From NCBI RefSeq assembly GCF_001447995.1, contig NZ_LDPE01000002.1:248001-312000 (forward strand): 64,000 bases of DNA. The letters run 5' to 3'. A model generated the notes under the pieces. It made no database searches. It was not told where the DNA came from and saw only the letters and a program-made list of their open reading frames with translations. Position 1 is the first letter of the stretch; each line of letters opens with the position of its first letter. Made by a program: the position numbers and the translations under genes. This document shows positions 1 through 64,000 of the stretch, one piece after another. Origin of the DNA: Maribacter dokdonensis DSW-8 (lineage in GTDB: Bacteria; Bacteroidota; Bacteroidia; Flavobacteriales; Flavobacteriaceae).

Positions 1-1018
1 CACCTTTTTCATTAGGGTTTTCAATTACACTTAAAGTTGGTCTTAGATACTCCGTTATATAAATTTTACCATCTATTCCCAATTGAAGTGCGCCAAAGGT
101 AATTTCTGTTGTATTTAAACTAACTACTGAATTCATTATATCTAACGCTTCCAAATCGTATTGATATAACTCAGTAAAATTAGAGCTACTTGTATATAAA
201 AATCTGCTATTGGGAGAAAATTCTATTCCAAAAAATCCTTTATATTCCTCGCTAGCTTCTAATATGGCAACCGCATTAGTTAGGACACCGGTAGCGGTAT
301 CAAAATCCATTACGTCAACATTTAAACCGGCGTGTGCAGCTGCAACTTTTTCACCATTAGGCGAAACTTTTATATATCCTATGGCATGGTAATCATCTTC
401 ATAAAAGTAGTTGGTTAAGTGTATTCCTAGATTAGAGATAACAGGAGTAGAATTTACTCCTGCCGTTGTAACTAGGTATGCCAAATATGCATCTCCAAAA
501 GCATCGTGGGTAAGCACCCAAACATCGGTACCGTTGGCATGGGTAACGGCAGTAAGTTTTTCTGATGCCGGTGTAACCAATTGTATGTTTTTTTGAATGA
601 CATCACCTAGTCCACCATTAAGGGATATATCTACAACATTATAATTAATACCATTTTCTAACTTTAGTTTGTCTGCCGTAAAAATGTAATATAGATTAGG
701 ATCACCGGGATTGGGAACTATAATAGCCGATTGTGTTGCAGACGGGTCACCCAATAAACCATTGCCGTTTGGCATAGGTAAGTGGTTGCGGTTCCAGACC
801 GTAATACCATCTGTGTAAAATAAAAGATTGCCGTTAAAGTCTGAAATGGTTGCACAACCTTCCCTAGTATTTAAGGCGCCATCTAGTAAAGTTACCGGTG
901 CCCCACTATTAAAATCAAGCCCCGCATTTTCGCCAAAATACCAAATAGCGGCTTCTTTTTGGGCATGTAAGGTATATACTGATATAAATAAGATGAATAA
1001 GGAAAGTAACTTTTTCAA
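1..1018 (-). CDS. Secreted T9SS-type beta-propeller-like protein, 3' end cut off by window
   Basis: The minus strand is open from about 1018 to the left edge, so only the N-terminal ~339 residues are seen. It begins with a signal peptide (KKLLSLFILFISVYTLHAQ) followed by KEAAIWYFGENAGLDFNSG, a start shared by many large Bacteroidota secreted proteins that carry PKD-like domains and a C-terminal T9SS sorting signal. Segments such as HAIGYIKVSPNGEKVAAAH and FFGIEFSPNSRFLYTSSS look like WD40/PD40 propeller blades. There is no ATG in frame: the reading frame is closed upstream by a TGA, so translation must begin at a TTG (1018 or 1024). The C-terminal sorting domain cannot be seen, so the T9SS assignment is inference from the family. 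Confidence 0.75.
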   Translation of the reverse strand, partial: MKKLLSLFILFISVYTLHAQKEAAIWYFGENAGLDFNSGAPVTLLDGALNTREGCATISDFNGNLLFYTDGITVWNRNHLPMPNGNGLLGDPSATQSAIIVPNPGDPNLYYIFTADKLKLENGINYNVVDISLNGGLGDVIQKNIQLVTPASEKLTAVTHANGTDVWVLTHDAFGDAYLAYLVTTAGVNSTPVISNLGIHLTNYFYEDDYHAIGYIKVSPNGEKVAAAHAGLNVDVMDFDTATGVLTNAVAILEASEEYKGFFGIEFSPNSRFLYTSSSNFTELYQYDLEALDIMNSVVSLNTTEITFGALQLGIDGKIYITEYLRPTLSVIENPNEKG

Positions 1019-1141
1019 GTACAAGTAGGTTATTTGATTTAAAGCTAATGTAACTATTACAACACATAACGTAAGTAAAATACTTCATAGTGTTGAAAAC
1101 CTCGATAAGCTGTTATTATATTTAGTTTGTTTACCTTTCTA

Positions 1142-2377
1142 TCATATTAATCCCTCTTTCTTCCCCATCAAAAAATCTCTCTCTAACGTATTCGTAGTCT
1201 CAGCCAATGCTTTATCTAAAAAAGAAATCGCTAATTGTTTCTTTCCTATTTTCATATAATATTCCGCATAACAACCGTAATATAAATAAGCCCTTTGACC
1301 AAGTTCTGCAGCATCAATGTGCTTTAACAATTGATGTGTTTTTTCAAAATCAGATAACTGAAGACATACTGTTGCATGATTTAACAACGTAAACATATTG
1401 GGTTTAAACATATACAATTGTTCGTACCAATAAGAGATGTTTTTCCAATTGGTATCTTTAAATGTTTTGGCATTTAAATGCTCAGAGGCTATGGCAGCTT
1501 CATAATGATACACAGAGGTATCTTCATATTCCGTAGCTTTAAGCATGGCACTGTTTCCCATCTTTATCAATGGAAAATACCATTTGGTACGGTCTTGGCA
1601 CCGCAAATTAACTATTTGATTTTCTGAAGAAACTTTGCTTTCTAGACGTGACATATGAAAACATATCAATGCAAAAAGTGCATACAAACTGCCACTTCTA
1701 AATTGCTCCTTTTTTAAAAGTAATTGACAAAGGCGAATAGCTTCGCCACATAAATCTTCTTTAATTAACTTTTCCTTGTTTGTAGAATGAAAGCCTTCAT
1801 TGAAGGTTAAGTAAATGACTTCCATAACCCGTGCCATTCGTTCATGAACAGTTTCAGGACTTGGGTATTGAAACTGAATATTTTTATCCTGAATGGTTTT
1901 TCTTGCTCGGAGTAATCGCTTAGCGATAGTTTCCTCTTTGGTCAATAAGGCAGCGGCTATTTCTTTGATACTAAAACCGGAAATAGTTTTAAGTGCAAAG
2001 GCTATTTGTTCGCTAGGGTGTAAACTTGGGTGACAGGCAACAAAAATCATTCGCAACTGGCTGTCTGCAATTTCATGATCTAAAAACAGTTCCTCAATTT
2101 GTAAAGATGATGCTCCAGTTGTAATGCTAAGGTTTCTATTCTTTTCTGCATGTATACTTCGAAGAATATCAATGGTTCTGTTTTTGGCGACACGGTTCAA
2201 CCACCCCTCTGGATTATCGGGTATTTTAGTCCGCCATTGCGAAGCTGCTTTTATAAAGGTATCCTGTACCGCATCTTCAATGGTTTCTATATATGACAAC
2301 CCGAAAAAACGGGTTAAAATAGCGACCATCTTTCCGTAATGATGTCTAAAAAGATGATCTACTACTTTATGTTCCAT
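1142..2377 (-). CDS. Large ECF RNA polymerase sigma factor with C-terminal DUF6596/TPR-like extension
   Basis: 411 residues, about twice the length of a normal ECF sigma factor. Region 2 lies at about 10-75 (AVQDTFIKAASQW, then GWLNRVAKNRTIDILR) and region 4 at about 110-165 (a helix-turn-helix around FSIKEIAAALLTKEETIAKRLL). The remaining ~240 residues match the long helical extension of the COG4941/ECF42-type family (DUF6596 and TPR-like helices, e.g. YLYYGCYAEYYMKIGKKQLA). That family is known to be encoded beside YciI/DGPF-type proteins and to have no classical anti-sigma factor, its extension being thought to control activity. Here the YciI gene lies just upstream with a 5-nt gap, so the two are surely co-transcribed. 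The target promoters are unknown. Confidence 0.9.
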   Translation of the reverse strand: MEHKVVDHLFRHHYGKMVAILTRFFGLSYIETIEDAVQDTFIKAASQWRTKIPDNPEGWLNRVAKNRTIDILRSIHAEKNRNLSITTGASSLQIEELFLDHEIADSQLRMIFVACHPSLHPSEQIAFALKTISGFSIKEIAAALLTKEETIAKRLLRARKTIQDKNIQFQYPSPETVHERMARVMEVIYLTFNEGFHSTNKEKLIKEDLCGEAIRLCQLLLKKEQFRSGSLYALFALICFHMSRLESKVSSENQIVNLRCQDRTKWYFPLIKMGNSAMLKATEYEDTSVYHYEAAIASEHLNAKTFKDTNWKNISYWYEQLYMFKPNMFTLLNHATVCLQLSDFEKTHQLLKHIDAAELGQRAYLYYGCYAEYYMKIGKKQLAISFLDKALAETTNTLERDFLMGKKEGLI

Positions 2378-2382
2378 TTAGT

Positions 2383-2730
2383 TTACTGCTCAAAAACCAT
2401 TACTTCCCTAATCTCAACAGTACCGTCTAAATCATAATCTGGATAATCTTTAGCGATTTCAACTACAGCTTCTGCACTTTCTGCCTGTACAATATAGTAA
2501 CCTCCAATCAATTCTTTACCTTCGATCAAAGGGGCATCGGTAACGGTACGGTTTGGTCCAGATACTCTTTTTACTTGGGGCATTAATGCATCGCCAGATT
2601 TAACAATACCTTGTTTTTGCATTTTTTCGTTCCAAGCAAACCATTTCCCCATACGTTCCTGTAATTGTTCTGGTGATAAACCTAATTCCTGGTAATCTGC
2701 ACCAATAAAAATCATCATAAAATCTTTCAT
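2383..2730 (-). CDS. YciI-family (DGPF-type) protein
   Basis: 115 residues, one YCII-related ferredoxin-like domain. The start MKDFMMIFIG and the core GKELIGGYYIVQAESAEAVVEIAKDYP are typical of the small proteins paired with large ECF sigma factors. The position that usually reads DGPF before the GGYYI strand here reads TDAPLIEGKE, so the eponymous motif is changed. It is the first gene of a two-gene minus-strand operon with the sigma factor 5 nt downstream. The biochemical role of these proteins is not established; a sensing or small-molecule binding role with the sigma factor is inference from conserved neighbourhood. Confidence 0.85.
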   Translation of the reverse strand: MKDFMMIFIGADYQELGLSPEQLQERMGKWFAWNEKMQKQGIVKSGDALMPQVKRVSGPNRTVTDAPLIEGKELIGGYYIVQAESAEAVVEIAKDYPDYDLDGTVEIREVMVFEQ

Positions 2731-2905
2731 AATTTAACTGTTTTAGTTGTTCATAGAACTTACTCTAAGTTCTTATTGTTTACTCCATGACGTTACCGAA
2801 ATCAAATTAGGGACAATTTTTATAGGTTTTTTTCAAAAAAAGATAAGTTAAGAATTATTTAATATGATAAAAACCCTTCAAATACCATTGAACATTAGAC
2901 TTTTT

Positions 2906-2917
2906 TGACAAATGTCA
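2906..2917. promoter_or_regulatory. Possible regulator half-site pair TGACA-N2-TGTCA
   Basis: In the divergent region between the YciI gene and the ferredoxin reductase gene there is a 5+5 inverted repeat with a 2-nt spacer, 56 nt before the reductase ATG. Its size and symmetry resemble Crp/Fnr-family sites, but a short palindrome can occur by chance in AT-rich DNA. Confidence 0.25.
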
Positions 2918-2939
2918 TATGATATCGCAAAAGCATGCT

Positions 2940-2947
2940 TAATTTTG
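2940..2947 (+). promoter_or_regulatory. -7 promoter element (TAATTTTG) of the ferredoxin reductase gene
   Basis: TAATTTTG fits the Bacteroidota -7 consensus TAnnTTTG and lies 25 nt before the ATG at 2973. I see no clear -33 TTTG at the usual 19-21 nt spacing, so this is moderate evidence only. Confidence 0.4.
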
Positions 2948-2972
2948 TAGATCGATTTAAAGAAATGAACAT

Positions 2973-4022
2973 ATGTCGCAATTTCACCCATTAACGGTAA
3001 AACATATTAAGAAATTAACGCCAACATCTGTTGCCGTTACATTTTCAATTCCTAAAGAATTGGCACAGACTTTCACCTTTACGGCGGGTCAGTATATCAC
3101 CATAAAAAAAGAAATAAAGGGCAAAGAACTTAGAAGAGCATACTCTATTAGTTCATCTACGGACAAAGATGGTATCACCATTGGGATCAAAAAAGTAGAT
3201 AATGGTGGATTCTCAAATTACGCCAACTCAGAATTAAAAGTAGGCGATACATTAGAGGTTATGGAACCAGAAGGTCGTTTCGTTTTTAATACTACTAAAG
3301 AAGTACAGAACATAGCAGCATTTGCTGCAGGTAGTGGTATTACCCCTATTATGAGTATTGTAAAGTCTGTTTTAGATAGTAACCCAAAAAACAAATTTGT
3401 TTTAGTTTACGGAAACAAATCTTACGAAGAGACTATGTTCTATACAGATTTGGTGAAATTGGAATTAGAATATGCCAATCGGTTTTTTGTGTACTTTACC
3501 AATAGTCAAACTCGTGAAGACAAGGCTTTATTCGGTAGAATAGATACCTCAACGGTAAATTATGCACTATTGAACAAGCATAAGGACGTTGATTTTGATG
3601 GATACTATTTATGTGGACCAGAGGAGATGATCCGTTTGGTACAAGATACTTTAATAGAGAATGAAGTAGATAAGGATAAAATCCATTTTGAGCTCTTTAC
3701 ACCCACTGAAATAAAAGAGGAATTACCTATACAGGCCGATGGTCAAACAGCAGTTACCGTACTTGTTGATGATGAGGAATTTCAGTTTACGATGGACAAG
3801 AAAAACATAATTCTTGATGCCGTTCTTAAAGAAAACATTGATGCACCATATTCTTGCCAAGGTGGGGTATGTAGCAGTTGTATAGCCAAAGTAACCGAAG
3901 GAAGTGCTGAAATGGTCATGAACCAAATTTTGACCGATAAGGAAATTGCGGACGGATTTATTTTAACCTGTCAAGCCCATGCCACCACACCTACAATAAA
4001 GGTAGATTTTGATGATGTATAA
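2973..4022 (+). CDS. PaaE-like ferredoxin--NAD(P)H reductase with C-terminal 2Fe-2S domain
   Basis: 349 residues. An FAD-binding barrel at ~1-100 shows the flavin motif RAYSISSS; an NAD(P)-binding domain at ~105-230 shows GSGITPIMSIV and LCGPEEM; a plant-type ferredoxin domain at ~255-349 has the cluster ligands Cys295, Cys300, Cys303 and Cys333 (C-x4-C-x2-C...C). This is the architecture of PaaE, the electron-transfer subunit of phenylacetyl-CoA epoxidase, and of related oxygenase reductases. No paaABCD genes are beside it; the gene stands alone between a divergent promoter region and its own terminator, so the electron acceptor cannot be named from context. Confidence 0.88.
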   Translation: MSQFHPLTVKHIKKLTPTSVAVTFSIPKELAQTFTFTAGQYITIKKEIKGKELRRAYSISSSTDKDGITIGIKKVDNGGFSNYANSELKVGDTLEVMEPEGRFVFNTTKEVQNIAAFAAGSGITPIMSIVKSVLDSNPKNKFVLVYGNKSYEETMFYTDLVKLELEYANRFFVYFTNSQTREDKALFGRIDTSTVNYALLNKHKDVDFDGYYLCGPEEMIRLVQDTLIENEVDKDKIHFELFTPTEIKEELPIQADGQTAVTVLVDDEEFQFTMDKKNIILDAVLKENIDAPYSCQGGVCSSCIAKVTEGSAEMVMNQILTDKEIADGFILTCQAHATTPTIKVDFDDV

Positions 4023-4040
4023 AACTATATTAGTATAATT

Positions 4041-4079
4041 AAAAAACGCCATTATTATAACATAGTAATGGCGTTTTTT
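4041..4079 (+). terminator. Rho-independent terminator after ferredoxin reductase gene
   Basis: A 14-bp perfect hairpin: AAAAAACGCCATTA pairs with TAATGGCGTTTTTT across an 11-nt loop, beginning 18 nt after the stop codon and ending in a T run. Confidence 0.9.
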
Positions 4080-4180
4080 ATTTCTTGGGCTACCTTTTCA
4101 AAGGTAAAATTAAATTGGATTGCGTTATTGTTTTTAGGGGGTTAAAATACCTTTAATAGTATTTTCAATTCGCTAAAGGT

Positions 4181-6028
4181 ATGTCTATAGAAATCATTGG
4201 TGTTTTTATCATCATTGCGGTAGTTATAATTTTATTTGCTTTTGAGGTTTTTCCGATGGATAAAATCGCTTTCTGCATTATTGCCGCATTACTATTGACC
4301 GGCTTGGTTTCACCCGAAGAAGCCGTCAGCGGATTTTCTAACAAAGCCGTAATCACCATTCTATGTTTAATGATCTTAGCGATCGGACTTGAAGAAAATG
4401 GGGCCATTTCTTATCTCGCAAAAGGCTTAAAGGTGCTAAAGAACTGGCCGGTTGTCCTGGCCATGGTCGCTATAATGCTGATTGCGGGAAGTATTTCTGC
4501 CTTTGTAAGCTCTACTGCCGTGGTCATTGTCTTTATTAAAATTGTTGCAGAACTACGCGAAAAATATCAATTACCCCCAGGCAAATTGTTATTGCCTATA
4601 TCTTTTGCAAGTATTTTAGGGGGCAGTTGTACCCTAATGGGAACATCTACCAACCTTTTGGTAAGTAATATAGCCGCAAGGTATACCGGTGAAAAATTGG
4701 GTTTCTTTGAATTTACATTGACCGGCATTGTTTTTTTAGGAATTTCAATGGGGATTATTGCCCTTTTTTATCGGTTTTTGCCAAAAGACACTGGTAAACT
4801 TTCAGATAATTATGACCTTGATCGATATCTCTTGACGGTGTCGGTAGAAAGTGATTCTCCTTTGGTAAATAAACCAATAGGTGAAAGTTTCATGTTCAAA
4901 GAAGTTGACATTACCGTTTTGCGACTAACACGAAAAGGCTTTGACCAAAACTTATTGAATCATGATTTGTTAATTCAACCTAATGATGTAATTCTTCTGC
5001 ACTGTAGTTTGGAAAACCTTCAAAAAATGCGTGCCGAAGGTTATTTTGAAGTGGATTCGGAAGACAAAGACCATTTTACATCTACTAAAAATACCCAAAT
5101 CAAAAAAGTTAGTGATGCCCAAGTAAAGAATGATGAAAATAATGAGGAAGATGATGAAAGCCTTTTGTTAGAATTATTGCTGTTACCCGGTTCTAAATTT
5201 TTAGGCAGAAACCTATCTGAATTAAAAACCATGTTGATACCAAGGGCAATCCCTTTAGCGGTAAACAAGCGAAAGAAGCTACGTATTCTTCAGAACCGAC
5301 TACATCAAAGCAATCATGAGTTTACAAAGCTTCATGTAGGAGATCGATTATTGATACAAACCAAGCCCGAGTACGTATCTAATTTTGAAAACAGCAATAA
5401 CCTAGCGGTATTAAACCAATATGAAGGTCGTGTACCTGCCACGCCGTTTAAAAGAAACTTATCCATCCTTATATTAATTGCCACCATTGCCATGGCAGCT
5501 ACCGGAGTTTTTGAAGTAATGACGAGTGTAATTACTGGAACCTTAGCTATGCTCCTTTTTAAGTGCGTAGAGTTAAATCGTATTTATGAGAAGATCAATT
5601 GGCAAATTATTTTCTTATTGGCAGGTATGATACCACTAGGTATAGCAATGAGCAATGCCAAAGCAGATACATGGATCACGGAAGAACTGTTGGCATTAAT
5701 GTCCGGTGAGCAACCTATATTCATTATCGGATTGTTGTTTTTAACGACCATGATACTCAGTAGTGTAGTATCAAACAATGCTACGGCAATTATAATGGCA
5801 CCTATTGGAATATCATTGGCCAGCGGATTAAGTCTTGATCCCAAGCCATTTATTCTTTGTGTAATGTTTGCGGCAAATTTCAGTTTCTTTACTCCCTTAG
5901 GATATCAAACAAATGCGCTGATCTACAGTATGGGAATTTATAAATTCAAACACTTTTTAGTAATCGGCGGGGTTATATCCGTAGTGCTTTGGATCGTGGG
6001 CACCTTACTTTTAAGTGCTATGTTGTAA
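4181..6028 (+). CDS. SLC13-family (DASS-type) sodium-coupled anion permease with RCK_C domains
   Basis: 615 residues. Two membrane blocks (about 1-200 and 425-615) flank a soluble section of ~220 residues. That section holds two TrkA-C/RCK_C-like domains, one around SVESDSPLVNKPIGESFMFKEVDI and ending in NDVILLHCSL, one around LPGSKFLGRNLSEL and ending in HVGDRLLIQTKPE. The first block has GGSCTLMGTSTNLLVSN and the second SNNATAIIMAPIGISLA, the SNT-type signature segments of this fold that bind sodium and substrate. Members transport dicarboxylates, sulfate or other anions; the substrate cannot be read from sequence. It is convergent with the patatin gene, with only 4 nt between stop codons. 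Confidence 0.88.
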   Translation: MSIEIIGVFIIIAVVIILFAFEVFPMDKIAFCIIAALLLTGLVSPEEAVSGFSNKAVITILCLMILAIGLEENGAISYLAKGLKVLKNWPVVLAMVAIMLIAGSISAFVSSTAVVIVFIKIVAELREKYQLPPGKLLLPISFASILGGSCTLMGTSTNLLVSNIAARYTGEKLGFFEFTLTGIVFLGISMGIIALFYRFLPKDTGKLSDNYDLDRYLLTVSVESDSPLVNKPIGESFMFKEVDITVLRLTRKGFDQNLLNHDLLIQPNDVILLHCSLENLQKMRAEGYFEVDSEDKDHFTSTKNTQIKKVSDAQVKNDENNEEDDESLLLELLLLPGSKFLGRNLSELKTMLIPRAIPLAVNKRKKLRILQNRLHQSNHEFTKLHVGDRLLIQTKPEYVSNFENSNNLAVLNQYEGRVPATPFKRNLSILILIATIAMAATGVFEVMTSVITGTLAMLLFKCVELNRIYEKINWQIIFLLAGMIPLGIAMSNAKADTWITEELLALMSGEQPIFIIGLLFLTTMILSSVVSNNATAIIMAPIGISLASGLSLDPKPFILCVMFAANFSFFTPLGYQTNALIYSMGIYKFKHFLVIGGVISVVLWIVGTLLLSAML

Positions 6029-6032
6029 TCAA

Positions 6033-6806
6033 CTATTTGGTAAATACCTCCTCGAACTTTTTAACAGCAGCTTCATAGCCAATGGCGTAGGCTTTTTCTA
6101 TACCCCTTCTATCTAACAAGCCAATATGTTCCAATTCTTTAGATTCAAGCACCAAATGACAATTATTGATCTTTTGTCGGTTGATGGCATAGATCATCAA
6201 TCCGGTAACCCTGCCCGTTAATTGAAATGAGTTGTTTAAGTGCTTTTTCTCCAATTGAGATACGACAGATACATTACTTCCAATAACAAAATCTACCTTG
6301 GGCAAAACCGGTTCAGAAGGAAAGTTGTTCATGATCCCTCCATCTGCATATAATTCTCCCTTATATTCCACCGGACTGAAAACAGGTGGTAATGCAGCGG
6401 AGGCCAACAAGGGTTTTATAAGCTCGCCTTCATGAATAAACAGCTCTTCACCTTTCTGTAAATTGGTTGCCACAACATGTAGTTCCCTATTTAAGGCCGC
6501 AAAACTATCCTCTGGAAAATACTGTTTAAAAGAAGTAATATAACTCTCACTATTGAGCAAACCGGGTTTGGCAACCGCAAAGTAATTATACTTAAAGAGT
6601 GGCGTTTCCTTAAAAAATCGAAGCATATCTTCTACGGACTTATCCGCAGCATACAAAGCACCTACCAAGGCGCCTATACTACTACCCGAAACCACATTGG
6701 CCTCAAGACCGAATTCTTGCATTGCCTTAATCACACCTATATGCGCCATGCCTCTAATACCTCCGCCCGAAAGTACCAAACCTATGGACTTAGAACCTAT
6801 TTGCAT
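6033..6806 (-). CDS. Patatin-like phospholipase family protein
   Basis: 257 residues, a single compact patatin domain as in bacterial RssA/YlbK-type proteins. The oxyanion-hole loop is SGGGIRGMAHIG (13-24), the nucleophile elbow is GSSIG with catalytic Ser43, and the catalytic aspartate is Asp155 in DGGIMNNFP; the Ser-Asp dyad is therefore intact. No signal peptide is seen, so it probably acts in the cytoplasm or at the inner membrane face as an acyl hydrolase. It starts 25 nt beyond the terminator of the upstream HtrA gene and is transcribed separately from it. Confidence 0.88.
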   Translation of the reverse strand: MQIGSKSIGLVLSGGGIRGMAHIGVIKAMQEFGLEANVVSGSSIGALVGALYAADKSVEDMLRFFKETPLFKYNYFAVAKPGLLNSESYITSFKQYFPEDSFAALNRELHVVATNLQKGEELFIHEGELIKPLLASAALPPVFSPVEYKGELYADGGIMNNFPSEPVLPKVDFVIGSNVSVVSQLEKKHLNNSFQLTGRVTGLMIYAINRQKINNCHLVLESKELEHIGLLDRRGIEKAYAIGYEAAVKKFEEVFTK

Positions 6807-6825
6807 CTATCTAAAATTAATTTCA

Positions 6826-6866
6826 AAAAAAATGCCAAGCGAATACTATTATTCGCTTGGCATAAA
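6826..6866 (-). terminator. Rho-independent terminator after htrA/degP gene
   Basis: A perfect 13-bp stem (6832-6844 with 6851-6863) with a 6-nt loop lies 22 nt downstream of the protease stop codon. On the minus strand it is followed by eight T residues. Confidence 0.9.
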
Positions 6867-6884
6867 ATTAATCATAAATACGGA

Positions 6885-8399
6885 CTAAGAATCCAATCCG
6901 AAGGCATAATAATATTTACTTCCGTCTTCATAAACGCCCTCTAACATTACTCCGCCTTTTTTGTTTTCCAAAACATCGGCTACATCTTCAATATCATTGA
7001 TACGTTTACCATCTATATGTGTTATGATAAACCCTTCTCGCATTTGGGTTTCCTTCTTAATTTTACCAGGGTAAAGTTTAGAAACCTTAACACCGCCATC
7101 TATTTTCAGTTTTTTAGCGATTTCCTTATCCACATTCTCAAAATCCGCTCCTAAAAGGTTAAATACCTCTTTCTTTTCTTTTTTGATAAAATTGGTCCCG
7201 CCTTGAGAATTATGTAACTCAACCTCAAACTCTTTTTCCTTTCCGTTTCTATTTACCACAATAGTTACCTTATCACCTGGTCTTTTACCGGCAATAATTT
7301 CTTGAAGTCTAGGTGATGTTGCCGTTTCCTTTCCATTAACGCTTACGATAATATCACCAGATTCCATTCCCGCTAAATCTGCACCGCTATCCTCACCAAC
7401 TTGCTCTACCCAAACACCTTTGGTAAAATCAACATCTTTTTCTTTTGCCAAGTTGCTATCCATAGTTCTAATGGTTACCCCCAACATACCACGTTGCACA
7501 TTACCGAATTTTAACAGGTCTTCTACTACCTTGGTGACAATATTACTAGGCACTGCAAATCCGTACCCTGTATACGTACCCGTTGTACTAGCAATGGCCG
7601 TATTGATCCCTACTAGGTTTCCGTCTAAATTTACTAATGCACCCCCACTGTTACCTGGGTTGATGGCAGCATCTGTCTGAATAAAACTTTCTACCGCAAA
7701 CTTATCGGTATTTATATGTATACTTCTTGCTTTGGCACTAACGATACCTGCAGTAACCGTAGAGTTCAACCCTAAAGGATTACCAACGGCCAATACCCAC
7801 TCACCTACTTCAACATCATCGGAATTTACCAAAGACATGGTTTTTAAATTATCTGCTTTGATCTGTAATAGCGCCAAATCTGTAGTAGGATCCGTACCAA
7901 TTACCGTAGCCTTGTACGATTGATTATTATATAAAGTTACCTCAACTTCATCCGCATTGTCAATGACATGGTTATTGGTAACAATATATCCTTGATCATT
8001 GATGATCACGCCAGATCCCGTACCTACTCTAGGTCTAGATGAGGAACCTTGTGGAGACTGCCCCTTGAACATATCACCAAAAAACTCTTTGAACGGATCA
8101 GGCAGTTCACGAGCACCTTGATTTTGATATGATGATCCCGTTTGTGTAGATTTAATGTGTACAACGGCATCTAAAACTTTCTCTGAAGTTTCTGTAAAAT
8201 CCAATGGTTTAATGTTACCATCGTTGTCTTTGGTATATAATGCCTGTGCCCCGGGTATAGATTCTACCACGGTTACACCGCTAGACTCTTTTACATCTTT
8301 TTTGTTGAAATGAATTACCCCGTAACTTACGACAAGGGCAATAATAGCTGAGAAGAAGTATACCTTCCAAGCTCCTCTAGAATTTGTGTTTGATTTCAT
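6885..8399 (-). CDS. degP: Do/HtrA-family periplasmic serine protease (DegP-like)
   Basis: 504 residues. An N-terminal membrane anchor or signal segment (about 12-31, VYFFSAIIALVVSYGVI) precedes a trypsin-like domain with a complete triad: His144 in TNNHVID, Asp174 in TTDLALL and Ser251 in GNSGGAL. Two PDZ domains follow (about 310-400, containing GVWVEQVGEDSGADLAGM, and about 420-500). Family members degrade or chaperone misfolded periplasmic and outer-membrane proteins. It is monocistronic, with its own strong terminator downstream. DegP versus DegQ cannot be told apart here, so the symbol is a family label. Confidence 0.92.
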   Translation of the reverse strand: MKSNTNSRGAWKVYFFSAIIALVVSYGVIHFNKKDVKESSGVTVVESIPGAQALYTKDNDGNIKPLDFTETSEKVLDAVVHIKSTQTGSSYQNQGARELPDPFKEFFGDMFKGQSPQGSSSRPRVGTGSGVIINDQGYIVTNNHVIDNADEVEVTLYNNQSYKATVIGTDPTTDLALLQIKADNLKTMSLVNSDDVEVGEWVLAVGNPLGLNSTVTAGIVSAKARSIHINTDKFAVESFIQTDAAINPGNSGGALVNLDGNLVGINTAIASTTGTYTGYGFAVPSNIVTKVVEDLLKFGNVQRGMLGVTIRTMDSNLAKEKDVDFTKGVWVEQVGEDSGADLAGMESGDIIVSVNGKETATSPRLQEIIAGKRPGDKVTIVVNRNGKEKEFEVELHNSQGGTNFIKKEKKEVFNLLGADFENVDKEIAKKLKIDGGVKVSKLYPGKIKKETQMREGFIITHIDGKRINDIEDVADVLENKKGGVMLEGVYEDGSKYYYAFGLDS

Positions 8400-8663
8400 A
8401 TGTATATAAATTTTAATATTCTTCTAACTGCCTAGTGTCAATAGCTATGCCATGTATAGCCATGTCATTGCTAAAAAAAAATTAAAAGTTTTTGAAATTT
8501 TAAGGGATTTTTTAGACTAAGTGGTCTGTAACCTTAAAATTACATTACTTGAAGCATAAAAATTATGCTCTTCAACTGATATTATAGCTTGTTTATAGGC
8601 TTTTGCAATTTGTAAACCCTAAAATGTTTTAGAGAAACAAACTGCTTGGTCTAAAACTGACAT
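8400..8663. other. Divergent intergenic region between degP and the arsenosugar cluster
   Basis: Together with the following promoter, about 330 nt without a coding sequence. It is AT-rich and has short imperfect repeats (ATAGCTATGCCATG then TATAGCCATGTC near 8441-8467). No stable hairpin with a T run, riboswitch or small ORF with coding character was recognised. It must carry the promoters of both flanking genes. Confidence 0.5.
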
Positions 8664-8695
8664 TTTGACTTAAAGTAAGGCGATTCTTATATTTT
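8664..8695 (+). promoter_or_regulatory. Promoter candidate of the arsenosugar cluster
   Basis: TTTG at 8664-8667, a 20-nt spacer and TATATTTT at 8688-8695 fit the Bacteroidota promoter TTTG-N19-21-TAnnTTTG except for the last base. It ends 32 nt before the first possible (TTG) start of the DUF2064 gene and points into the cluster. Confidence 0.5.
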
Positions 8696-8727
8696 AATGA
8701 TACAATTTATGTATAGTTAAAAAACCT

Positions 8728-9462
8728 TTGCCATATTTTTACGTAAGTTTAACAACGAGAAAGAAAATTGAATTGAATTCACTAGGTACTACTGCTATAT
8801 TGGTATTTGCTAATTCCGCTAAGGAAGATTTAGCCAATAAGGGTATTGCCAAAGGTGAACAATTGTTTAACATTCTTAACACGGCCACACTTCGTAAAGC
8901 AAAAAATACAGGTTTGCCCGTTTTTCATTTTTCCGATGAAAACCAAATTGGCAACAGTTTTGGCGAACGTTTCACGAATGCCATAGCTTCCGTTTTTGAA
9001 AAAGGTTTTACAAGTGTTATTACCATAGGGAACGATACTCCTCACTTAAAAACACAACAACTTAAACATACTGCCAAGCAATTGGCAAAGGGCAAGTCCG
9101 TTATTGGACCATCAATTGATGGCGGGTTTTACCTTTTAGGTTTACAAAAATCGAATTTTGAGGTAGGCGAATTTCAAGATCTACCTTGGCAACGCTTTGG
9201 CTTGTACCACAAAATTACCATGTGGCTACAAGAAGAATCAACGGCATTGGTAAAATTGCCCGTTTTACAGGATCTGGATACTGAAAAAGATCTAAAGGCT
9301 ATTTTATCATTCTCAAAAGACTTACCCACTACCCTGCTATTGGTGATAATAGCAATATTACGAGTAAACAGAAGTCTATACTACACTAACCAGCACTTCT
9401 TTCGTCTATTTCCAAACAGTTTTCTATACAACAAGGGCTCGCCTTTGGTTTCATTTATCTAG
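8728..9462 (+). CDS. DUF2064 arsenosugar-cluster glycosyltransferase (CofC-like fold)
   Basis: Up to 244 residues of the DUF2064 family, nucleotide-sugar-transferase-like proteins (TIGR04282-type) that occur in arsenosugar biosynthesis loci. Recognisable blocks are TAILVFANSA, the metal/nucleotide region ITIGNDTPHL, PSIDGGFYLLGL and VLQDLDTEKDLK, then a basic C-terminus ending in YNKGSP, usual for the flavobacterial branch. There is no ATG in the frame after the TGA at 8698-8700: the start must be a TTG, either 8728 or, matching family N-termini better, 8773 (LNSLGTTAILVF). It is the first gene of the cluster; the SusC gene follows after 53 nt. Confidence 0.8.
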   Translation: MPYFYVSLTTRKKIELNSLGTTAILVFANSAKEDLANKGIAKGEQLFNILNTATLRKAKNTGLPVFHFSDENQIGNSFGERFTNAIASVFEKGFTSVITIGNDTPHLKTQQLKHTAKQLAKGKSVIGPSIDGGFYLLGLQKSNFEVGEFQDLPWQRFGLYHKITMWLQEESTALVKLPVLQDLDTEKDLKAILSFSKDLPTTLLLVIIAILRVNRSLYYTNQHFFRLFPNSFLYNKGSPLVSFI

Positions 9463-9515
9463 ATCCCCCTTTATTCAATGGTTGGATAAATGAAAAACCA
9501 GTCGAAAAACTATAT

Positions 9516-12500
9516 ATGAAACACTTATTACTAGTGTTGACCTTGTTTATATGTACTATGGTCAATGCTCAAGAAACAATTACCGGTACTGTAAAAGATA
9601 CCGATGGAAATACCATACCTTATGTCAACATTGTTTTGTCTGGCACGCTAAACGGCACTACCACTAACGAAAACGGCATATATACCATTGATGTACCCAA
9701 TCTTTCCGGTGCTCTTGAATTTTCCGTTTTAGGGTATGAAACCAAAATAATTACCATAAATAACAGACGAACAATTGATATAGTCCTAGGCGACTCTTCC
9801 GAGGTCTTAGATGAAGTGGTATTAACGGCTTTAGGTCTTAAACGAGAAACCAAAGAATTAGGTTATGTAGTTCAAAGCTTAGATGCCAAAGGAGTTACCG
9901 AGGTAAAATCGGTCAATTTTCTAGACAACCTTTCGGGTAAATTGGCAGGGGTAACCATCAACCAAGGTGCTACGGGTGTAGGATCTTCCTCTAAAATTAC
10001 CATTCGTGGAGAAGCTTCTTTCTCTAACAATAATCCCTTATTTATTGTAGATGGCGTTCCTATCAACAATAATTCGGTCTTTAATTTCACCAATGAAGCG
10101 GCAGCCGGATTTCAAGAAATCGATTTTGGAAACGGAGCCATGGAGGTAAACCCAGATGATATTGCAGAGGTTTCCGTTTTAAAAGGACCAAGTGCTGCGG
10201 CATTATATGGTACTAGAGCTTCTAACGGAGTGATCATTATTGAAACCAAAAGCGGCAAGAATTCAAAAGGATTGGGCATTAGTTACAACACCAGCTTTTT
10301 TGTAGATTCAGCTTTTCAGCTGCCCGATTTTCAGAATGAATACGGACAAGGAAATTCAGGAGAGTTCGCCTTTGTAGACGGATTAGGTGGTGGCACCAAT
10401 GACCTTATTACGTACAGTTGGGGACCACGTTTAGATGTTGGTAATCTTATTCCGCAATATGATAGTCCGGTTACCTTGCCAGACGGTACCGTTGTAAGAG
10501 GTGGAGACACCGCTCTTTACAGTGGTATACCTATCACCCCTACAGAATTTAGATCACAACCGGACAACCTAAAGAACTTCTATGAAACCGGTACTACGTT
10601 AATTAATAATATTGCTATTTCCAACGGTTTTGATACCGGTAATTACCGACTTTCATTTACAGATTTACGAAGCGAATCAATTATACCGGGTGTTGATTTA
10701 GACCGGCAAACGGTGAGTGCACGACTCAATTTTCAGCCAATAAGTAAATTACGCATCAATTCATCTATAAGTTATATCAATTCTAATTCTGACAACAGAC
10801 CGTCTAACGGTTATGGTTCAGAAAACGCAAACTATTCTTTGGTTGCTTGGGGACCGCGCTCACTGAATATAGAGAATCTAAAAAATTACTGGCAACCAGG
10901 TTTAGAGGGTATACATCAATACTCGTACAACTATACCTTTTTTGATAATCCATATTTCATTCTTAATGAAAACAGAAACTCGTTCAATAGAGATAGGGTA
11001 TTCGGAAATATTTCCGCTAGCTATGATATCACAGATCATTTAACGGCAACAGTTAGAACAGGGATGGACTATTCCAGTGAACTACGCCAATTGCGAAGAG
11101 CCTATAGTTCTAATCGTTTCGCAAATGGTGGTTATGCGGAGCACGATGTATTCTATAGGGAGGTAAACACAGATTTTTTATTAAATTATACCAATCAGTT
11201 CAATGATTTTAATATAGATGTCTCTTTAGGTGGAAACCGATTAGACCAAAAAGCATTTACCTCACAATCGCAAACTACAAGTTTGGCACAACCGGGTATT
11301 TTTAGGTTATCTAACGCAGCATCACCTATTGAAGTTTTCGAATTTGAATCAAACAAGAGAATCAACAGCTTCTATGGCTTAGCAAAAATTGGATATAAGG
11401 ATTTTCTATTTTTGGATGTCACCGGAAGAAACGATTGGTCTAGCGCATTGGCTACCCCTTTTTCAGTAGATAATACCTCTTTCTTTTATCCATCGGTATC
11501 CAGTAGTTTTATAGTATCCAAAGTGGTCAATTTACCTGAGGTAATTTCGTTTGCCAAGTTACGAGCAAGTTGGGCACAAGTTGGTAATGACACAGACCCA
11601 TACCAAACTACAGGGGCATTTGTTGCACAAACGCCATTTAATGGGCAACCAACATTCAGCAATTCAAACACTATTGCAAATGCCGATCTTGTTCCTGAGT
11701 TGACATCCTCATTTGAAGTGGGTGCTGATCTACGCTTTTTCAATGATCAACTTCGCTTTGATGTTTCCTATTACAATGCTTTGACGAAGGATCAAATTAT
11801 CTCATTACCTATAGGCATTTCTTCAGGATATACACAACAAGTGGTCAATGGAGGTGAAGTTCGCTCTAAAGGACTTGAGGTCATAGTAGGTGTTTCCCCT
11901 GTAATAAGTCAAAATTTTAAATGGAACAGCACCTTAAATTTTAGTACCAATAGATCAACCGTTGAAAGTTTACCGCAAGATGAAGGTAGGTTAACATTGG
12001 CGTACTCTAGAATCTACGACAGTCAAAACCAAACGGTATTTTTACAGGCAGAAGAAGGTGGTCGAGTAGGAGATCTATATGGAACCGGATACTTAAAAAA
12101 TGAAAATGGAGATTTCATTTTAACCGATGAGGGTAGATATATACCGGACAATGAACTACAAAAATTGGGTAATTATAATCCTGATTTTATGCTGGGTTTC
12201 AACAACCAATTCAATTATAAAAATTGGAATATGAGCTTTCTATTAGATTGGCGACAAGGTGGAATCATAGTTTCTAGAACAAGGGCATTAGGAAATGTTG
12301 GTGGTCAGTTGGCTGAAACGGCCTTTAGACCAGAAACAGGTATTGTACCAGAGGGTGTAGTAAATACAGGCACCGATGACAATCCGGTTTATGAAGCAAA
12401 TACTGTAGCGGTTTCCGCAGAAAGTTACTATCGCCAGTTTTATGATAGAAATCATGAGGAAAACAACACCTATGATGCATCATTTTTAAAGCTACGCCAA

Positions 12501-12719
12501 CTATCTATTGGTTATACGTTTAACAACCTTAGCCTGTTCAACCAAGATGCTACGTTGAGTTTATCATTAATAGGAAAGAACTTATTTGCTATAACAGAGA
12601 ATCCGCATTTTGACCCAGAGCAGTTAGCAGTACAGGGACAAGGATTTATTAGTGGTGTTGAAGATATGTCATATGCCACAACAAGAAGTATAGGTTTTAA
12701 AGCCGGATTTAATTTTTAA
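9516..12719 (+). CDS. SusC/RagA-family TonB-linked outer membrane receptor
   Basis: 1067 residues. Signal peptide MKHLLLVLTLFICTMVNAQ, then a carboxypeptidase-regulatory-like domain (about 20-100, ITGTVKDTDGNTIPYVNIVL), a plug domain (about 110-240, with ITIRGEASFSNNNPLFIVDGVPI and LKGPSAAALYGTRASNGVIII) and a 22-strand-type beta-barrel ending in FKAGFNF with a terminal aromatic residue. Such receptors import large or scarce ligands in an energy-dependent way with a SusD lipoprotein, here encoded 10 nt downstream. The ligand is unknown; the position inside an ArsS cluster suggests an organic or arsenic-related compound, which is inference only. Confidence 0.93.
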   Translation: MKHLLLVLTLFICTMVNAQETITGTVKDTDGNTIPYVNIVLSGTLNGTTTNENGIYTIDVPNLSGALEFSVLGYETKIITINNRRTIDIVLGDSSEVLDEVVLTALGLKRETKELGYVVQSLDAKGVTEVKSVNFLDNLSGKLAGVTINQGATGVGSSSKITIRGEASFSNNNPLFIVDGVPINNNSVFNFTNEAAAGFQEIDFGNGAMEVNPDDIAEVSVLKGPSAAALYGTRASNGVIIIETKSGKNSKGLGISYNTSFFVDSAFQLPDFQNEYGQGNSGEFAFVDGLGGGTNDLITYSWGPRLDVGNLIPQYDSPVTLPDGTVVRGGDTALYSGIPITPTEFRSQPDNLKNFYETGTTLINNIAISNGFDTGNYRLSFTDLRSESIIPGVDLDRQTVSARLNFQPISKLRINSSISYINSNSDNRPSNGYGSENANYSLVAWGPRSLNIENLKNYWQPGLEGIHQYSYNYTFFDNPYFILNENRNSFNRDRVFGNISASYDITDHLTATVRTGMDYSSELRQLRRAYSSNRFANGGYAEHDVFYREVNTDFLLNYTNQFNDFNIDVSLGGNRLDQKAFTSQSQTTSLAQPGIFRLSNAASPIEVFEFESNKRINSFYGLAKIGYKDFLFLDVTGRNDWSSALATPFSVDNTSFFYPSVSSSFIVSKVVNLPEVISFAKLRASWAQVGNDTDPYQTTGAFVAQTPFNGQPTFSNSNTIANADLVPELTSSFEVGADLRFFNDQLRFDVSYYNALTKDQIISLPIGISSGYTQQVVNGGEVRSKGLEVIVGVSPVISQNFKWNSTLNFSTNRSTVESLPQDEGRLTLAYSRIYDSQNQTVFLQAEEGGRVGDLYGTGYLKNENGDFILTDEGRYIPDNELQKLGNYNPDFMLGFNNQFNYKNWNMSFLLDWRQGGIIVSRTRALGNVGGQLAETAFRPETGIVPEGVVNTGTDDNPVYEANTVAVSAESYYRQFYDRNHEENNTYDASFLKLRQLSIGYTFNNLSLFNQDATLSLSLIGKNLFAITENPHFDPEQLAVQGQGFISGVEDMSYATTRSIGFKAGFNF

Positions 12720-12729
12720 GAAAGAAAAG

Positions 12730-14154
12730 ATGAAACATATATATAGCATTTTAATCTTATTGTTGGTCATTGGCTGCACAAAAGATTTTGAGGAAATTAA
12801 TACGAACACAAATGATCCCGTAACCGTACAACCTAGTCTTTTGTTAAGACAGGTAATTTATGACTATGGGGAACAAATGTCATATGAAGGTTTTACTGCC
12901 GGTAACCTACTAGGACAATATAGTACCGCTCTAGACTTTAACTTATTTGACAGGCATGATTTAAAGTCACCCCAATTAGGTGGTAATCCGTGGCCTATAT
13001 TCTATCAAAACTTAAGGGATAATGAAATCATATTAAAATTGTCCCAAGAGAATGCTGCATATGCCGTTTATGAAGGTCCGGCAAGAATTATGAAGGCATA
13101 CATGGCGGCCGGGTTAACAGATTTATTTGGTGATGCTCCCTATTCAGAAGCATTTCAAGGAGATACAGAAACGGTTACTCCGTCCTATGACACTCAGGAG
13201 TCAATTTACATGGATGAAGGTGGTGTTTTTGACAATCTTGACAAAGGGATTTTAGCCATTCAGAATTATTCAGGTACCATAGCTTTAGAGGGAGATATTC
13301 TCTTTAATGGTGATTTAGATGGATGGATTCGTTTTGCAAATTCATTGAAGATAAAATACTTGATGAGGGTTTCTAATAAAATAGATGTTGCATCGCAATT
13401 ACAGACCATAGTAAGTGAAGGTAATTTCATTGATGATAATGAAGAAAATGCCATTTTCAACTTTACCGATGGTGAACCTAATAGTTTTAGACTTGCGCAA
13501 CTTAGGGTTGGGGACTTTAACAACTATGTACTTTCTGAAACTATGGATGAAATTTTGACCAACTTGAACGATCCTCGTATTGGTCGTCTGTACCAACCTT
13601 TTGCCAACAGTGCAGATGGTGAATACAATGGGCTTTTAAACGGTATAGATGCATCAGTTGGGGTATCATTGGCAGACTACTCATTATTAGGTACCATTTT
13701 TAGGGAAAACACCGGTTTATTGGATGCGAATTTTATGACCAGTATGGAAACCCACTTTTTGTTGGCCGAAGCTGCTGAAAGAGGATTCATTTCTGCAGAT
13801 ACCCAAACTTTATACAATACCGGCGTAACACAGGCATTTGCCTACTGGCAGGTAGAACTACCTGAAAATTACCTAACAGAAGATGCCCCGTTTGATAACG
13901 GCAATACTATAGAGAACATCATTACTCAAAAATGGATTGCAAATTCAATAAACGGTTATGAAGGTTGGATAGAGTATAGAAGAACGGGTTTTCCGCAATT
14001 GCAAACAATATCGGCCAGTTTAAACAATAATTTGATACCTACCCGTATGCCTTATCCATCTGAAGAAGAAGCATTAAATAATGCCAATTATACCCAAGCT
14101 TCAAATAACACGGATGGTAATAGTATTAATGTACCTGTGTGGTGGGATGAATAA
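12730..14154 (+). CDS. SusD/RagB-like nutrient-binding outer membrane lipoprotein
   Basis: 474 residues. Lipoprotein signal MKHIYSILILLLVIGC with Cys16 as the lipidated residue. The rest matches the SusD-like_2 branch: the early segment TKDFEEINTNTNDPVTVQPSLLLRQV, a helical middle with LTDLFGDAPYSEAF, and the late TQKWIANSINGYEGWIEYRRTGFP. SusD proteins form a lid on their SusC partner, encoded immediately upstream with a 10-nt gap, so the two form one import complex. The stop codon is directly followed by the (GAGTTAG)12 tract. Confidence 0.92.
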   Translation: MKHIYSILILLLVIGCTKDFEEINTNTNDPVTVQPSLLLRQVIYDYGEQMSYEGFTAGNLLGQYSTALDFNLFDRHDLKSPQLGGNPWPIFYQNLRDNEIILKLSQENAAYAVYEGPARIMKAYMAAGLTDLFGDAPYSEAFQGDTETVTPSYDTQESIYMDEGGVFDNLDKGILAIQNYSGTIALEGDILFNGDLDGWIRFANSLKIKYLMRVSNKIDVASQLQTIVSEGNFIDDNEENAIFNFTDGEPNSFRLAQLRVGDFNNYVLSETMDEILTNLNDPRIGRLYQPFANSADGEYNGLLNGIDASVGVSLADYSLLGTIFRENTGLLDANFMTSMETHFLLAEAAERGFISADTQTLYNTGVTQAFAYWQVELPENYLTEDAPFDNGNTIENIITQKWIANSINGYEGWIEYRRTGFPQLQTISASLNNNLIPTRMPYPSEEEALNNANYTQASNNTDGNSINVPVWWDE

Positions 14155-14156
14155 CC

Positions 14157-14240
14157 GAGTTAGGAGTTAGGAGTTAGGAGTTAGGAGTTAGGAGTTAGGA
14201 GTTAGGAGTTAGGAGTTAGGAGTTAGGAGTTAGGAGTTAG
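14157..14240 (+). repeat. Perfect heptamer tandem repeat (GAGTTAG)x12
   Basis: 84 bases made of 12 exact copies of the 7-bp unit GAGTTAG, starting 2 nt after the SusD stop codon and ending 51 nt before the symporter ATG. A perfect array of this length is prone to slippage, so copy number may vary between strains or cells. It lies between genes, so it would alter spacing or mRNA structure and not a reading frame. The cluster has a second 7-bp array upstream of arsS with a different unit. Confidence 0.97.
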
Positions 14241-14291
14241 GAAAAAAAGGAATTTTTTGCTGAAGCTTAAAATTACGAATAAATTAAATTT

Positions 14292-15632
14292 ATGACTGAA
14301 GTACAAATTTGGCAATGGGGATTGGTGATCACATCTAGTTTGGTGTTGTTCTTACTGTCACCGTGGGCAAAAGATACCAATCAGTTTTTTAAAGCCGTGC
14401 AAAAGAAGAAAGCGCCCAATACCTTTATGTTAATGGGCAGCCTTATCATCTCATGGATATTTGCCAAAAGTATCACCAACGCTGCAAATTTAGGTCTGGA
14501 TTTTGGTATTGTTGGTGGTGTAGCCTATGCAGGCTATTATTTATCATTTGCCGTGGCAGGTATTGTCATTTATAAAATGAGGCTACACGGTAAGTATACT
14601 AGCATACATCATTTTTTAACCTCAAAATTTGGTAAAACTGCCGTAACTATATTCTCCATATTGATTGCTTTTCGTTTGTTCAATGAAGTATGGAGCAATA
14701 CCATGGTCATAGGTTCTTACTTTGGTGATATGGGCACTACCGCCTACTATTGGTCCATTTTAGTATTTACAGGTTTAACCCTTGCCTATGTTCTAAAAGG
14801 CGGCATGAGCAGTTCCATTTTTACCGATGTTGTCCAAATGGGGCTATTTTCAATACTATTAGCGGTAATATTGTTCACCATCTTTGGTAAAGACAATGCT
14901 ATAACCACATCCGAAGTAGTAAATTCTGGCATATGGTCTTTTGAAACCGGGCTGAATTTATTGTTCGCTGCCTTGTTGCAATCGTTCAGCTACCCTTTTC
15001 ATGATCCCGTGTTGACCGATAGAGGTTTTATTAGCAGTCCTAAAGTAACATTGAAAAGTTTTCTGTGGGCAAGTGTACTTGGAGCTATTTGCATTGTTCT
15101 ATTCAGCATTATAGGTGTTTATGCACAATCGCAGGGTATGCAGGGCCAGGCAGCTGTTCAAGTAGGTAAGGCATTTGGTACGGTTATACTATTGGTCATC
15201 AATTTTATTATGATCACTTCGGCAGCATCGACCTTGGACTCTACCTTTTCATCTTTTTCCAAATTATTGGCTCTTGACCTAAACCTTGGCAACACGGTTA
15301 AATTTGGTCGTTGGTCAATGGTCGCTGTAGCAGTATTGGGTACGGTTCCGGTCTTTTTAGATGCTGAAATATTATCTGCCACCACCATTAGCGGTACAAT
15401 GGTAATCGGTTTAACCCCCGTTTTTTTATTTTGGAAAGGTAGTGCTCCTAAAATCAGTTTTCATTTAAGTGTTTTCTGCGGATTGTTATTCGGTTTTTTA
15501 TTGATTTTCAATTGGTTTCCAGATAGCTTAATATTTACCACTGGCAAGTATGCCAATTTATTATGGATTAATTTTTGGGGCATCTTATGCTGCCTTTTCG
15601 TTTATATGATACCTACATGGATAAAGAAATAA
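14292..15632 (+). CDS. Sodium:solute symporter (SSS-like) in arsenosugar cluster
   Basis: 446 residues, almost entirely hydrophobic with 12-13 predicted membrane segments, e.g. ITSSLVLFLLSPWA, VAYAGYYLSFAVAGIVIY, GLFSILLAVILFTIFG. The order of segments and motifs such as RLFNEVWSNTMVIGSYFG and ITSAASTLDSTFSSFSKL, the latter like the sodium-site region of the family, point to the LeuT-fold sodium:solute symporters. It would move across the inner membrane what the SusCD pair brings into the periplasm; this is inference from the order of genes. Its 3' end overlaps the next gene by 16 nt. Confidence 0.82.
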   Translation: MTEVQIWQWGLVITSSLVLFLLSPWAKDTNQFFKAVQKKKAPNTFMLMGSLIISWIFAKSITNAANLGLDFGIVGGVAYAGYYLSFAVAGIVIYKMRLHGKYTSIHHFLTSKFGKTAVTIFSILIAFRLFNEVWSNTMVIGSYFGDMGTTAYYWSILVFTGLTLAYVLKGGMSSSIFTDVVQMGLFSILLAVILFTIFGKDNAITTSEVVNSGIWSFETGLNLLFAALLQSFSYPFHDPVLTDRGFISSPKVTLKSFLWASVLGAICIVLFSIIGVYAQSQGMQGQAAVQVGKAFGTVILLVINFIMITSAASTLDSTFSSFSKLLALDLNLGNTVKFGRWSMVAVAVLGTVPVFLDAEILSATTISGTMVIGLTPVFLFWKGSAPKISFHLSVFCGLLFGFLLIFNWFPDSLIFTTGKYANLLWINFWGILCCLFVYMIPTWIKK

Positions 15633-16822
15633 AACATTTGGGCACTAAAACAGGAAAGCTGTTGCTTTTTGGAGGTGTGTACAGCAACCTACAAGCTTTG
15701 GAAAAACTAATTTACATATCCAAAGATGCCGGTATTGCACCAGAAAACTGCATTAGTACCGGTGATATTACCGGTTATTGCGCACAACCGGAAGAAACGG
15801 TACAGTTGTTTCAAAAATGGGGCGCTTTAAGTATTGCGGGCAATGTAGAATTGCAATTGGCAAATGATAGTGAAGATTGTGGGTGCGATTTTAAAAGCGG
15901 TAGCCGATGCGACGATTTTTCAAAAATGTGGTTTCCGTACACCAAAGGGCATTTATCACAGCAATCATTAGAATGGATGCATGAAATTCCTGAATACATC
16001 AGTTTTGATTATGGTGGTAAAAAAGTAACGGTAGTCCATGGAAATTATGGAAATACCTCTGAATTCATTTTTAAGTCGAACGCCACGGATAGTAAAGAAA
16101 ACTGTTTTAAAGAGACTAATAGTACTATTATCATAGCCGGTCATTGCGGGTTACCTTTTCATCAAACTCTAAAGGAAAATGTATGGCTAAACCCAGGTGT
16201 AATAGGTATGCCTGCAAATGATGGTACTCCAAGGGTATGGTATATGATATTGGATATTATAGATGGTGAAGTTGCTTATGCCCATCATTCATTTGAATAT
16301 GATGCCGAAACCGCTCAAAAATTAATGTACAAAAACCATTTACCTGAAGCATATGGAGACACGCTTACATCTGGTATATGGGATAATATGGAAATACTTC
16401 CTGAACTGGAAAAAATGGGACAGGGAATTCCAATATATTTTAACCAAGAACAAAAAGATACGATACAAACTAAAACTCAGAAAAAAATGGCAAATACGTA
16501 CTACGACCCAGCAGATTTAAGAAAATTTGGAAAAATTACAGAATGGAGCGAAGAGCTTGGTACCAAATTTTTTGACTATTATGGTAAGGTTTTCGAAGAA
16601 GGCGCACTAAGTGCTAGAGAAAAGTCTTTAATTGCATTGGCGGTATCTCATGTTGTCAAATGTCCATATTGTATTGACGCCTATACTAAAGACGGCTTAC
16701 AAAAAGGCATTACCAAAGAAGAAATGATGGAGGCGGTGCATGTAGGAGCAGCTATTGAAGGTGGTGCCACCTTGGTGCATGGAGTACAAATGATGAACAA
16801 GTATAACAAATTGTCAATGTAA
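15617..16822 (+). CDS. Metallophosphoesterase fused to AhpD-like (carboxymuconolactone decarboxylase) domain
   Basis: From the ATG at 15617 it is 401 residues; a longer start at 15575 would lie deep inside the symporter gene. Residues ~1-250 are a calcineurin-like phosphoesterase (GGVYSNLQALEKL, STGDITGYCAQP, AGNVE, VVHGNYG, AGHCGLPFHQ), with a Cys-rich insert (CGCDFKSGSRCDD). Residues ~291-401 are an AhpD-like domain with the redox pair in VKCPYCIDAY. The second part begins with MANTYYDPADLRKFGK, a normal start for the free-standing arsenosugar-associated peroxidase-like protein, so two usually separate cluster proteins are joined in frame here through their intact ends. A role in handling arsenic intermediates is inference from context. 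Confidence 0.85.
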   Translation: MDKEIKHLGTKTGKLLLFGGVYSNLQALEKLIYISKDAGIAPENCISTGDITGYCAQPEETVQLFQKWGALSIAGNVELQLANDSEDCGCDFKSGSRCDDFSKMWFPYTKGHLSQQSLEWMHEIPEYISFDYGGKKVTVVHGNYGNTSEFIFKSNATDSKENCFKETNSTIIIAGHCGLPFHQTLKENVWLNPGVIGMPANDGTPRVWYMILDIIDGEVAYAHHSFEYDAETAQKLMYKNHLPEAYGDTLTSGIWDNMEILPELEKMGQGIPIYFNQEQKDTIQTKTQKKMANTYYDPADLRKFGKITEWSEELGTKFFDYYGKVFEEGALSAREKSLIALAVSHVVKCPYCIDAYTKDGLQKGITKEEMMEAVHVGAAIEGGATLVHGVQMMNKYNKLSM

Positions 16823-16824
16823 AT

Positions 16825-17009
16825 TTCGTTGTTGGTTGTGCGTTGATGGATGTTCGTAACAGCCTTCTTCAATAAGCAATACAATGAAATTAAAGCTGGT
16901 TTAAAAAAAAGTGCAAATGGAATATTCGCTATGAATATCCATGCAAAAAAAGAAATTAAATGTTGTGAAGTTAGAGTTTAATGCATTTGTACAAAATGCC
17001 AACAACGAA
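16825..17009. repeat. 11-bp inverted repeat flanking the arsS upstream region
   Basis: TTCGTTGTTGG at 16825-16835 is the exact reverse complement of CCAACAACGAA at 16999-17009. The left arm directly follows the stop codon of the fusion gene and the right arm opens the heptamer array before arsS. The arms could fold the 163-nt spacer out as a loop in mRNA or mark the ends of an inserted segment; neither is proven. Confidence 0.6.
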
Positions 17010-17027
17010 CAACGAACAACGAACAAC
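17001..17027 (+). repeat. Heptamer tandem repeat (AACAACG)x3.9 in the arsS leader
   Basis: Three full copies of AACAACG and a 6-nt partial copy, ending 6 nt before the arsS ATG, exactly where a ribosome binding site would lie. The tract has no purine-rich Shine-Dalgarno sequence. Copy number changes would shift the 5' leader in 7-nt steps. Confidence 0.95.
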
Positions 17028-17033
17028 TAAAAA

Positions 17034-18089
<1,056 letters not shown>

Positions 18090-18111
18090 TAACAATTACC
18101 GATAATAAATG

Positions 18112-18143
18112 AACCGTTCAGTGAATGCATTGAGCGGTTTTTC
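18112..18143 (+). terminator. Terminator after arsS
   Basis: AACCGTTCA pairs with TGAGCGGTT (one G-T pair) across a 10-nt loop, followed by a T-rich stretch; it closes the arsenosugar cluster. Confidence 0.8.
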
Positions 18144-18302
18144 TTTTACAAACCTTTTTATTTTTATAGCCACAACCAACCAAGGAGTATGTTTATTAAC
18201 GCTATAGTATTGTTTTTCAATTGTAAACGGTGCGTTTACCGAATAAAAATGCATCTCATCTATAAATTCCATTCAATTATATAAATCTCAAGTTCTATAA
18301 AC

Positions 18303-18316
18303 AGACCATATGGTCT
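18303..18316. promoter_or_regulatory. TetR-type operator, 14-bp perfect palindrome
   Basis: AGACCATATGGTCT is perfectly self-complementary and ends 21 nt before the ATG of the TetR-family gene. Length, symmetry and place fit a TetR operator, so the regulator probably represses its own gene. I did not see a second copy elsewhere in the window. Confidence 0.7.
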
Positions 18317-18337
18317 AAATACCCAAATCTCAGTATT

Positions 18338-18955
18338 ATGAACAAGAGCTTAAAGCGCATGGCTACCATGCAACGTATGCAGACTACAGGATTAGAATTG
18401 TTCTATTCCCAAGGATATTATAATACAAGTATAGACGATATCCTAAAAAGACTAGACCTCTCTAAAGGTGCTTTTTATTATCATTTTGATTCTAAGGAAG
18501 ATTTCTTTGTTCAAATCATACAGAATTTATTGGCCCGTAAAATTTACAGCACATTAATAGAGCCCATTGAAGGTCATGAGAACCCTTTAACGCTGATTAC
18601 AAAATGTTTTGACGATGCTATGGAAACCGCTGTACATAATGAAATGGATTATGGTTTTATTCTAAGTAACTTCTTATCTGAATTCAATGGAAAGAACGAA
18701 GTCATCATGAAACATTTAAATGAAATTGTAACGGTTTGGGAAGTTAACTTGGTAACTACCTTACAAAAAGGAAAATTCAACGGTTTTTTGGACAGACATG
18801 TAGATTGCGAAGCCGCTGCAACCTTTTTAATGAGTTCTTATTTTGGAGTACGCACATTAATGACCAGCTCTGCTCCTGCTGCTAAAAAATACCGATTCAT
18901 GTCTCAATTAAGACAATATTTTAAAAGTATAGAAGCAAAGGTTACCACCCCTTAA
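18338..18955 (+). CDS. TetR/AcrR-family transcriptional regulator
   Basis: 205 residues. The N-terminal helix-turn-helix domain (about 10-57) is typical: TTGLELFYSQGYYNTSIDDILKRL, then LSKGAFYYHFDSKEDFF. The C-terminal ligand domain (about 80-200) is of the kind seen in TetR_C-type regulators but does not reveal the ligand. A 14-bp palindrome lies just upstream. The gene is separated from arsS by a terminator and is convergent with the GT9 gene, the two stop regions overlapping by 4 nt, so it has no obvious operon partner in this window; its targets may be elsewhere. Confidence 0.9.
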   Translation: MNKSLKRMATMQRMQTTGLELFYSQGYYNTSIDDILKRLDLSKGAFYYHFDSKEDFFVQIIQNLLARKIYSTLIEPIEGHENPLTLITKCFDDAMETAVHNEMDYGFILSNFLSEFNGKNEVIMKHLNEIVTVWEVNLVTTLQKGKFNGFLDRHVDCEAAATFLMSSYFGVRTLMTSSAPAAKKYRFMSQLRQYFKSIEAKVTTP

Positions 18956-20004
18956 ATTGTAGGTTTTAAAATATCAACTATTTTCTGAACGATGGTTTCT
19001 GGTTTTATGGTTTCCATGACCTTATCATAACCTTCAGGGTACTTATTTCCATAAATAGAAGTTGGTATAGCAGGATACAGACTCCTGTCGGATAAAAGGG
19101 CATTTTCCTGAGGCTGATTAAAAGGTGAGAAACCAGCATAAGGATGGGTAACCCCCCAAATTGTTACGGTTGGCACAGCATACATGGCTGCCAAATGCGC
19201 ATTTCCGCTATCCATGGCGAGCATAAGGTCAAGATTGGATATGAAGCCGAGTTCCTCTGAAAATGATAGCTTTCCCGCAGCGCTAATACAATTTTTAAAC
19301 TGTTTTTCCCATGAAGCAAGAATTTCTATTTCGCTGATACCACCGCCAAATAACACCAGTTTATAGCTCTCTGAACGATCCAATTGTAAAACCACTTTTT
19401 TCATTAAGTCTAAAGGATACATTTTTCCTTTAAAAGCAGCAAAAGGGGCTATACCTATAACTTTCCGGGTATGGTTTTCAAGCAAAGTGGCAAAATCGTT
19501 AGACATGGGTTTTTTAGACATGGTCTCCATTTCGTTTTTACCAATGGGATAGCCCAGTTTGCCGAATACATCGGCATATCTTTCAAAAGTGGATCTCAAC
19601 GGCTTAAAAACATCTCTATCGGCATTTATCAAGGCTTTCTTTTCTGCCCTACCCTTGTCCAATTGTACAAATGGAATACCTGATAACCTAAAAAACTGTT
19701 TTAGTATTGAACTTCGTAAAACATTATGAATATCCGCAACTGCATCAATCTGCAATAATTGTAACTCTCTGTATAATTTCCAAAGACCTAAAATTCCTTT
19801 ATGCCTACCTTTTACATCTGCCTTAAAAACTGAAACATTAGATATATTATTGAATATAGGAACAGTAAATGCTTTTGTTAGAACAGTGATTTTTACCTGA
19901 GGATATTTTTTAACAATACCTGTGATAACAGGAACCGACATAGCAACATCTCCCATAGCGGAGAGTCGGATGACCAAAATGTGTTTATGACTATTTATTG
20001 CCAC
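18952..20004 (-). CDS. Glycosyltransferase family 9 (heptosyltransferase-like)
   Basis: 350 residues, two Rossmann-like domains of the GT-B fold. The start ILVIRLSAMGDVAMSVPVITGI and the late LMLAMDSGNAHLAAMYAVPTVTIWG are the two signature blocks of ADP-heptose:LPS heptosyltransferases. It probably adds a sugar to the LPS core at the cytoplasmic face of the inner membrane. Its first 14 nt overlap the end of the DUF4254 gene, so the two are translationally coupled; this pair recurs in Flavobacteria. Confidence 0.88.
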   Translation of the reverse strand: MAINSHKHILVIRLSAMGDVAMSVPVITGIVKKYPQVKITVLTKAFTVPIFNNISNVSVFKADVKGRHKGILGLWKLYRELQLLQIDAVADIHNVLRSSILKQFFRLSGIPFVQLDKGRAEKKALINADRDVFKPLRSTFERYADVFGKLGYPIGKNEMETMSKKPMSNDFATLLENHTRKVIGIAPFAAFKGKMYPLDLMKKVVLQLDRSESYKLVLFGGGISEIEILASWEKQFKNCISAAGKLSFSEELGFISNLDLMLAMDSGNAHLAAMYAVPTVTIWGVTHPYAGFSPFNQPQENALLSDRSLYPAIPTSIYGNKYPEGYDKVMETIKPETIVQKIVDILKPTI

Positions 20005-20593
20005 GAAGGATGGGGTTTAGTTCCTCATCATTATACATCTTCATTTGTTTATAGACCTTCATATACTTAATGCCACTTTCAATGTCAGCAAGTAACTGGT
20101 CTATAGCTTGTGAAAGATCACTTTTTTGTTCCAACAAAACTTCTAACTTGGCCTGGCATTTTTCTCTATGTGCCAAAGCAGCATCTGACCTTGTTGCTTC
20201 TACTTTCATGTGATAGATCTTTAATGCCAATATGGACAATCTATCAATTGCCCAAGCCGGACTCTCTGTATTGATAGTAGCGTTTGGCTTAACTTCTACC
20301 GATTGGTATTTTTTCAAGAAATAACTATCTATAAATTCTACCAAATCTGTTCTATCTTGATTGCTGGCATCAATTTTACGTTTTAAAACCAAAGCATCGG
20401 TAGGATCAATGTCCGGATTTCTAATGATATCCTCATAATGCCATTGAACCGTATCGATCCAATTTTTTCTATATAATAAATGCTCAATCTCCTCCTTGGA
20501 ATAGGGGTTTTCAAAACTTTGGTAAACATCATCTTTTACATGATATTTTTCAATACTGTCATTAAAAATTTTAAACGCGAATTCGCTAAACAT
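19991..20593 (-). CDS. DUF4254 domain protein
   Basis: 200 residues of mostly helical, charged sequence (NRDD-like segments, e.g. LALKIYHMKVEATRSDAALAHREKCQAKLEVLLEQKSDL) with no signal peptide or membrane segment. It matches the DUF4254 family of Bacteroidota and related phyla, often encoded next to a GT9 glycosyltransferase as here (14-nt overlap). The function is unknown; a role in LPS core assembly is suggested only by the neighbour. Confidence 0.85.
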   Translation of the reverse strand: MFSEFAFKIFNDSIEKYHVKDDVYQSFENPYSKEEIEHLLYRKNWIDTVQWHYEDIIRNPDIDPTDALVLKRKIDASNQDRTDLVEFIDSYFLKKYQSVEVKPNATINTESPAWAIDRLSILALKIYHMKVEATRSDAALAHREKCQAKLEVLLEQKSDLSQAIDQLLADIESGIKYMKVYKQMKMYNDEELNPILRGNK

Positions 20594-20607
20594 ATGAGCC
20601 TTTTTTA

Positions 20608-20615
20608 CAAAGATA
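20608..20615 (-). promoter_or_regulatory. -7 promoter element (TATCTTTG) of DUF4254-GT9 pair
   Basis: On the minus strand TATCTTTG, a perfect Bacteroidota -7 element, ends 14 nt before the DUF4254 ATG. No clear -33 TTTG is seen. Confidence 0.45.
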
Positions 20616-20632
20616 AAGTTTATAGTTGTAAC

Positions 20633-21562
20633 CTATAATTTGACCAGATAGACTATTAACGGAACTACAATGCTAGAAATGATTACAAGCTCTAAAAACT
20701 TAGGTTTTTTAATAGATTGAAGATAATTTACAATAAAGATAACCGATGGGAAAAAAGTTATTATGACCGCATTGTTGTTATCTGAGGTCACTAAAATATT
20801 CACTACCAGACCAATGATAAATGAAAATGCAATTAACCTCATAACAATAACCTTACCGACACCAGATTTACTTAGGTGAATAAATGCAGAAAATGCCATT
20901 GCCATATTCAATAGAGCATAAAGCGTCATTTTTAAGCTGGTCCACCATTTTATTGGAAAAATGGCATCATAATCAATTGCAAAATCATAATGCTCAGCTA
21001 TAAAATTAGGCTTATCAAGAAGTAAGACAACTCCATAAAGAATCATAAAAAAACAAAAACCAACAGATAAAATTACCATCCAATTTCTAATATTCTTAGG
21101 CTCATAGATATAAATTGCCGCGAATACTAAAAGTAAATATAGCAGTGCCCATTCGTAAAAGACACTTGAAATACAGATCCATAGACCTGCATCAAAAATC
21201 TTTAGCTTAATATTCTTCAAGGATTTAATACTCAGCAAACGCCTCATGGCCAATAGAAGAAAAAAACTGGTTAAAATAGCCTTACTATCACCCAAAGTTT
21301 CTGGAAAGACCACAAAAAGTAACGTGAAAAATAATATGGCATAAGAATTCGTACCAGTAAGTTTATTGCGTTTTACAATGAAATCAACAACGAATACACT
21401 GAAAAGAAGAATGGCTAAAATACCAATAGATGGCATGATTTCCACTTCACTTATTTCAAAATCAAACAAGTAAAATTGAACCGACCAATAAAATAGAAAC
21501 AAAAAAACCAGAAGAATTATGAAATTCACCGGTTTTGTTTTCTCAAAAATGCTTGAAATCAT
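20633..21562 (-). CDS. DUF6427 multi-pass membrane protein
   Basis: 309 residues with about 9-10 hydrophobic helices, e.g. FIILLVFLFLFYWSVQFYLF, SIGILAILLFSVFVVDFIV and FLELVIISSIVVPLIVYLV. It matches the flavobacterial family DUF6427, whose function is unknown. It is divergent from the small DUF6341 gene with only 40 nt between start codons; these two families commonly sit together beside purD and polysaccharide genes, so an envelope role is plausible but unproven. Confidence 0.8.
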   Translation of the reverse strand: MISSIFEKTKPVNFIILLVFLFLFYWSVQFYLFDFEISEVEIMPSIGILAILLFSVFVVDFIVKRNKLTGTNSYAILFFTLLFVVFPETLGDSKAILTSFFLLLAMRRLLSIKSLKNIKLKIFDAGLWICISSVFYEWALLYLLLVFAAIYIYEPKNIRNWMVILSVGFCFFMILYGVVLLLDKPNFIAEHYDFAIDYDAIFPIKWWTSLKMTLYALLNMAMAFSAFIHLSKSGVGKVIVMRLIAFSFIIGLVVNILVTSDNNNAVIITFFPSVIFIVNYLQSIKKPKFLELVIISSIVVPLIVYLVKL

Positions 21563-21582
21563 CTAAGCTTTTTATATTTTTG
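21554..21582 (+). promoter_or_regulatory. Promoter candidate of DUF6341 gene
   Basis: TTG at 21554-21556, an 18-nt gap and TATTTTTG at 21575-21582, 20 nt before the ATG at 21603. The -33 part overlaps the first codons of the divergent DUF6427 gene. Confidence 0.4.
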
Positions 21583-21602
21583 CTGGTAAATATAGTAATA
21601 AG

Positions 21603-21824
21603 ATGAAATCATTTTTTGAAGGTATCGCGGATTTGTTCGTAAATGTATTGTTTGCACCGTTGGATTTTTTGCGTTTTACTGATAGTTGGGCATTAGCAAA
21701 TATTCTTAATTGGATATTTATGCTAATAGGTTCAGTAGCATTTGTGTATTGGATGCTAGAGTTGAAAAAATACAATGAAAAGGGAGAAGAAGACAAGTCA
21801 AGTACTTCTCACTCTTACCTATAA
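21603..21824 (+). CDS. DUF6341 small membrane protein
   Basis: 73 residues: an amphipathic start (MKSFFEGIADLFVNVLFAPLDFLR), one clear membrane helix (NILNWIFMLIGSVAFVYWML) and a short charged tail. It matches the DUF6341 family of Flavobacteria, function unknown. It is the only plus-strand gene between 18.9 and 41.7 kb and sits between the divergent DUF6427 gene and convergent purD. Confidence 0.82.
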   Translation: MKSFFEGIADLFVNVLFAPLDFLRFTDSWALANILNWIFMLIGSVAFVYWMLELKKYNEKGEEDKSSTSHSYL

Positions 21825-21835
21825 ATAAAATACAT

Positions 21836-21876
21836 TTATTTCATCGGATTTTATAAATTGAAATCCGATGAAATAA
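21836..21876. terminator. 16-bp perfect hairpin between DUF6341 and purD
   Basis: Stem 21836-21851 pairs exactly with 21861-21876 around a 9-nt loop, in the 59-nt gap between convergent genes. It lacks a strong T run on either strand, so it may be a bidirectional terminator of weak type or an mRNA 3'-end stabiliser. Confidence 0.7.
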
Positions 21877-21883
21877 GTAATTG

Positions 21884-23155
21884 TTAAAGATCAAATCCAA
21901 GATCTTTTCTATAGTTCATACCTTCAAAGGAAAGCTTCGCTACATTTTCGTAAGACTTAGATAGTGCAGTTTTAAAATCACTTCCAAAAGAAGTTATTGC
22001 CATTACCCTACCACCATTGGTTACGACCTTACCTTCTTTAAGCGTAGTACCGGCGTGAAAAACCAAGGAATCTTCAATAGATTCAATACCAGAAATTTCT
22101 TTACCTTTCTCGTAAGACCCTGGATAACCACCGGAAACGGTCATAACCGTTGTAGCGGTTCTTTCATCCAATTGTAATTCTATGTCAGATAGTTTCTGGT
22201 CGGCTACGGCCTTTAATAAATCGACCATATCATTTTGAATACGTGGCAATACCACCTCTGTCTCAGGATCTCCCATTCTAACGTTGTATTCAATAACCTT
22301 AGGGTCATCTCCAACTTTTATAAGACCTATGAAGATAAAACCCTTGTACGGCATATTGTCCTTTTTAAGCCCCTCTACGGTAGGTTTTACAATTCGCTGC
22401 TCTATCTTGTCCATAAAAGCTTTATTAGCAAAAGGAACAGGGGAAATAGCTCCCATACCTCCCGTATTCAATCCGGTATCACCCTCTCCTATTCTTTTAT
22501 AGTCTTTTGCAGTAGGTAACACTTTATACGAATCGCCATCTGTAAGCACAAAAACGCTTAACTCAATTCCGTCTAGAAACTCCTCTATAACTACAGTAGC
22601 ACTTGCTGAGCCAAACTTTTTGTCTACTAACATAGATTTAAGTTCATTTTTGGCATCATCAAGATCATTTAAAATAACTACACCTTTACCAGCGGCAAGT
22701 CCGTCAGCTTTTAATACATAAGGAGGATTAAGCTGTTCTAAAAATTTGAATCCGTCTTTAACTGTTTCTGAAGTAAAACTTTTATACTGAGCGGTAGGAA
22801 TTTGATGGCGCATCATAAATTCTTTGGCGAATTCTTTACTACCCTCTAAAGTAGCCGCCAACTTTTCCGGACCAATTACAGCAATATTTTTTAACTCGTT
22901 ATCATCTAAAAAGAAGTCATGGATTCCATTAACTAGAGGATCCTCTGGACCAACTACCACCAATTGAATATTTTCTTTTAAAACCAATTTTTTGATTTCT
23001 TCAAAATTATTTACACCAATTGGTACATTCGTTGCGATTTTATTAGTTCCTGCATTTCCTGGCGCCACAAAAAGTTTAGAAATTTTTTCACTTTGTGCTA
23101 TTTTCCATGCGAATGTGTGCTCGCGACCTCCCGATCCTAATATTAAAATATTCAT
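21884..23155 (-). CDS. purD: Phosphoribosylamine--glycine ligase (GAR synthetase)
   Basis: 423 residues, the full length of bacterial PurD, second step of purine synthesis (phosphoribosylamine + glycine + ATP). The start MNILILGSGGREHTFAWKIAQS is the family signature, and the ATP-grasp core shows YVLKADGLAAGKGVVI, VIEEFLDGIELSVFVLTDG and EYNVRMGDPETEVVLPRI. It is a cytoplasmic enzyme. It is transcribed in the same direction as the polysaccharide locus and lies 29 nt after the UDP-glucuronate decarboxylase gene, so it may be read through from that operon. Confidence 0.97.
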   Translation of the reverse strand: MNILILGSGGREHTFAWKIAQSEKISKLFVAPGNAGTNKIATNVPIGVNNFEEIKKLVLKENIQLVVVGPEDPLVNGIHDFFLDDNELKNIAVIGPEKLAATLEGSKEFAKEFMMRHQIPTAQYKSFTSETVKDGFKFLEQLNPPYVLKADGLAAGKGVVILNDLDDAKNELKSMLVDKKFGSASATVVIEEFLDGIELSVFVLTDGDSYKVLPTAKDYKRIGEGDTGLNTGGMGAISPVPFANKAFMDKIEQRIVKPTVEGLKKDNMPYKGFIFIGLIKVGDDPKVIEYNVRMGDPETEVVLPRIQNDMVDLLKAVADQKLSDIELQLDERTATTVMTVSGGYPGSYEKGKEISGIESIEDSLVFHAGTTLKEGKVVTNGGRVMAITSFGSDFKTALSKSYENVAKLSFEGMNYRKDLGFDL

Positions 23156-23184
23156 TTTATAAATAACCTTGTTTATTGCATAAT

Positions 23185-24165
23185 TTATCTTGTCGTCGAA
23201 AAATCCCTATGTTCTTTCTTCTGTAATTCCTCTGTAGACAACGATTTGAAATAATCGTATACGATTTTTAGTCCTTCTGCCCTATGTACCTTTGGTTCCC
23301 ACCCCAAGATTTCTTTAGCTTTACTAATATCAGGTTGCCTCTGCGTAGGATCATCTTGAGGAAGAGGCTTATAGATAACTTTTTGTTTAGTTCCTGTTAA
23401 TGCTATAATCTCTTCGGCGAATTCCTTAATGGTAGTTTCGTGCGGGTTTCCAATATTAATAGGATCTGTATAATCACTGAATAACAATCGGTATATTCCT
23501 TCTACCTGGTCATCGATATAGCAAAATGAACGACTTTGAGAACCATCTCCAAAAACCGTTAAATCTTCTCCACGTAACGCTTGACCCATAAATGCTGGAA
23601 CCACTCTACCATCGTTTAAACGCATTCTAGACCCATAGGTATTAAATATGCGAACAATACGAGTATCTAGTCCATGATGTCTATGATAAGCCATTGTAAT
23701 GGACTCCATGAAGCGCTTGGCTTCATCATATACTCCACGCGGTCCTATTGGGTTTACATTACCAAAATATTCTTCGTTCTGAGGGTGTACTAACGGATCT
23801 CCATAAACTTCAGAAGTTGACGCCACCAAAATTCTTGCATCCTTTTCCTTTGCAAGTCCAAGTAAGTTTAGCGTACCTAAAGAACCAACCTTTAATGTCT
23901 TAATTGGAATCTTTAAATAATCTATGGGGCTTGCTGGAGAGGCAAAATGCAAAATATAATCCAATTTACCAGAAATATGAACAAACTTTGTTACATCATG
24001 ATGATGAAACTCAAAATTTGATAATGGAAACAAATGAGAAATGTTATTTAAATCACCTGTAATAAGGTTGTCCATCCCGATGACATGAAACCCTTCACTA
24101 ATGAAACGGTCGCATAAATGAGAACCTAAAAACCCTGCAGCGCCTGTTATTAGTATTTTTTTCAT
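23185..24165 (-). CDS. UDP-glucuronate decarboxylase (UDP-xylose synthase)
   Basis: 326 residues, extended short-chain dehydrogenase. NAD motif GAAGFLGSH near the N-terminus, substrate region [25 protein letters not shown] and catalytic YDEAK (Tyr-x3-Lys), followed by [21 protein letters not shown] and [14 protein letters not shown], blocks characteristic of UXS and not of generic epimerases. It oxidises and decarboxylates UDP-glucuronate to UDP-xylose, presumably for the polymer made by the upstream genes. The precursor-making UDP-glucose dehydrogenase is not in the window. Confidence 0.9.
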
Positions 24166-24175
24166 ATTATTTTAG

Positions 24176-25540
24176 TTATATACCTCTTGAAAAAAGAACT
24201 GTAGTTACAGTTTTAAAAATAATTCTTAAATCGAGAGTTATCGAACGGTTTTTAATATAATATAAATCATATTCCAACTTCTTGATAGAATCTTCAAGAT
24301 TCTCTCCATACTTATACTTAACTTGAGCCCAACCTGTAATACCGGGCTTAATAAGGTGACGAGTACCGTAAAAAGGTACTAACGAATTCAACTGGTTAAC
24401 AAAAACTCTTCTCTCAGGTCTTGGTCCAATAAATTGCATATCGCCCTTTATAACCGATAATATTTGAGGTAACTCATCAATTCTAAATACTCTCAATATT
24501 CTTCCAAATGGAGTTATTCTAGCATCATTCTTTACCGCCATCTTGGCCCCTTCCTTTTCAGCATTAACTACCATTGATCGAAACTTATAAATTTTAAACT
24601 CATTTCCATGAAGCCCAACTCTTTTTTGAGTATAAAATAAAGGTCCTCTATTAAAAAAGAAATTCAAAATAAAAACCACCGGAATACAGAACAATAAGAC
24701 CAAACCAACAAAAATCGATAGAATAAGATTCACAATAAAACTAAATATTGTATGTAAATACCTAATTTTTCTATTTCTTAATTGCAATATTTCATAAAAA
24801 CTGTCATTATGAGATTGTATAGGTAATGCTTCATAAGTATTTTCATAAAAAGAAGTATAGGATATAACCTCTTTGCCTTTTAAAATGGATTTTAAAAGTA
24901 GTTTTTCCAAATCATCCGGAAAATCACTATAATTTTTAATATTCACTATCCAAGAGTCGACTTTTTCTGTTGCAACAAAAAACTTATTTCTTATTTCATT
25001 GTGCTGATTAAGATTATATGTCAGTTTTACCTTATAAAAAGTTTCAACATCGCCGCCATCAATAGAAGAGGTTACTTCCCTAAAATGTTTTTCTGTTTCC
25101 TTATCATAAATTAGTAATACATTTTTAGTCGTAGGTATAACTCTAAAAACATTTACAAAGAACAATCTCCAAAGAGCAACTTCTATTGGTGTTAGAATTA
25201 GGAAGACCAGCAATGGAATTCTCCAAAAACTAGTGTCAAAAAACAATACAGAAAATATAAAAACAGTGAAAACAAATAAAGCAGTAATATACAGTGCCTG
25301 TGAAACAACATACTTTCTTTTTAAGGTTTTCTGTAGATTATATAAATCCAAAATGTAAGAAAGCGTTAGAAACGAAAACACTCCAAATACAGTTATTATA
25401 ACCTTTAATTTAAAAGACGCAAATTCAATATCAATAGCATTATTGATAAAAACATTTAGACTTGCTATTATAATAACCAAATCCCCAACTAAGAGAATAA
25501 ACTTACGTTCTATTGAATTTAAAATTGAAGGATTGGGCAT
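24176..25540 (-). CDS. Exopolysaccharide polyprenyl glycosylphosphotransferase (initiating, WcaJ-like)
   Basis: 454 residues. Four N-terminal membrane helices (about 10-115), a soluble linker, a fifth membrane helix (about 268-292) and a catalytic bacterial-sugar-transferase domain (about 300-454) with GPLFYTQKRVGLHGNEFKIY, KFRSM, RIDELPQ, GPRPERRVFV and LIKPGITGWAQVKYKYG. It would transfer a sugar-1-phosphate to undecaprenyl phosphate and so start the repeat unit. It lies near the 3' end of the locus, 10 nt before the UXS gene. Confidence 0.93.
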   Translation of the reverse strand: MPNPSILNSIERKFILLVGDLVIIIASLNVFINNAIDIEFASFKLKVIITVFGVFSFLTLSYILDLYNLQKTLKRKYVVSQALYITALFVFTVFIFSVLFFDTSFWRIPLLVFLILTPIEVALWRLFFVNVFRVIPTTKNVLLIYDKETEKHFREVTSSIDGGDVETFYKVKLTYNLNQHNEIRNKFFVATEKVDSWIVNIKNYSDFPDDLEKLLLKSILKGKEVISYTSFYENTYEALPIQSHNDSFYEILQLRNRKIRYLHTIFSFIVNLILSIFVGLVLLFCIPVVFILNFFFNRGPLFYTQKRVGLHGNEFKIYKFRSMVVNAEKEGAKMAVKNDARITPFGRILRVFRIDELPQILSVIKGDMQFIGPRPERRVFVNQLNSLVPFYGTRHLIKPGITGWAQVKYKYGENLEDSIKKLEYDLYYIKNRSITLDLRIIFKTVTTVLFSRGI

Positions 25541-25563
25541 AACACTAATTAAAGATTCGCAAT

Positions 25564-26700
25564 TTATACTAAATTTTTCCTAATACTTGTATTGCAAAAG
25601 AAAACAGTAAAGAAAATAAAAAAGAAAAGACCTCTTTGCAAATACATAAAATCTTCAATTAAACATAAACTTATTACTAAAACTAAAAAATATTGAAACA
25701 ATGAATTGTTGGTTTTAAATGCTAAATAAATTACATATCCCAACAAACTAGTTAATATAGAAAACCCTAAAAATCCGTTCGACAAAAGTTCTTTTAAAAA
25801 TGAATTATGTGGAATTAGTGTTGTAACCACATCGTTTATTGTAACCGTATGCTTTAAAATATTCTTTTCTCCTATTCCAAATAAAAAATTCTCGTCTATT
25901 ATTTCAACAGATCTTGAAAAAAACACAGTCCTGTCATAATATGATTTTGTTAGTGATTTGAAAATCCATTCTTTAATAAGAAAGAAACCAACCAAAACAC
26001 TTAAAAATAATGGGATTACCAAGACCCTGTAGTTTTTCAATAACAAGAGCGTATTAACTAATAAAAAAATACCCATGGTTAATTTTGAACCTAAAAAAAA
26101 TATAGCACATAATTCAAGTAAAAAAATAAGACCATATAGCGCTTTTAACTTAACATTCTTTAGCCTAAGAAAATTTCTTAACACATATACAGATGAAAAA
26201 ACTATATAAGCACCAATATAAGATCTATGAAAAGTACCAGGAAAATTATTTTCTATTGCCCAAAATAAATAATTGTCAATTTGAACCGTATACCTTGGGT
26301 GCGTATAAATAAAATAGAAATAATAAAGTATACAATATACTATGTAAACTAAAACACCACCTGTAAAAATATCTAAAATAGATTTTTGTATTGACTTTAA
26401 TTTTAATTTATCCTTAATATTAAAAATCAATATTGGAAGAACAGAACAAATAATCTTCACATCATTTATAATAGTGTTTTCAAAAAAACTCCTACCAGAA
26501 AATACCAAGGACAATAAATCAGACAGGAAAAACAAAAGAAACAACAAAGACAAAGAATCAATACCAATTGGTTTTTTTATTAAAAAAAAACAGTTTAAAA
26601 TCAATAAACCTGCAGCAATTGACAATACAATCAAAGGTAAGGGCAAGGGTAAAACTAATGCAAAAATGTAAAACCCAATAAAGTTCTTATCTAGCTTCAT
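25564..26700 (-). CDS. O-antigen ligase family membrane protein
   Basis: 378 residues, 10-12 membrane helices, very AT-rich codons. The long periplasmic loop and the segment FGIGEKNILKHTVTINDV, then PHNSFLKELLSNGFLGF, match the conserved Wzy_C region (O-antigen ligase/polymerase superfamily), where the PHN-F motif is typical. It could be the polymerase or the ligase of the polymer; an EpsG-type protein in the same locus is the other candidate polymerase. The start overlaps the preceding glycosyltransferase gene by 4 nt. Confidence 0.8.
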   Translation of the reverse strand: MKLDKNFIGFYIFALVLPLPLPLIVLSIAAGLLILNCFFLIKKPIGIDSLSLLFLLFFLSDLLSLVFSGRSFFENTIINDVKIICSVLPILIFNIKDKLKLKSIQKSILDIFTGGVLVYIVYCILYYFYFIYTHPRYTVQIDNYLFWAIENNFPGTFHRSYIGAYIVFSSVYVLRNFLRLKNVKLKALYGLIFLLELCAIFFLGSKLTMGIFLLVNTLLLLKNYRVLVIPLFLSVLVGFFLIKEWIFKSLTKSYYDRTVFFSRSVEIIDENFLFGIGEKNILKHTVTINDVVTTLIPHNSFLKELLSNGFLGFSILTSLLGYVIYLAFKTNNSLFQYFLVLVISLCLIEDFMYLQRGLFFFIFFTVFFCNTSIRKNLV

Positions 26701-27782
26701 AAACTATCATAGATTCTAAGCAGTTTTGTCATTATTTTTACATTTGAAAAATGAGAGATTACTCTTTTTTTTGCATTTTCTCCCATTAAATCAACCAATT
26801 GATTATCAAAAGACAATTTATCAATAGCCTGAGCTAATTCTATTATATTGGAAGGTTCAACTGTAATTCCTGTAACATTATCAAGACTCACAAAAGGGAC
26901 CCCAGTTGGCAAATTAGTATTAATTACAGGTTTGCCATAAGACATCGCCTCCAATTGAATAATCCCAAATGCTTCACTAGCAGCAATTGAGGGAAAAACG
27001 AAAAACAAACATTTTTTTAATAAATTCCGTTTCTCTTCTTCACTGACAAATTGATTTATAAACTTGATTTTTCTTGTGGATTTATTTTGATACTTTGTGA
27101 TCAACTCCACTATATCTTTATCTCCATCACCTACTATAAATAGTTCTTTTCTTGTTTTAGCTTTCAAATAGGCTTGTAATAAGACATCAATACCTTTGTA
27201 GTACGAGAGTCTTCCTAAACATAAAATATACTCTCCTTTTGATAACTTTTCATCTATTGGATTCAAATTAATCCCTAAAGGTAATATTGATACTTTATTC
27301 TCAAATTTTTTCAAAACCTTCGAGAATTTAAGCAAATTAGGGGACGTTGTAGTTATAATAGATGCTTTCTTGCATAAATGTGATTGAAAAACCTCTACAA
27401 GTCGTTTTAAAGATTTTTGCTTTATAATATCACTGTGCCATGTAACAACAATCTTTCTCTTACTACTAATAAACAACGAAAGTAAAGATGCCAATGGAAA
27501 CGGTTCGTGAAAATGAAATAAATCATGAGATTTATATAATTTGAAGAAATGATAAAAAAAAGAAACTGAAAGTGGCATAGACATAAAAGTTCCAAAAGAA
27601 GAACACCTCACTATTTCAACCCCATCAATATTTTCCTTTACCGTCTTAAAAGTAAAATTTTTATGAATACACAAAACCTTGACCTTGTGTAGATTTTTTA
27701 AAGCTTGAGCGTATTGACTTACTACAGTCTCCACACCCCCAATATCTGGATAATAATATTTATTTACTTGTAAAACCTTCAA
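26697..27782 (-). CDS. Glycosyltransferase family 4 protein
   Basis: 361 residues, GT-B fold. N-terminal MKVLQVNKYYYPDIGGVETVVSQ (the G-G-x-E loop), C-terminal nucleotide-sugar domain with ILCLGRLSYYKGIDVLLQAY and the EX7E region EAFGIIQLEAMSYGKPVI. A retaining glycosyltransferase acting on the lipid-linked repeat unit at the cytoplasmic face; donor and acceptor cannot be read. It overlaps the upstream gene by 23 nt and the downstream gene by 4 nt. Confidence 0.9.
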   Translation of the reverse strand: MKVLQVNKYYYPDIGGVETVVSQYAQALKNLHKVKVLCIHKNFTFKTVKENIDGVEIVRCSSFGTFMSMPLSVSFFYHFFKLYKSHDLFHFHEPFPLASLLSLFISSKRKIVVTWHSDIIKQKSLKRLVEVFQSHLCKKASIITTTSPNLLKFSKVLKKFENKVSILPLGINLNPIDEKLSKGEYILCLGRLSYYKGIDVLLQAYLKAKTRKELFIVGDGDKDIVELITKYQNKSTRKIKFINQFVSEEEKRNLLKKCLFFVFPSIAASEAFGIIQLEAMSYGKPVINTNLPTGVPFVSLDNVTGITVEPSNIIELAQAIDKLSFDNQLVDLMGENAKKRVISHFSNVKIMTKLLRIYDSL

Positions 27783-28881
27783 TACCTTTATTAATATATA
27801 ATTCTATTAATTTATTAACATGAGAATCTATAGAATATGAATGCATTTGATTCAAATTTTTAATTAAAATCTCTGATTGTTCAACAGATCCTAGTTGATC
27901 TATAGCTAATTGAAGTTTACTAACAAGACCTGCTATATCTTTTTTAGAAAACAAATATCCTGTTTCAAAATCTTTAATTAAATCAATATTCCCATTACAG
28001 TTAGATGCAATTACTGGTATTTTGCTTAGTCCAGCCTCTATTATTGAAGTTGGCAAACCTTCTGACAAGGAGGTTGACAAATATAAATCAAAATTATGTA
28101 TATAATTACCCGCACTAGGCATATCCCCCCACAAATACACCCTATCGCTACATTTTAATGATTTAATTGTACTTTCCACTTTTTCCTTATACAATATATC
28201 ACCATCTAAAAATCCGCCCATAATATGCAAAGCCGTATCTTGATTGTTCAGTAATGCAAAGCTCTTTAACATTGTAACAATGTCCTTGACAGGGTCTATT
28301 CTAGATAAGCTTACAATGTTAATTTTATATTTATCTAAAACACCTTGTAATTCACTTGGTAATTGCATTTTAGAAATGTCTACTCCATTACCGATTACCG
28401 TTACCTTTATATCATTCACCCCAGTAGTCTTTAAATACAATTCTTTTTCAGAATGACTAACTGCAATAGCCTTTACATAACAATAAGAAAATAATTTTTC
28501 AAAAAGCATATGAAATGTATGTCTAATTCCAGAATACTTAATATGAAATCCCCTAAACGTATAATAAATATCTACCTTATAGAATATATAAATTAAAAAC
28601 GCATAAAATGCCCCGCCTTTACCATTAGCATGTATAATATCAGGCTTGACATTTTTTACTGTTCGGAGCAATTTAAGATACGAGCTTAGTTTAATACTAG
28701 TTAAATTTACATCAAAGCTATCATCAGTAGCTTCAACATATTTGTTAAACAAATTTCCATCAATATTGCAGGCAGCAGCATAATTGCGAATTTTATCTTT
28801 ACTTCCTTTAATGAATCTTAAAACATTTACCGGGGCGCCTCCTATTTTATACGCAGGAAATAGATGAAGTACCTTCTTCAT
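27760..28881 (-). CDS. Glycosyltransferase (GT4-like)
   Basis: 373 residues, GT-B fold. MKKVLHLFPAYKIGGAPVNVLRF at the start, then VTVIGNGVDISKMQLP at the domain border, NIVSLSRIDPVKDIVTMLKSF and the late SEGLPTSIIEAGLSKIPVIAS, the EX7E acid pair of GT4. Sugar specificity is unknown. The start overlaps the EpsG gene by 4 nt, part of a chain of coupled genes. Confidence 0.9.
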   Translation of the reverse strand: MKKVLHLFPAYKIGGAPVNVLRFIKGSKDKIRNYAAACNIDGNLFNKYVEATDDSFDVNLTSIKLSSYLKLLRTVKNVKPDIIHANGKGGAFYAFLIYIFYKVDIYYTFRGFHIKYSGIRHTFHMLFEKLFSYCYVKAIAVSHSEKELYLKTTGVNDIKVTVIGNGVDISKMQLPSELQGVLDKYKINIVSLSRIDPVKDIVTMLKSFALLNNQDTALHIMGGFLDGDILYKEKVESTIKSLKCSDRVYLWGDMPSAGNYIHNFDLYLSTSLSEGLPTSIIEAGLSKIPVIASNCNGNIDLIKDFETGYLFSKKDIAGLVSKLQLAIDQLGSVEQSEILIKNLNQMHSYSIDSHVNKLIELYINKGIEGFTSK

Positions 28882-29915
28882 AGAAAATATTCTAAGTTAG
28901 CATTTATGTACTTATAATTTTTTAGCGCTAGCATAATAGCAGCTAATAGAAACAATAGTATTCTGGTTACCATTTCAGATTTTTTAATTAAATATGCCAA
29001 CAAAAAACCTTCAACAGCTATGAAGTAATAAGTAATTCGTATCATATAGGAAAAACTATTTAAGAAAAAATTGAGCGATATTCCAATTATGAACAAGTTC
29101 AATAAAAACGAATATTTGGGATCGTTGATTTTTTTCTTTTCTGTAATAAAAATAATAGATATTAAAATATACCAAATTTGAATAGGAGAAAAACCTACTC
29201 TTTCCATTTTAGAAGCATAATTCAAAAGTTTCGAAAAAATAAATTCTCCCCAAAAAAAGCTGAACCTGACAGCAAATTGAAATACCTCAATTAAGGATAT
29301 AAAGACAAATAAAAATGAAATACCAAGTATTGCTAAAAGAGTAGTTCTTTTGATTTTTAAATCATATAACCACCAAACCGGTAAAAATATGATGACCGAA
29401 ACATGAAATGTTGCAGCTAAGATGATACATATAAAAAACGAAGTCTTCTTTCTTTCTATCACATAATGAAGTGAAAAAAGACCTATTCCAAGTGCCATTG
29501 CTTGTCTAATCTGATTTGCTTCAAGCGATAAAAAATACGTTCCAAACAACACAAATGCTGTGACCAAAGGCAATGGGGATAATTTATGGGCCGCTTTTAA
29601 TTTTAAACTTACTGAAATGAAAGCAATACAGAATAAAAAGAAAATTTCATTATTATAAATTTTTTTAATCAACGTTGAAATATATAAAAAGCCCAAGTCC
29701 AAACCGTCATAACCCTTTACCCTTTTGCCAATATCATTGAAAAATGTCAAGTAAATTTCAGTATCAACACCATGGCTTCCTCTTATAGTAAGCACAAAAA
29801 CTATAGCTATAAAAGCAATGAATATTAATCCCTTAATTCTTTTATTTAAAATCGTTTGGAGCAGAGAATTTGAAAAAAAATATAAGTAAAGAACAATGTA
29901 ATTTATCATGTGCAA
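28878..29915 (-). CDS. EpsG-family polysaccharide polymerase (Wzy-like)
   Basis: 345 residues, about 10 membrane helices. Family features are the early RGSHGVDTEIYLTFF, the middle SLEANQIRQAMALGIGLFSL and the ATFHVSVIIFLPVWW segment, all as in EpsG proteins that link repeat units in the periplasm or at the outer face of the inner membrane. It is the most likely polymerase of the locus. The start is either M1 or M3 (MHMINY); the family does not decide it. Confidence 0.82.
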   Translation of the reverse strand: MHMINYIVLYLYFFSNSLLQTILNKRIKGLIFIAFIAIVFVLTIRGSHGVDTEIYLTFFNDIGKRVKGYDGLDLGFLYISTLIKKIYNNEIFFLFCIAFISVSLKLKAAHKLSPLPLVTAFVLFGTYFLSLEANQIRQAMALGIGLFSLHYVIERKKTSFFICIILAATFHVSVIIFLPVWWLYDLKIKRTTLLAILGISFLFVFISLIEVFQFAVRFSFFWGEFIFSKLLNYASKMERVGFSPIQIWYILISIIFITEKKKINDPKYSFLLNLFIIGISLNFFLNSFSYMIRITYYFIAVEGFLLAYLIKKSEMVTRILLFLLAAIMLALKNYKYINANLEYFL

Positions 29916-29919
29916 TAAT

Positions 29920-31005
29920 TTACATGTTCAGTATTAAATCTTCATATCTGCTTACAATAGAAGTTATACCATATCTTTGATTCACTTCTTCGCTAATTTT
30001 ATCTTTTGAATGGTCTTTAGAAAGTATCTTGTTACAAGTTCTTTCTAATAATTCAGAATTTTCTATATCTATAATTTGACCAAAAATTGGCTTATTTATA
30101 ATTTCATTAATACCGCCTTTATAATTGTTTGCAATAACCGGAACATCACAGATGAGAGATTCTAAAACAACGTTTGGAAAACCCTCAAATCTAGAACTTG
30201 AAATGAATATTGATGATTGTGATATGTATTTATAAGGATTATCTTGAAAACCAAGTAACGAAACATGTTTCTCAATGTTTAATATTTTTAATAATTCAAT
30301 TAACTCATTCTTTAACTTACCTTTTCCAATAATAGAAATATGATATTTATCTTTATCCTCAAATTTCGCAAAAGATTTAAAAAGCAAATCATATCCTTTT
30401 TGATAAGTTAAACTACCTACAGATATTAAATTAATTTTGTCTTGAGGAAGCAAAACGCTTGTAGATTGCTTAAGACTTTGTATATATTTTAAATCAACTG
30501 GATTATTAATTTTTACAACTTGATTTTCTTTTAAATTTCTTACAAGATTTTTTAGATCTATCTCCATATCATCACTTTGAACTATAATTTTGTCAAAATT
30601 CTTATAAAACATTTTATAAAAAAGAATCGTGATTCTATTATGATTGCTTTTGCTTACAATATTAGATTCTCTACCAATTACCTTAACATTTCTTGGAATT
30701 AAAAAAGAAACAGCTGATATCATTGCATTCAAGTGACCCAATGTAGATAAAACTATGTCCGGTTGTTCCTTTCTGATAAATTTTATGATTGGATAAATCG
30801 AATAACGAACTCTTGACACTTTTAAATCATGTATGGAAATAGTTGGGTCCTCCTCAATCTGAGGCAAAAACTCACCTTCTTTTTTTAAGAGACACAAAGT
30901 AACTTCAAACTTATCTTTATTGAAATACTTGCACAAATTCATGAAAACCCTTTCAGAACCGCCTCCGCCAAGTGATGGTAGTAAAAAAACGACTCTCAGT
31001 TTCAT
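29920..31005 (-). CDS. Glycosyltransferase (GT4-like)
   Basis: 361 residues from the ATG at 31005 (MKLRVVFLLPSLGGGGSERVF); a start 24 nt further upstream (31029) would overlap the flippase gene by 17 nt and adds residues not seen in the family. Motifs are GGGSERVFMNL, DLKYI at the domain border, INLISVGSLTYQKGYDLLFKSF and SRFEGFPNVVLESLICDVPVI (EX7E). Donor and acceptor unknown. The gap to the EpsG gene is 4 nt. Confidence 0.88.
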   Translation of the reverse strand: MKLRVVFLLPSLGGGGSERVFMNLCKYFNKDKFEVTLCLLKKEGEFLPQIEEDPTISIHDLKVSRVRYSIYPIIKFIRKEQPDIVLSTLGHLNAMISAVSFLIPRNVKVIGRESNIVSKSNHNRITILFYKMFYKNFDKIIVQSDDMEIDLKNLVRNLKENQVVKINNPVDLKYIQSLKQSTSVLLPQDKINLISVGSLTYQKGYDLLFKSFAKFEDKDKYHISIIGKGKLKNELIELLKILNIEKHVSLLGFQDNPYKYISQSSIFISSSRFEGFPNVVLESLICDVPVIANNYKGGINEIINKPIFGQIIDIENSELLERTCNKILSKDHSKDKISEEVNQRYGITSIVSRYEDLILNM

Positions 31006-31012
31006 ATTTATA

Positions 31013-33226
31013 TTATTTTCTATTATCAACTGGCAACGTTACCAACTCACCTAACTTGTAATCCCACTCTTTAGGAATAATCGGTCTAAAACCAGAGTCA
31101 TGATTAAAAGTAATCTCACCAAAATATACTTTAGTATCATCTAATGAATAAAAATCAACTCTTACATACGGAAATGCGTCACTTAAAACTCTTGCTAATT
31201 CAATCATGACGTCTAAAGTACTGGGTCGAGGAATATTTAAGTTGTTTGGTAATGTTTCTCCTCCCGTCTTCAGCTTAGTAGACCAATGAAACTGTGTTCT
31301 TTTCCAATTTATATCATACCAATTTCTAGAATGATTCTGCTTACCTCGGTCTACATCTAACTGTATATATTTGGGTTCACCTTTAAAACAATGAATCTTA
31401 TAATCTTCAGGTATTCTTCCATTCTTTGTAATTAAAAGCTTTTCAACTAAAATTTTTGGTGGTATGTTCTTGTATTGCCATTCTTTTGATTTGTAGTAAA
31501 AATTAGACTTTAAGCTTTTTGAAAAAAAACGCCTAAGTTCATTCCAATCATTAATATCATTTTTATCCTTTACTATTTTATAACTTCCAGAATCATGGTT
31601 TGTTTTTATAATAAACGGCTCCTCTGGTAAATTTTCATAATTTATATCATTGACATTTTCTGTAACCAAAATTAAAGGAACTAAATACTCTGCACCAACC
31701 CTATCCGCCACATAATCTCTAACCGCAATTTTATCGGCACATATAGTATGTAAGGGTGTTCTATTATAGAGTTTTAGCCACTGTATTTTTTCATTTAAGG
31801 TTCTTGGATTGTTTAAATCCAAATCATAGCCCATTCTTCTTTTAAAACGGTTTTCGGTAAAAGCCTTTTCTTTAACAATTCTATGCCTATAAAAGTCAAA
31901 CAGATAAACTAAAGGTTTTGCTAAGTAGCTAAAAGAGCCTCCACCATAATAATATTTGCCCAATTTTGATCTAATGCCCATGGATATAAGATTGTATTTA
32001 ATTGCTAGATAATAGCGATATAAAAATTCAAAAATATAAACAATAAACACTACTAGAACAATATACTTGAAAGTTATTTGATTTAAGAAGTACAATAGAA
32101 CGATTAATATCAAATAAAACACAGATGACATTAGCATTGTATGAAAAAGTAGTTTAAACTTATCAAATACTATAAAACAATTTCGCGCTAAAAAAACAGA
32201 TAACGTAAGAAATAATGAACTAAATAAAAATAGCCGAATTTCTTTCTCATTATTCAACTCTTCAATATTCAAAAAATGAAAAATCTCTGTTAAAAAAAAT
32301 TGTGTAACTACTACCATTGATAATACTAACAAAAAGCTGTAAAAAGCAACCTTTTTAACAAAACCCATGTTTAAATCTTTTGCAACCTTTGGATAAATTG
32401 CTCCATTTATAGCCTCTATTGGCTGCGTTATAAAGGAAATAAGTTTAATCGAAATATCATACAAAGCTACTTCTTGCATTCCTAAAAAATATCCAACAAT
32501 AAATACGTTAAAACGATCCTTAATAGAAATAACAAAGGTTGATGCAAAAAGATAAAAACTACTTTTTAAGTAAAAAAAGTACTTATCCCAACTGTATAAT
32601 TTTAAAGTAACTTTTTCATGATTAAACATTACATATAACCCAATTAGACCACCAACAAATGCACCAATTCCGAAAAAAATAGGCACGTTCAAATAATCCG
32701 CAGCACTTTTAATGGTTAAAAACATTAAAACAACGAAAACAATTTTAACTGACACATTGATGATAACTATGTATTTCATTTCTTCTATCCCTTGGAAAAA
32801 CCACTTTGGAAAAAGAATGAAATTAAAATTCAAGGCGTAAAATAATAAATACAAGATTTCATCTCCTTTAAAGAAAGGAACGTTTATAACCACTATGAAA
32901 TAAATAAAGAATACTATTATACCAAGAAATAGCCTAATTGGAACAATGCAAGAAACAATTTCAGATAACTTTATTATATCTTCTCTATAAATAGAAACTT
33001 CCTTTACTGCAAATCGGTCAAATCCAAAATCAATAAATAATGACAAATAAAGCGCTAAAGATTGAGCTAGAACTATTTTTCCCCATAATTCTAACCCGAA
33101 CATATCAATTAAAAAAGGGTAAATTATAATGGGAAAAAAAACATTGAATATTTGTAGTAAGGTTAAATAAGAAAAATTTTGGACAATGTTGTTATATTTG
33201 TCTAATAAAATTTTGAACTTTTTCAT
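31013..33226 (-). CDS. Wzx-like flippase fused to TupA-like ATP-grasp domain
   Basis: 737 residues in one open frame. Residues ~1-420 are a polytopic MATE/MVF-type oligosaccharide flippase (about 12 helices; FPIIIYPFLIDMFGLELWGKIVLAQSL, FIDFGFDRFAVKEVS, FPKWFFQGIEEMKY). After a short basic linker, residues ~450-737 are a TupA-like ATP-grasp domain: RRMGYDLDLNNPRTLNEKIQWL, ADKIAVRDYVADRVG, PFIIKTNHDSGS, PEDYKIHCFKGEPKYIQLD and VRVDFYSLDDTKVYFGEITF. ATP-grasp proteins of this type sit in capsule loci and are thought to act as ligases or modifiers of glycans. Normally these are two proteins; I found no stop or frameshift at the joint. Confidence 0.85.
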   Translation of the reverse strand: MKKFKILLDKYNNIVQNFSYLTLLQIFNVFFPIIIYPFLIDMFGLELWGKIVLAQSLALYLSLFIDFGFDRFAVKEVSIYREDIIKLSEIVSCIVPIRLFLGIIVFFIYFIVVINVPFFKGDEILYLLFYALNFNFILFPKWFFQGIEEMKYIVIINVSVKIVFVVLMFLTIKSAADYLNVPIFFGIGAFVGGLIGLYVMFNHEKVTLKLYSWDKYFFYLKSSFYLFASTFVISIKDRFNVFIVGYFLGMQEVALYDISIKLISFITQPIEAINGAIYPKVAKDLNMGFVKKVAFYSFLLVLSMVVVTQFFLTEIFHFLNIEELNNEKEIRLFLFSSLFLTLSVFLARNCFIVFDKFKLLFHTMLMSSVFYLILIVLLYFLNQITFKYIVLVVFIVYIFEFLYRYYLAIKYNLISMGIRSKLGKYYYGGGSFSYLAKPLVYLFDFYRHRIVKEKAFTENRFKRRMGYDLDLNNPRTLNEKIQWLKLYNRTPLHTICADKIAVRDYVADRVGAEYLVPLILVTENVNDINYENLPEEPFIIKTNHDSGSYKIVKDKNDINDWNELRRFFSKSLKSNFYYKSKEWQYKNIPPKILVEKLLITKNGRIPEDYKIHCFKGEPKYIQLDVDRGKQNHSRNWYDINWKRTQFHWSTKLKTGGETLPNNLNIPRPSTLDVMIELARVLSDAFPYVRVDFYSLDDTKVYFGEITFNHDSGFRPIIPKEWDYKLGELVTLPVDNRK

Positions 33227-33261
33227 TAATTAATTTTTCATTGTAACCCTCTTAAAAAAGA

Positions 33262-34032
33262 TCAATTAATCCTACTATTTTTTGGTCTAGAAGCAAGATA
33301 AGCTGTGTTATTATCAAATATAAGGACCTTATTTGAAAGCTTTTTGTCATTTATTATCTTTACTGCAAACTGGTACCAAGTCATTTCAATTTTATCGGTA
33401 AAATGGTAAACTCTATATTTAAATTCATTCAACTTTATTTCCCCAATGATAAATTCACCCAAATTCATAGCATTTGTGGGATATCCTAATTGAGTATTAG
33501 AAATTCTAAGAATATCATCTGTTTTAGCCTTCTTCAGAATAGTAGTATAAAAATTCTTGCCAAATTCAGAATACAACCAAGATGTTCTTATAATACAATA
33601 GTTGTCCATTATTTCTTGAATATGCTTTTCACCTAGTAATTTAGATTTACCATATTCATTAATTGGGTTAGGCACATCCTTTACGGTATACGGTTCATCC
33701 TTTTCACCATCAAATACATAATCGGTAGAAATGTGTATTAAGGTCGTATTATAACTTTTACAAACATTGGCTAAATTCTTAACACCTTCTGCATTTACCT
33801 TATAAGCAATATCTGGTGTTTTCTCGGCTTGTTCTACATTTGTGTATGCGGCGCAGTTAATACAATAATTAAAATTGCCCTTTACAAATGCTTCCTCTAT
33901 TCCTAAAATATCAGTGATATCTAACTCCTTGGAACTTTTAAATATAACATTCAATTCGTTATATGATGGAGCTATTTTTTGCAAACATTGACCTAGTTGC
34001 CCATTGGCTCCTGTTACTAATACTTTCTTCAT
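33262..34032 (-). CDS. rfbD: dTDP-4-dehydrorhamnose reductase
   Basis: 256 residues, somewhat shorter than the usual 280-300, the difference being at the C-terminus. NAD(P) motif GANGQLG, then NCAAYTNVEQAE, ISTDYVFDGEKDEPY and catalytic YGKSK (Tyr-x3-Lys), RTSWLYSEFGKNF and the terminal SRPKNSRIN. It performs the last step to dTDP-L-rhamnose. It overlaps rfbC by 4 nt; the next gene (flippase fusion) begins 35 nt later and shows much lower GC. Confidence 0.93.
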   Translation of the reverse strand: MKKVLVTGANGQLGQCLQKIAPSYNELNVIFKSSKELDITDILGIEEAFVKGNFNYCINCAAYTNVEQAEKTPDIAYKVNAEGVKNLANVCKSYNTTLIHISTDYVFDGEKDEPYTVKDVPNPINEYGKSKLLGEKHIQEIMDNYCIIRTSWLYSEFGKNFYTTILKKAKTDDILRISNTQLGYPTNAMNLGEFIIGEIKLNEFKYRVYHFTDKIEMTWYQFAVKIINDKKLSNKVLIFDNNTAYLASRPKNSRIN

Positions 34033-34574
34033 TTTTCTAAATCTTTGAAACTAGGCAGAAGCATGTCTTTCTTTGATACGGTCAGTTCTGAAATCGGGTA
34101 GCTCCAGTCTATTCCTAAATCTAGATCACTATATAAAATGCCCGATTCCAATTCAGGGTCGTAATAATTATCACATAAATAAGTGAAAATTACTTCGTTG
34201 GTAAGTGTTACAAAACCATGGGCCATACCTTTTGGTATAAAAAGACTTGTGCGGTTTTTATCAGATAGATTAACCTTGATATGCTGTCCAAAAGTTTCAC
34301 TGTTTGGTCTTAAATCTACCACCACATCTAATACTTCTCCTCTTTGGACGGAAACTAATTTAGCCTGTGCCCCTAGTCCTTTTTGGTAATGCAAACCACG
34401 TAAAACCCCTTTCTTGGAAATAGAGGTATTTTCTTGGACAAAGTCAATATTATGGCCTAAAAAAGCCTCCAATTCCTTTTTTCTGAAAACCTCAAAAAAC
34501 ATCCCTCGTTCATCTGAATAAATTTGGGGTTCCAAGATTAAACATCCTTTTAGTTTTGATTCAGATATTTTCAT
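34029..34574 (-). CDS. rfbC: dTDP-4-dehydrorhamnose 3,5-epimerase
   Basis: 181 residues, the usual RmlC length, cupin fold. Signature VLRGLHYQ with the catalytic histidine, [23 protein letters not shown] and the tyrosine-containing [13 protein letters not shown]. It epimerises dTDP-4-keto-6-deoxyglucose. It overlaps rfbA and rfbD by 4 nt each, so the rml genes are translationally coupled. Confidence 0.96.
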
Positions 34575-35431
34575 TTAATCAGGCGCATTAAATATTCTCC
34601 GTATCCACTTTTTAATAACGGCTCAGCTAACTTTTCTAGTTGTTTTGCATCAATAAAGCCTTGGGTATATGCTACCTCTTCTATACAACCTATTTTTAAT
34701 CCTTGACGTTCTTCTATTACTTGCACAAACTGAGATGCGTTCATTAAAGAACTAAAGGTGCCCGTATCTAACCAAGCAATTCCTTTATCAAGAACACTTA
34801 CTTTCAAGTTACCTTTATTTAAGTAAGCGATATTTACATCTGTAATTTCCAGTTCTCCTCTTTTGCTAGGTTTTATTTGCTCTGCGATCTCTACTACATT
34901 ATTATCGTAAAAGTAAATTCCCGGTATAGCATAATTTGATTTAGGAATTTGAGGTTTTTCAACAATTGAAATAGCTTTTCCAAATTCATCAAATTCAACA
35001 ACACCATATCTATTTGGATTATTTACATGATACCCATAAATTATACCACCTTCTGGCTTAGAATTTTCTTTTAATAATTTTTCCAGACCATTACCGTAGA
35101 AAATATTATCTCCTAAAACTAGAGCAACCTTACTATTACCAATAAATTCCTTACCTATTATAAAAGCCTCTGCCAAACCCTTTGGTTCTGGCTGAATAGC
35201 ATATTGAAATGTACAACCCAATTGTTTACCGTCTGACAGTAGTTTTTTGAATAACGGTAAATCATCTGGTGTAGTTATTATTAAAATTTCCCTTATTCCA
35301 GCAATCATTAGCGTAGATAACGGGTAATAAATCATTGGCTTATCGTAAATTGGCATTAACTGTTTACTTAATGCTTTTGTTAAAGGCCAAAGTCGCGATC
35401 CCGTACCTCCTGCAAGTAAAATTCCTTTCAT
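34571..35431 (-). CDS. rfbA: Glucose-1-phosphate thymidylyltransferase
   Basis: 286 residues, full length. The nucleotide-binding start [16 protein letters not shown], then [27 protein letters not shown] with the metal-binding aspartate, and the product-binding VEKP and LDTGTF segments. It makes dTDP-glucose from glucose-1-phosphate and dTTP, the first step to dTDP-rhamnose. The order in transcription is rfbB-A-C-D with near-zero spacing. Confidence 0.97.
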
Positions 35432-35433
35432 AA

Positions 35434-36441
35434 TTATTTGGATTGATACTTTTTTAAATACCAGTCAACTGTCTTCTCTAAACCAGTATGGAAACTTTCT
35501 AAAGCATTCCATCCTAGTTCTTTTTTAATTTTGGATGCATCAATGGCATACCTAAAATCATGACCTAATCGATCATCAACAAACTTAATTTGGTCTTTGT
35601 AACCTCCATTGCTTTTGGGTATTTTTAAATCTATAAATTCACAAATTTTTTCAGCTATCGTTAAATTATCATATTCATTATTTCCTCCCAAAAGGTAGGT
35701 TTCACCATCAACGCCGTTAAAATAGATAAGATCTATTCCTTTACAATGATCCTCTACAAATAACCAATCCCTTACATTCTTACCATTACCATAAATTGGA
35801 ATTTTCAATCCTTTTATAGCTGATCTAATAATTGTAGGAATTAATTTTTCATCATGCTGTTTCGGTCCATAATTATTTGAGCAATTACTGGTGACTACGT
35901 TCATACCATAAGTATGATGATAACTTCTAACCAAAAAATCAGATGAAGCCTTAGATGCACTGTAAGGACTATTTGGCTGGTAATTTGACCCTTCTGTAAA
36001 AAAACCATTTTCACCTAAAGACCCATAAACTTCATCTGTGCTAATATGATGGAATCTATAATTTTCACCTTTCCAATAGTTTCTAGCTGCCTCTAATAAC
36101 GTAAAAGTACCTTCAATATTGGTTTTTATGAATTGCCCTGGAGAGTTAATTGAATTATCTACATGTGACTCTGCGGCAAAATTGATTACGCCTTTTATTT
36201 CATGCTTATGAAATAGTTTTGAAACTAAGGTTGCATCGCAAATATCTCCTTCAATAAAAGTGTAATTAGGATTATTACTTAATTCACTCAAATTGTTTAT
36301 ATCACCAGCATAGGTTAGTTTGTCTAAGTTAACTACTCTAATATTAGGGTATTTCGTTAAAAAGTAAACAATAAAATTGCTCCCTATAAAACCAGCACCA
36401 CCAGTGATTAAAATTGTGTTGTCAGATAGCTGGTCTATCAT
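35434..36441 (-). CDS. rfbB: dTDP-glucose 4,6-dehydratase
   Basis: 335 residues, extended short-chain dehydrogenase. [10 protein letters not shown] near the start, [20 protein letters not shown] with the Thr-Asp-Glu triad of dehydratases, and the catalytic [17 protein letters not shown] is the usual C-terminal block. It converts dTDP-glucose to the 4-keto-6-deoxy form. It is the first rml gene, 3 nt after the Wzz-like gene. Confidence 0.96.
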
Positions 36442-36444
36442 ACA

Positions 36445-37440
36445 CTACATTAAAGATTTTGCCTTCTTATTCAAATAAAGGAGTGCTGAAAAAACGAAGA
36501 AGCCAGAAAGAAGTAATAATGGAATCAACACAATACTCTTCCCAAAAAACGACTTATGCTCTACTTGTGTTTCCCCAAGGTTGATAACACTTACTGGCAC
36601 AGTACGTTCTTCTAGTTCTATTTTTTTGGATTCTATATCTCTGATCAGTCCTGTTTTGTATTCAAAAATATCAGCAATGTTAACTTGCTCTTGGTTATCA
36701 AGAATAATCTTATTAGTTGCAGTACTATTACCTTTGTTAGCTAGACCACTTGTATAATTAACTATAATCTCATCTACTTGTTTTAATAATTTCTCGTCTT
36801 GTTCAATACGATCTTGGGCATTGTTTCTATATATTTCTAATAGCCCGTTAAAATAGGTATTGGAGTTAATATAATCTAAAACCTTTTTTGAAAACTGCTT
36901 ACCAAATGCAGCATTGTTATAATAAAAAGTAATTCTATGGTTGAAAGAGCTTTTGTTTTGTAACTCGGCCCTAACGATATCAGCAATAGCATCTGTATTT
37001 TCAAAGCTTTGAAGCAGTTCTAAATATTTTAAGTCACTTTCAGAATTGCTTACCTCTGCGACTCTACCTATTTCAATTTTTAAACCTGTAAAATCAACTT
37101 CATTTATACCTATGGTATTAAAAAACAAAGTATCTTTCGCTTGTATATTAGATTGTATTTCGGTTACAACATCATATAAATAGTTTTTGCTTTCCAATTG
37201 AGGTTTAACAATGACCTCTGTTTTATACTTTTTAGATATAATTTGATTGAGACCGTACCCAATTGCAAGACCAACAACGACCAGGCCAATAAGTATGAGT
37301 AGATTCTTTTTTAAATAAAGAAATACTCTTAAAAACCAACAAAAAACAGCATTAAAGCCCCTTCCTATTAACTGAAACAATTGCCCTAAGTCAATTTCAT
37401 CTGAATTGTTCTGGGTAGATGGTGATTGATTGCTTGCCAT
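36445..37440 (-). CDS. Wzz-like chain-length determinant / polysaccharide co-polymerase
   Basis: 331 residues. A short cytoplasmic start, a first membrane helix at about 46-66 (KNLLILIGLVVVGLAIGYGL), a long periplasmic part with coiled-coil-like helices (QDRIEQDEKLLKQVDEII, RDIESKKIELEER) and a second helix near the C-terminus (SIVLIPLLLLSGFFVFSALL). This two-helix layout is that of Wzz/PCP proteins that set polymer length. There is no kinase domain. Sequence similarity within this family is weak, so the call rests on topology and place. Confidence 0.75.
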   Translation of the reverse strand: MASNQSPSTQNNSDEIDLGQLFQLIGRGFNAVFCWFLRVFLYLKKNLLILIGLVVVGLAIGYGLNQIISKKYKTEVIVKPQLESKNYLYDVVTEIQSNIQAKDTLFFNTIGINEVDFTGLKIEIGRVAEVSNSESDLKYLELLQSFENTDAIADIVRAELQNKSSFNHRITFYYNNAAFGKQFSKKVLDYINSNTYFNGLLEIYRNNAQDRIEQDEKLLKQVDEIIVNYTSGLANKGNSTATNKIILDNQEQVNIADIFEYKTGLIRDIESKKIELEERTVPVSVINLGETQVEHKSFFGKSIVLIPLLLLSGFFVFSALLYLNKKAKSLM

Positions 37441-39123
37441 TTACGTATTGAATATTTGTTTTAAAATTTTATCTGTAATAAGATATGTTGGTTTTACCCC
37501 AGTAGTTCCTAATCCGCCAGAAGCCAATGTACTACCGGTTTCCAAAGGGTTATCTGATGCATAATATGCATAACGTACTTTTACATCTTCTCCTATACTC
37601 TTTCTAATTTTTGAAGCACTCTGTATTGCTTTTTGGTAATGTACTCCCTCCATTTCCAGTCCAATAACGTTCCATGTAGACTTGTGAAAAAACTTTAGTA
37701 TGTCTTTGTTCTGAAGTGATGTTCCCAACACGGTTACCATAGTCCCTTCAAAAACCTTTAGACCATAACCCTCAAAATCCTTGGCACAAAGTTCATTATT
37801 AAATGGGTAATTATCTGCCGTACCTTCAAATATATGTGCAGATGGAATCATTAAATCTCCCTTGCCGCCTTCTAGTATACCCGCCTTACCCATAATGGAA
37901 ACAGAATCTACGTTAATCAACGACGAACCTCCCTTCTTGGTTACATATGGTTTCAACAACTCGTCTATCGTCTCATAAGCCTGTTCGCCAAATGCGTAAT
38001 CCATTACAAATATAACAGGTTTTTTATCATCTTGATTTTCTGAAAATTCGTACGAGCAGTTATTGGTTTTTATTTTCGCCGTATCAAAAATTTGCACATC
38101 AATATTGGTTCCTGATGTATCATCAATAGCGATCATACCATTTTCTTCTGCCAAATCAATAACCTTTTTTCTTAAAGCAGTGTTCCCAGAACTACTAAGT
38201 GCTTCAAAAATCTCTAAAGAATCAGTATTTGGAAATTCACTCTTTAAGGCTACTTTAGCAAATAAAGAATTCATTACACTGTGCATATTGGCAGAGATAA
38301 TATGAATTGGTCTTTGCAATAAATTATTTTTGGTCAGTACCTCTTTTATATTATTTGCCCATCGTTCACCATGAATATGATGCCCCAAACGCTCTCTTAA
38401 CAATGCACTGAACGTTATGGCTCTTTTTTCACCTGTTATTTCTTCATCTAAGGCTAATTTACCTAACCAATAAATTACTTTTAAAAAACGATCGGGATTG
38501 TCTTTGGTACTGAATTTTTTATACACCTCCAATATCTCTTCAAAGGATCTGCCCAAGATATTAGCGGTATGAATAATGGCAATTTCACGTTCAGATTGAG
38601 GCAATTCATCCTTTTGTACGGCATTTTCAAGCTTGGTCCAATCCCTGATGGTTTTATCTGTATCTGTTATAAGGACCTTTTTACATATTTTCTCAGATTC
38701 AATGAACAAAAATGTAAGGTGAGTTAGAATGTCATAAATATCTGATCGCCCCCTAGTAATTTCAATATTCATTTGCTCCTCATCTATTCGGTAGCAATTT
38801 CTTCTTCTCTTTGGTGGTATTATTGGGTTAATGTGTGAAATACCATACCCTTCATCTGAAGTTAAATTAATAAATGAGCACTGTTCTATACCTTCTGGCA
38901 ATCTTTCTAGGACATAAATGAGTCCGTTCAATTCTGCTTTTTCTTCACCTACGGAACCATATATTTCAGGTCTTAATTGTAGGAGTGCATTTTTTAAAGC
39001 TTCTCCCGATACTCCGTTCGGTTTATAAAAACCTCTATTGAACAAATGGCGCATGGTGATGTACATGCGTTCAATTGCATTTGTTGACTCTTGCGCCCTA
39101 GTAGTTGTAATTGCTTTTCCCAT
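37441..39123 (-). CDS. DUF6909 family protein, unknown function
   Basis: 560 residues, no signal peptide and no membrane segment. It matches the flavobacterial DUF6909 family. The C-terminal third (about 350-560) contains VIFVMDYAFGEQAYETIDELL, SVSIMGKAGILEGGKGDLMI and WNVIGLEMEGVHYQKAI; the last resembles the MEG motif of nucleoside phosphorylases, which binds the ribose, but the fold is not proven. The N-terminal part (RHLFNRGFYKPNGVSGEALKNALL) is not recognised. It abuts the Wzz-like gene with no gap, at the head of the polysaccharide locus. Confidence 0.75.
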   Translation of the reverse strand: MGKAITTTRAQESTNAIERMYITMRHLFNRGFYKPNGVSGEALKNALLQLRPEIYGSVGEEKAELNGLIYVLERLPEGIEQCSFINLTSDEGYGISHINPIIPPKRRRNCYRIDEEQMNIEITRGRSDIYDILTHLTFLFIESEKICKKVLITDTDKTIRDWTKLENAVQKDELPQSEREIAIIHTANILGRSFEEILEVYKKFSTKDNPDRFLKVIYWLGKLALDEEITGEKRAITFSALLRERLGHHIHGERWANNIKEVLTKNNLLQRPIHIISANMHSVMNSLFAKVALKSEFPNTDSLEIFEALSSSGNTALRKKVIDLAEENGMIAIDDTSGTNIDVQIFDTAKIKTNNCSYEFSENQDDKKPVIFVMDYAFGEQAYETIDELLKPYVTKKGGSSLINVDSVSIMGKAGILEGGKGDLMIPSAHIFEGTADNYPFNNELCAKDFEGYGLKVFEGTMVTVLGTSLQNKDILKFFHKSTWNVIGLEMEGVHYQKAIQSASKIRKSIGEDVKVRYAYYASDNPLETGSTLASGGLGTTGVKPTYLITDKILKQIFNT

Positions 39124-39169
39124 TGAATATTTCGAACGAAATTACGATTTATAATCTGTTATTAAAAAG

Positions 39170-40675
39170 TTAGCTATTGCTTAGCTTATATTTTGATAAA
39201 CCATCAGCAACTTTTCTATCATTGGATAATCTTTGTACTTTATTTTGTCCGCCAAGTTTGCCTATGGACTTCATATATTCCATAAAAGCCCCATGCTGTA
39301 CAGGTGTGATTTTTAATGTTTGTAATACCTTACCTACTATTAAATCGTAGTAATAGCTATTTTGTTGTTGCAAAGCCACATCTAACGTATTAATGAATTT
39401 CTCCATGTCACTTGGTAACTTTTCAAATTCAATGAACCATTCGTGATAGGGCAATTCGTCATGTTGAGGAACAATTTGTGGAGCTACCGTAAATTCGCTT
39501 ACACTTGCATCTGTAGCATTCGTAGCAACCAACATTGCTTCTTCAACTTCTTTAGCGATTACATGTTCTCCAAAGGCTGAAATAAAATGTTTAATACGTC
39601 CCGATACTACAATTTTAAAAGGGTCCTTTGAAATAAACCGAATGGTATCTCCTAAATTGTAGCCCCATAGTCCCGCATTTGTGGAAATAATCATTACATA
39701 ATCTACACCTAATTCTACATCTTTTAACGTAATTCGCTTGGGGTGTTCATTAAAGAATTCATCTGACTTTATGAATTCATAGAATATTCCCGCATCCAGG
39801 AGTAGCAACATTCCGCTTTCCTTCTGCGAATTTTGATAAGCAAAAAAACCCTCGCTTGCCGGAAAAAGTTCTATGCTGGCTACTTTTCTACCTATTAAGG
39901 CTTCAAACTTCTTTCTATAAGGCTCATAATTGACTCCGCCGTAAATAAAGAGTTCAAAATTTTTGAAAAGATCACCAACATACTCATTGGTATTTTCTTT
40001 AAGTTTTTCAAAATACATTTGTACCCAAGATGGTATACCCGCAATAACGGTCATATCCTCATTCTTGGTTTCTTCTACTATGGCATTAACCTTTGTTTCC
40101 CAATCTTCAATACAATTAGTTTCCCAACTGGGCATTCTATTCTTCTGTAAATAATTAGGAACGTAATGTGCAGATATACCTGAAAGTCTACCCAACTTCA
40201 CACCGTTCTTTTCTTGTAATACAGGACTTCCTTGTAAAAAAATCATTTTGCCAGTTACAAAATCGGCATTCCCGGTTTCATGTATATAATTGAGTATGGC
40301 ATTCCTAGAGGCTTTAACCTGTTCTTTTATACTCCCTTCAGTAATAGGAATATATTTTGCACCAGAAGTGGTACCAGAGGTTTTGGCAAAATAAAGTGGT
40401 TTACCGGGCCAAAGTATATTTTCTTGTCCTTCTACCGCCAAGTTTACATATGACTTTAGTTCTTCATAATCACGTACGGGTACTTGGGCAATGAAGTCGC
40501 TATGTTTTTTAATGGTTTTAAAATTATGGTCTTTACCAAACTTTGTTTCCGCTCCTTTGGCAATTAAACTTTTAAAAACCTTTTCTTGGGTCTCAATGGG
40601 GTTGTTTACCCATTTATTGGTCCTTTTGGCAATACGGTGCGCAAATATTTTAGCAGCAATGGTCTTTAAGGACAT
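39170..40675 (-). CDS. GH3-family adenylate-forming enzyme
   Basis: 501 residues, full length for bacterial members of the GH3 auxin-responsive-promoter family, which share the acyl-adenylate-forming fold of plant amido synthetases. The ATP-binding loop is YFAKTSGTTSGAKYIPITE; further blocks are PASEGFFAYQNS, NLGDTIRFISKDPFKIVVSGR and HVIAKEVEEAM. Plant enzymes join amino acids to acyl acids; the bacterial substrate is unknown. It lies between the M23 peptidase gene and DUF6909, in the same direction as the polysaccharide operon. Confidence 0.88.
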   Translation of the reverse strand: MSLKTIAAKIFAHRIAKRTNKWVNNPIETQEKVFKSLIAKGAETKFGKDHNFKTIKKHSDFIAQVPVRDYEELKSYVNLAVEGQENILWPGKPLYFAKTSGTTSGAKYIPITEGSIKEQVKASRNAILNYIHETGNADFVTGKMIFLQGSPVLQEKNGVKLGRLSGISAHYVPNYLQKNRMPSWETNCIEDWETKVNAIVEETKNEDMTVIAGIPSWVQMYFEKLKENTNEYVGDLFKNFELFIYGGVNYEPYRKKFEALIGRKVASIELFPASEGFFAYQNSQKESGMLLLLDAGIFYEFIKSDEFFNEHPKRITLKDVELGVDYVMIISTNAGLWGYNLGDTIRFISKDPFKIVVSGRIKHFISAFGEHVIAKEVEEAMLVATNATDASVSEFTVAPQIVPQHDELPYHEWFIEFEKLPSDMEKFINTLDVALQQQNSYYYDLIVGKVLQTLKITPVQHGAFMEYMKSIGKLGGQNKVQRLSNDRKVADGLSKYKLSNS

Positions 40676-40681
40676 TTTTTT

Positions 40682-41554
40682 TTAATTAAAGTCAATATAA
40701 TTGGTTGGATCAATAGGTGTACCATTGTCCCAAATTTCAAAATGTAAGTGTGGTCCGGTAGTAAGTTCTCCCGTATTACCAACAGCGGCAATTACCTCTC
40801 CCCCTCTTACGATATTACCTTGATATTTAGATAAAGAACCATTATGCTTATACACACTTAACAGTCCTCCTTCATGTTCTATAATAATAACATAACCAGT
40901 ATCGGCGGTCCACTCTGAAAATATTACGGTTCCATTTGCTACAGCTTTTACAGGACTATCGGTAACCGCAGTAACATCTACTGCATAATGCTTTTCATTG
41001 GGGTTAAACCCCATAGATATTGATCCGGTGACCGGAGTAAACAAAACCAAATTCTTTTTATCTATTGTACGCTCAAACAAGTTGTATTTATCTTCTAAAG
41101 CAACTTCGGCACGTAATAAGGAATCTTCCTTTATCGGACTTAAATCTACTGATGCCGGATCTAGTTTATATTGTTGAAATAGTGAATCTCTATTAACTAC
41201 GGTATTCTCTATATCTCCCTTTAAAACCATACGTATATTATCTAAATACTTATTGGTATAATTTAAGGTTCTAATGAGTGAATCCGTTTTATAGGTCAGT
41301 TCAGTGGCTTCCTTTTTTAGCCTGGTAGATGAATACCCTGGAATATATTCCCTTAACGGTGTAAAGGCTATCAATAAGGTGGTAAGCCCTATTAGACCGA
41401 TCATAAAAAGAGATCCCGTAACAAATACATTGAGCCTACTTAATTTAAAAGAAATCTTTTCTTCAAAAGTACTTTCATTTAGTATTACCAAACGGTACTT
41501 ATGCAGCAATTTACGTTTTATCTCCTTTCTTTTTTTGACTTTCTTTTTGGCCAT
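40682..41554 (-). CDS. M23-family metallopeptidase (LytM-like)
   Basis: 290 residues. A basic cytoplasmic start, one membrane helix at about 34-57 (VFVTGSLFMIGLIGLTTLLIAF), a coiled-coil-like stalk (about 75-170) and a LytM domain. The zinc ligands are seen in HYAVDV (His-x3-Asp) and in GPHLHFEIWD (His-x-His), so the peptidase is probably active in peptidoglycan remodelling. It is the first gene of the long minus-strand run toward the polysaccharide genes and overlaps nothing; the GH3 start lies 6 nt after it. Confidence 0.9.
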   Translation of the reverse strand: MAKKKVKKRKEIKRKLLHKYRLVILNESTFEEKISFKLSRLNVFVTGSLFMIGLIGLTTLLIAFTPLREYIPGYSSTRLKKEATELTYKTDSLIRTLNYTNKYLDNIRMVLKGDIENTVVNRDSLFQQYKLDPASVDLSPIKEDSLLRAEVALEDKYNLFERTIDKKNLVLFTPVTGSISMGFNPNEKHYAVDVTAVTDSPVKAVANGTVIFSEWTADTGYVIIIEHEGGLLSVYKHNGSLSKYQGNIVRGGEVIAAVGNTGELTTGPHLHFEIWDNGTPIDPTNYIDFN

Positions 41555-41559
41555 CTTAA

Positions 41560-41567
41560 CAAAGATA
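41560..41567 (-). promoter_or_regulatory. -7 promoter element (TATCTTTG) of M23 gene
   Basis: On the minus strand TATCTTTG ends 5 nt before the ATG at 41554, so the transcript would be nearly or fully leaderless. A -33 element is not clear. Confidence 0.4.
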
Positions 41568-41716
41568 AACTTAGAATTTAATTTTAAACCTATTCACTTA
41601 AGAAATATAACGGCAATTACGATAGCTTTTTGTTCGTATATACCCAAATTATAGTTAAAATATACAAACCATTAAACGTATTTGGATATACTGAAGATTT
41701 CTACAGTAGTTTTTAG

Positions 41717-41724
41717 TATCTTTG
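41717..41724 (+). promoter_or_regulatory. -7 promoter element (TATCTTTG) of tatA
   Basis: TATCTTTG lies 25 nt before the tatA ATG and matches the Bacteroidota -7 consensus exactly; no good -33 TTTG at the usual distance was seen. Confidence 0.45.
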
Positions 41725-41749
41725 AAATCCATATTTAAATTATAGTCTT

Positions 41750-41935
41750 ATGACATTCTTATCTACATTTTTGGCCATAGGCGCTCCACAAATAATATTA
41801 GTGGTAGTCGTAATTCTGCTATTATTCGGAGGAAAAAAGATTCCTGAACTTATGAGAGGTTTAGGTAGTGGAATCAAAGAATTTAAAGATGCCTCTAAAG
41901 AGGATGAACAATTAGGAGAAAAGAATAAGGAGTAA
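41750..41935 (+). CDS. tatA: Sec-independent protein translocase subunit TatA/TatE
   Basis: 61 residues, typical length. One membrane helix (about 11-28, [18 protein letters not shown]), the conserved [23 protein letters not shown] amphipathic helix after the hinge, and a short charged tail. TatA forms the pore of the twin-arginine pathway for folded proteins. It stands alone with its own promoter and terminator; tatC is not in the window. Confidence 0.95.
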
Positions 41936-41965
41936 TTACAAAATAAACTTCTTGTCAATCATTAT

Positions 41966-41990
41966 AAAGCCCTGTTAAACAGGGCTTTTT
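41966..41990 (+). terminator. Terminator after tatA
   Basis: AAAGCCCTG pairs with CAGGGCTTT around a short loop, followed by T residues. Confidence 0.9.
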
Positions 41991-42252
41991 GTATTTTTAA
42001 TATTCAATCTACACCTTCAATTAATTTGTACAAGGGTTTATTGATCAAGCGTTTAACAGCGCCCTTACAACGTAGGTAGCTACTGAATAATCTACATACA
42101 CGACAAAAAATACCTCTTTCACAACAATTAGTATTCAGAATACCCCTATAAATCTAATTTCGTTAAACAAACGGTACTAAAAACCTATGGCTAACCGTTT
42201 GAACTATACTTAACCCCCTGTTGAATTATTCATTCAGCTTAGATTTATATTT
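41991..42252. other. Intergenic region before the OmpA-family gene
   Basis: About 260 nt with no coding sequence. No hairpin, repeat or confident promoter was recognised; the region must contain the promoter of the OmpA-family gene. Confidence 0.5.
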
Positions 42253-44688
42253 ATGAGAAGTGTTTTAAATTTATTTTTTCTAGTATTTGTTCTATTTGCC
42301 CAAGCTCAGAATTTTGGAGATAATATAGAAGCAGATTTATCTCAAGAAAAGGAATATGGTACAAGAATGGTATCAGATTTTGAAGAGGAAGATAAGAAAG
42401 AATTTCAAAAAGCTGCAGAAGCAATACCGGTTCCCTACAGAGCTTTTAATAAGGTGGAGAACACAGAAAATGGCTACTACGTTATCTCTGGTACCTTCTC
42501 AAAAAGTAAAAATTTAAAGTCTCAAGTAAGAAAGCTTAACAAGAAGGGGTTTAATGCCGGTTACTTTCAAAATCCTGAAAATCAACTTTACTACGTTTAT
42601 CTAAATCATTATGACTCTTGGCGCGACGCTTTGGACGACTGCTCTTCAAAATTTGGCGGCAGATATGAAGATCAAGTTTGGGTACTTAAGATACTAGACG
42701 GAGAAACGGAGTCTTTGCTCAATATAGAAACTGTACCTGTTGAAGATGTTACTTATGATATGCTTAAAGAAACTACAACGGTAAATACTGAATCTAAAAC
42801 CAAACTTGTTAAAAGAGCCGATGAATATTTTGATAAAATGTGGTATGCTGAAGCAGCTAAGTTATACGAACAGGCATTATCAAAAGGAGAAAAATCATAT
42901 TCTTATGACGTATTAAAAAAAGCAGGAGATGCGCATTACTTCAATACTGACATGGAGAATGCATATAAGTGGTACAATATACTTTATACCAAATATGAAT
43001 CTGACATGGGCTTAGATTATTTATTTAAGTATGCTCATTCTCTAAAAGGTATTGGTAACTACAAAAGATCTAAAAGACTTTTAAAGTTATACAATAGAAA
43101 ACTTGCCGGTGAGGAAGTGGAGCAGCAAACCAAGCATAATGAAATTGTGTTGGACGGACTTCTTAGAATGGAAGAGAAATTTGATATAAATAACCTTAGT
43201 ATAAACTCAAAGTATTCAGAATTCTCACCAATGTATTATGGTGGTGATCAGATGGTATATGCCTCAGCAAAAGATTCATCCATTTTTAATACCAGAAGGT
43301 ATAAATGGAACAATCAGCCCTATTTAGATTTATTTGTAGCTAAGGTAAATGATGAAACCCAAGACTTTAAGAATGCACTTAAATTTTCAAAAAAAATAAA
43401 TACTAAATATCACGAAGCCTCAGTTGCCTTTTCACCGGATAATGAGACTATGTATTTTACCAGAAACAATTACGGTAAAAAACTAAAACGAGATAAAAAC
43501 GGCATTAATCACTTAAAGATATATAGATCTAGGAAGGTAAATGGCGAATGGTTAGAGGCAGAAGAAGTTTCATTTAATAGTGATGAGTACTCCACTGGTC
43601 ACCCAGCATTGAGTCCAGATGGAAAACAATTATACTTTGTATCGGATATGCCTGGTAGCATAGGGGAAACTGACATTTTCGTAGTAGACGTATTAGAAGA
43701 CGGCAGCTTTTCTTCGCCTAGAAATTTAGGTCCAGAAATAAATACCGAACATAAAGAAATGTTTCCATTTATTAATGACAAGAAATTGTATTTTTCATCA
43801 GATGGTCATGTAGGATTAGGCGGATTAGATGTATTTGAAGTAGCTTTTGATGATGAAGTTGGTTTCTTGGAAGTACGAAACGTTGGTAAACCGGTCAACA
43901 GTAAAAAAGATGACTTTTCATTCATTGTTGATGAAGAAACACAAAAGGGATACTTTGCTTCTAATCGTAGTGGCGGTAAGGGAGATGATGATATCTACTC
44001 ATTTAAAACCTTACAGATTGAGAAAATACCAACCAGTATTAACGCTATCTCAGGTATTGTTACGGAGTTGATTACTGGAGATTTAATGCCTAACGCATTG
44101 GTAGAACTACTAGATGAAAACAATATTAAACTAAAAGAAATGGAGACCGACGAGAATGGTAACTTCATTTTTGAAGACTTGGATGCCGATACTAGGTATG
44201 TATTAAGAACAACAAAGGGTTCTTATTTTGATGACACCAGAGAAGCCGCTACTAAAGAAAATGAAATTGTTAATGTAGATGTTTCCATGAGAAAACTGAA
44301 CGATATGATTGCTGTTGAAAATGGTATTAAGAAACTCAAAACAGAGATGATCCACTTTAACTTTGATAAATCATTCATTCGTAAAGATGCTGCTCTAGAA
44401 CTTGATAAATTAATAGCCGTTATGAACGATTCACCAAACATGGTCATTAAAATTGAATCTCATACAGATTCCAGGGGTGATGCCGTATACAACAAATACC
44501 TATCTGATAAACGTGCAAAATCTACAAGAGACTATATTATAGCTCAAGGTATTGATCCAAAACGTATAGAAAGTGCTATTGGTTATGGAGAAGAACGCTT
44601 AATCAATGAATGTGATGGTTCTGTTCGTTGTACAGAGGAGGAACACTACCTAAACCGTAGATCAGAATTCATTATCGTGAATATGTAA
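42253..44688 (+). CDS. OmpA-family protein with SPOR-like, TPR, PD40 and Cna-like segments
   Basis: 811 residues. Signal peptide MRSVLNLFFLVFVLFAQAQ. About 70-155 resembles a SPOR domain (YYVISGTFSKSKNLKSQVRKL, LYYVYLNHYDSWRDAL); 185-300 has TPR-like helices (ADEYFDKMWYAEAAKLYEQAL); 315-590 has PD40 propeller blades (HPALSPDGKQLYFVSDMPG, MFPFINDKKLYFSSDGH); 605-690 is a carboxypeptidase-regulatory-like domain; 705-811 is an OmpA peptidoglycan-binding domain (HFNFDKSFIRKDAALEL, IESHTDSRGDAVYN). It anchors in the outer membrane side of the periplasm and holds peptidoglycan. The layout recalls PorE-like T9SS accessory proteins, but SPOR at the N-terminus differs, so a T9SS role is unproven. Confidence 0.88.
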   Translation: MRSVLNLFFLVFVLFAQAQNFGDNIEADLSQEKEYGTRMVSDFEEEDKKEFQKAAEAIPVPYRAFNKVENTENGYYVISGTFSKSKNLKSQVRKLNKKGFNAGYFQNPENQLYYVYLNHYDSWRDALDDCSSKFGGRYEDQVWVLKILDGETESLLNIETVPVEDVTYDMLKETTTVNTESKTKLVKRADEYFDKMWYAEAAKLYEQALSKGEKSYSYDVLKKAGDAHYFNTDMENAYKWYNILYTKYESDMGLDYLFKYAHSLKGIGNYKRSKRLLKLYNRKLAGEEVEQQTKHNEIVLDGLLRMEEKFDINNLSINSKYSEFSPMYYGGDQMVYASAKDSSIFNTRRYKWNNQPYLDLFVAKVNDETQDFKNALKFSKKINTKYHEASVAFSPDNETMYFTRNNYGKKLKRDKNGINHLKIYRSRKVNGEWLEAEEVSFNSDEYSTGHPALSPDGKQLYFVSDMPGSIGETDIFVVDVLEDGSFSSPRNLGPEINTEHKEMFPFINDKKLYFSSDGHVGLGGLDVFEVAFDDEVGFLEVRNVGKPVNSKKDDFSFIVDEETQKGYFASNRSGGKGDDDIYSFKTLQIEKIPTSINAISGIVTELITGDLMPNALVELLDENNIKLKEMETDENGNFIFEDLDADTRYVLRTTKGSYFDDTREAATKENEIVNVDVSMRKLNDMIAVENGIKKLKTEMIHFNFDKSFIRKDAALELDKLIAVMNDSPNMVIKIESHTDSRGDAVYNKYLSDKRAKSTRDYIIAQGIDPKRIESAIGYGEERLINECDGSVRCTEEEHYLNRRSEFIIVNM

Positions 44689-44710
44689 TACAACTTTAAC
44701 TAAAATAATA

Positions 44711-44735
44711 AAACCCGCTAAATAGCGGGTTTTTT
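44711..44735 (+). terminator. Terminator after OmpA-family gene
   Basis: AAACCCGCT pairs with AGCGGGTTT around a 4-nt loop, followed by a T run. The 230 nt between it and the next gene show nothing else I can name. Confidence 0.92.
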
Positions 44736-44967
44736 GTTTTTAAACTCTTTTCTAATCTCTCTAAAAGCCACTTTAACCCATTTAATATACATTCTATCGA
44801 TCCAATAAAATAATGACACCGGTCGTTCATCTGATCTAATAACCGTTCATAGATTTTGGTTTTAAAAGGGTACAGTTGGTAGTAATAATTATCCTTTCAC
44901 CTAAACTATTCCATATAACTTTCTATTATGGTGAACTTTACACCCAGCAACAACTAATATATTGATT

Positions 44968-45144
44968 ATGGAAAAAATTACTCTAGTGAAGGAAATATAC
45001 ATTGAAGCTTTTAGAAATTGGAAAAGCTATATCTTAGAGCATTACTTCAAAGTATTCTCTTGGTTATGTTTTGTGTTGATTGCTTTTGCCATGTACGCAT
45101 TGATATACAGAGTATCTACCGGTTTTACATTTAGTAATCTATAA
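44968..45144 (+). CDS. DUF6747 small membrane protein
   Basis: 58 residues from the ATG at 44968; a TTG two codons upstream is less likely. Start MEKITLVKEIYIEAFRNW, then YILEHYFKVFSWLCFVLIAFAMYALIYRV with one membrane helix. It matches the flavobacterial DUF6747 family of unknown function. It stands alone with a terminator after it, 21 residues of the middle being hydrophobic, so it is an inner-membrane single-pass protein. Confidence 0.8.
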   Translation: MEKITLVKEIYIEAFRNWKSYILEHYFKVFSWLCFVLIAFAMYALIYRVSTGFTFSNL

Positions 45145-45189
45145 GACTGTATAATTTTAGGTTCTGAATAGTTGAACTTAATTCACATA

Positions 45190-45223
45190 AAAAAGGCTCA
45201 GGAGTTTCCTGAGCCTTTTTTAT
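45190..45223. terminator. Bidirectional terminator between DUF6747 and DUF4837 genes
   Basis: AAAAAGGCTCAGGA pairs with TCCTGAGCCTTTTT around a 3-nt loop, with A/T runs on both sides so that it works for both convergent genes. Confidence 0.92.
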
Positions 45224-45244
45224 TATATCATAATGAAATGGAAA

Positions 45245-46249
45245 TTAATTCTTTTGATCTCCTACATTGAATTGAACCGATTTCAATATCGCCTCTAACT
45301 CGAACATGTAATCTCTTTTCTTAGTTGCCGGTGCAAAAACAAAGCCTTCCAAGACCAACTTACGGTTGTTCTCCTTATCATTTATAATATAGGTCAAAAA
45401 TGGTCCTGCCATAGGGTATGCAGACATTTCCCAGATTCCCCTTACCTCTGCTGCCTTTTTACCAGAAACCTCAGCAGGAAAGACATATGGGGAAAAAGCC
45501 TTCTCCGTTATCATGTGGTTCTTTTTACCAGGTACATCTTCCCCGCCAATATAAAGACCGCCTATTGAATCTCTCATCTTAACAATGTCTTGAACAAAGG
45601 TAGAATCGTTCTTAAAGCTGTCCCAAGGCATGGTATACGCAATAATATTCATGTTCCCTTTTTGAATTTGGCGATCGATCCATACAAAATTATCCTCTTC
45701 TCTACCTACTCTATAAATGGAAGGAATTTTCATTGAAATATTAAACTTATCTTCAAGAGCCTTTTCCTTATTCAATGATTTCTCAAAACGTTTTTGAGCC
45801 TTACCAATTTCCAGAGCTTTATATTCCGCTATAAATTCTTTTGCCGTTTTATTGATGTTCTCAATAAGCTCTTCTTTATTATGCCCCTTAATAACACCTA
45901 CCTTTTGCGGTTTGGCATACATGTTAGATTTCATGTGGGCAATGTTCAGAGTGTCTTCCATAACATATAATACAGAACTCGTATTACGTATTGCGCCACT
46001 AAATATCTGTTGGGGAATTTGGGTTACGCTAAAAAGCGCCTCGTCCCATGTTAAGCCCTGTGCCGCTGCCGTATAATTTTCTCGTATGGCATCGCCTACG
46101 TTACTATTCCACAAATCATTATCAATTACAACCGTAAGGGTATTCATGGCACCTACAGATTCTGGTAAATAATCTGCCTTGCCTTCTTCTTTACAAGCTA
46201 TTGATAATCCTAAAGTTGCTAAAAAACAAAGTAATATTCTTTTTTTCAT
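45245..46249 (-). CDS. DUF4837 lipoprotein
   Basis: 334 residues. Lipoprotein signal with lipobox LSIAC (Cys19), then LPESVGAMNTLTVVIDNDLW and WDEALFSVTQIPQQIFSG, blocks typical of DUF4837, a Bacteroidota lipoprotein family of unknown function. The gene starts 13 nt after the stop of the lytic transglycosylase gene, so both are probably one operon concerned with the cell wall or outer membrane. Confidence 0.88.
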   Translation of the reverse strand: MKKRILLCFLATLGLSIACKEEGKADYLPESVGAMNTLTVVIDNDLWNSNVGDAIRENYTAAAQGLTWDEALFSVTQIPQQIFSGAIRNTSSVLYVMEDTLNIAHMKSNMYAKPQKVGVIKGHNKEELIENINKTAKEFIAEYKALEIGKAQKRFEKSLNKEKALEDKFNISMKIPSIYRVGREEDNFVWIDRQIQKGNMNIIAYTMPWDSFKNDSTFVQDIVKMRDSIGGLYIGGEDVPGKKNHMITEKAFSPYVFPAEVSGKKAAEVRGIWEMSAYPMAGPFLTYIINDKENNRKLVLEGFVFAPATKKRDYMFELEAILKSVQFNVGDQKN

Positions 46250-46262
46250 TTGGTGTTTTAAT

Positions 46263-47894
46263 TTACGATGAACAGTCGCACAGTTTTAATTTTGTGCCAG
46301 GTTTTAAATTATTACCACTAATACCGTTCCATTTTCGCAAATTTTCAATAGTAACTCCAGGATATTTTCTAGAAATGGTCCATAATGAGTCTCCACTTCT
46401 TACTTCATGAATTTTTGAATTGTTGGCAACCGCAGTTCTAGTAGGGGTTTCCCTAGGTTTAACAGATGAAGTAGGTTTTTTTCGTGGGTAAATGGTCAAT
46501 CTTTGGCCTATGCGTAAATTATTACTTCGCAAACCGTTCCATTGCTTTAGTTGACTTACACGAACACCGTAGCGTTCTGCTATTTTACCAAGAAAATCGC
46601 CATCTCTTACTCTATATCGAATACTGTTCTGTTCTGCTTGTTTTTGAATCTCAGCAACAATACTCTCTTTCTCTTTAAGTTCATTTTTTACATGGGCATA
46701 AATTGCTTCTTCATTAGCAACAAACTTTCCCATTTCTCGCACGGGTAACCTCAATGCGTTAGGTTTTCCTTCTACGAAAGGAATAACATCTAATTTGTAA
46801 TGCGGGTTAAGTATTTTTAATTCCTCCTTGTCAATAGCTGCCAATTCAGAAATTTGATCAAATGTTATTAGGCTTTTAACATGAACAGTATCTGTTTCAA
46901 AATAGGCACGATCCACTTTTTTAGATCTTAAACCATGTTCCTCGGCATATTCAAATATATACATGGTAGCTTGAAAAGCAGGAACATACCCCGCCGTTTC
47001 ACGTGGTAGATTTCTTCGAATATTCCAATAATTTCGTTGTCCGCCACTTCTACGAATAGCTTTGTTTACGTTTCCTGGACCAGAGTTATACGCTGCTAAA
47101 GCCAAATCCCAATCATCATAAATTCTATGCAATCTATTAAGATAATTGGCGGCAGCTGCGGTAGACTTAATAGGATCGCTACGCTCATCAACATAACTAT
47201 TGATATTAAGCTTCATTTCTTTACCGGTACCGTACATAAACTGCCACAATCCCGTTGCCCCTACCCTAGAACGTGCTTTGGGGTTCAATGCAGATTCTAC
47301 GATTGACAAATACTTCATCTCCAATGGAATATTATTATTGTCAAATTCCTGTTCAAATAAAGGAAAGTAAAATTGGCTAATGGTAAGCATGCGTTCCATT
47401 AAATCTCTTTTTCTGGTAAGAAAAGATTTTATTACGCTTTCCAATGATGAGTTATATTCAATGTTGAACGGTGTTCTTTCGTTCATTCTAGCCAACCGCA
47501 TCCTCAAAGTATCGGTAGGTAGGTCCAAAACAAAAGTCGTTGTTGTATCTGGTTCCGTTAGTACCTCTTGGTACATTTCGTTGAAAAGTGGTGCGGCATC
47601 TACAAGCTCTTTCATCCAAAGACTATCAAACTTTGCAGCAAGTGCATTGTCTTGAAGGTTATAGGTGGATGATTCCGTTGGCTTAAACAATGCCAAAGAC
47701 TCTGTATTGGAGCTTTTAACTATTTTCAGTTGCTCTAATGGTACTACACTATCTGTAGAATCTTGAGCTACAATTAAATTACTTTGTAAAGAGTCTTGTA
47801 CCGTAGTGCCGGTATCTTTTTGTTGGGCAGCACCTATAATAGGAAACAGTGCCAATCCAAAACAAAAACAATTATAGGTTATTTTATTCATCAT
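46263..47894 (-). CDS. mltD: MltD-like lytic transglycosylase with LysM domains
   Basis: 543 residues from the ATG at 47894 (MMNKITYNCFCFGLALFPIIGAAQ, a signal peptide); the frame remains open further upstream but that part lacks a signal peptide. The SLT domain (about 170-300) has the catalytic Glu in SIVESALNPKARSRVGATGLWQ and AAYNSGPGNVNKAI. Two LysM domains at the C-terminus (about 415-465 and 492-540; RYRVRDGDFLGKIAERYG and HEVRSGDSLWTISRKYPG) bind peptidoglycan. It cleaves glycan strands in the periplasm. It is followed by DUF4837 at 13 nt. Confidence 0.92.
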   Translation of the reverse strand: MMNKITYNCFCFGLALFPIIGAAQQKDTGTTVQDSLQSNLIVAQDSTDSVVPLEQLKIVKSSNTESLALFKPTESSTYNLQDNALAAKFDSLWMKELVDAAPLFNEMYQEVLTEPDTTTTFVLDLPTDTLRMRLARMNERTPFNIEYNSSLESVIKSFLTRKRDLMERMLTISQFYFPLFEQEFDNNNIPLEMKYLSIVESALNPKARSRVGATGLWQFMYGTGKEMKLNINSYVDERSDPIKSTAAAANYLNRLHRIYDDWDLALAAYNSGPGNVNKAIRRSGGQRNYWNIRRNLPRETAGYVPAFQATMYIFEYAEEHGLRSKKVDRAYFETDTVHVKSLITFDQISELAAIDKEELKILNPHYKLDVIPFVEGKPNALRLPVREMGKFVANEEAIYAHVKNELKEKESIVAEIQKQAEQNSIRYRVRDGDFLGKIAERYGVRVSQLKQWNGLRSNNLRIGQRLTIYPRKKPTSSVKPRETPTRTAVANNSKIHEVRSGDSLWTISRKYPGVTIENLRKWNGISGNNLKPGTKLKLCDCSS

Positions 47895-47898
47895 GGGG

Positions 47899-47906
47899 CA
47901 AAAATA
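47899..47906 (-). promoter_or_regulatory. -7 promoter element (TATTTTTG) of the MltD-like gene
   Basis: On the minus strand TATTTTTG ends 4 nt before the ATG at 47894, implying a leaderless or near-leaderless mRNA. Confidence 0.35.
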
Positions 47907-48011
47907 TCTTAACGGAACAAACGAAAATCGTACATTTTTTACTGAGAATAAAATATATTCTCTTAAAATGCACAAATTTTCGTTATATACCGTTTGTCGA
48001 TAACGCCCTGA

Positions 48012-49202
48012 CTACGCTAATATTGCAGCGATCCCTGGCAAGGTTTTGCCTTCTAAACTTTCTAACATTGCCCCTCCGCCTGTTGATACATAGCTAACTT
48101 TGTCCTCAAAGCCAAATTGTTTAACGGCAGCAACTGAATCTCCACCACCTACTAACGAGAATGTTCCCGCTTTTGTAGCTTCAGCAATATAATTACCAAC
48201 TGCAATGGTACCACCTGCAAATTTCTCCATTTCAAACACACCGATCGGTCCGTTCCAAAGAATGGTTTTAGAATTTAAAATGACGTTTTTAAATATCTCT
48301 AAGGTTTTAGGTCCGGCATCTAAACCTTGCCAACCATCAGGAATTTTGTCTACATCCACTATTTGGGTGTTTGCATTTGCATCAAAATCATCGGCAGCAA
48401 GCACATCTACAGGAATATGGACGTTTACATTTTTCTGTTTTGCTTTTTCAAGAATTTCCATTGCAAGATCCATTTTATCGTCCTCGCAAATAGAATCTCC
48501 AACTTTACCACCTTGAGCCTTAATGAAGGTATAAGTCATACCCCCACCGATAATTAAATCATCTACTTTATCTAAAATGTTTTCTATAATCGTAATCTTA
48601 GAAGATACTTTTGCACCACCAAGAATAGCTAATACAGGTTTTTCACCAGTAGCCATAACTTTCTCAATAGCATCTATTTCCTTTGCCAATAAATAGCCAA
48701 AACATTTAGCTTCTGGGAAAAATTTAGCAACAATTGTAGTTGATGCATGAGCACGGTGCGCAGTACCAAAAGCATCATTGACATAAACATCACCAAGTTT
48801 GGAAAGTTTTTCAGCAAAACCTTCATCACCTTTTTCCTCTTCGTTATAGTATCTTAAGTTTTCTAATAAAAGTACTTCTCCGTTCTTTAATTCCGCAACG
48901 GCTTTTTCAGCTTCATCACCAACACAGTCACTAACAAATTTAACGGCAACACCAATAATTTCAGACACTGCATCTACAATATGGCTCAATGATAAATCTG
49001 GATTGCGTTCTCCTTTTGGTCTACCTAAATGGCTCATAAGAACGGCACTACCACCATCTTCCAACACTTTTATAATTGTAGGTTTTGCAGCCTCAATTCT
49101 ATTGGTATCGGTTACTTCAAAGTTTTCGTTAAGTGGTACATTGAAATCTACCCTTATTAACGCCTTTTTATCTTCAAAATTAAAGTCATTTAATACTTTC
49201 AT
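48012..49202 (-). CDS. pgk: Phosphoglycerate kinase
   Basis: 396 residues, the normal bacterial length. Signature [20 protein letters not shown] near the N-terminus, [29 protein letters not shown], the hinge [31 protein letters not shown], and the nucleotide site [28 protein letters not shown]. It makes ATP from 1,3-bisphosphoglycerate in glycolysis. It is monocistronic and divergent from holB. Confidence 0.98.
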
Positions 49203-49225
49203 CTATTTATCCTTTTGTTAGTTAA

Positions 49226-49233
49226 CAAATGTA
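49226..49233 (-). promoter_or_regulatory. -7 promoter element (TACATTTG) of pgk
   Basis: TACATTTG on the minus strand, 23 nt before the pgk ATG, fits TAnnTTTG; no clear -33 element. Confidence 0.35.
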
Positions 49234-49293
49234 AAGATTAAAAGGTTTGTGATAAAGTGCTAATAAGGATAATTTACACTCAATACCCTTAAA

Positions 49294-49321
49294 TTTGTTG
49301 TGCTATAAACAACTATATTTG
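49294..49321 (+). promoter_or_regulatory. Promoter candidate of holB
   Basis: TTTG at 49294-49297 and TATATTTG at 49314-49321 with a 16-nt spacer, slightly shorter than usual. The second element ends 5 nt before the holB ATG. Confidence 0.35.
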
Positions 49322-49326
49322 AATCT

Positions 49327-50487
49327 ATGTTATTCAAAGAAATTTTAGGGCTTTCCCATATCAAAAATCATCTGTCTTCAAGTACAGATGCTGGTAGAAT
49401 ACCCCATGCGCAACTATTTGTGGGTCCAGAAGGCTGCGGACTGCTGCCTATGGCTTTGGCTTACGCCCAATATATAATATGTCAAAACTCCAATGGCGAA
49501 AACAATGGTGGTAATGAAGCGTGTAATCTAAAATTTAAATCATTTGCCCACCCAGATGTACATTTTGCTTTTCCGGTCTCCAATTCTAACAAAGTAAAAT
49601 CACATGCAGTGAGCAACCACTATATGAAAGAGTGGCGTGAATTTATCATGGAGCAACCTTATGGCAATTTATTCGATTGGTACAGACATATAGAAATTGA
49701 AAAAAAACAAGGGCAAATAGGAGTAGACGAAGCTCAGGACATTGTTAAAAAGCTTTCTTTAAAATCATACGAAGGAGGCTACAAAGTCATGATCATTTGG
49801 ATGGCAGAAAAGATGAACACCGCCGCATCCAACAAATTATTGAAACTTATTGAAGAGCCGCCAGAAAAAACAATTTTCTTGTTACTTTGCGAAGATGAGG
49901 AACAGATCATACAGACCATTAAATCTAGATGTCAAGTAGTACATTTTCCTCCTTTAGCAGAAGATGCCATTGCTACGGCATTAGTTGAAAAGGGAGCCAA
50001 TAAACCAGAAGCTATGCTTTTGGCACATGAGGCGAATGGAAATTTCAACAAGGCCCTAGATCTTTTAAATAAAGATTCTGAAGATCTGGTTTTTGAAAAT
50101 TGGTTTGTACAATGGGTTAGAACTGCATTTAAGGCAAAAGGTAATAAAGCTGCAATTCATGATCTTTTATTGTGGAGTGAAGAAGTAGCGAAAACAGGTA
50201 GGGAAACACAGAAAAACTTTTTAAGTTATTGCATTACTGTTATGCGGCAAGCCCTAATGATCAACTATGGTGCAGAAGAACTAGCTTATTTAAGAATACA
50301 TGCAGAAGGGTTTCAATTGAAAAAATTTGCTCCCTTTGTTCACGAGAATAATATTCTTGACATTACCAAAGAATTGGAAGATGCCATTTACCATGTGGAG
50401 CGTAACGGTAACTCAAAAATTATATTTACCGATCTATCTATTAAACTTACACGGTTACTTCACAAAAAAAAGACCGAACTTAAATAA
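49327..50487 (+). CDS. holB: DNA polymerase III subunit delta'
   Basis: 386 residues. AAA+ domain starting MLFKEILGLSHIKNHLSSS, with a degenerate P-loop GPEGCGLLPMALAYAQY that lacks GKT/S, as is normal for the non-ATPase delta' subunit. MNTAASNKLLKLIEEPPEKTIFLLLCE and TIKSRCQVVHF (the Ser-Arg-Cys motif of clamp loaders) follow. It is part of the clamp loader that places the sliding clamp on DNA. The DoxX gene begins 6 nt after its stop. Confidence 0.93.
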   Translation: MLFKEILGLSHIKNHLSSSTDAGRIPHAQLFVGPEGCGLLPMALAYAQYIICQNSNGENNGGNEACNLKFKSFAHPDVHFAFPVSNSNKVKSHAVSNHYMKEWREFIMEQPYGNLFDWYRHIEIEKKQGQIGVDEAQDIVKKLSLKSYEGGYKVMIIWMAEKMNTAASNKLLKLIEEPPEKTIFLLLCEDEEQIIQTIKSRCQVVHFPPLAEDAIATALVEKGANKPEAMLLAHEANGNFNKALDLLNKDSEDLVFENWFVQWVRTAFKAKGNKAAIHDLLLWSEEVAKTGRETQKNFLSYCITVMRQALMINYGAEELAYLRIHAEGFQLKKFAPFVHENNILDITKELEDAIYHVERNGNSKIIFTDLSIKLTRLLHKKKTELK

Positions 50488-50493
50488 ACCTAA

Positions 50494-50892
50494 ATGGAGA
50501 TATTAATGAACAACGCTACAGAAGTTTTATTGCTATTATTTTTAATCATTACCTTTTTACAAAGTGGTTTTGATAAAATTACCGATTGGAACGGAAATGT
50601 CTCATGGCTTAAAGAGCATTTTTCTAAAACCCCGTTTAAAAATAGTGTTCCACTGCTGGTTGGGATAATTTTGGTAACAGAAGTTATTGCAGGACTTTTA
50701 TGCGTTATTGGCACTTACCAAATTTTGAGTTCTGGTAATACCACTTTTGCAATGTATGGCGCAGTATTATCAAGTATAACACTTTTAATGTTGTTATTTG
50801 GGCAACGTGTGGCCAAGGATTACGAAGGAGCTAAAACTATTGCCGTTTATTTTATACCTACAATATTATTGGTGTTTTTGCTACAATCTTAA
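50494..50892 (+). CDS. DoxX-family membrane protein
   Basis: 132 residues, four membrane helices (about 8-22, 46-68, 80-100, 112-130). Features of DoxX/DoxD-like small proteins are LQSGFDKITDWNGN near the start and VPLLVGIILVTEVIAGLLCVIG. Function is not established for this branch. It is co-transcribed with holB; the ATG at 50506 (MNNATEV) is an alternative start. Confidence 0.85.
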   Translation: MEILMNNATEVLLLLFLIITFLQSGFDKITDWNGNVSWLKEHFSKTPFKNSVPLLVGIILVTEVIAGLLCVIGTYQILSSGNTTFAMYGAVLSSITLLMLLFGQRVAKDYEGAKTIAVYFIPTILLVFLLQS

Positions 50893-50935
50893 GGAAGTAT
50901 AGCCTATAAAAAAAAGGTTCATTTATTAAAAAAGC

Positions 50936-50963
50936 AAAACCCTCCAAGTTGGAGGGTTTTTTT
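50936..50963. terminator. Terminator between DoxX and tRNA-Cys genes
   Basis: AACCCTCCA pairs with TGGAGGGTT around a 3-nt loop, with a T run on the plus strand for DoxX and a shorter one on the minus strand, where it could end the tRNA transcript. Confidence 0.9.
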
Positions 50964-50964
50964 G

Positions 50965-51035
50965 AGGCATCGAGCGGATTCGAACCGCTGTACAAGCTTT
51001 TGCAGAGCTCTGCCTAGCCACTCGGCCACGATGCC
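50965..51035 (-). tRNA. tRNA-Cys (anticodon GCA)
   Basis: 71 nt. Acceptor stem GGCATCG/CGATGCC, D-arm with GCCGAGTGGCTAGGC, anticodon stem GAGCT/AGCTT with loop CTGCAAA giving GCA, T-arm GCGGT-TCGAATC-CGCTC (last pair imperfect) and a U discriminator, the usual identity base of tRNA-Cys. CCA is not encoded. Confidence 0.95.
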
Positions 51036-51133
51036 CTTTTTTAGCGAGAGCAAAAATAAACAATTTATACCAATCTAAGCTGCATTCACAACCAAGAAAT
51101 TGTAGTAAATTATAATATTTAAGGTGGATGATT

Positions 51134-51505
51134 CTAGTTTACCAATTGACCACGTTGCAAATTCAATGATACGGTTACCTTTTCTACATCTCCGTTAATG
51201 GGCGGATTGATTTTGGAAACAGAAACCATTGCAGTGTCTACGGTAGGCAATTCAATAAAAATTCTATCAATGATTCTTTTGGCAACATGCTCCAACAATT
51301 TTGATGGTATTGCCATTTCTTGCTTTACAATTCTGTTGATATGAACATAGTCTACCGTGTCCTTTAATTCATCTGTGACCGAAGCTTTTAATAAATTCGT
51401 ATCTACGGAAACGTTGACCAAATAATCACTGCCAATATTAGTTTCTTGTGGCAAGCACCCATGATGGGCGTATGCTTTTATATTCTCTAATTGTACTTTA
51501 CCCAT
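51134..51505 (-). CDS. folB: Dihydroneopterin aldolase
   Basis: 123 residues, full length. Start MGKVQLENIKAYAHHGCLPQE with the active-site HG, a middle VDYVHINRIVKQEM, KLLEHVAKRIIDRI with the conserved Glu-His, and VSKINPPINGDVEKVTV. It cleaves dihydroneopterin in folate synthesis. It lies 44 nt after the sprF-like gene on the same strand and 98 nt before the tRNA-Cys gene. Confidence 0.95.
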   Translation of the reverse strand: MGKVQLENIKAYAHHGCLPQETNIGSDYLVNVSVDTNLLKASVTDELKDTVDYVHINRIVKQEMAIPSKLLEHVAKRIIDRIFIELPTVDTAMVSVSKINPPINGDVEKVTVSLNLQRGQLVN

Positions 51506-51549
51506 TACTTATATTCTGGAGTACAAATTTAATGAATCTCCCTGTAGCT

Positions 51550-52503
51550 TTAGTATGTACAACGACAATTACTGATCCCTTGAAATAAATCTACCCCTAA
51601 GGTGATTACGTGTGTACCTGAACTATAGCCAAGAAGTTCGTTTAAAATTACCTGATAAGAATATCCGAAGTAAAAATTACTCTTCTTTAAACCTGCAATA
51701 GGAGCTATGTAAAGTGGGTTTCCTATTTGATCGTTCAAGAAACGATAGTTCACCCCAGCATAAAAGTAATCTTCAAAATCATAAAACCTGAACTTTAAGT
51801 TTAGATCCGTAACAGATCTACCATCACTCTCAAATAACTGAAACAATACAGAAGGCTCAACTTCTACTTTACTAGTTCTTTTCTTCATATATCTATATCC
51901 GGTATAGATATAGTAGTTTCTTAATCTATTAGGCTCATATAATTCATTAAAATTACTTAGATCCTTATCTAAAATGTTTGATGCGTTGGCACTGAAATAA
52001 AACTTATCGTACCTGTACAATACACCAATATCAAAGTTATGGTTGGTGGTTGCCTTATCTCCAACATACGCCGGATCCGCAATTAAATCTGGATTAGAAT
52101 TGTCTATTCTAAATTGATTGTAGTTGTAAGACAATCCAAAAGATAAAAACTCATCATCATAACGATCTAAAGTCAAATGGTGTGCAAATGATAATCTTGC
52201 ACCCTGTTGTTTGGTTTCACCATTACTGTCATTATACAAGACCATACCAATACCCGATTTTTCTCCTATTCGCATATCTGCTGCAAGAGATTGGGTATCT
52301 GGCGCATCTTTAATACCTACCCATTGGGTAAGACCATTCAATCTTATTTTAACATGGTCACCGATACCTGCGTAAGTTGGGGACATTACAAAGGGGTTAT
52401 CGGCAAGATATTGAGATAATTGAGGTATAGTAAGCTCTTGCCCTCTTGCGGTGAGCACGCTTATAAATAATACCAGTGTCAATAGACTGTTCCGCATCAT
52501 CAT
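51550..52503 (-). CDS. sprF: PorP/SprF-family T9SS outer membrane protein
   Basis: 317 residues. Signal peptide (MMMRNSLLTLVLFISVLTARGQ), then LTIPQLSQYLADNPFVMSPTYAGIGDHVKIRLNGLTQWVGIKDAPDTQ, the family opening, and a C-terminal beta-barrel region with alternating strands ending in LGVDLFQGI. PorP/SprF proteins help specific T9SS cargo across or onto the outer membrane; SprF is required for surface display of SprB in Flavobacterium johnsoniae. Here it follows the SprB-like gene with a 15-nt gap, the same order, which supports the sprF label. Confidence 0.9.
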   Translation of the reverse strand: MMMRNSLLTLVLFISVLTARGQELTIPQLSQYLADNPFVMSPTYAGIGDHVKIRLNGLTQWVGIKDAPDTQSLAADMRIGEKSGIGMVLYNDSNGETKQQGARLSFAHHLTLDRYDDEFLSFGLSYNYNQFRIDNSNPDLIADPAYVGDKATTNHNFDIGVLYRYDKFYFSANASNILDKDLSNFNELYEPNRLRNYYIYTGYRYMKKRTSKVEVEPSVLFQLFESDGRSVTDLNLKFRFYDFEDYFYAGVNYRFLNDQIGNPLYIAPIAGLKKSNFYFGYSYQVILNELLGYSSGTHVITLGVDLFQGISNCRCTY

Positions 52504-52518
52504 TTTTAGGTTAAGTTT

Positions 52519-55500
52519 TTAACGGTATAGGGTAAAGTGTCCAACAAATTCTCTTTCGTCTCTATCGCCATTTAGTTTAACTACGTACCAGTAGTCTCCC
52601 GTTGGCAATTCATTGTCTAAATATGTTCCGTCCCAACCTTCAGAATCAACAGATTGTTCAGAAACCACTCTACCATAACGATCAAATATTTTTATTAGTA
52701 TTTCTGGGTATTGCTCAATATTTCTTGGGATCCATAAATCGTTCTGCCCATCTCCATCTGGGGTAAAGAAATTAGGTATTTCCACGTCTATAAACTCCAT
52801 AAATATATTTGCTACCCTTGAGCATCCATTCTCATCAACTACACGAACTTCATAGGTATCTGTTCTAGTGATATAGAAGGTATTGCTATCGCCATTATCT
52901 ATTCCATCAAAATAATAGGTGTAACCTTCTCTACCACCTTCAACAACAGCTGTTATTTCGTTCATGTTATTTTGTTCCAATGCTAGAGTCAATGGCTCAA
53001 AATCCTCAATTACAAAATCAATAGTTACAAAACACCCGTTAGCATGGGCAATAGTAATGTAATGGTTGCCCGGTGCCGAGTTTCTAAAATCAGGATTCAA
53101 TTGAAGATCTGCAGGGTCCACAGAATCTATTGCGTATAACACATCTCCAATTACACTATCATCTTCTAATGTGATGTTCACAAAATTATCTGGCACATTA
53201 CCCGAACATTCGTAAACAGGAATTACCGTTGCATTAAGGTTTACTCCCGATTCAATATCAACTACAACATTGGTATCACAACCATTGGCATCTTTAATTA
53301 CAATGATGTAATTACCTGCTGCCATATCATAGAATTCAGTTCTGTTCAGTACAAAATCTTCATCGCTATTAGAATTCAACGCTGTACTATATGGTGCCGT
53401 ACCTCCTGAGATATCAAGAATTATAGTACCATCTTGACTATCAACACAAATTTCCGGTGTAGTCTCTACTTCAACAACCAAACTTGATGGTTCAGAAATA
53501 GTATACGTTAAGTATTCAAAACAACCATTTTGGTCTTGAGCTATAACAGTATACTCTCCAGGACCCAATTCTGTAAACGTGTTTTCATCATAGAATTGGT
53601 TCAGATTTGGTGAAATTGCATATTGATAACCACCTGCTCCACCAGATAATGTAACCGTTATTTCACCGTTGTTCTCTCCTTCACAAGTAATATCAACAAC
53701 ATTGTCTGTATAAGAAAGAGGTGTAGGTTCTACAATAATAACCTCTTTTGGTGTTGTTGTACAATCATCACTAACTACAGTTACATAATACGTACCTGCT
53801 CCCAAATCTCTAAACACACCTTGAGATTGTGGACCGGCAATTCTAGAAGCTACGCTTAAAGAACTATCTGTAAACAACTCATATTGGTAGTTACCTAATC
53901 CGCCATCTGCAGTTGCATAAATGATAGCCGTGCTTTCACCTGTACAGTTCAGTACCGCAGCAGAGGTATCAACCGTTAATTCTAAAGCAGGAATCTCACT
54001 TTCTGTAATTGCATTTGAAACTGCAGACTCACAACCGTTAATAGCATCACGTACATAGAATTGATATCTACCGGCAGGATACATACCTGTTTCAGGTAGC
54101 CCTAACGGATTACTGGTCATAGGCAAGAAGTTGACGTTATCAACGCTATACTCATATGTTCCGCTTCCACCTGTGGCAGTAAGTTCAAACTCAGCACCAG
54201 TAGTACAGGTCAATGCATCTGTTCTAATTAAACTTGCCTGTACTTCTGTTGGCTCTCTTACCTCAACAACATTTGTTGTGGTATCACAGTTCCACCCATC
54301 GACTACGGTAACGCTATAGAAACCTGCGCCTAGATCCGTAAAATTAGGATTGGTTTGAACACCAGTCGTTGTAGTAATCGTAGTACCGGTTTCATTATAG
54401 AAATTCAACTGATAGCTATAATTTCCACTACCGCCACCTGTTACATTTGCAGTTACAACCGCTCCTGTATCACCGTAACAAGCTAGGTCTGTTACAAGCG
54501 GAGTTGCATTAGCCACTATAGGTGTTGCTGGCGTTAATGTTTCAGTATAATTTACAATACATCCGGCATCATCGGTAATGCTTATTGTGAAAGCACCCGC
54601 AGCTAAATCTGTAAAGACTCCTTCATTTACATCGTCCATGGTATAAACATCACCAGTTGTAGTGTTGGTCAATACGATATCATAAGGACTATAGCCGCCC
54701 TCTATTTCAACTCTAATAACCCCTTGATCATCTGTACAAGTAGCTTCTGCCAAAGGCGTTATCACACCGCTCAGTGGTCTATCCGGAGAAATTATTGTCA
54801 CCATATTTGTATCTTCAGAACAAAAGGGAACATCTGTTTCTGTAATGGTAACATAGTAGCTACCACCGGATAATCCTGTTATTGTTCTTGGATTAACACT
54901 GGTATCCGAAGCAGTTGCTGCTATAACCGATGCTCCTGCGGCGTTGAACACTTCATAAGTGTAATTTCCGGTATACCCGTCAATATCAATTTCCAAACTT
55001 CCATTGGTATCACCAAAACATGTAACTTCTGTTATAGCCGTTGCCGTAGCAGTTATAAAATCGAACGGAGCAATCGTATAACTTTCCGTATTAACATAAC
55101 AACCCGTATCTAAATCTGTAACTCTAAATACATAGGAACCAACAGTATTTAAATCGTAAGTTGCAGATGTTGCTGTTGTACTAACCAAAGTACCTGTGGC
55201 ATTACCAATTGGTAACAATTCATAACCATAGTTATGTGCCAAACCATTATCAACTACTGAAATTGTTATTCTCTCATCGTTTGTACATGTAATTACGACA
55301 TCTTGAGCTACTGTAGCCGTAAATGTATTTATAGGTTGAATTGTAACGGTATCGAAAGTGGTACAACCATTGGCATCTTTTACGTAAACATCTATGGTTT
55401 GTACGCTTCCATCGTCCGTAACATTGAATGTATTTGACGCTTGGAAAATAACATTATCAATACTGTATAGGTATGGTGCGGTTCCTGTACCTGTACCAGC

Positions 55501-58500
55501 CGTAGCTGTTATAGTCGCAGTATTTACACTATTATCTGCCGCACAACTAAATTCTGTTGCTGTTGCAGAAACGGTTAATTGCGTTGGTTGAGTAATGGTT
55601 TCATTCTTAACAGCATCACAGCCTCTACTAGAAATTACTCTTACTTGGTATTCTCCTGCAGCTAAACCTGTAAACAACGGATCGTTTTGAGCTGGCACAA
55701 TTGGCGTTACCAAATCTGCAATATCATATAATTCATATTGATAAATAGGATTATCATCTGTTGCCGGATCAATATTGGCTCTAATACTACCGTTACTATC
55801 CCCAAAACAACTTACATTAACAATAGTTGCATCTAATAATACAGGGTCTACTGGAGCATCTAGAACTTGAGTTACCGTTCTTTCACAAACTGGATTTGTC
55901 GTATCTAAATCCCTAACCACAAAAGTATATGTTCCAGCCTCTGTTAAGTTTGTAAACACACCTGTTGTTTGAGTTACCACAGAACCTAATGGAGTATTCA
56001 TTTCAAACTCAAGGTTTGTTGAACCACCGGTTACATTAACCGTTATTTCTCCACCCGGAGTCACCGTACAATCAATAGACTTATCTACTGTCGTAGAAAC
56101 ATCCATTTGTTCATAAAGTACCACCGCATTAGTTGTAAAAGTACAGCCCCATTGGTCTATAATAGTAACATCATAACTACCAGCACCAAGACCTGAGAAT
56201 ACTCTAGTGTTTTGTGGTGCACGGAAATCAGTACCGTTTAATCTTAATTGGTATGTATAATTACTTCCTTGACCGCCAGTAGGCACACTTACTTCAATTT
56301 CTCCTTGTAAGTTGGTGCAGTTCTCTATGTTTACATCTAATGTTGCTGCTATTGGGTCTGGAACATCAAGTACAATATTGTCTTGAATTAATCGCTCACA
56401 ACCTTCAGCGTCACGAGCCCATGCTTGGTAAGTACCAGCAGGTAACAAATCAAAAGTAGCGTTAGTTACGAAATCTGTAGTTGCAGGAGCGCTTGTACCA
56501 ACAAAATACGTATAACCACCCCAACCACCTTCAACATCGGTAATGGTAATTGAACCATCATTTCCTGGTACACATGTAATATCAGTTACTACCGTAGATC
56601 CGCTGATATCAGCTGTAGGACCGTTAATAGTGAACGCTTCTGTATTTGTACAGAACGGGTTGTTGTCTTGTGTAATAGAAACATAGTAACTACCTGCAAA
56701 TAAGTCAATATCTGCTGTAGGTCCATTTGTTGTTGCTTCTGAACCAGAAATAACAACCGTATCATCACTAGTATCTGCTAATGTTCCCTCAGTGTCATAA
56801 ATAGTCCAAGTAAATCCGCCAGGGTAGGTTGCATCAACTAATTCAAAGTTCACAGCACCTGTATTGGTTCCAAAACAAATTACATCACTTGTTTTAACAA
56901 CATCGATAGTAAATGTGTTTGGCTCTTCTATAGTTTCTGCAACAGAAACCACACAACCCGTATCAATATGTCTTGCCAATATCGTATACGATCCCGCAGA
57001 CAAACTACCGAAAACGTTAGAAGTTTGGTAGTTAGCACCATTATCAATGCTATATTGAAACCTAGTTGGGTCGCTTAAAGTAGATGTCACCACTACCGTA
57101 ATTTCGCCATCGCTACCAGGAGCACATGTAACCGTATTTGAAACCGAAGCGTCTATATCGGTAATTTCATCAAAAGGAAGAACAGTAGCTGTTGCGCTAC
57201 CAGAACAACCCTTGTCATCATAAACATTGATGGTATAAGTATCACCAGCTCTATTTGTAACCACTAATACATTTGATGCACCAGATTGTACCACAGCCGA
57301 ACTGCTATCCACAAATTCATAGATTACATAGTTACCGCTACCACCGGTAATGGCAGTCTCGTCAACTGTAATTGTAGCATTGTTAGGATTATTACCAGCA
57401 GTACAACCGAATTCTACAACTGTAGTATCTATGTTCGATATTACTGCAGGTTCGTCTATTACAATGTTACCTGATGCCGTAGTACAACCGTTAGTTCCTG
57501 TTGCCGTTACAACGTATGTATTTGGAGGTAAGCCTTCAAATGTATTGTTACTTGCATTGAATGTTCCTGCTACTGGAGATATCGTAAATGTTAACGGATT
57601 TACTCCGTTTTCAACTTGTGTCAAAGTGATTGACCCATCGTTAGCTCCAAAACAAGTAATATCTATATGCGAATCTGTAAAAACAGGTTGAATAGCAGGA
57701 GCCAACTCTTGCGTTACCGTAATTTCACAAACAGGATTTGTAGTATCTAAATCTCTTATTAAGAAACTATACGTTCCATCAATGGTTAAGTCCGTAAATG
57801 TTGCATTATTGGTTTGCGTAACCGCAGCACCTGTTGGAGGTGTCATTATAAACTCTAGGTTTGATGAACCACCGGTTACATTGATAGTGATAGTACCACC
57901 TGGTGTACCCGTACAATCAATAGCTTTGTCTACCGTAGTAGTTGCACTTAACTGTTCGTATAATTCTACTGGAGCAGTTGTAAATGTACATCCCCATTGA
58001 TCTGTAATGATCACTTCATATGCTCCGGCTCCTAAACCTGAGAAAACTCTAGTGTTCTGCGGAGCACGGAAATTAGACCCATCCATTACCAATTGGTAGG
58101 TATAGTTACTTCCTTGACCGCCGGTTGGTACACTAACTTCTATTTCTCCCTGTAAGTTTGTACAATTCTCTATGTTTACTGCTAATGTTGCCGCAATTGG
58201 GTCTGGAACATCAAGCACAATATTATCTTGTATTAATTGCTCACAACCTTCAGCATCACGAACCCAAGCTTGGTATGTACCAGCAGGTAACGAATCAAAA
58301 GTAGCGTTAGCTACGAAATCTGTAGTTGCAGGAGCACTTGTGCCAACATAATAGGTGTAGCCACCCCATCCACCATCAACATCGGTAATGGTTATGGTAC
58401 CATCATTTCCTGGTACACAAGTAATATCAGTTACTACTGTATTACCCGTAATAGCTGCATCTGGACCTGCAATATTGAAAAATTCAACATTGGTACAGAA

Positions 58501-61500
58501 TGGATTGTTGGTTTGTGAAATAGAAACATAGTATTCACCAACACCTAAATTAATTATTGGTGTAGGACCGTTCGCAGCTTCAGAACCACTAAGAACAGAA
58601 GTATTATCAGTACGGAAGATTTCCCAATCAAAACCTGTGCTGTATGTAGCATCTATCAATTCAAAAGTTACTTCACCGGTATCTGTTCCAAAGCAAATAA
58701 CATCACTTGTTTTAACAACATCAATCGTAAACGTGTTTGGCTCTTCAATTCTAGCCGAAGCAGTTATAATACAACCCGTATCTGTATGTCTTATCAAGAA
58801 GTTATGGTTTCCAGCAGACAATCCGCCAAAAACATTAGTAGAAAGGTATGTAACACCATTATCAATACTATACTCGTATTTAGAACTATCACTAGCTGTA
58901 GAAGTTACCGTTACGGTAATTTCACCATCAGCACCAGGCGTACACGTAACCGTATTGGTCACAGCGGCCGTTGCTCCTGTTAATTCGTCATACGGAAGCA
59001 CAGTAGCCGTAGTGCTACCGGAACATCCATTATCATCATAAACATTGATGGTATATGTTTCACCCGTTCTATCGGTAACCGTTAAAACATTAGATGATCC
59101 AGACTGAACAACAGCAGAGCTGCTATCAATAAATTCGTAAGTTACATAGGTATTGCTACCTCCTGTAATTGCTGCCGTATCCACGGTTATTGTTGCATTA
59201 TTTGAATTGTTACCAGCTGTACAACCAAATTCAACAACGTCTGCATTTACATTTGCAATTTGTAACGGAGTACCTACAGGACTATCTACCTCTAATTCAC
59301 AACCACGACCAGAGGTTACCCTAACCACGTAATCATCATTTGCAGCTAAATTGGTAAATGTTCCTGTTGTTTGAGGGGCACTTGCAGGAGTTAACACTGA
59401 AGGTGCAGTTTCAATAAATAATTGATAAACGTACGGTGGGTTATCCATAGATGCACCTAAAATGGCCACTATAGAACCATCTGTTGCTCCAAAACAAGTT
59501 ACATCTGTTATATCTGTCGTAAATAAAACAGGGGTTGCCAACTCTAATTCTACGTCTGTTTGTGCAGTACAACCACCCAAAACCGTATCATAAACATGAG
59601 CAGTATAAATGCCTGAATCCAATCCTGTAAAAATAGGTGAAGGTTGAGGGCTTCCAGTTACACTAACTCCGCCATTATCGAATAATTCATATTCATAGAA
59701 TGTAGATCCACCATATGCCGTAATTACTATTTCTCCATCGCCTTCCATACATGAAGGTTGGGTAGTAACTTCTGCCGAAATAGAAGTAGGCGCAAAAATT
59801 TCGATCGTCTCTACATTTCCACAACCGTTAAAATCACGAACTTGAACGGTGTAATTTCCAGAACTTAAATCTGTAAACTGATGTGTTGAGCCTGCAGTGG
59901 TCAACGTAGATGATTGGTAAGAACCGCTATTAATACTCAAAGTATAAGGTTGAATACCTTCTCCGTCCAAGGTAATTTCTATAATAAAGTCACCTTCATC
60001 TGCCGTACATTGGTTGATTACGACACCAGAAATAGCCGGTGTTGGGTCATCTGCAATAGTAACATCCAATGGTAGTGGCGTAGAACAACCGTTACCGTCC
60101 ATCACATAAATATCCCACTCTGTATTAACCGAAGGGTCTAATTCCGCATAGTTACTAGTAACATAATCACCAGCAACAGGAGAAACACCATTTTCAACGT
60201 AGGCATACGTATAAGAGCCATTTCCACCGCCTGCAATTACGGTTACATTAGCATCTTCAGAACAGTATCCGTTATTTTGATCCGCCAAGGTCAAAGTCAC
60301 CGGATTAGGCTCTAAAATTCTAAATTCGAAAGTATTTGTACACTCAGGACTAGCTGCTTCTTGGAAAAATAGTACGTAATCTCCAGGAGGAATGTTTGAA
60401 ACCGTTTCCAACGGTGTTGGACCAGGACCTATTGGACCTGTAACACTACCTGAATATGCACCACCTAATGGTGTATTACTAATGCTTTCTCTTATTTCAT
60501 AATTTATAGTAGTTACATTAGGATCATATTCTTCAAACTGGAAAGAAATAGACCCATCTGTATCTCCATAACAAGAAACATCTGTTACCGTTGGATCTGC
60601 AACTACATCAATAGCAGATACATTAGGAATATCAACTTCAACAAAACTAGAACATCCTGTTGTCGTGTCGATTACTTGAAAAACATAACTGGCACCAGGG
60701 TTTAGACCGTTGTACGTTGCAACTTCCTCATCAGCTGTAGCACCCGCCGCCTCAGCATCTGGTGCGGTACCTGTACCATAAATAGTAAAATCGTAATTTC
60801 CTGAACCTCCACTTGCGGTAAGTTCAGCGGTACCACCAGCAATACAACTAACTGGCATTAAAACCGGGTCAACCGATAAATATGGACTAGACAAAACCCT
60901 AACCGGATTCTCGTAATACTCACAACCATTGGCATCCAATACACGAACATAGTAGTCTCCGAAAGCTAATCCGTCAAAAGTTACCGTAGTTGCTGTCGTA
61001 TTTACCACAGGGTTTGGTCCTGTCGTAGGAACAACATTATTAAGATTATCATATAGGGTGTATGTAAAATTAGGGACCCCACCACTTGTAATCGTAATTT
61101 CAATACTACCTGGAATATCACCAGAAGGACCACAACTAACGTCTGTAGCTACAACATTTGCATCAAACAATACTGGATCAACAACAGTTGCACTGCCATT
61201 ATACGTACATTCTTTAGAATCTCTAACTATATAATTATAAGTACCAGCGGCCAGACCTGTGTAAACCCTTTGGCTTGTAAAGGCACTGCCGGCAAAACTA
61301 ATTTCATAAGGTGATGAACCAAAGTTAGGATCCACATTGATTTCAACGAAACCATTGGTATCTCCAAAACACGTAGGGTTGGTAACGGTTTCCGTTGCAA
61401 CAGGGTTTACTGTTGGTGTAACCGTAACTATATTAGAAACAGCTGTACAACCTTGATTATCAGTTATTCTAAACCTATACGTACCTGCTGTAGAAGTGGT

Positions 61501-64000
61501 ATATGGGAATGTTCCCGTAAAAACGGTATAACCACCACTATTTACATCTAACTCATAAGTATAAGGAGCATAACCACCAGCAACCTGTAAATCCATAGTT
61601 GCATCTGGCGATACCGAGCAATCCAAATCTTTTGTTAGGGTAAGGTTCGCCGTTAATTGAGGTTCAACATCAAAAGTTACCGTATCTGTACAACCATTGG
61701 CATCTCTAATCTCAAAAGTATAACTACCTGGGGTAAGACTTGTAAAACTGTTCGATGCTCTATATGCACCCGTTCCAATTCTGTAAGTGTAAGGTGCCAT
61801 TCCACCTGATGCGCCTACCTCTATAGTAGCTGATCCGGTAACCGAAGAATCAAAACATACATATGAACTTGGTAAAATACTCGCTACAGGGGCTACAGGA
61901 GCGGTTAATGTAAATGTATCCGTTTCCGTACAGCCATTTGCATCGGTAACCGTTATCGTATGTAAACCTAATTGATCCAAACCTGTAAATACCCCCGTGC
62001 TTTGTGCAGCCGTATTGGAGCCGTCTGGCAGTTCTATTACATAAGAATATGCTGAAGTACCGCCGGTTACATTAATAGTTACCGAACCATCATCATCACA
62101 TGTTGGTTGAACAGGTGTATTTGAAACTACAAGTGCTGCAGGTTCTGTTATTGTTTGTGTTAAAGGAACCGTACACCCTGCAATAGGGTTATCTACGTCT
62201 CTAACATAAATAGTATAAGTACCGGCAGCTAGACCCGTAATTTGATGTGTTGTTGCGGTATCACTACCTACTATAGTTGCAAAAGAACTATCATAGCTAT
62301 ATTCATAACCACCAGCTCCAAAATTATCGACTTCAAAAGTAATTGTACCACTATTATCTGTATTACAATCCAAATCTTCAAAAGATAGAATTGCAGCTTC
62401 AAAAGCATTACCGTCTTGAACATTAACAATAATATCTGTTGTACAGTCACTACCATAATCCACGGTAACCGTATGTTGACCAACAGATGTGTTGTTAAAT
62501 ACATTGCTTGTCTGTGGCGTATTGCCATCAATACTGTATGTATATGTAGCATCATTAGGAAGAACTGTAATATTTCCTGTACCGTCACAATTATAAGTAA
62601 CACTACTACTTAAAGATGGTTCCGTTGGTAATGGAGCTATAACAATATTTGGAAGGTCAACAACACAACCTGTATTATTTGCATCTCTAACCTGCACAGT
62701 ATACGCACCATCGGTTAATCCTGTGAAAACCGTACCACCTGTAGTAGCAGTTGTCCAAGAACCACCGTTTAAGCTATATTGATAAAAACCAGAACCGCCC
62801 ACAGTAGGTGTAATGCTACCTACCGAAATTTCTGCCAGTTGATTACAGGTATAATCTTGTGTTTGTTGGCTCTCAGCGACAATTTCGGGTAATTGATCTA
62901 CGTCAACAGACAACGTTAGCTCACAATTATTTACATCCCTAACTCGAACATCATATGTGCCTGCAGTTAGATTATTGAATAAACTTACAGACCCGAAGTT
63001 TGCACCGCCATCTATACTAAAAGTATACGGAGCCTCACCACCACTAGGGGCTAAAGAAATACTACCGTCATTTCCACCAAAACAAGTTACATCTACTACT
63101 GTTGGTACAGCAGCTACTGGAGCATCTTGATCAATATTGATGTCGTACATGGCAGGACATGCATCTGCCGCTCCATTGTTATCCAAAACATAAACATCAT
63201 AATCCCCAGCACCACTAACGGTAACCGGATTGGTAGCTGAATAATCGCTCGCTGTAGGCGTTACACCATCAGCAACTACTGCGTAAACATAATTTCCGTC
63301 ACCACCTGCTGCTGTAATATTAATTTCACTATCGGTACCGCAAGCTGTTATAGTACTTGCACTTGCGCTGACCGTTACTTGTTGTTCAATGGTTACGGTT
63401 TGGGCAGGAGCATCACAACCATAAGCATCGGTAACCTCAATAGTGTACGTTCCATTTGAAAGACCTGTAAATGTATATGTGGTTGCATCAATTGGTGTAG
63501 GGGTAACAAACGCTCCTCCATTGATTCTAAACTGATAATCACCATTACCGGCGGTAACATCTACAACAATAGTTGCATCATTACTACCACTATAACACGT
63601 TGTTTCCAATAATGTAAAAGCTGGTGTTTCCGGAGCCGTAACTACAATTGGGGTGTCAATTAAATCTGAACAACCATTGGCATCTCTAGCACGAATATTA
63701 TATGTTCCTGCCGATAAGCCATTAAACACTGTATTCGTTTGATATGCAGTTATTGTTCCGCCAGAAGTATCTTCTAATTGGTACTCATACCCTGGAGTAC
63801 CACCTGTAGCACTCGCTGTTATTTCTGCTCCGCCATTATTACAAGTAAATTCTTGTGAAAGGTCAGCATCAGCAACCACAACTGTTGGTTCATTAATAGT
63901 ATGATCAAAAAATGTTGTACAACCAGGTAAAGAACTCGCCGCGTCTCTAACATATACTCTATACGTACCTGCAGAGAGTCCAGATATAGTTTGTGGCGAT
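52519..64000 (-). CDS. sprB: SprB-like giant gliding adhesin, T9SS type B cargo, 5' end beyond window
   Basis: Open from the right edge to 52519: 3,827 codons seen, start not included. The protein is built from repeats of ~70-85 residues with cores like VTDVTCFGGNDGSISL and GTYDVRVRDVNNC, i.e. SprB repeats, with at least eleven C-F/Y-G-type openings, and Ig-like strands between. About 610 residues occur twice in tandem. The last ~85 residues (IPNFFTPDGDGQNDLW, IKIFDRYGRVV, LPTGDYWYVVKLNG, GHFTLYR) are a T9SS type B (CHU_C) sorting domain. It should be exported by T9SS and carried along the cell surface in gliding. The low-complexity style alone does not fix orthology with SprB; the following sprF gene does much of that work. 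Confidence 0.88.
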   Translation of the reverse strand, partial: SPQTISGLSAGTYRVYVRDAASSLPGCTTFFDHTINEPTVVVADADLSQEFTCNNGGAEITASATGGTPGYEYQLEDTSGGTITAYQTNTVFNGLSAGTYNIRARDANGCSDLIDTPIVVTAPETPAFTLLETTCYSGSNDATIVVDVTAGNGDYQFRINGGAFVTPTPIDATTYTFTGLSNGTYTIEVTDAYGCDAPAQTVTIEQQVTVSASASTITACGTDSEINITAAGGDGNYVYAVVADGVTPTASDYSATNPVTVSGAGDYDVYVLDNNGAADACPAMYDINIDQDAPVAAVPTVVDVTCFGGNDGSISLAPSGGEAPYTFSIDGGANFGSVSLFNNLTAGTYDVRVRDVNNCELTLSVDVDQLPEIVAESQQTQDYTCNQLAEISVGSITPTVGGSGFYQYSLNGGSWTTATTGGTVFTGLTDGAYTVQVRDANNTGCVVDLPNIVIAPLPTEPSLSSSVTYNCDGTGNITVLPNDATYTYSIDGNTPQTSNVFNNTSVGQHTVTVDYGSDCTTDIIVNVQDGNAFEAAILSFEDLDCNTDNSGTITFEVDNFGAGGYEYSYDSSFATIVGSDTATTHQITGLAAGTYTIYVRDVDNPIAGCTVPLTQTITEPAALVVSNTPVQPTCDDDGSVTINVTGGTSAYSYVIELPDGSNTAAQSTGVFTGLDQLGLHTITVTDANGCTETDTFTLTAPVAPVASILPSSYVCFDSSVTGSATIEVGASGGMAPYTYRIGTGAYRASNSFTSLTPGSYTFEIRDANGCTDTVTFDVEPQLTANLTLTKDLDCSVSPDATMDLQVAGGYAPYTYELDVNSGGYTVFTGTFPYTTSTAGTYRFRITDNQGCTAVSNIVTVTPTVNPVATETVTNPTCFGDTNGFVEINVDPNFGSSPYEISFAGSAFTSQRVYTGLAAGTYNYIVRDSKECTYNGSATVVDPVLFDANVVATDVSCGPSGDIPGSIEITITSGGVPNFTYTLYDNLNNVVPTTGPNPVVNTTATTVTFDGLAFGDYYVRVLDANGCEYYENPVRVLSSPYLSVDPVLMPVSCIAGGTAELTASGGSGNYDFTIYGTGTAPDAEAAGATADEEVATYNGLNPGASYVFQVIDTTTGCSSFVEVDIPNVSAIDVVADPTVTDVSCYGDTDGSISFQFEEYDPNVTTINYEIRESISNTPLGGAYSGSVTGPIGPGPTPLETVSNIPPGDYVLFFQEAASPECTNTFEFRILEPNPVTLTLADQNNGYCSEDANVTVIAGGGNGSYTYAYVENGVSPVAGDYVTSNYAELDPSVNTEWDIYVMDGNGCSTPLPLDVTIADDPTPAISGVVINQCTADEGDFIIEITLDGEGIQPYTLSINSGSYQSSTLTTAGSTHQFTDLSSGNYTVQVRDFNGCGNVETIEIFAPTSISAEVTTQPSCMEGDGEIVITAYGGSTFYEYELFDNGGVSVTGSPQPSPIFTGLDSGIYTAHVYDTVLGGCTAQTDVELELATPVLFTTDITDVTCFGATDGSIVAILGASMDNPPYVYQLFIETAPSVLTPASAPQTTGTFTNLAANDDYVVRVTSGRGCELEVDSPVGTPLQIANVNADVVEFGCTAGNNSNNATITVDTAAITGGSNTYVTYEFIDSSSAVVQSGSSNVLTVTDRTGETYTINVYDDNGCSGSTTATVLPYDELTGATAAVTNTVTCTPGADGEITVTVTSTASDSSKYEYSIDNGVTYLSTNVFGGLSAGNHNFLIRHTDTGCIITASARIEEPNTFTIDVVKTSDVICFGTDTGEVTFELIDATYSTGFDWEIFRTDNTSVLSGSEAANGPTPIINLGVGEYYVSISQTNNPFCTNVEFFNIAGPDAAITGNTVVTDITCVPGNDGTITITDVDGGWGGYTYYVGTSAPATTDFVANATFDSLPAGTYQAWVRDAEGCEQLIQDNIVLDVPDPIAATLAVNIENCTNLQGEIEVSVPTGGQGSNYTYQLVMDGSNFRAPQNTRVFSGLGAGAYEVIITDQWGCTFTTAPVELYEQLSATTTVDKAIDCTGTPGGTITINVTGGSSNLEFIMTPPTGAAVTQTNNATFTDLTIDGTYSFLIRDLDTTNPVCEITVTQELAPAIQPVFTDSHIDITCFGANDGSITLTQVENGVNPLTFTISPVAGTFNASNNTFEGLPPNTYVVTATGTNGCTTASGNIVIDEPAVISNIDTTVVEFGCTAGNNPNNATITVDETAITGGSGNYVIYEFVDSSSAVVQSGASNVLVVTNRAGDTYTINVYDDKGCSGSATATVLPFDEITDIDASVSNTVTCAPGSDGEITVVVTSTLSDPTRFQYSIDNGANYQTSNVFGSLSAGSYTILARHIDTGCVVSVAETIEEPNTFTIDVVKTSDVICFGTNTGAVNFELVDATYPGGFTWTIYDTEGTLADTSDDTVVISGSEATTNGPTADIDLFAGSYYVSITQDNNPFCTNTEAFTINGPTADISGSTVVTDITCVPGNDGSITITDVEGGWGGYTYFVGTSAPATTDFVTNATFDLLPAGTYQAWARDAEGCERLIQDNIVLDVPDPIAATLDVNIENCTNLQGEIEVSVPTGGQGSNYTYQLRLNGTDFRAPQNTRVFSGLGAGSYDVTIIDQWGCTFTTNAVVLYEQMDVSTTVDKSIDCTVTPGGEITVNVTGGSTNLEFEMNTPLGSVVTQTTGVFTNLTEAGTYTFVVRDLDTTNPVCERTVTQVLDAPVDPVLLDATIVNVSCFGDSNGSIRANIDPATDDNPIYQYELYDIADLVTPIVPAQNDPLFTGLAAGEYQVRVISSRGCDAVKNETITQPTQLTVSATATEFSCAADNSVNTATITATAGTGTGTAPYLYSIDNVIFQASNTFNVTDDGSVQTIDVYVKDANGCTTFDTVTIQPINTFTATVAQDVVITCTNDERITISVVDNGLAHNYGYELLPIGNATGTLVSTTATSATYDLNTVGSYVFRVTDLDTGCYVNTESYTIAPFDFITATATAITEVTCFGDTNGSLEIDIDGYTGNYTYEVFNAAGASVIAATASDTSVNPRTITGLSGGSYYVTITETDVPFCSEDTNMVTIISPDRPLSGVITPLAEATCTDDQGVIRVEIEGGYSPYDIVLTNTTTGDVYTMDDVNEGVFTDLAAGAFTISITDDAGCIVNYTETLTPATPIVANATPLVTDLACYGDTGAVVTANVTGGGSGNYSYQLNFYNETGTTITTTTGVQTNPNFTDLGAGFYSVTVVDGWNCDTTTNVVEVREPTEVQASLIRTDALTCTTGAEFELTATGGSGTYEYSVDNVNFLPMTSNPLGLPETGMYPAGRYQFYVRDAINGCESAVSNAITESEIPALELTVDTSAAVLNCTGESTAIIYATADGGLGNYQYELFTDSSLSVASRIAGPQSQGVFRDLGAGTYYVTVVSDDCTTTPKEVIIVEPTPLSYTDNVVDITCEGENNGEITVTLSGGAGGYQYAISPNLNQFYDENTFTELGPGEYTVIAQDQNGCFEYLTYTISEPSSLVVEVETTPEICVDSQDGTIILDISGGTAPYSTALNSNSDEDFVLNRTEFYDMAAGNYIIVIKDANGCDTNVVVDIESGVNLNATVIPVYECSGNVPDNFVNITLEDDSVIGDVLYAIDSVDPADLQLNPDFRNSAPGNHYITIAHANGCFVTIDFVIEDFEPLTLALEQNNMNEITAVVEGGREGYTYYFDGIDNGDSNTFYITRTDTYEVRVVDENGCSRVANIFMEFIDVEIPNFFTPDGDGQNDLWIPRNIEQYPEILIKIFDRYGRVVSEQSVDSEGWDGTYLDNELPTGDYWYVVKLNGDRDEREFVGHFTLYR
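55800..59250 (-). repeat. Internal tandem duplication of ~1.8 kb in the SprB-like gene
   Basis: Two adjacent copies, about 57640-59250 and 55800-57430. Both run from VEFGCTAGNN through DVVKTSDVICFGT, DITCVPGNDG, GGWGGYTY, PDPIAATL, NIENCTNLQGEIEVSVPTGG and FRAPQNTRVFSGLGAG to RDLDTTNPVCE. The offset is 1,845 bp at 56356/58201 and 1,818 bp at 57403/59221; the 27-nt difference is an in-frame 9-codon insertion in the downstream copy (around DTEGTLADTSDD). Divergence is unequal, some stretches being almost identical in DNA. Confidence 0.9.

Follow-up and report, generated by a model that had tools for sequence, protein, structure and literature searches.

It has long been asked how Wzx flippases tell that a repeat unit is finished, and a gene fusion is classical evidence for two proteins acting in sequence or in contact. 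The Pfam family PF14305 presumably takes its name from TupA, a protein of teichuronopeptide synthesis. Teichuronopeptide is a polymer of polyglutamate and polyglucuronate, and TupA acts in its making in Bacillus halodurans C-125, according to the sections consulted of the source (PMC8153356). The sections consulted of two further papers describe Cj1438C of Campylobacter jejuni, which joins ethanolamine-phosphate or serinol-phosphate, with ATP, to the C6 carboxylate of glucuronic acid (GlcA) in the growing chain (PMC11800379, PMC12409886). Cj1438C is called TupA-like by the first of these papers itself, and its kinship with PF14305 is that paper's statement (PMC11800379).

Here, we describe a single gene of Maribacter dokdonensis DSW-8 that encodes a flippase followed by a TupA-like domain. 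The window, i.e., the whole stretch of DNA that was analyzed, comprises 64,000 nucleotides of contig NZ_LDPE01000002.1 (positions 248,001 to 312,000), and all coordinates below are window positions. The protein is a fusion of two known families, and this fusion is genuine, conserved and recurrent. Judged by titles and abstract openings, the literature that we searched describes no flippase-TupA fusion.

Domains and predicted folds of the fused protein

The fused gene (31013..33226, reverse strand) starts with an ATG codon and encodes 737 aa, with the same one-piece frame present in three further loci (L032, L033 and L070). Its flippase half covers residues 1-415 (31982..33226, reverse strand), where PF01943 matches residues 14-281 (core at 32384-33187) with 105.1 bits against a cut-off of 28.2. 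The TupA-like ATP-grasp half covers residues 416-737 and the stop codon (31013..31981, reverse strand), where PF14305 matches residues 479-729 (core at 31040-31792) with 191.7 bits against a cut-off of 25, and along positions 1-240 of the 241 in the profile. The domain search with these two families that was proposed in the sequence-only reading, i.e., in the note made earlier from the letters of this DNA, thus places both far over their cut-offs. The 737-aa protein had no NCBIfam match at E 0.001, and no sequence match among solved structures at E 0.1.

An AlphaFold2 model built from a 14-row alignment (mean pLDDT 81.8, pTM 0.56) shows two mostly confident halves. Residues 4-420 of this model match MATE, WzxE and MurJ structures, i.e., they have the MOP fold, and the C-terminal half is matched by Foldseek to DdlA, VanA and ArgX with E-values of about 1e-4 to 6e-4 and modest TM-scores, with the nearest solved ATP-grasp folds reaching a TMt of 0.32-0.48 among the best 50 rows. 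A second structure list (VIA) is filled by the flippase half, residues 4-420 only, and says nothing on the ATP-grasp half. Comparison with the 111 TupA domains that are unfused to a flippase demonstrated that the TupA half carries the consensus residue at 50 of the 51 positions conserved in at least 80% of them, the sole deviation being at position 615 (K in place of N); Lys541 is nearly invariant. The fusion therefore joins a full MOP/Wzx flippase to a full TupA-like ATP-grasp domain on its C-terminal side, and the earlier claim that both are complete within one 737-residue protein agrees with Pfam and with the predicted folds.

The joint between the two halves

The joint lies at residues 413-419, with stand-alone TupA proteins starting opposite residue 413 (L077) and opposite residue 419 (L072 of genome G592). 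It contains an internal ATG (Met416; 31979..31981, reverse strand) that is invariant in the four fusions found in this and related genomes, and in one alignment the fourth residue of the L077 TupA, a methionine, aligns with Met416. A flexible connector, residues 416-449 (31880..31981, reverse strand), is predicted by AlphaFold2 mostly at pLDDT <50, and corresponds in the alignment to the native N-terminus of TupA. The four fusion proteins align without gaps in columns 401-600, across the joint. We find that the fusion thus retains the whole of TupA and adds almost nothing; the “short basic linker” proposed previously at about residues 430-450 is TupA's own sequence, matched in the alignment by the N-termini of stand-alone TupA proteins.

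In Arenibacter amylolyticus (L077), the source of the nearest stand-alone TupA, the flippase and TupA genes are separate, and two other genes lie between them. In G592 the flippase and TupA genes are neighbours that share a reading frame, interrupted by two stop codons, and a GT4 glycosyltransferase gene comes next, as in the window. The two-gene arrangement of G592 is likely the ancestral state.

Codon conservation against the same-genus genomes G025 and G015 peaks on the joint (31877-32074, codons about 385-450). No other of the roughly 750 windows taken from 13 syntenic genes (rmlC left out) has a codon identity as high after correction for amino acid (z of 3.3 and 3.8, with a standard deviation of z of 1.15); the two comparisons share one sequence. 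After multiple testing this signal is marginal, and any one of three causes would suffice for it: translation starting inside the gene, a constraint on the RNA, or a tract of recombination.

Conservation of the fusion in related genomes

Our search for the same architecture, as suggested in the sequence-only reading, identified one joint common to four genomes. Among 149 relatives, the one-piece protein is also present in two same-genus genomes, G025 and G015 (Maribacter sp. HyVt-319), at 85% and 83% identity. Croceivirga radicis HSG9 (G634) contains the whole protein at 67% identity, so that at least one of the 397 family genomes besides our own carries the fusion; this search scored up to two candidates per genome, and the fusion count among the matches listed is a lower bound. 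Gene order is nearly common to all four genomes, running from the chain-length gene through the rml genes, the fusion, and genes for a GT4 glycosyltransferase, EpsG, two further GT4 enzymes, an O-antigen ligase-like protein, the initiating transferase and an epimerase to purD. The differences are that G634 lacks rmlD there and that G015 lacks the epimerase gene between the transferase gene and purD; the G025 stretch ends after the initiating transferase.

The same frame in three further genomes rules out an assembly error or a lost stop codon in our sequence. Long frames of other relatives were also rejected as fusions or reassigned: the frame of the candidate 904-residue fusion of G648 is broken by stop codons and an intervening gene, and the long frames of G067, G034 and G014 are, by their starts and stops, stand-alone TupA genes of 309-324 aa.

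Using an NG86 (Nei-Gojobori) script, we calculated dN/dS values between G025 and G015 of 0.087 for the flippase half and 0.075 for the TupA half. Values between our genome and G025 were 0.041 and 0.023, respectively, with synonymous sites near saturation. These ratios indicate that the fusion protein is under purifying selection; the previous statement that it is unlikely to be debris therefore holds, with dN/dS at 0.02-0.09 and the lower values coming from near-saturated pairs. Relatives with two genes at this place, separated by a stop codon or frameshift, had been named as the observation that would count against a fusion. Such an arrangement was found only in the distant G592, and the 20 same-genus genomes that we compared carry other cassettes at the site.

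Recurrence of flippase-TupA fusions

From 114 relatives, we retained 80 TupA loci. Of these, 11 (8 Bacteroidales and 3 Bacteroidia) code for proteins of 785-840 residues that carry TupA at the C-terminus. Pfam recognises TupA in 11/11 and PF01943 in 2, below the cut-off. The N-terminal half of one of them, in a model of L126 (pLDDT 80.7), matches MurJ (TMt 0.80), MATE and WzxE, and we therefore assign it by predicted fold as a MOP flippase; the other ten proteins share this N-terminal half in the alignment. Comparing the two groups of flippases profile against profile, with very few sequences, yielded a score of no use (probability 0.1). Several of the Bacteroidales carriers come from ruminant stomachs.

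Our TupA tree contains 126 distinct domains, 111 of which are unfused to a flippase (L069 and one of those in L121 being fused to other enzymes), which bears out the earlier remark that the two are usually separate proteins. Window-type and Bacteroidia/Bacteroidales fused TupA domains lie far apart in this tree. The L077 TupA groups with the four window-type fusions (support 99, starred), and these four form a clade with support of 89 in the 126-domain tree and 73 in a 47-row subset, neither starred. We applied AU tests to the 47-row subset, using groups that had been defined by their architecture ahead of tree building. A clade uniting the 15 fusions was rejected (p 6e-36), as was a clade of all 11 Bacteroidia/Bacteroidales fusions (p 0.0004), the latter because L114 sits with an unfused Saccharibacteria TupA; a clade of the ten without L114 was not rejected (p 0.40). 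From these trees, the fusion probably arose two or three times. The flippase of L114 is of the type seen in the other ten, so that L114 may represent either a third fusion or a swap of domains. The ten fusions also have an unfused TupA, that of L118, in their midst, and a split may therefore also have occurred. A single ancient fusion that was split many times afterwards is formally conceivable; the flippase halves, however, differ between the groups.

A flippase gene lies directly upstream of at least 8 of the 111 unfused TupA genes, six being recognised by HMM (L072, L119, L130, L136, L142 and L150) and two by Pfam (L145 and L036). No flippase was found directly upstream of the other 103, some of which lie at the end of a contig or stretch, with 10 neighbours scanned with Pfam. 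The fusion is rare in larger genome samples. Across 395 genomes of the phylum, our own fusion is the only flippase-TupA frame over the cut-off, and the only other frame of >370 residues in that sample, in G458, is TupA plus GT4. In 128 genomes from the order to which G265 belongs, nothing matched the Bacteroidales-type fusion over both of its halves. TupA also occurs in other combinations: with the middle and C-terminal domains of Mur ligase and a leucine-rich repeat region (L121:10810-13833, 1007 aa), as the N-terminal part of a 1195-residue protein that also contains a GT4 glycosyltransferase (L069:1971-5558), and with a zinc-ribbon in a metagenome-assembled Methanomassiliicoccaceae archaeon (L117:1322-2686, 454 aa).

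The O-antigen locus surrounding the fusion

All genes of the surrounding locus that we annotated are on the reverse strand. Its left frame is a Wzz-like chain-length gene (36445..37440; PF02706 below the cut-off), followed by rmlB, rmlA, rmlC and rmlD for dTDP-rhamnose synthesis (33262..36441; named by Pfam families and order) and the fusion. Beyond the fusion lie a GT4 glycosyltransferase (29920..31029; Pfam), an EpsG-family protein that is likely the Wzy polymerase (28878..29915; PF14897, 147.5 bits), two further GT4 glycosyltransferases (26697..28881, with genes at 26697-27782 and 27760-28881; Pfam), and an O-antigen ligase/polymerase-like membrane protein (25564..26700; Wzy_C below the cut-off). 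A polyprenyl glycosylphosphotransferase, which initiates the O-unit on its lipid carrier (24176..25540; Bac_transf, and TIGR03025 at 296.7 against a cut-off of 295.55), and an NDP-sugar epimerase/dehydratase (23185..24165; NCBIfam matches all below the cut-off), which we take to be perhaps a UDP-xylose synthase, complete the locus. The fusion thus sits in a Wzx/Wzy-type locus, with the initiating transferase, EpsG and a sub-cut-off Wzz present, and the placement of its N-terminal half in the predicted flippase family has PF01943 over the cut-off, the MOP fold and a locus of this type. Elsewhere in the window, a 3786-aa open frame occupies 52519-63879 (reverse strand).

Next to the chain-length gene is a DUF6909 gene (37441-39123), which 35 of 36 same-genus genomes contain and which adjoins an O-antigen locus in the 20 places examined. 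At 20 same-genus sites beside DUF6909, with fusion carriers excluded, the DUF6909 and chain-length genes are kept in 20/20, the middle differs, and the right flank (epimerase, purD) was reached in 6. The region 23185-37440 of the window, together with L155-L174, is a hypervariable O-antigen locus. None of the 20 sites contains the fusion, and a whole-genome search concurs. For example, G028, the nearest by anchor (98%), has another cassette at the site. A variable middle, with the fusion in none of the 20, indicates that the fusion is part of a single serotype cassette.

Supply of sugar acids

Counting only loci of at least 14 kb, we found a nucleotide-sugar 6-dehydrogenase in 16 of 25 unfused flavobacterial TupA loci versus 4 of 20 control loci (Fisher p 0.006), an excess that is only suggestive, since the control loci are those of the window's site and the TupA loci lie elsewhere. 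Outside the Flavobacteriaceae, 11 of 42 TupA loci contain this enzyme, and the link to uronic acid is therefore not general. Our locus-level search found a 6-dehydrogenase in none of three distinct window-type fused loci (L032, L033 and L070), and in none of seven Bacteroidia/Bacteroidales fused loci (L114, L126, L127, L128, L131, L133 and L143). PF03721 has no match in the window. Our genome does contain a UDP-glucose-type and a UDP-GlcNAc-type dehydrogenase, both outside the window, so that precursors are available, but the genes of the cassette do not tell which acid is used. Among the Pfam-scanned neighbours, neither an amine-supplying gene nor a Cj1435-like phosphatase was recognised. The fusion therefore has no uronic acid supply within its locus of the kind that marks Cj1438-type systems, and the 16/25 count, together with 0/10 for the fused loci, lowers our confidence in the explanation that we prefer.

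Proposed function and alternative explanations

MOP flippases, whether of 12 or 14 helices, have their C-terminus inside the cell, and ATP is cytoplasmic; a fused enzyme should consequently face the lipid-linked unit before flipping. By analogy with Cj1438, a ligase tethered at the cytoplasmic mouth of the flippase is plausible. The explanation that we prefer, to which we give about even confidence, is a bifunctional modification-export protein of one O-antigen/exopolysaccharide cassette, with the ligase held beside the flippase. The polyprenyl glycosylphosphotransferase and GT4 enzymes would assemble the lipid-linked repeat unit on the inner face of the membrane, and the TupA-like domain would use ATP to link a carboxylate of that unit, probably on a uronic acid, to an amine or an amino acid. 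The flippase half would then move the finished unit across the membrane for Wzy polymerisation, and the fusion, by holding the ligase at the flippase entrance, would make modification and export stoichiometric, and possibly ordered. Ligase chemistry and acid substrate are inferred, and so is the coupling to flipping, which makes a good hypothesis rather than a result. A stronger form, which we offer only tentatively, is that flippase-TupA fusions are modification-gated flippases, i.e., that only amidated lipid-linked units would be handed over and decoration would license export.

The halves could instead be independent, chance loss of stop codons having joined neighbouring genes into a neutral fusion. 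G592, with its two genes adjacent in one frame and two stop codons between them, is what such an origin would leave, the flippase-TupA neighbourhood makes accidental joining possible, and the connector is modelled with low confidence; the gapless joint in four genomes, with proteins 67-85% identical to that of the window, and the same domain order with a different flippase in Bacteroidia/Bacteroidales nevertheless make us consider neutrality unlikely. We give still less weight to the idea that the TupA-like half has another ATP-grasp activity, e.g., with a protein or a nucleotide sugar as its substrate, and with the fusion serving for membrane placement. Fused loci without a sugar-acid gene and only moderate similarity to solved ATP-grasp folds would fit it, but the TupA genes of the mapped flavobacterial loci sit in polysaccharide clusters, and the characterised TupA-like domain amidates glycosidic GlcA in the sections consulted of its description (PMC11800379).

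Least probable of all, and in our judgment quite improbable, is that the gene has two products, the long fusion and a free TupA started at the internal ATG, codon 416. This would account for a Met416 that is invariant in the four fusions and within the start range of stand-alone TupA proteins, and for the peak of codon identity on the joint; the bases before the internal ATG, however, do not by eye resemble the A-rich run that precedes the start of the whole gene, the peak is marginal and drawn from comparisons that share one sequence, and the comparison with Croceivirga is saturated.

If the modification-export explanation is true, an amide-type decoration is predicted in the O-antigens of the carriers in the genus Maribacter and of Croceivirga, and in the glycans of the Bacteroidales carriers. 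A recurrent natural flippase-enzyme fusion would also provide a single-protein system in which to study the order of modification versus flipping.

Comparison with known systems

The fusion can be compared with known systems for each of its halves. Solved chains of WzxE and other MOP flippases (PF01943) are listed at 406-608 residues, whereas the fusion adds about 320 residues with the ATP-grasp domain. Our likening of the TupA half to TupA of B. halodurans C-125 is by name, not by sequence, and the sections consulted describe no flippase fusion for the latter (PMC8153356). Cj1438 of C. jejuni HS:2 (GT2 plus TupA-like) is like the fusion in carrying a C-terminal TupA-like domain on a larger polysaccharide-assembly protein, but its partner is a glycosyltransferase, not a flippase, and its chain is grown by polymerising glycosyltransferases rather than from flipped units, according to the sections consulted (PMC11800379). 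Adjacent gene pairs in G592 (L072), Saccharibacteria (L130) and Bacteroidales (L150) encode the same kinds of protein in the same order, but as two separate genes. The 11 Bacteroidia/Bacteroidales fusions (e.g., L126) have the same architecture, a flippase of MurJ/MATE/WzxE-type fold (predicted for L126) followed by TupA, but with another flippase subfamily and a TupA lineage separate from that of the window's group.
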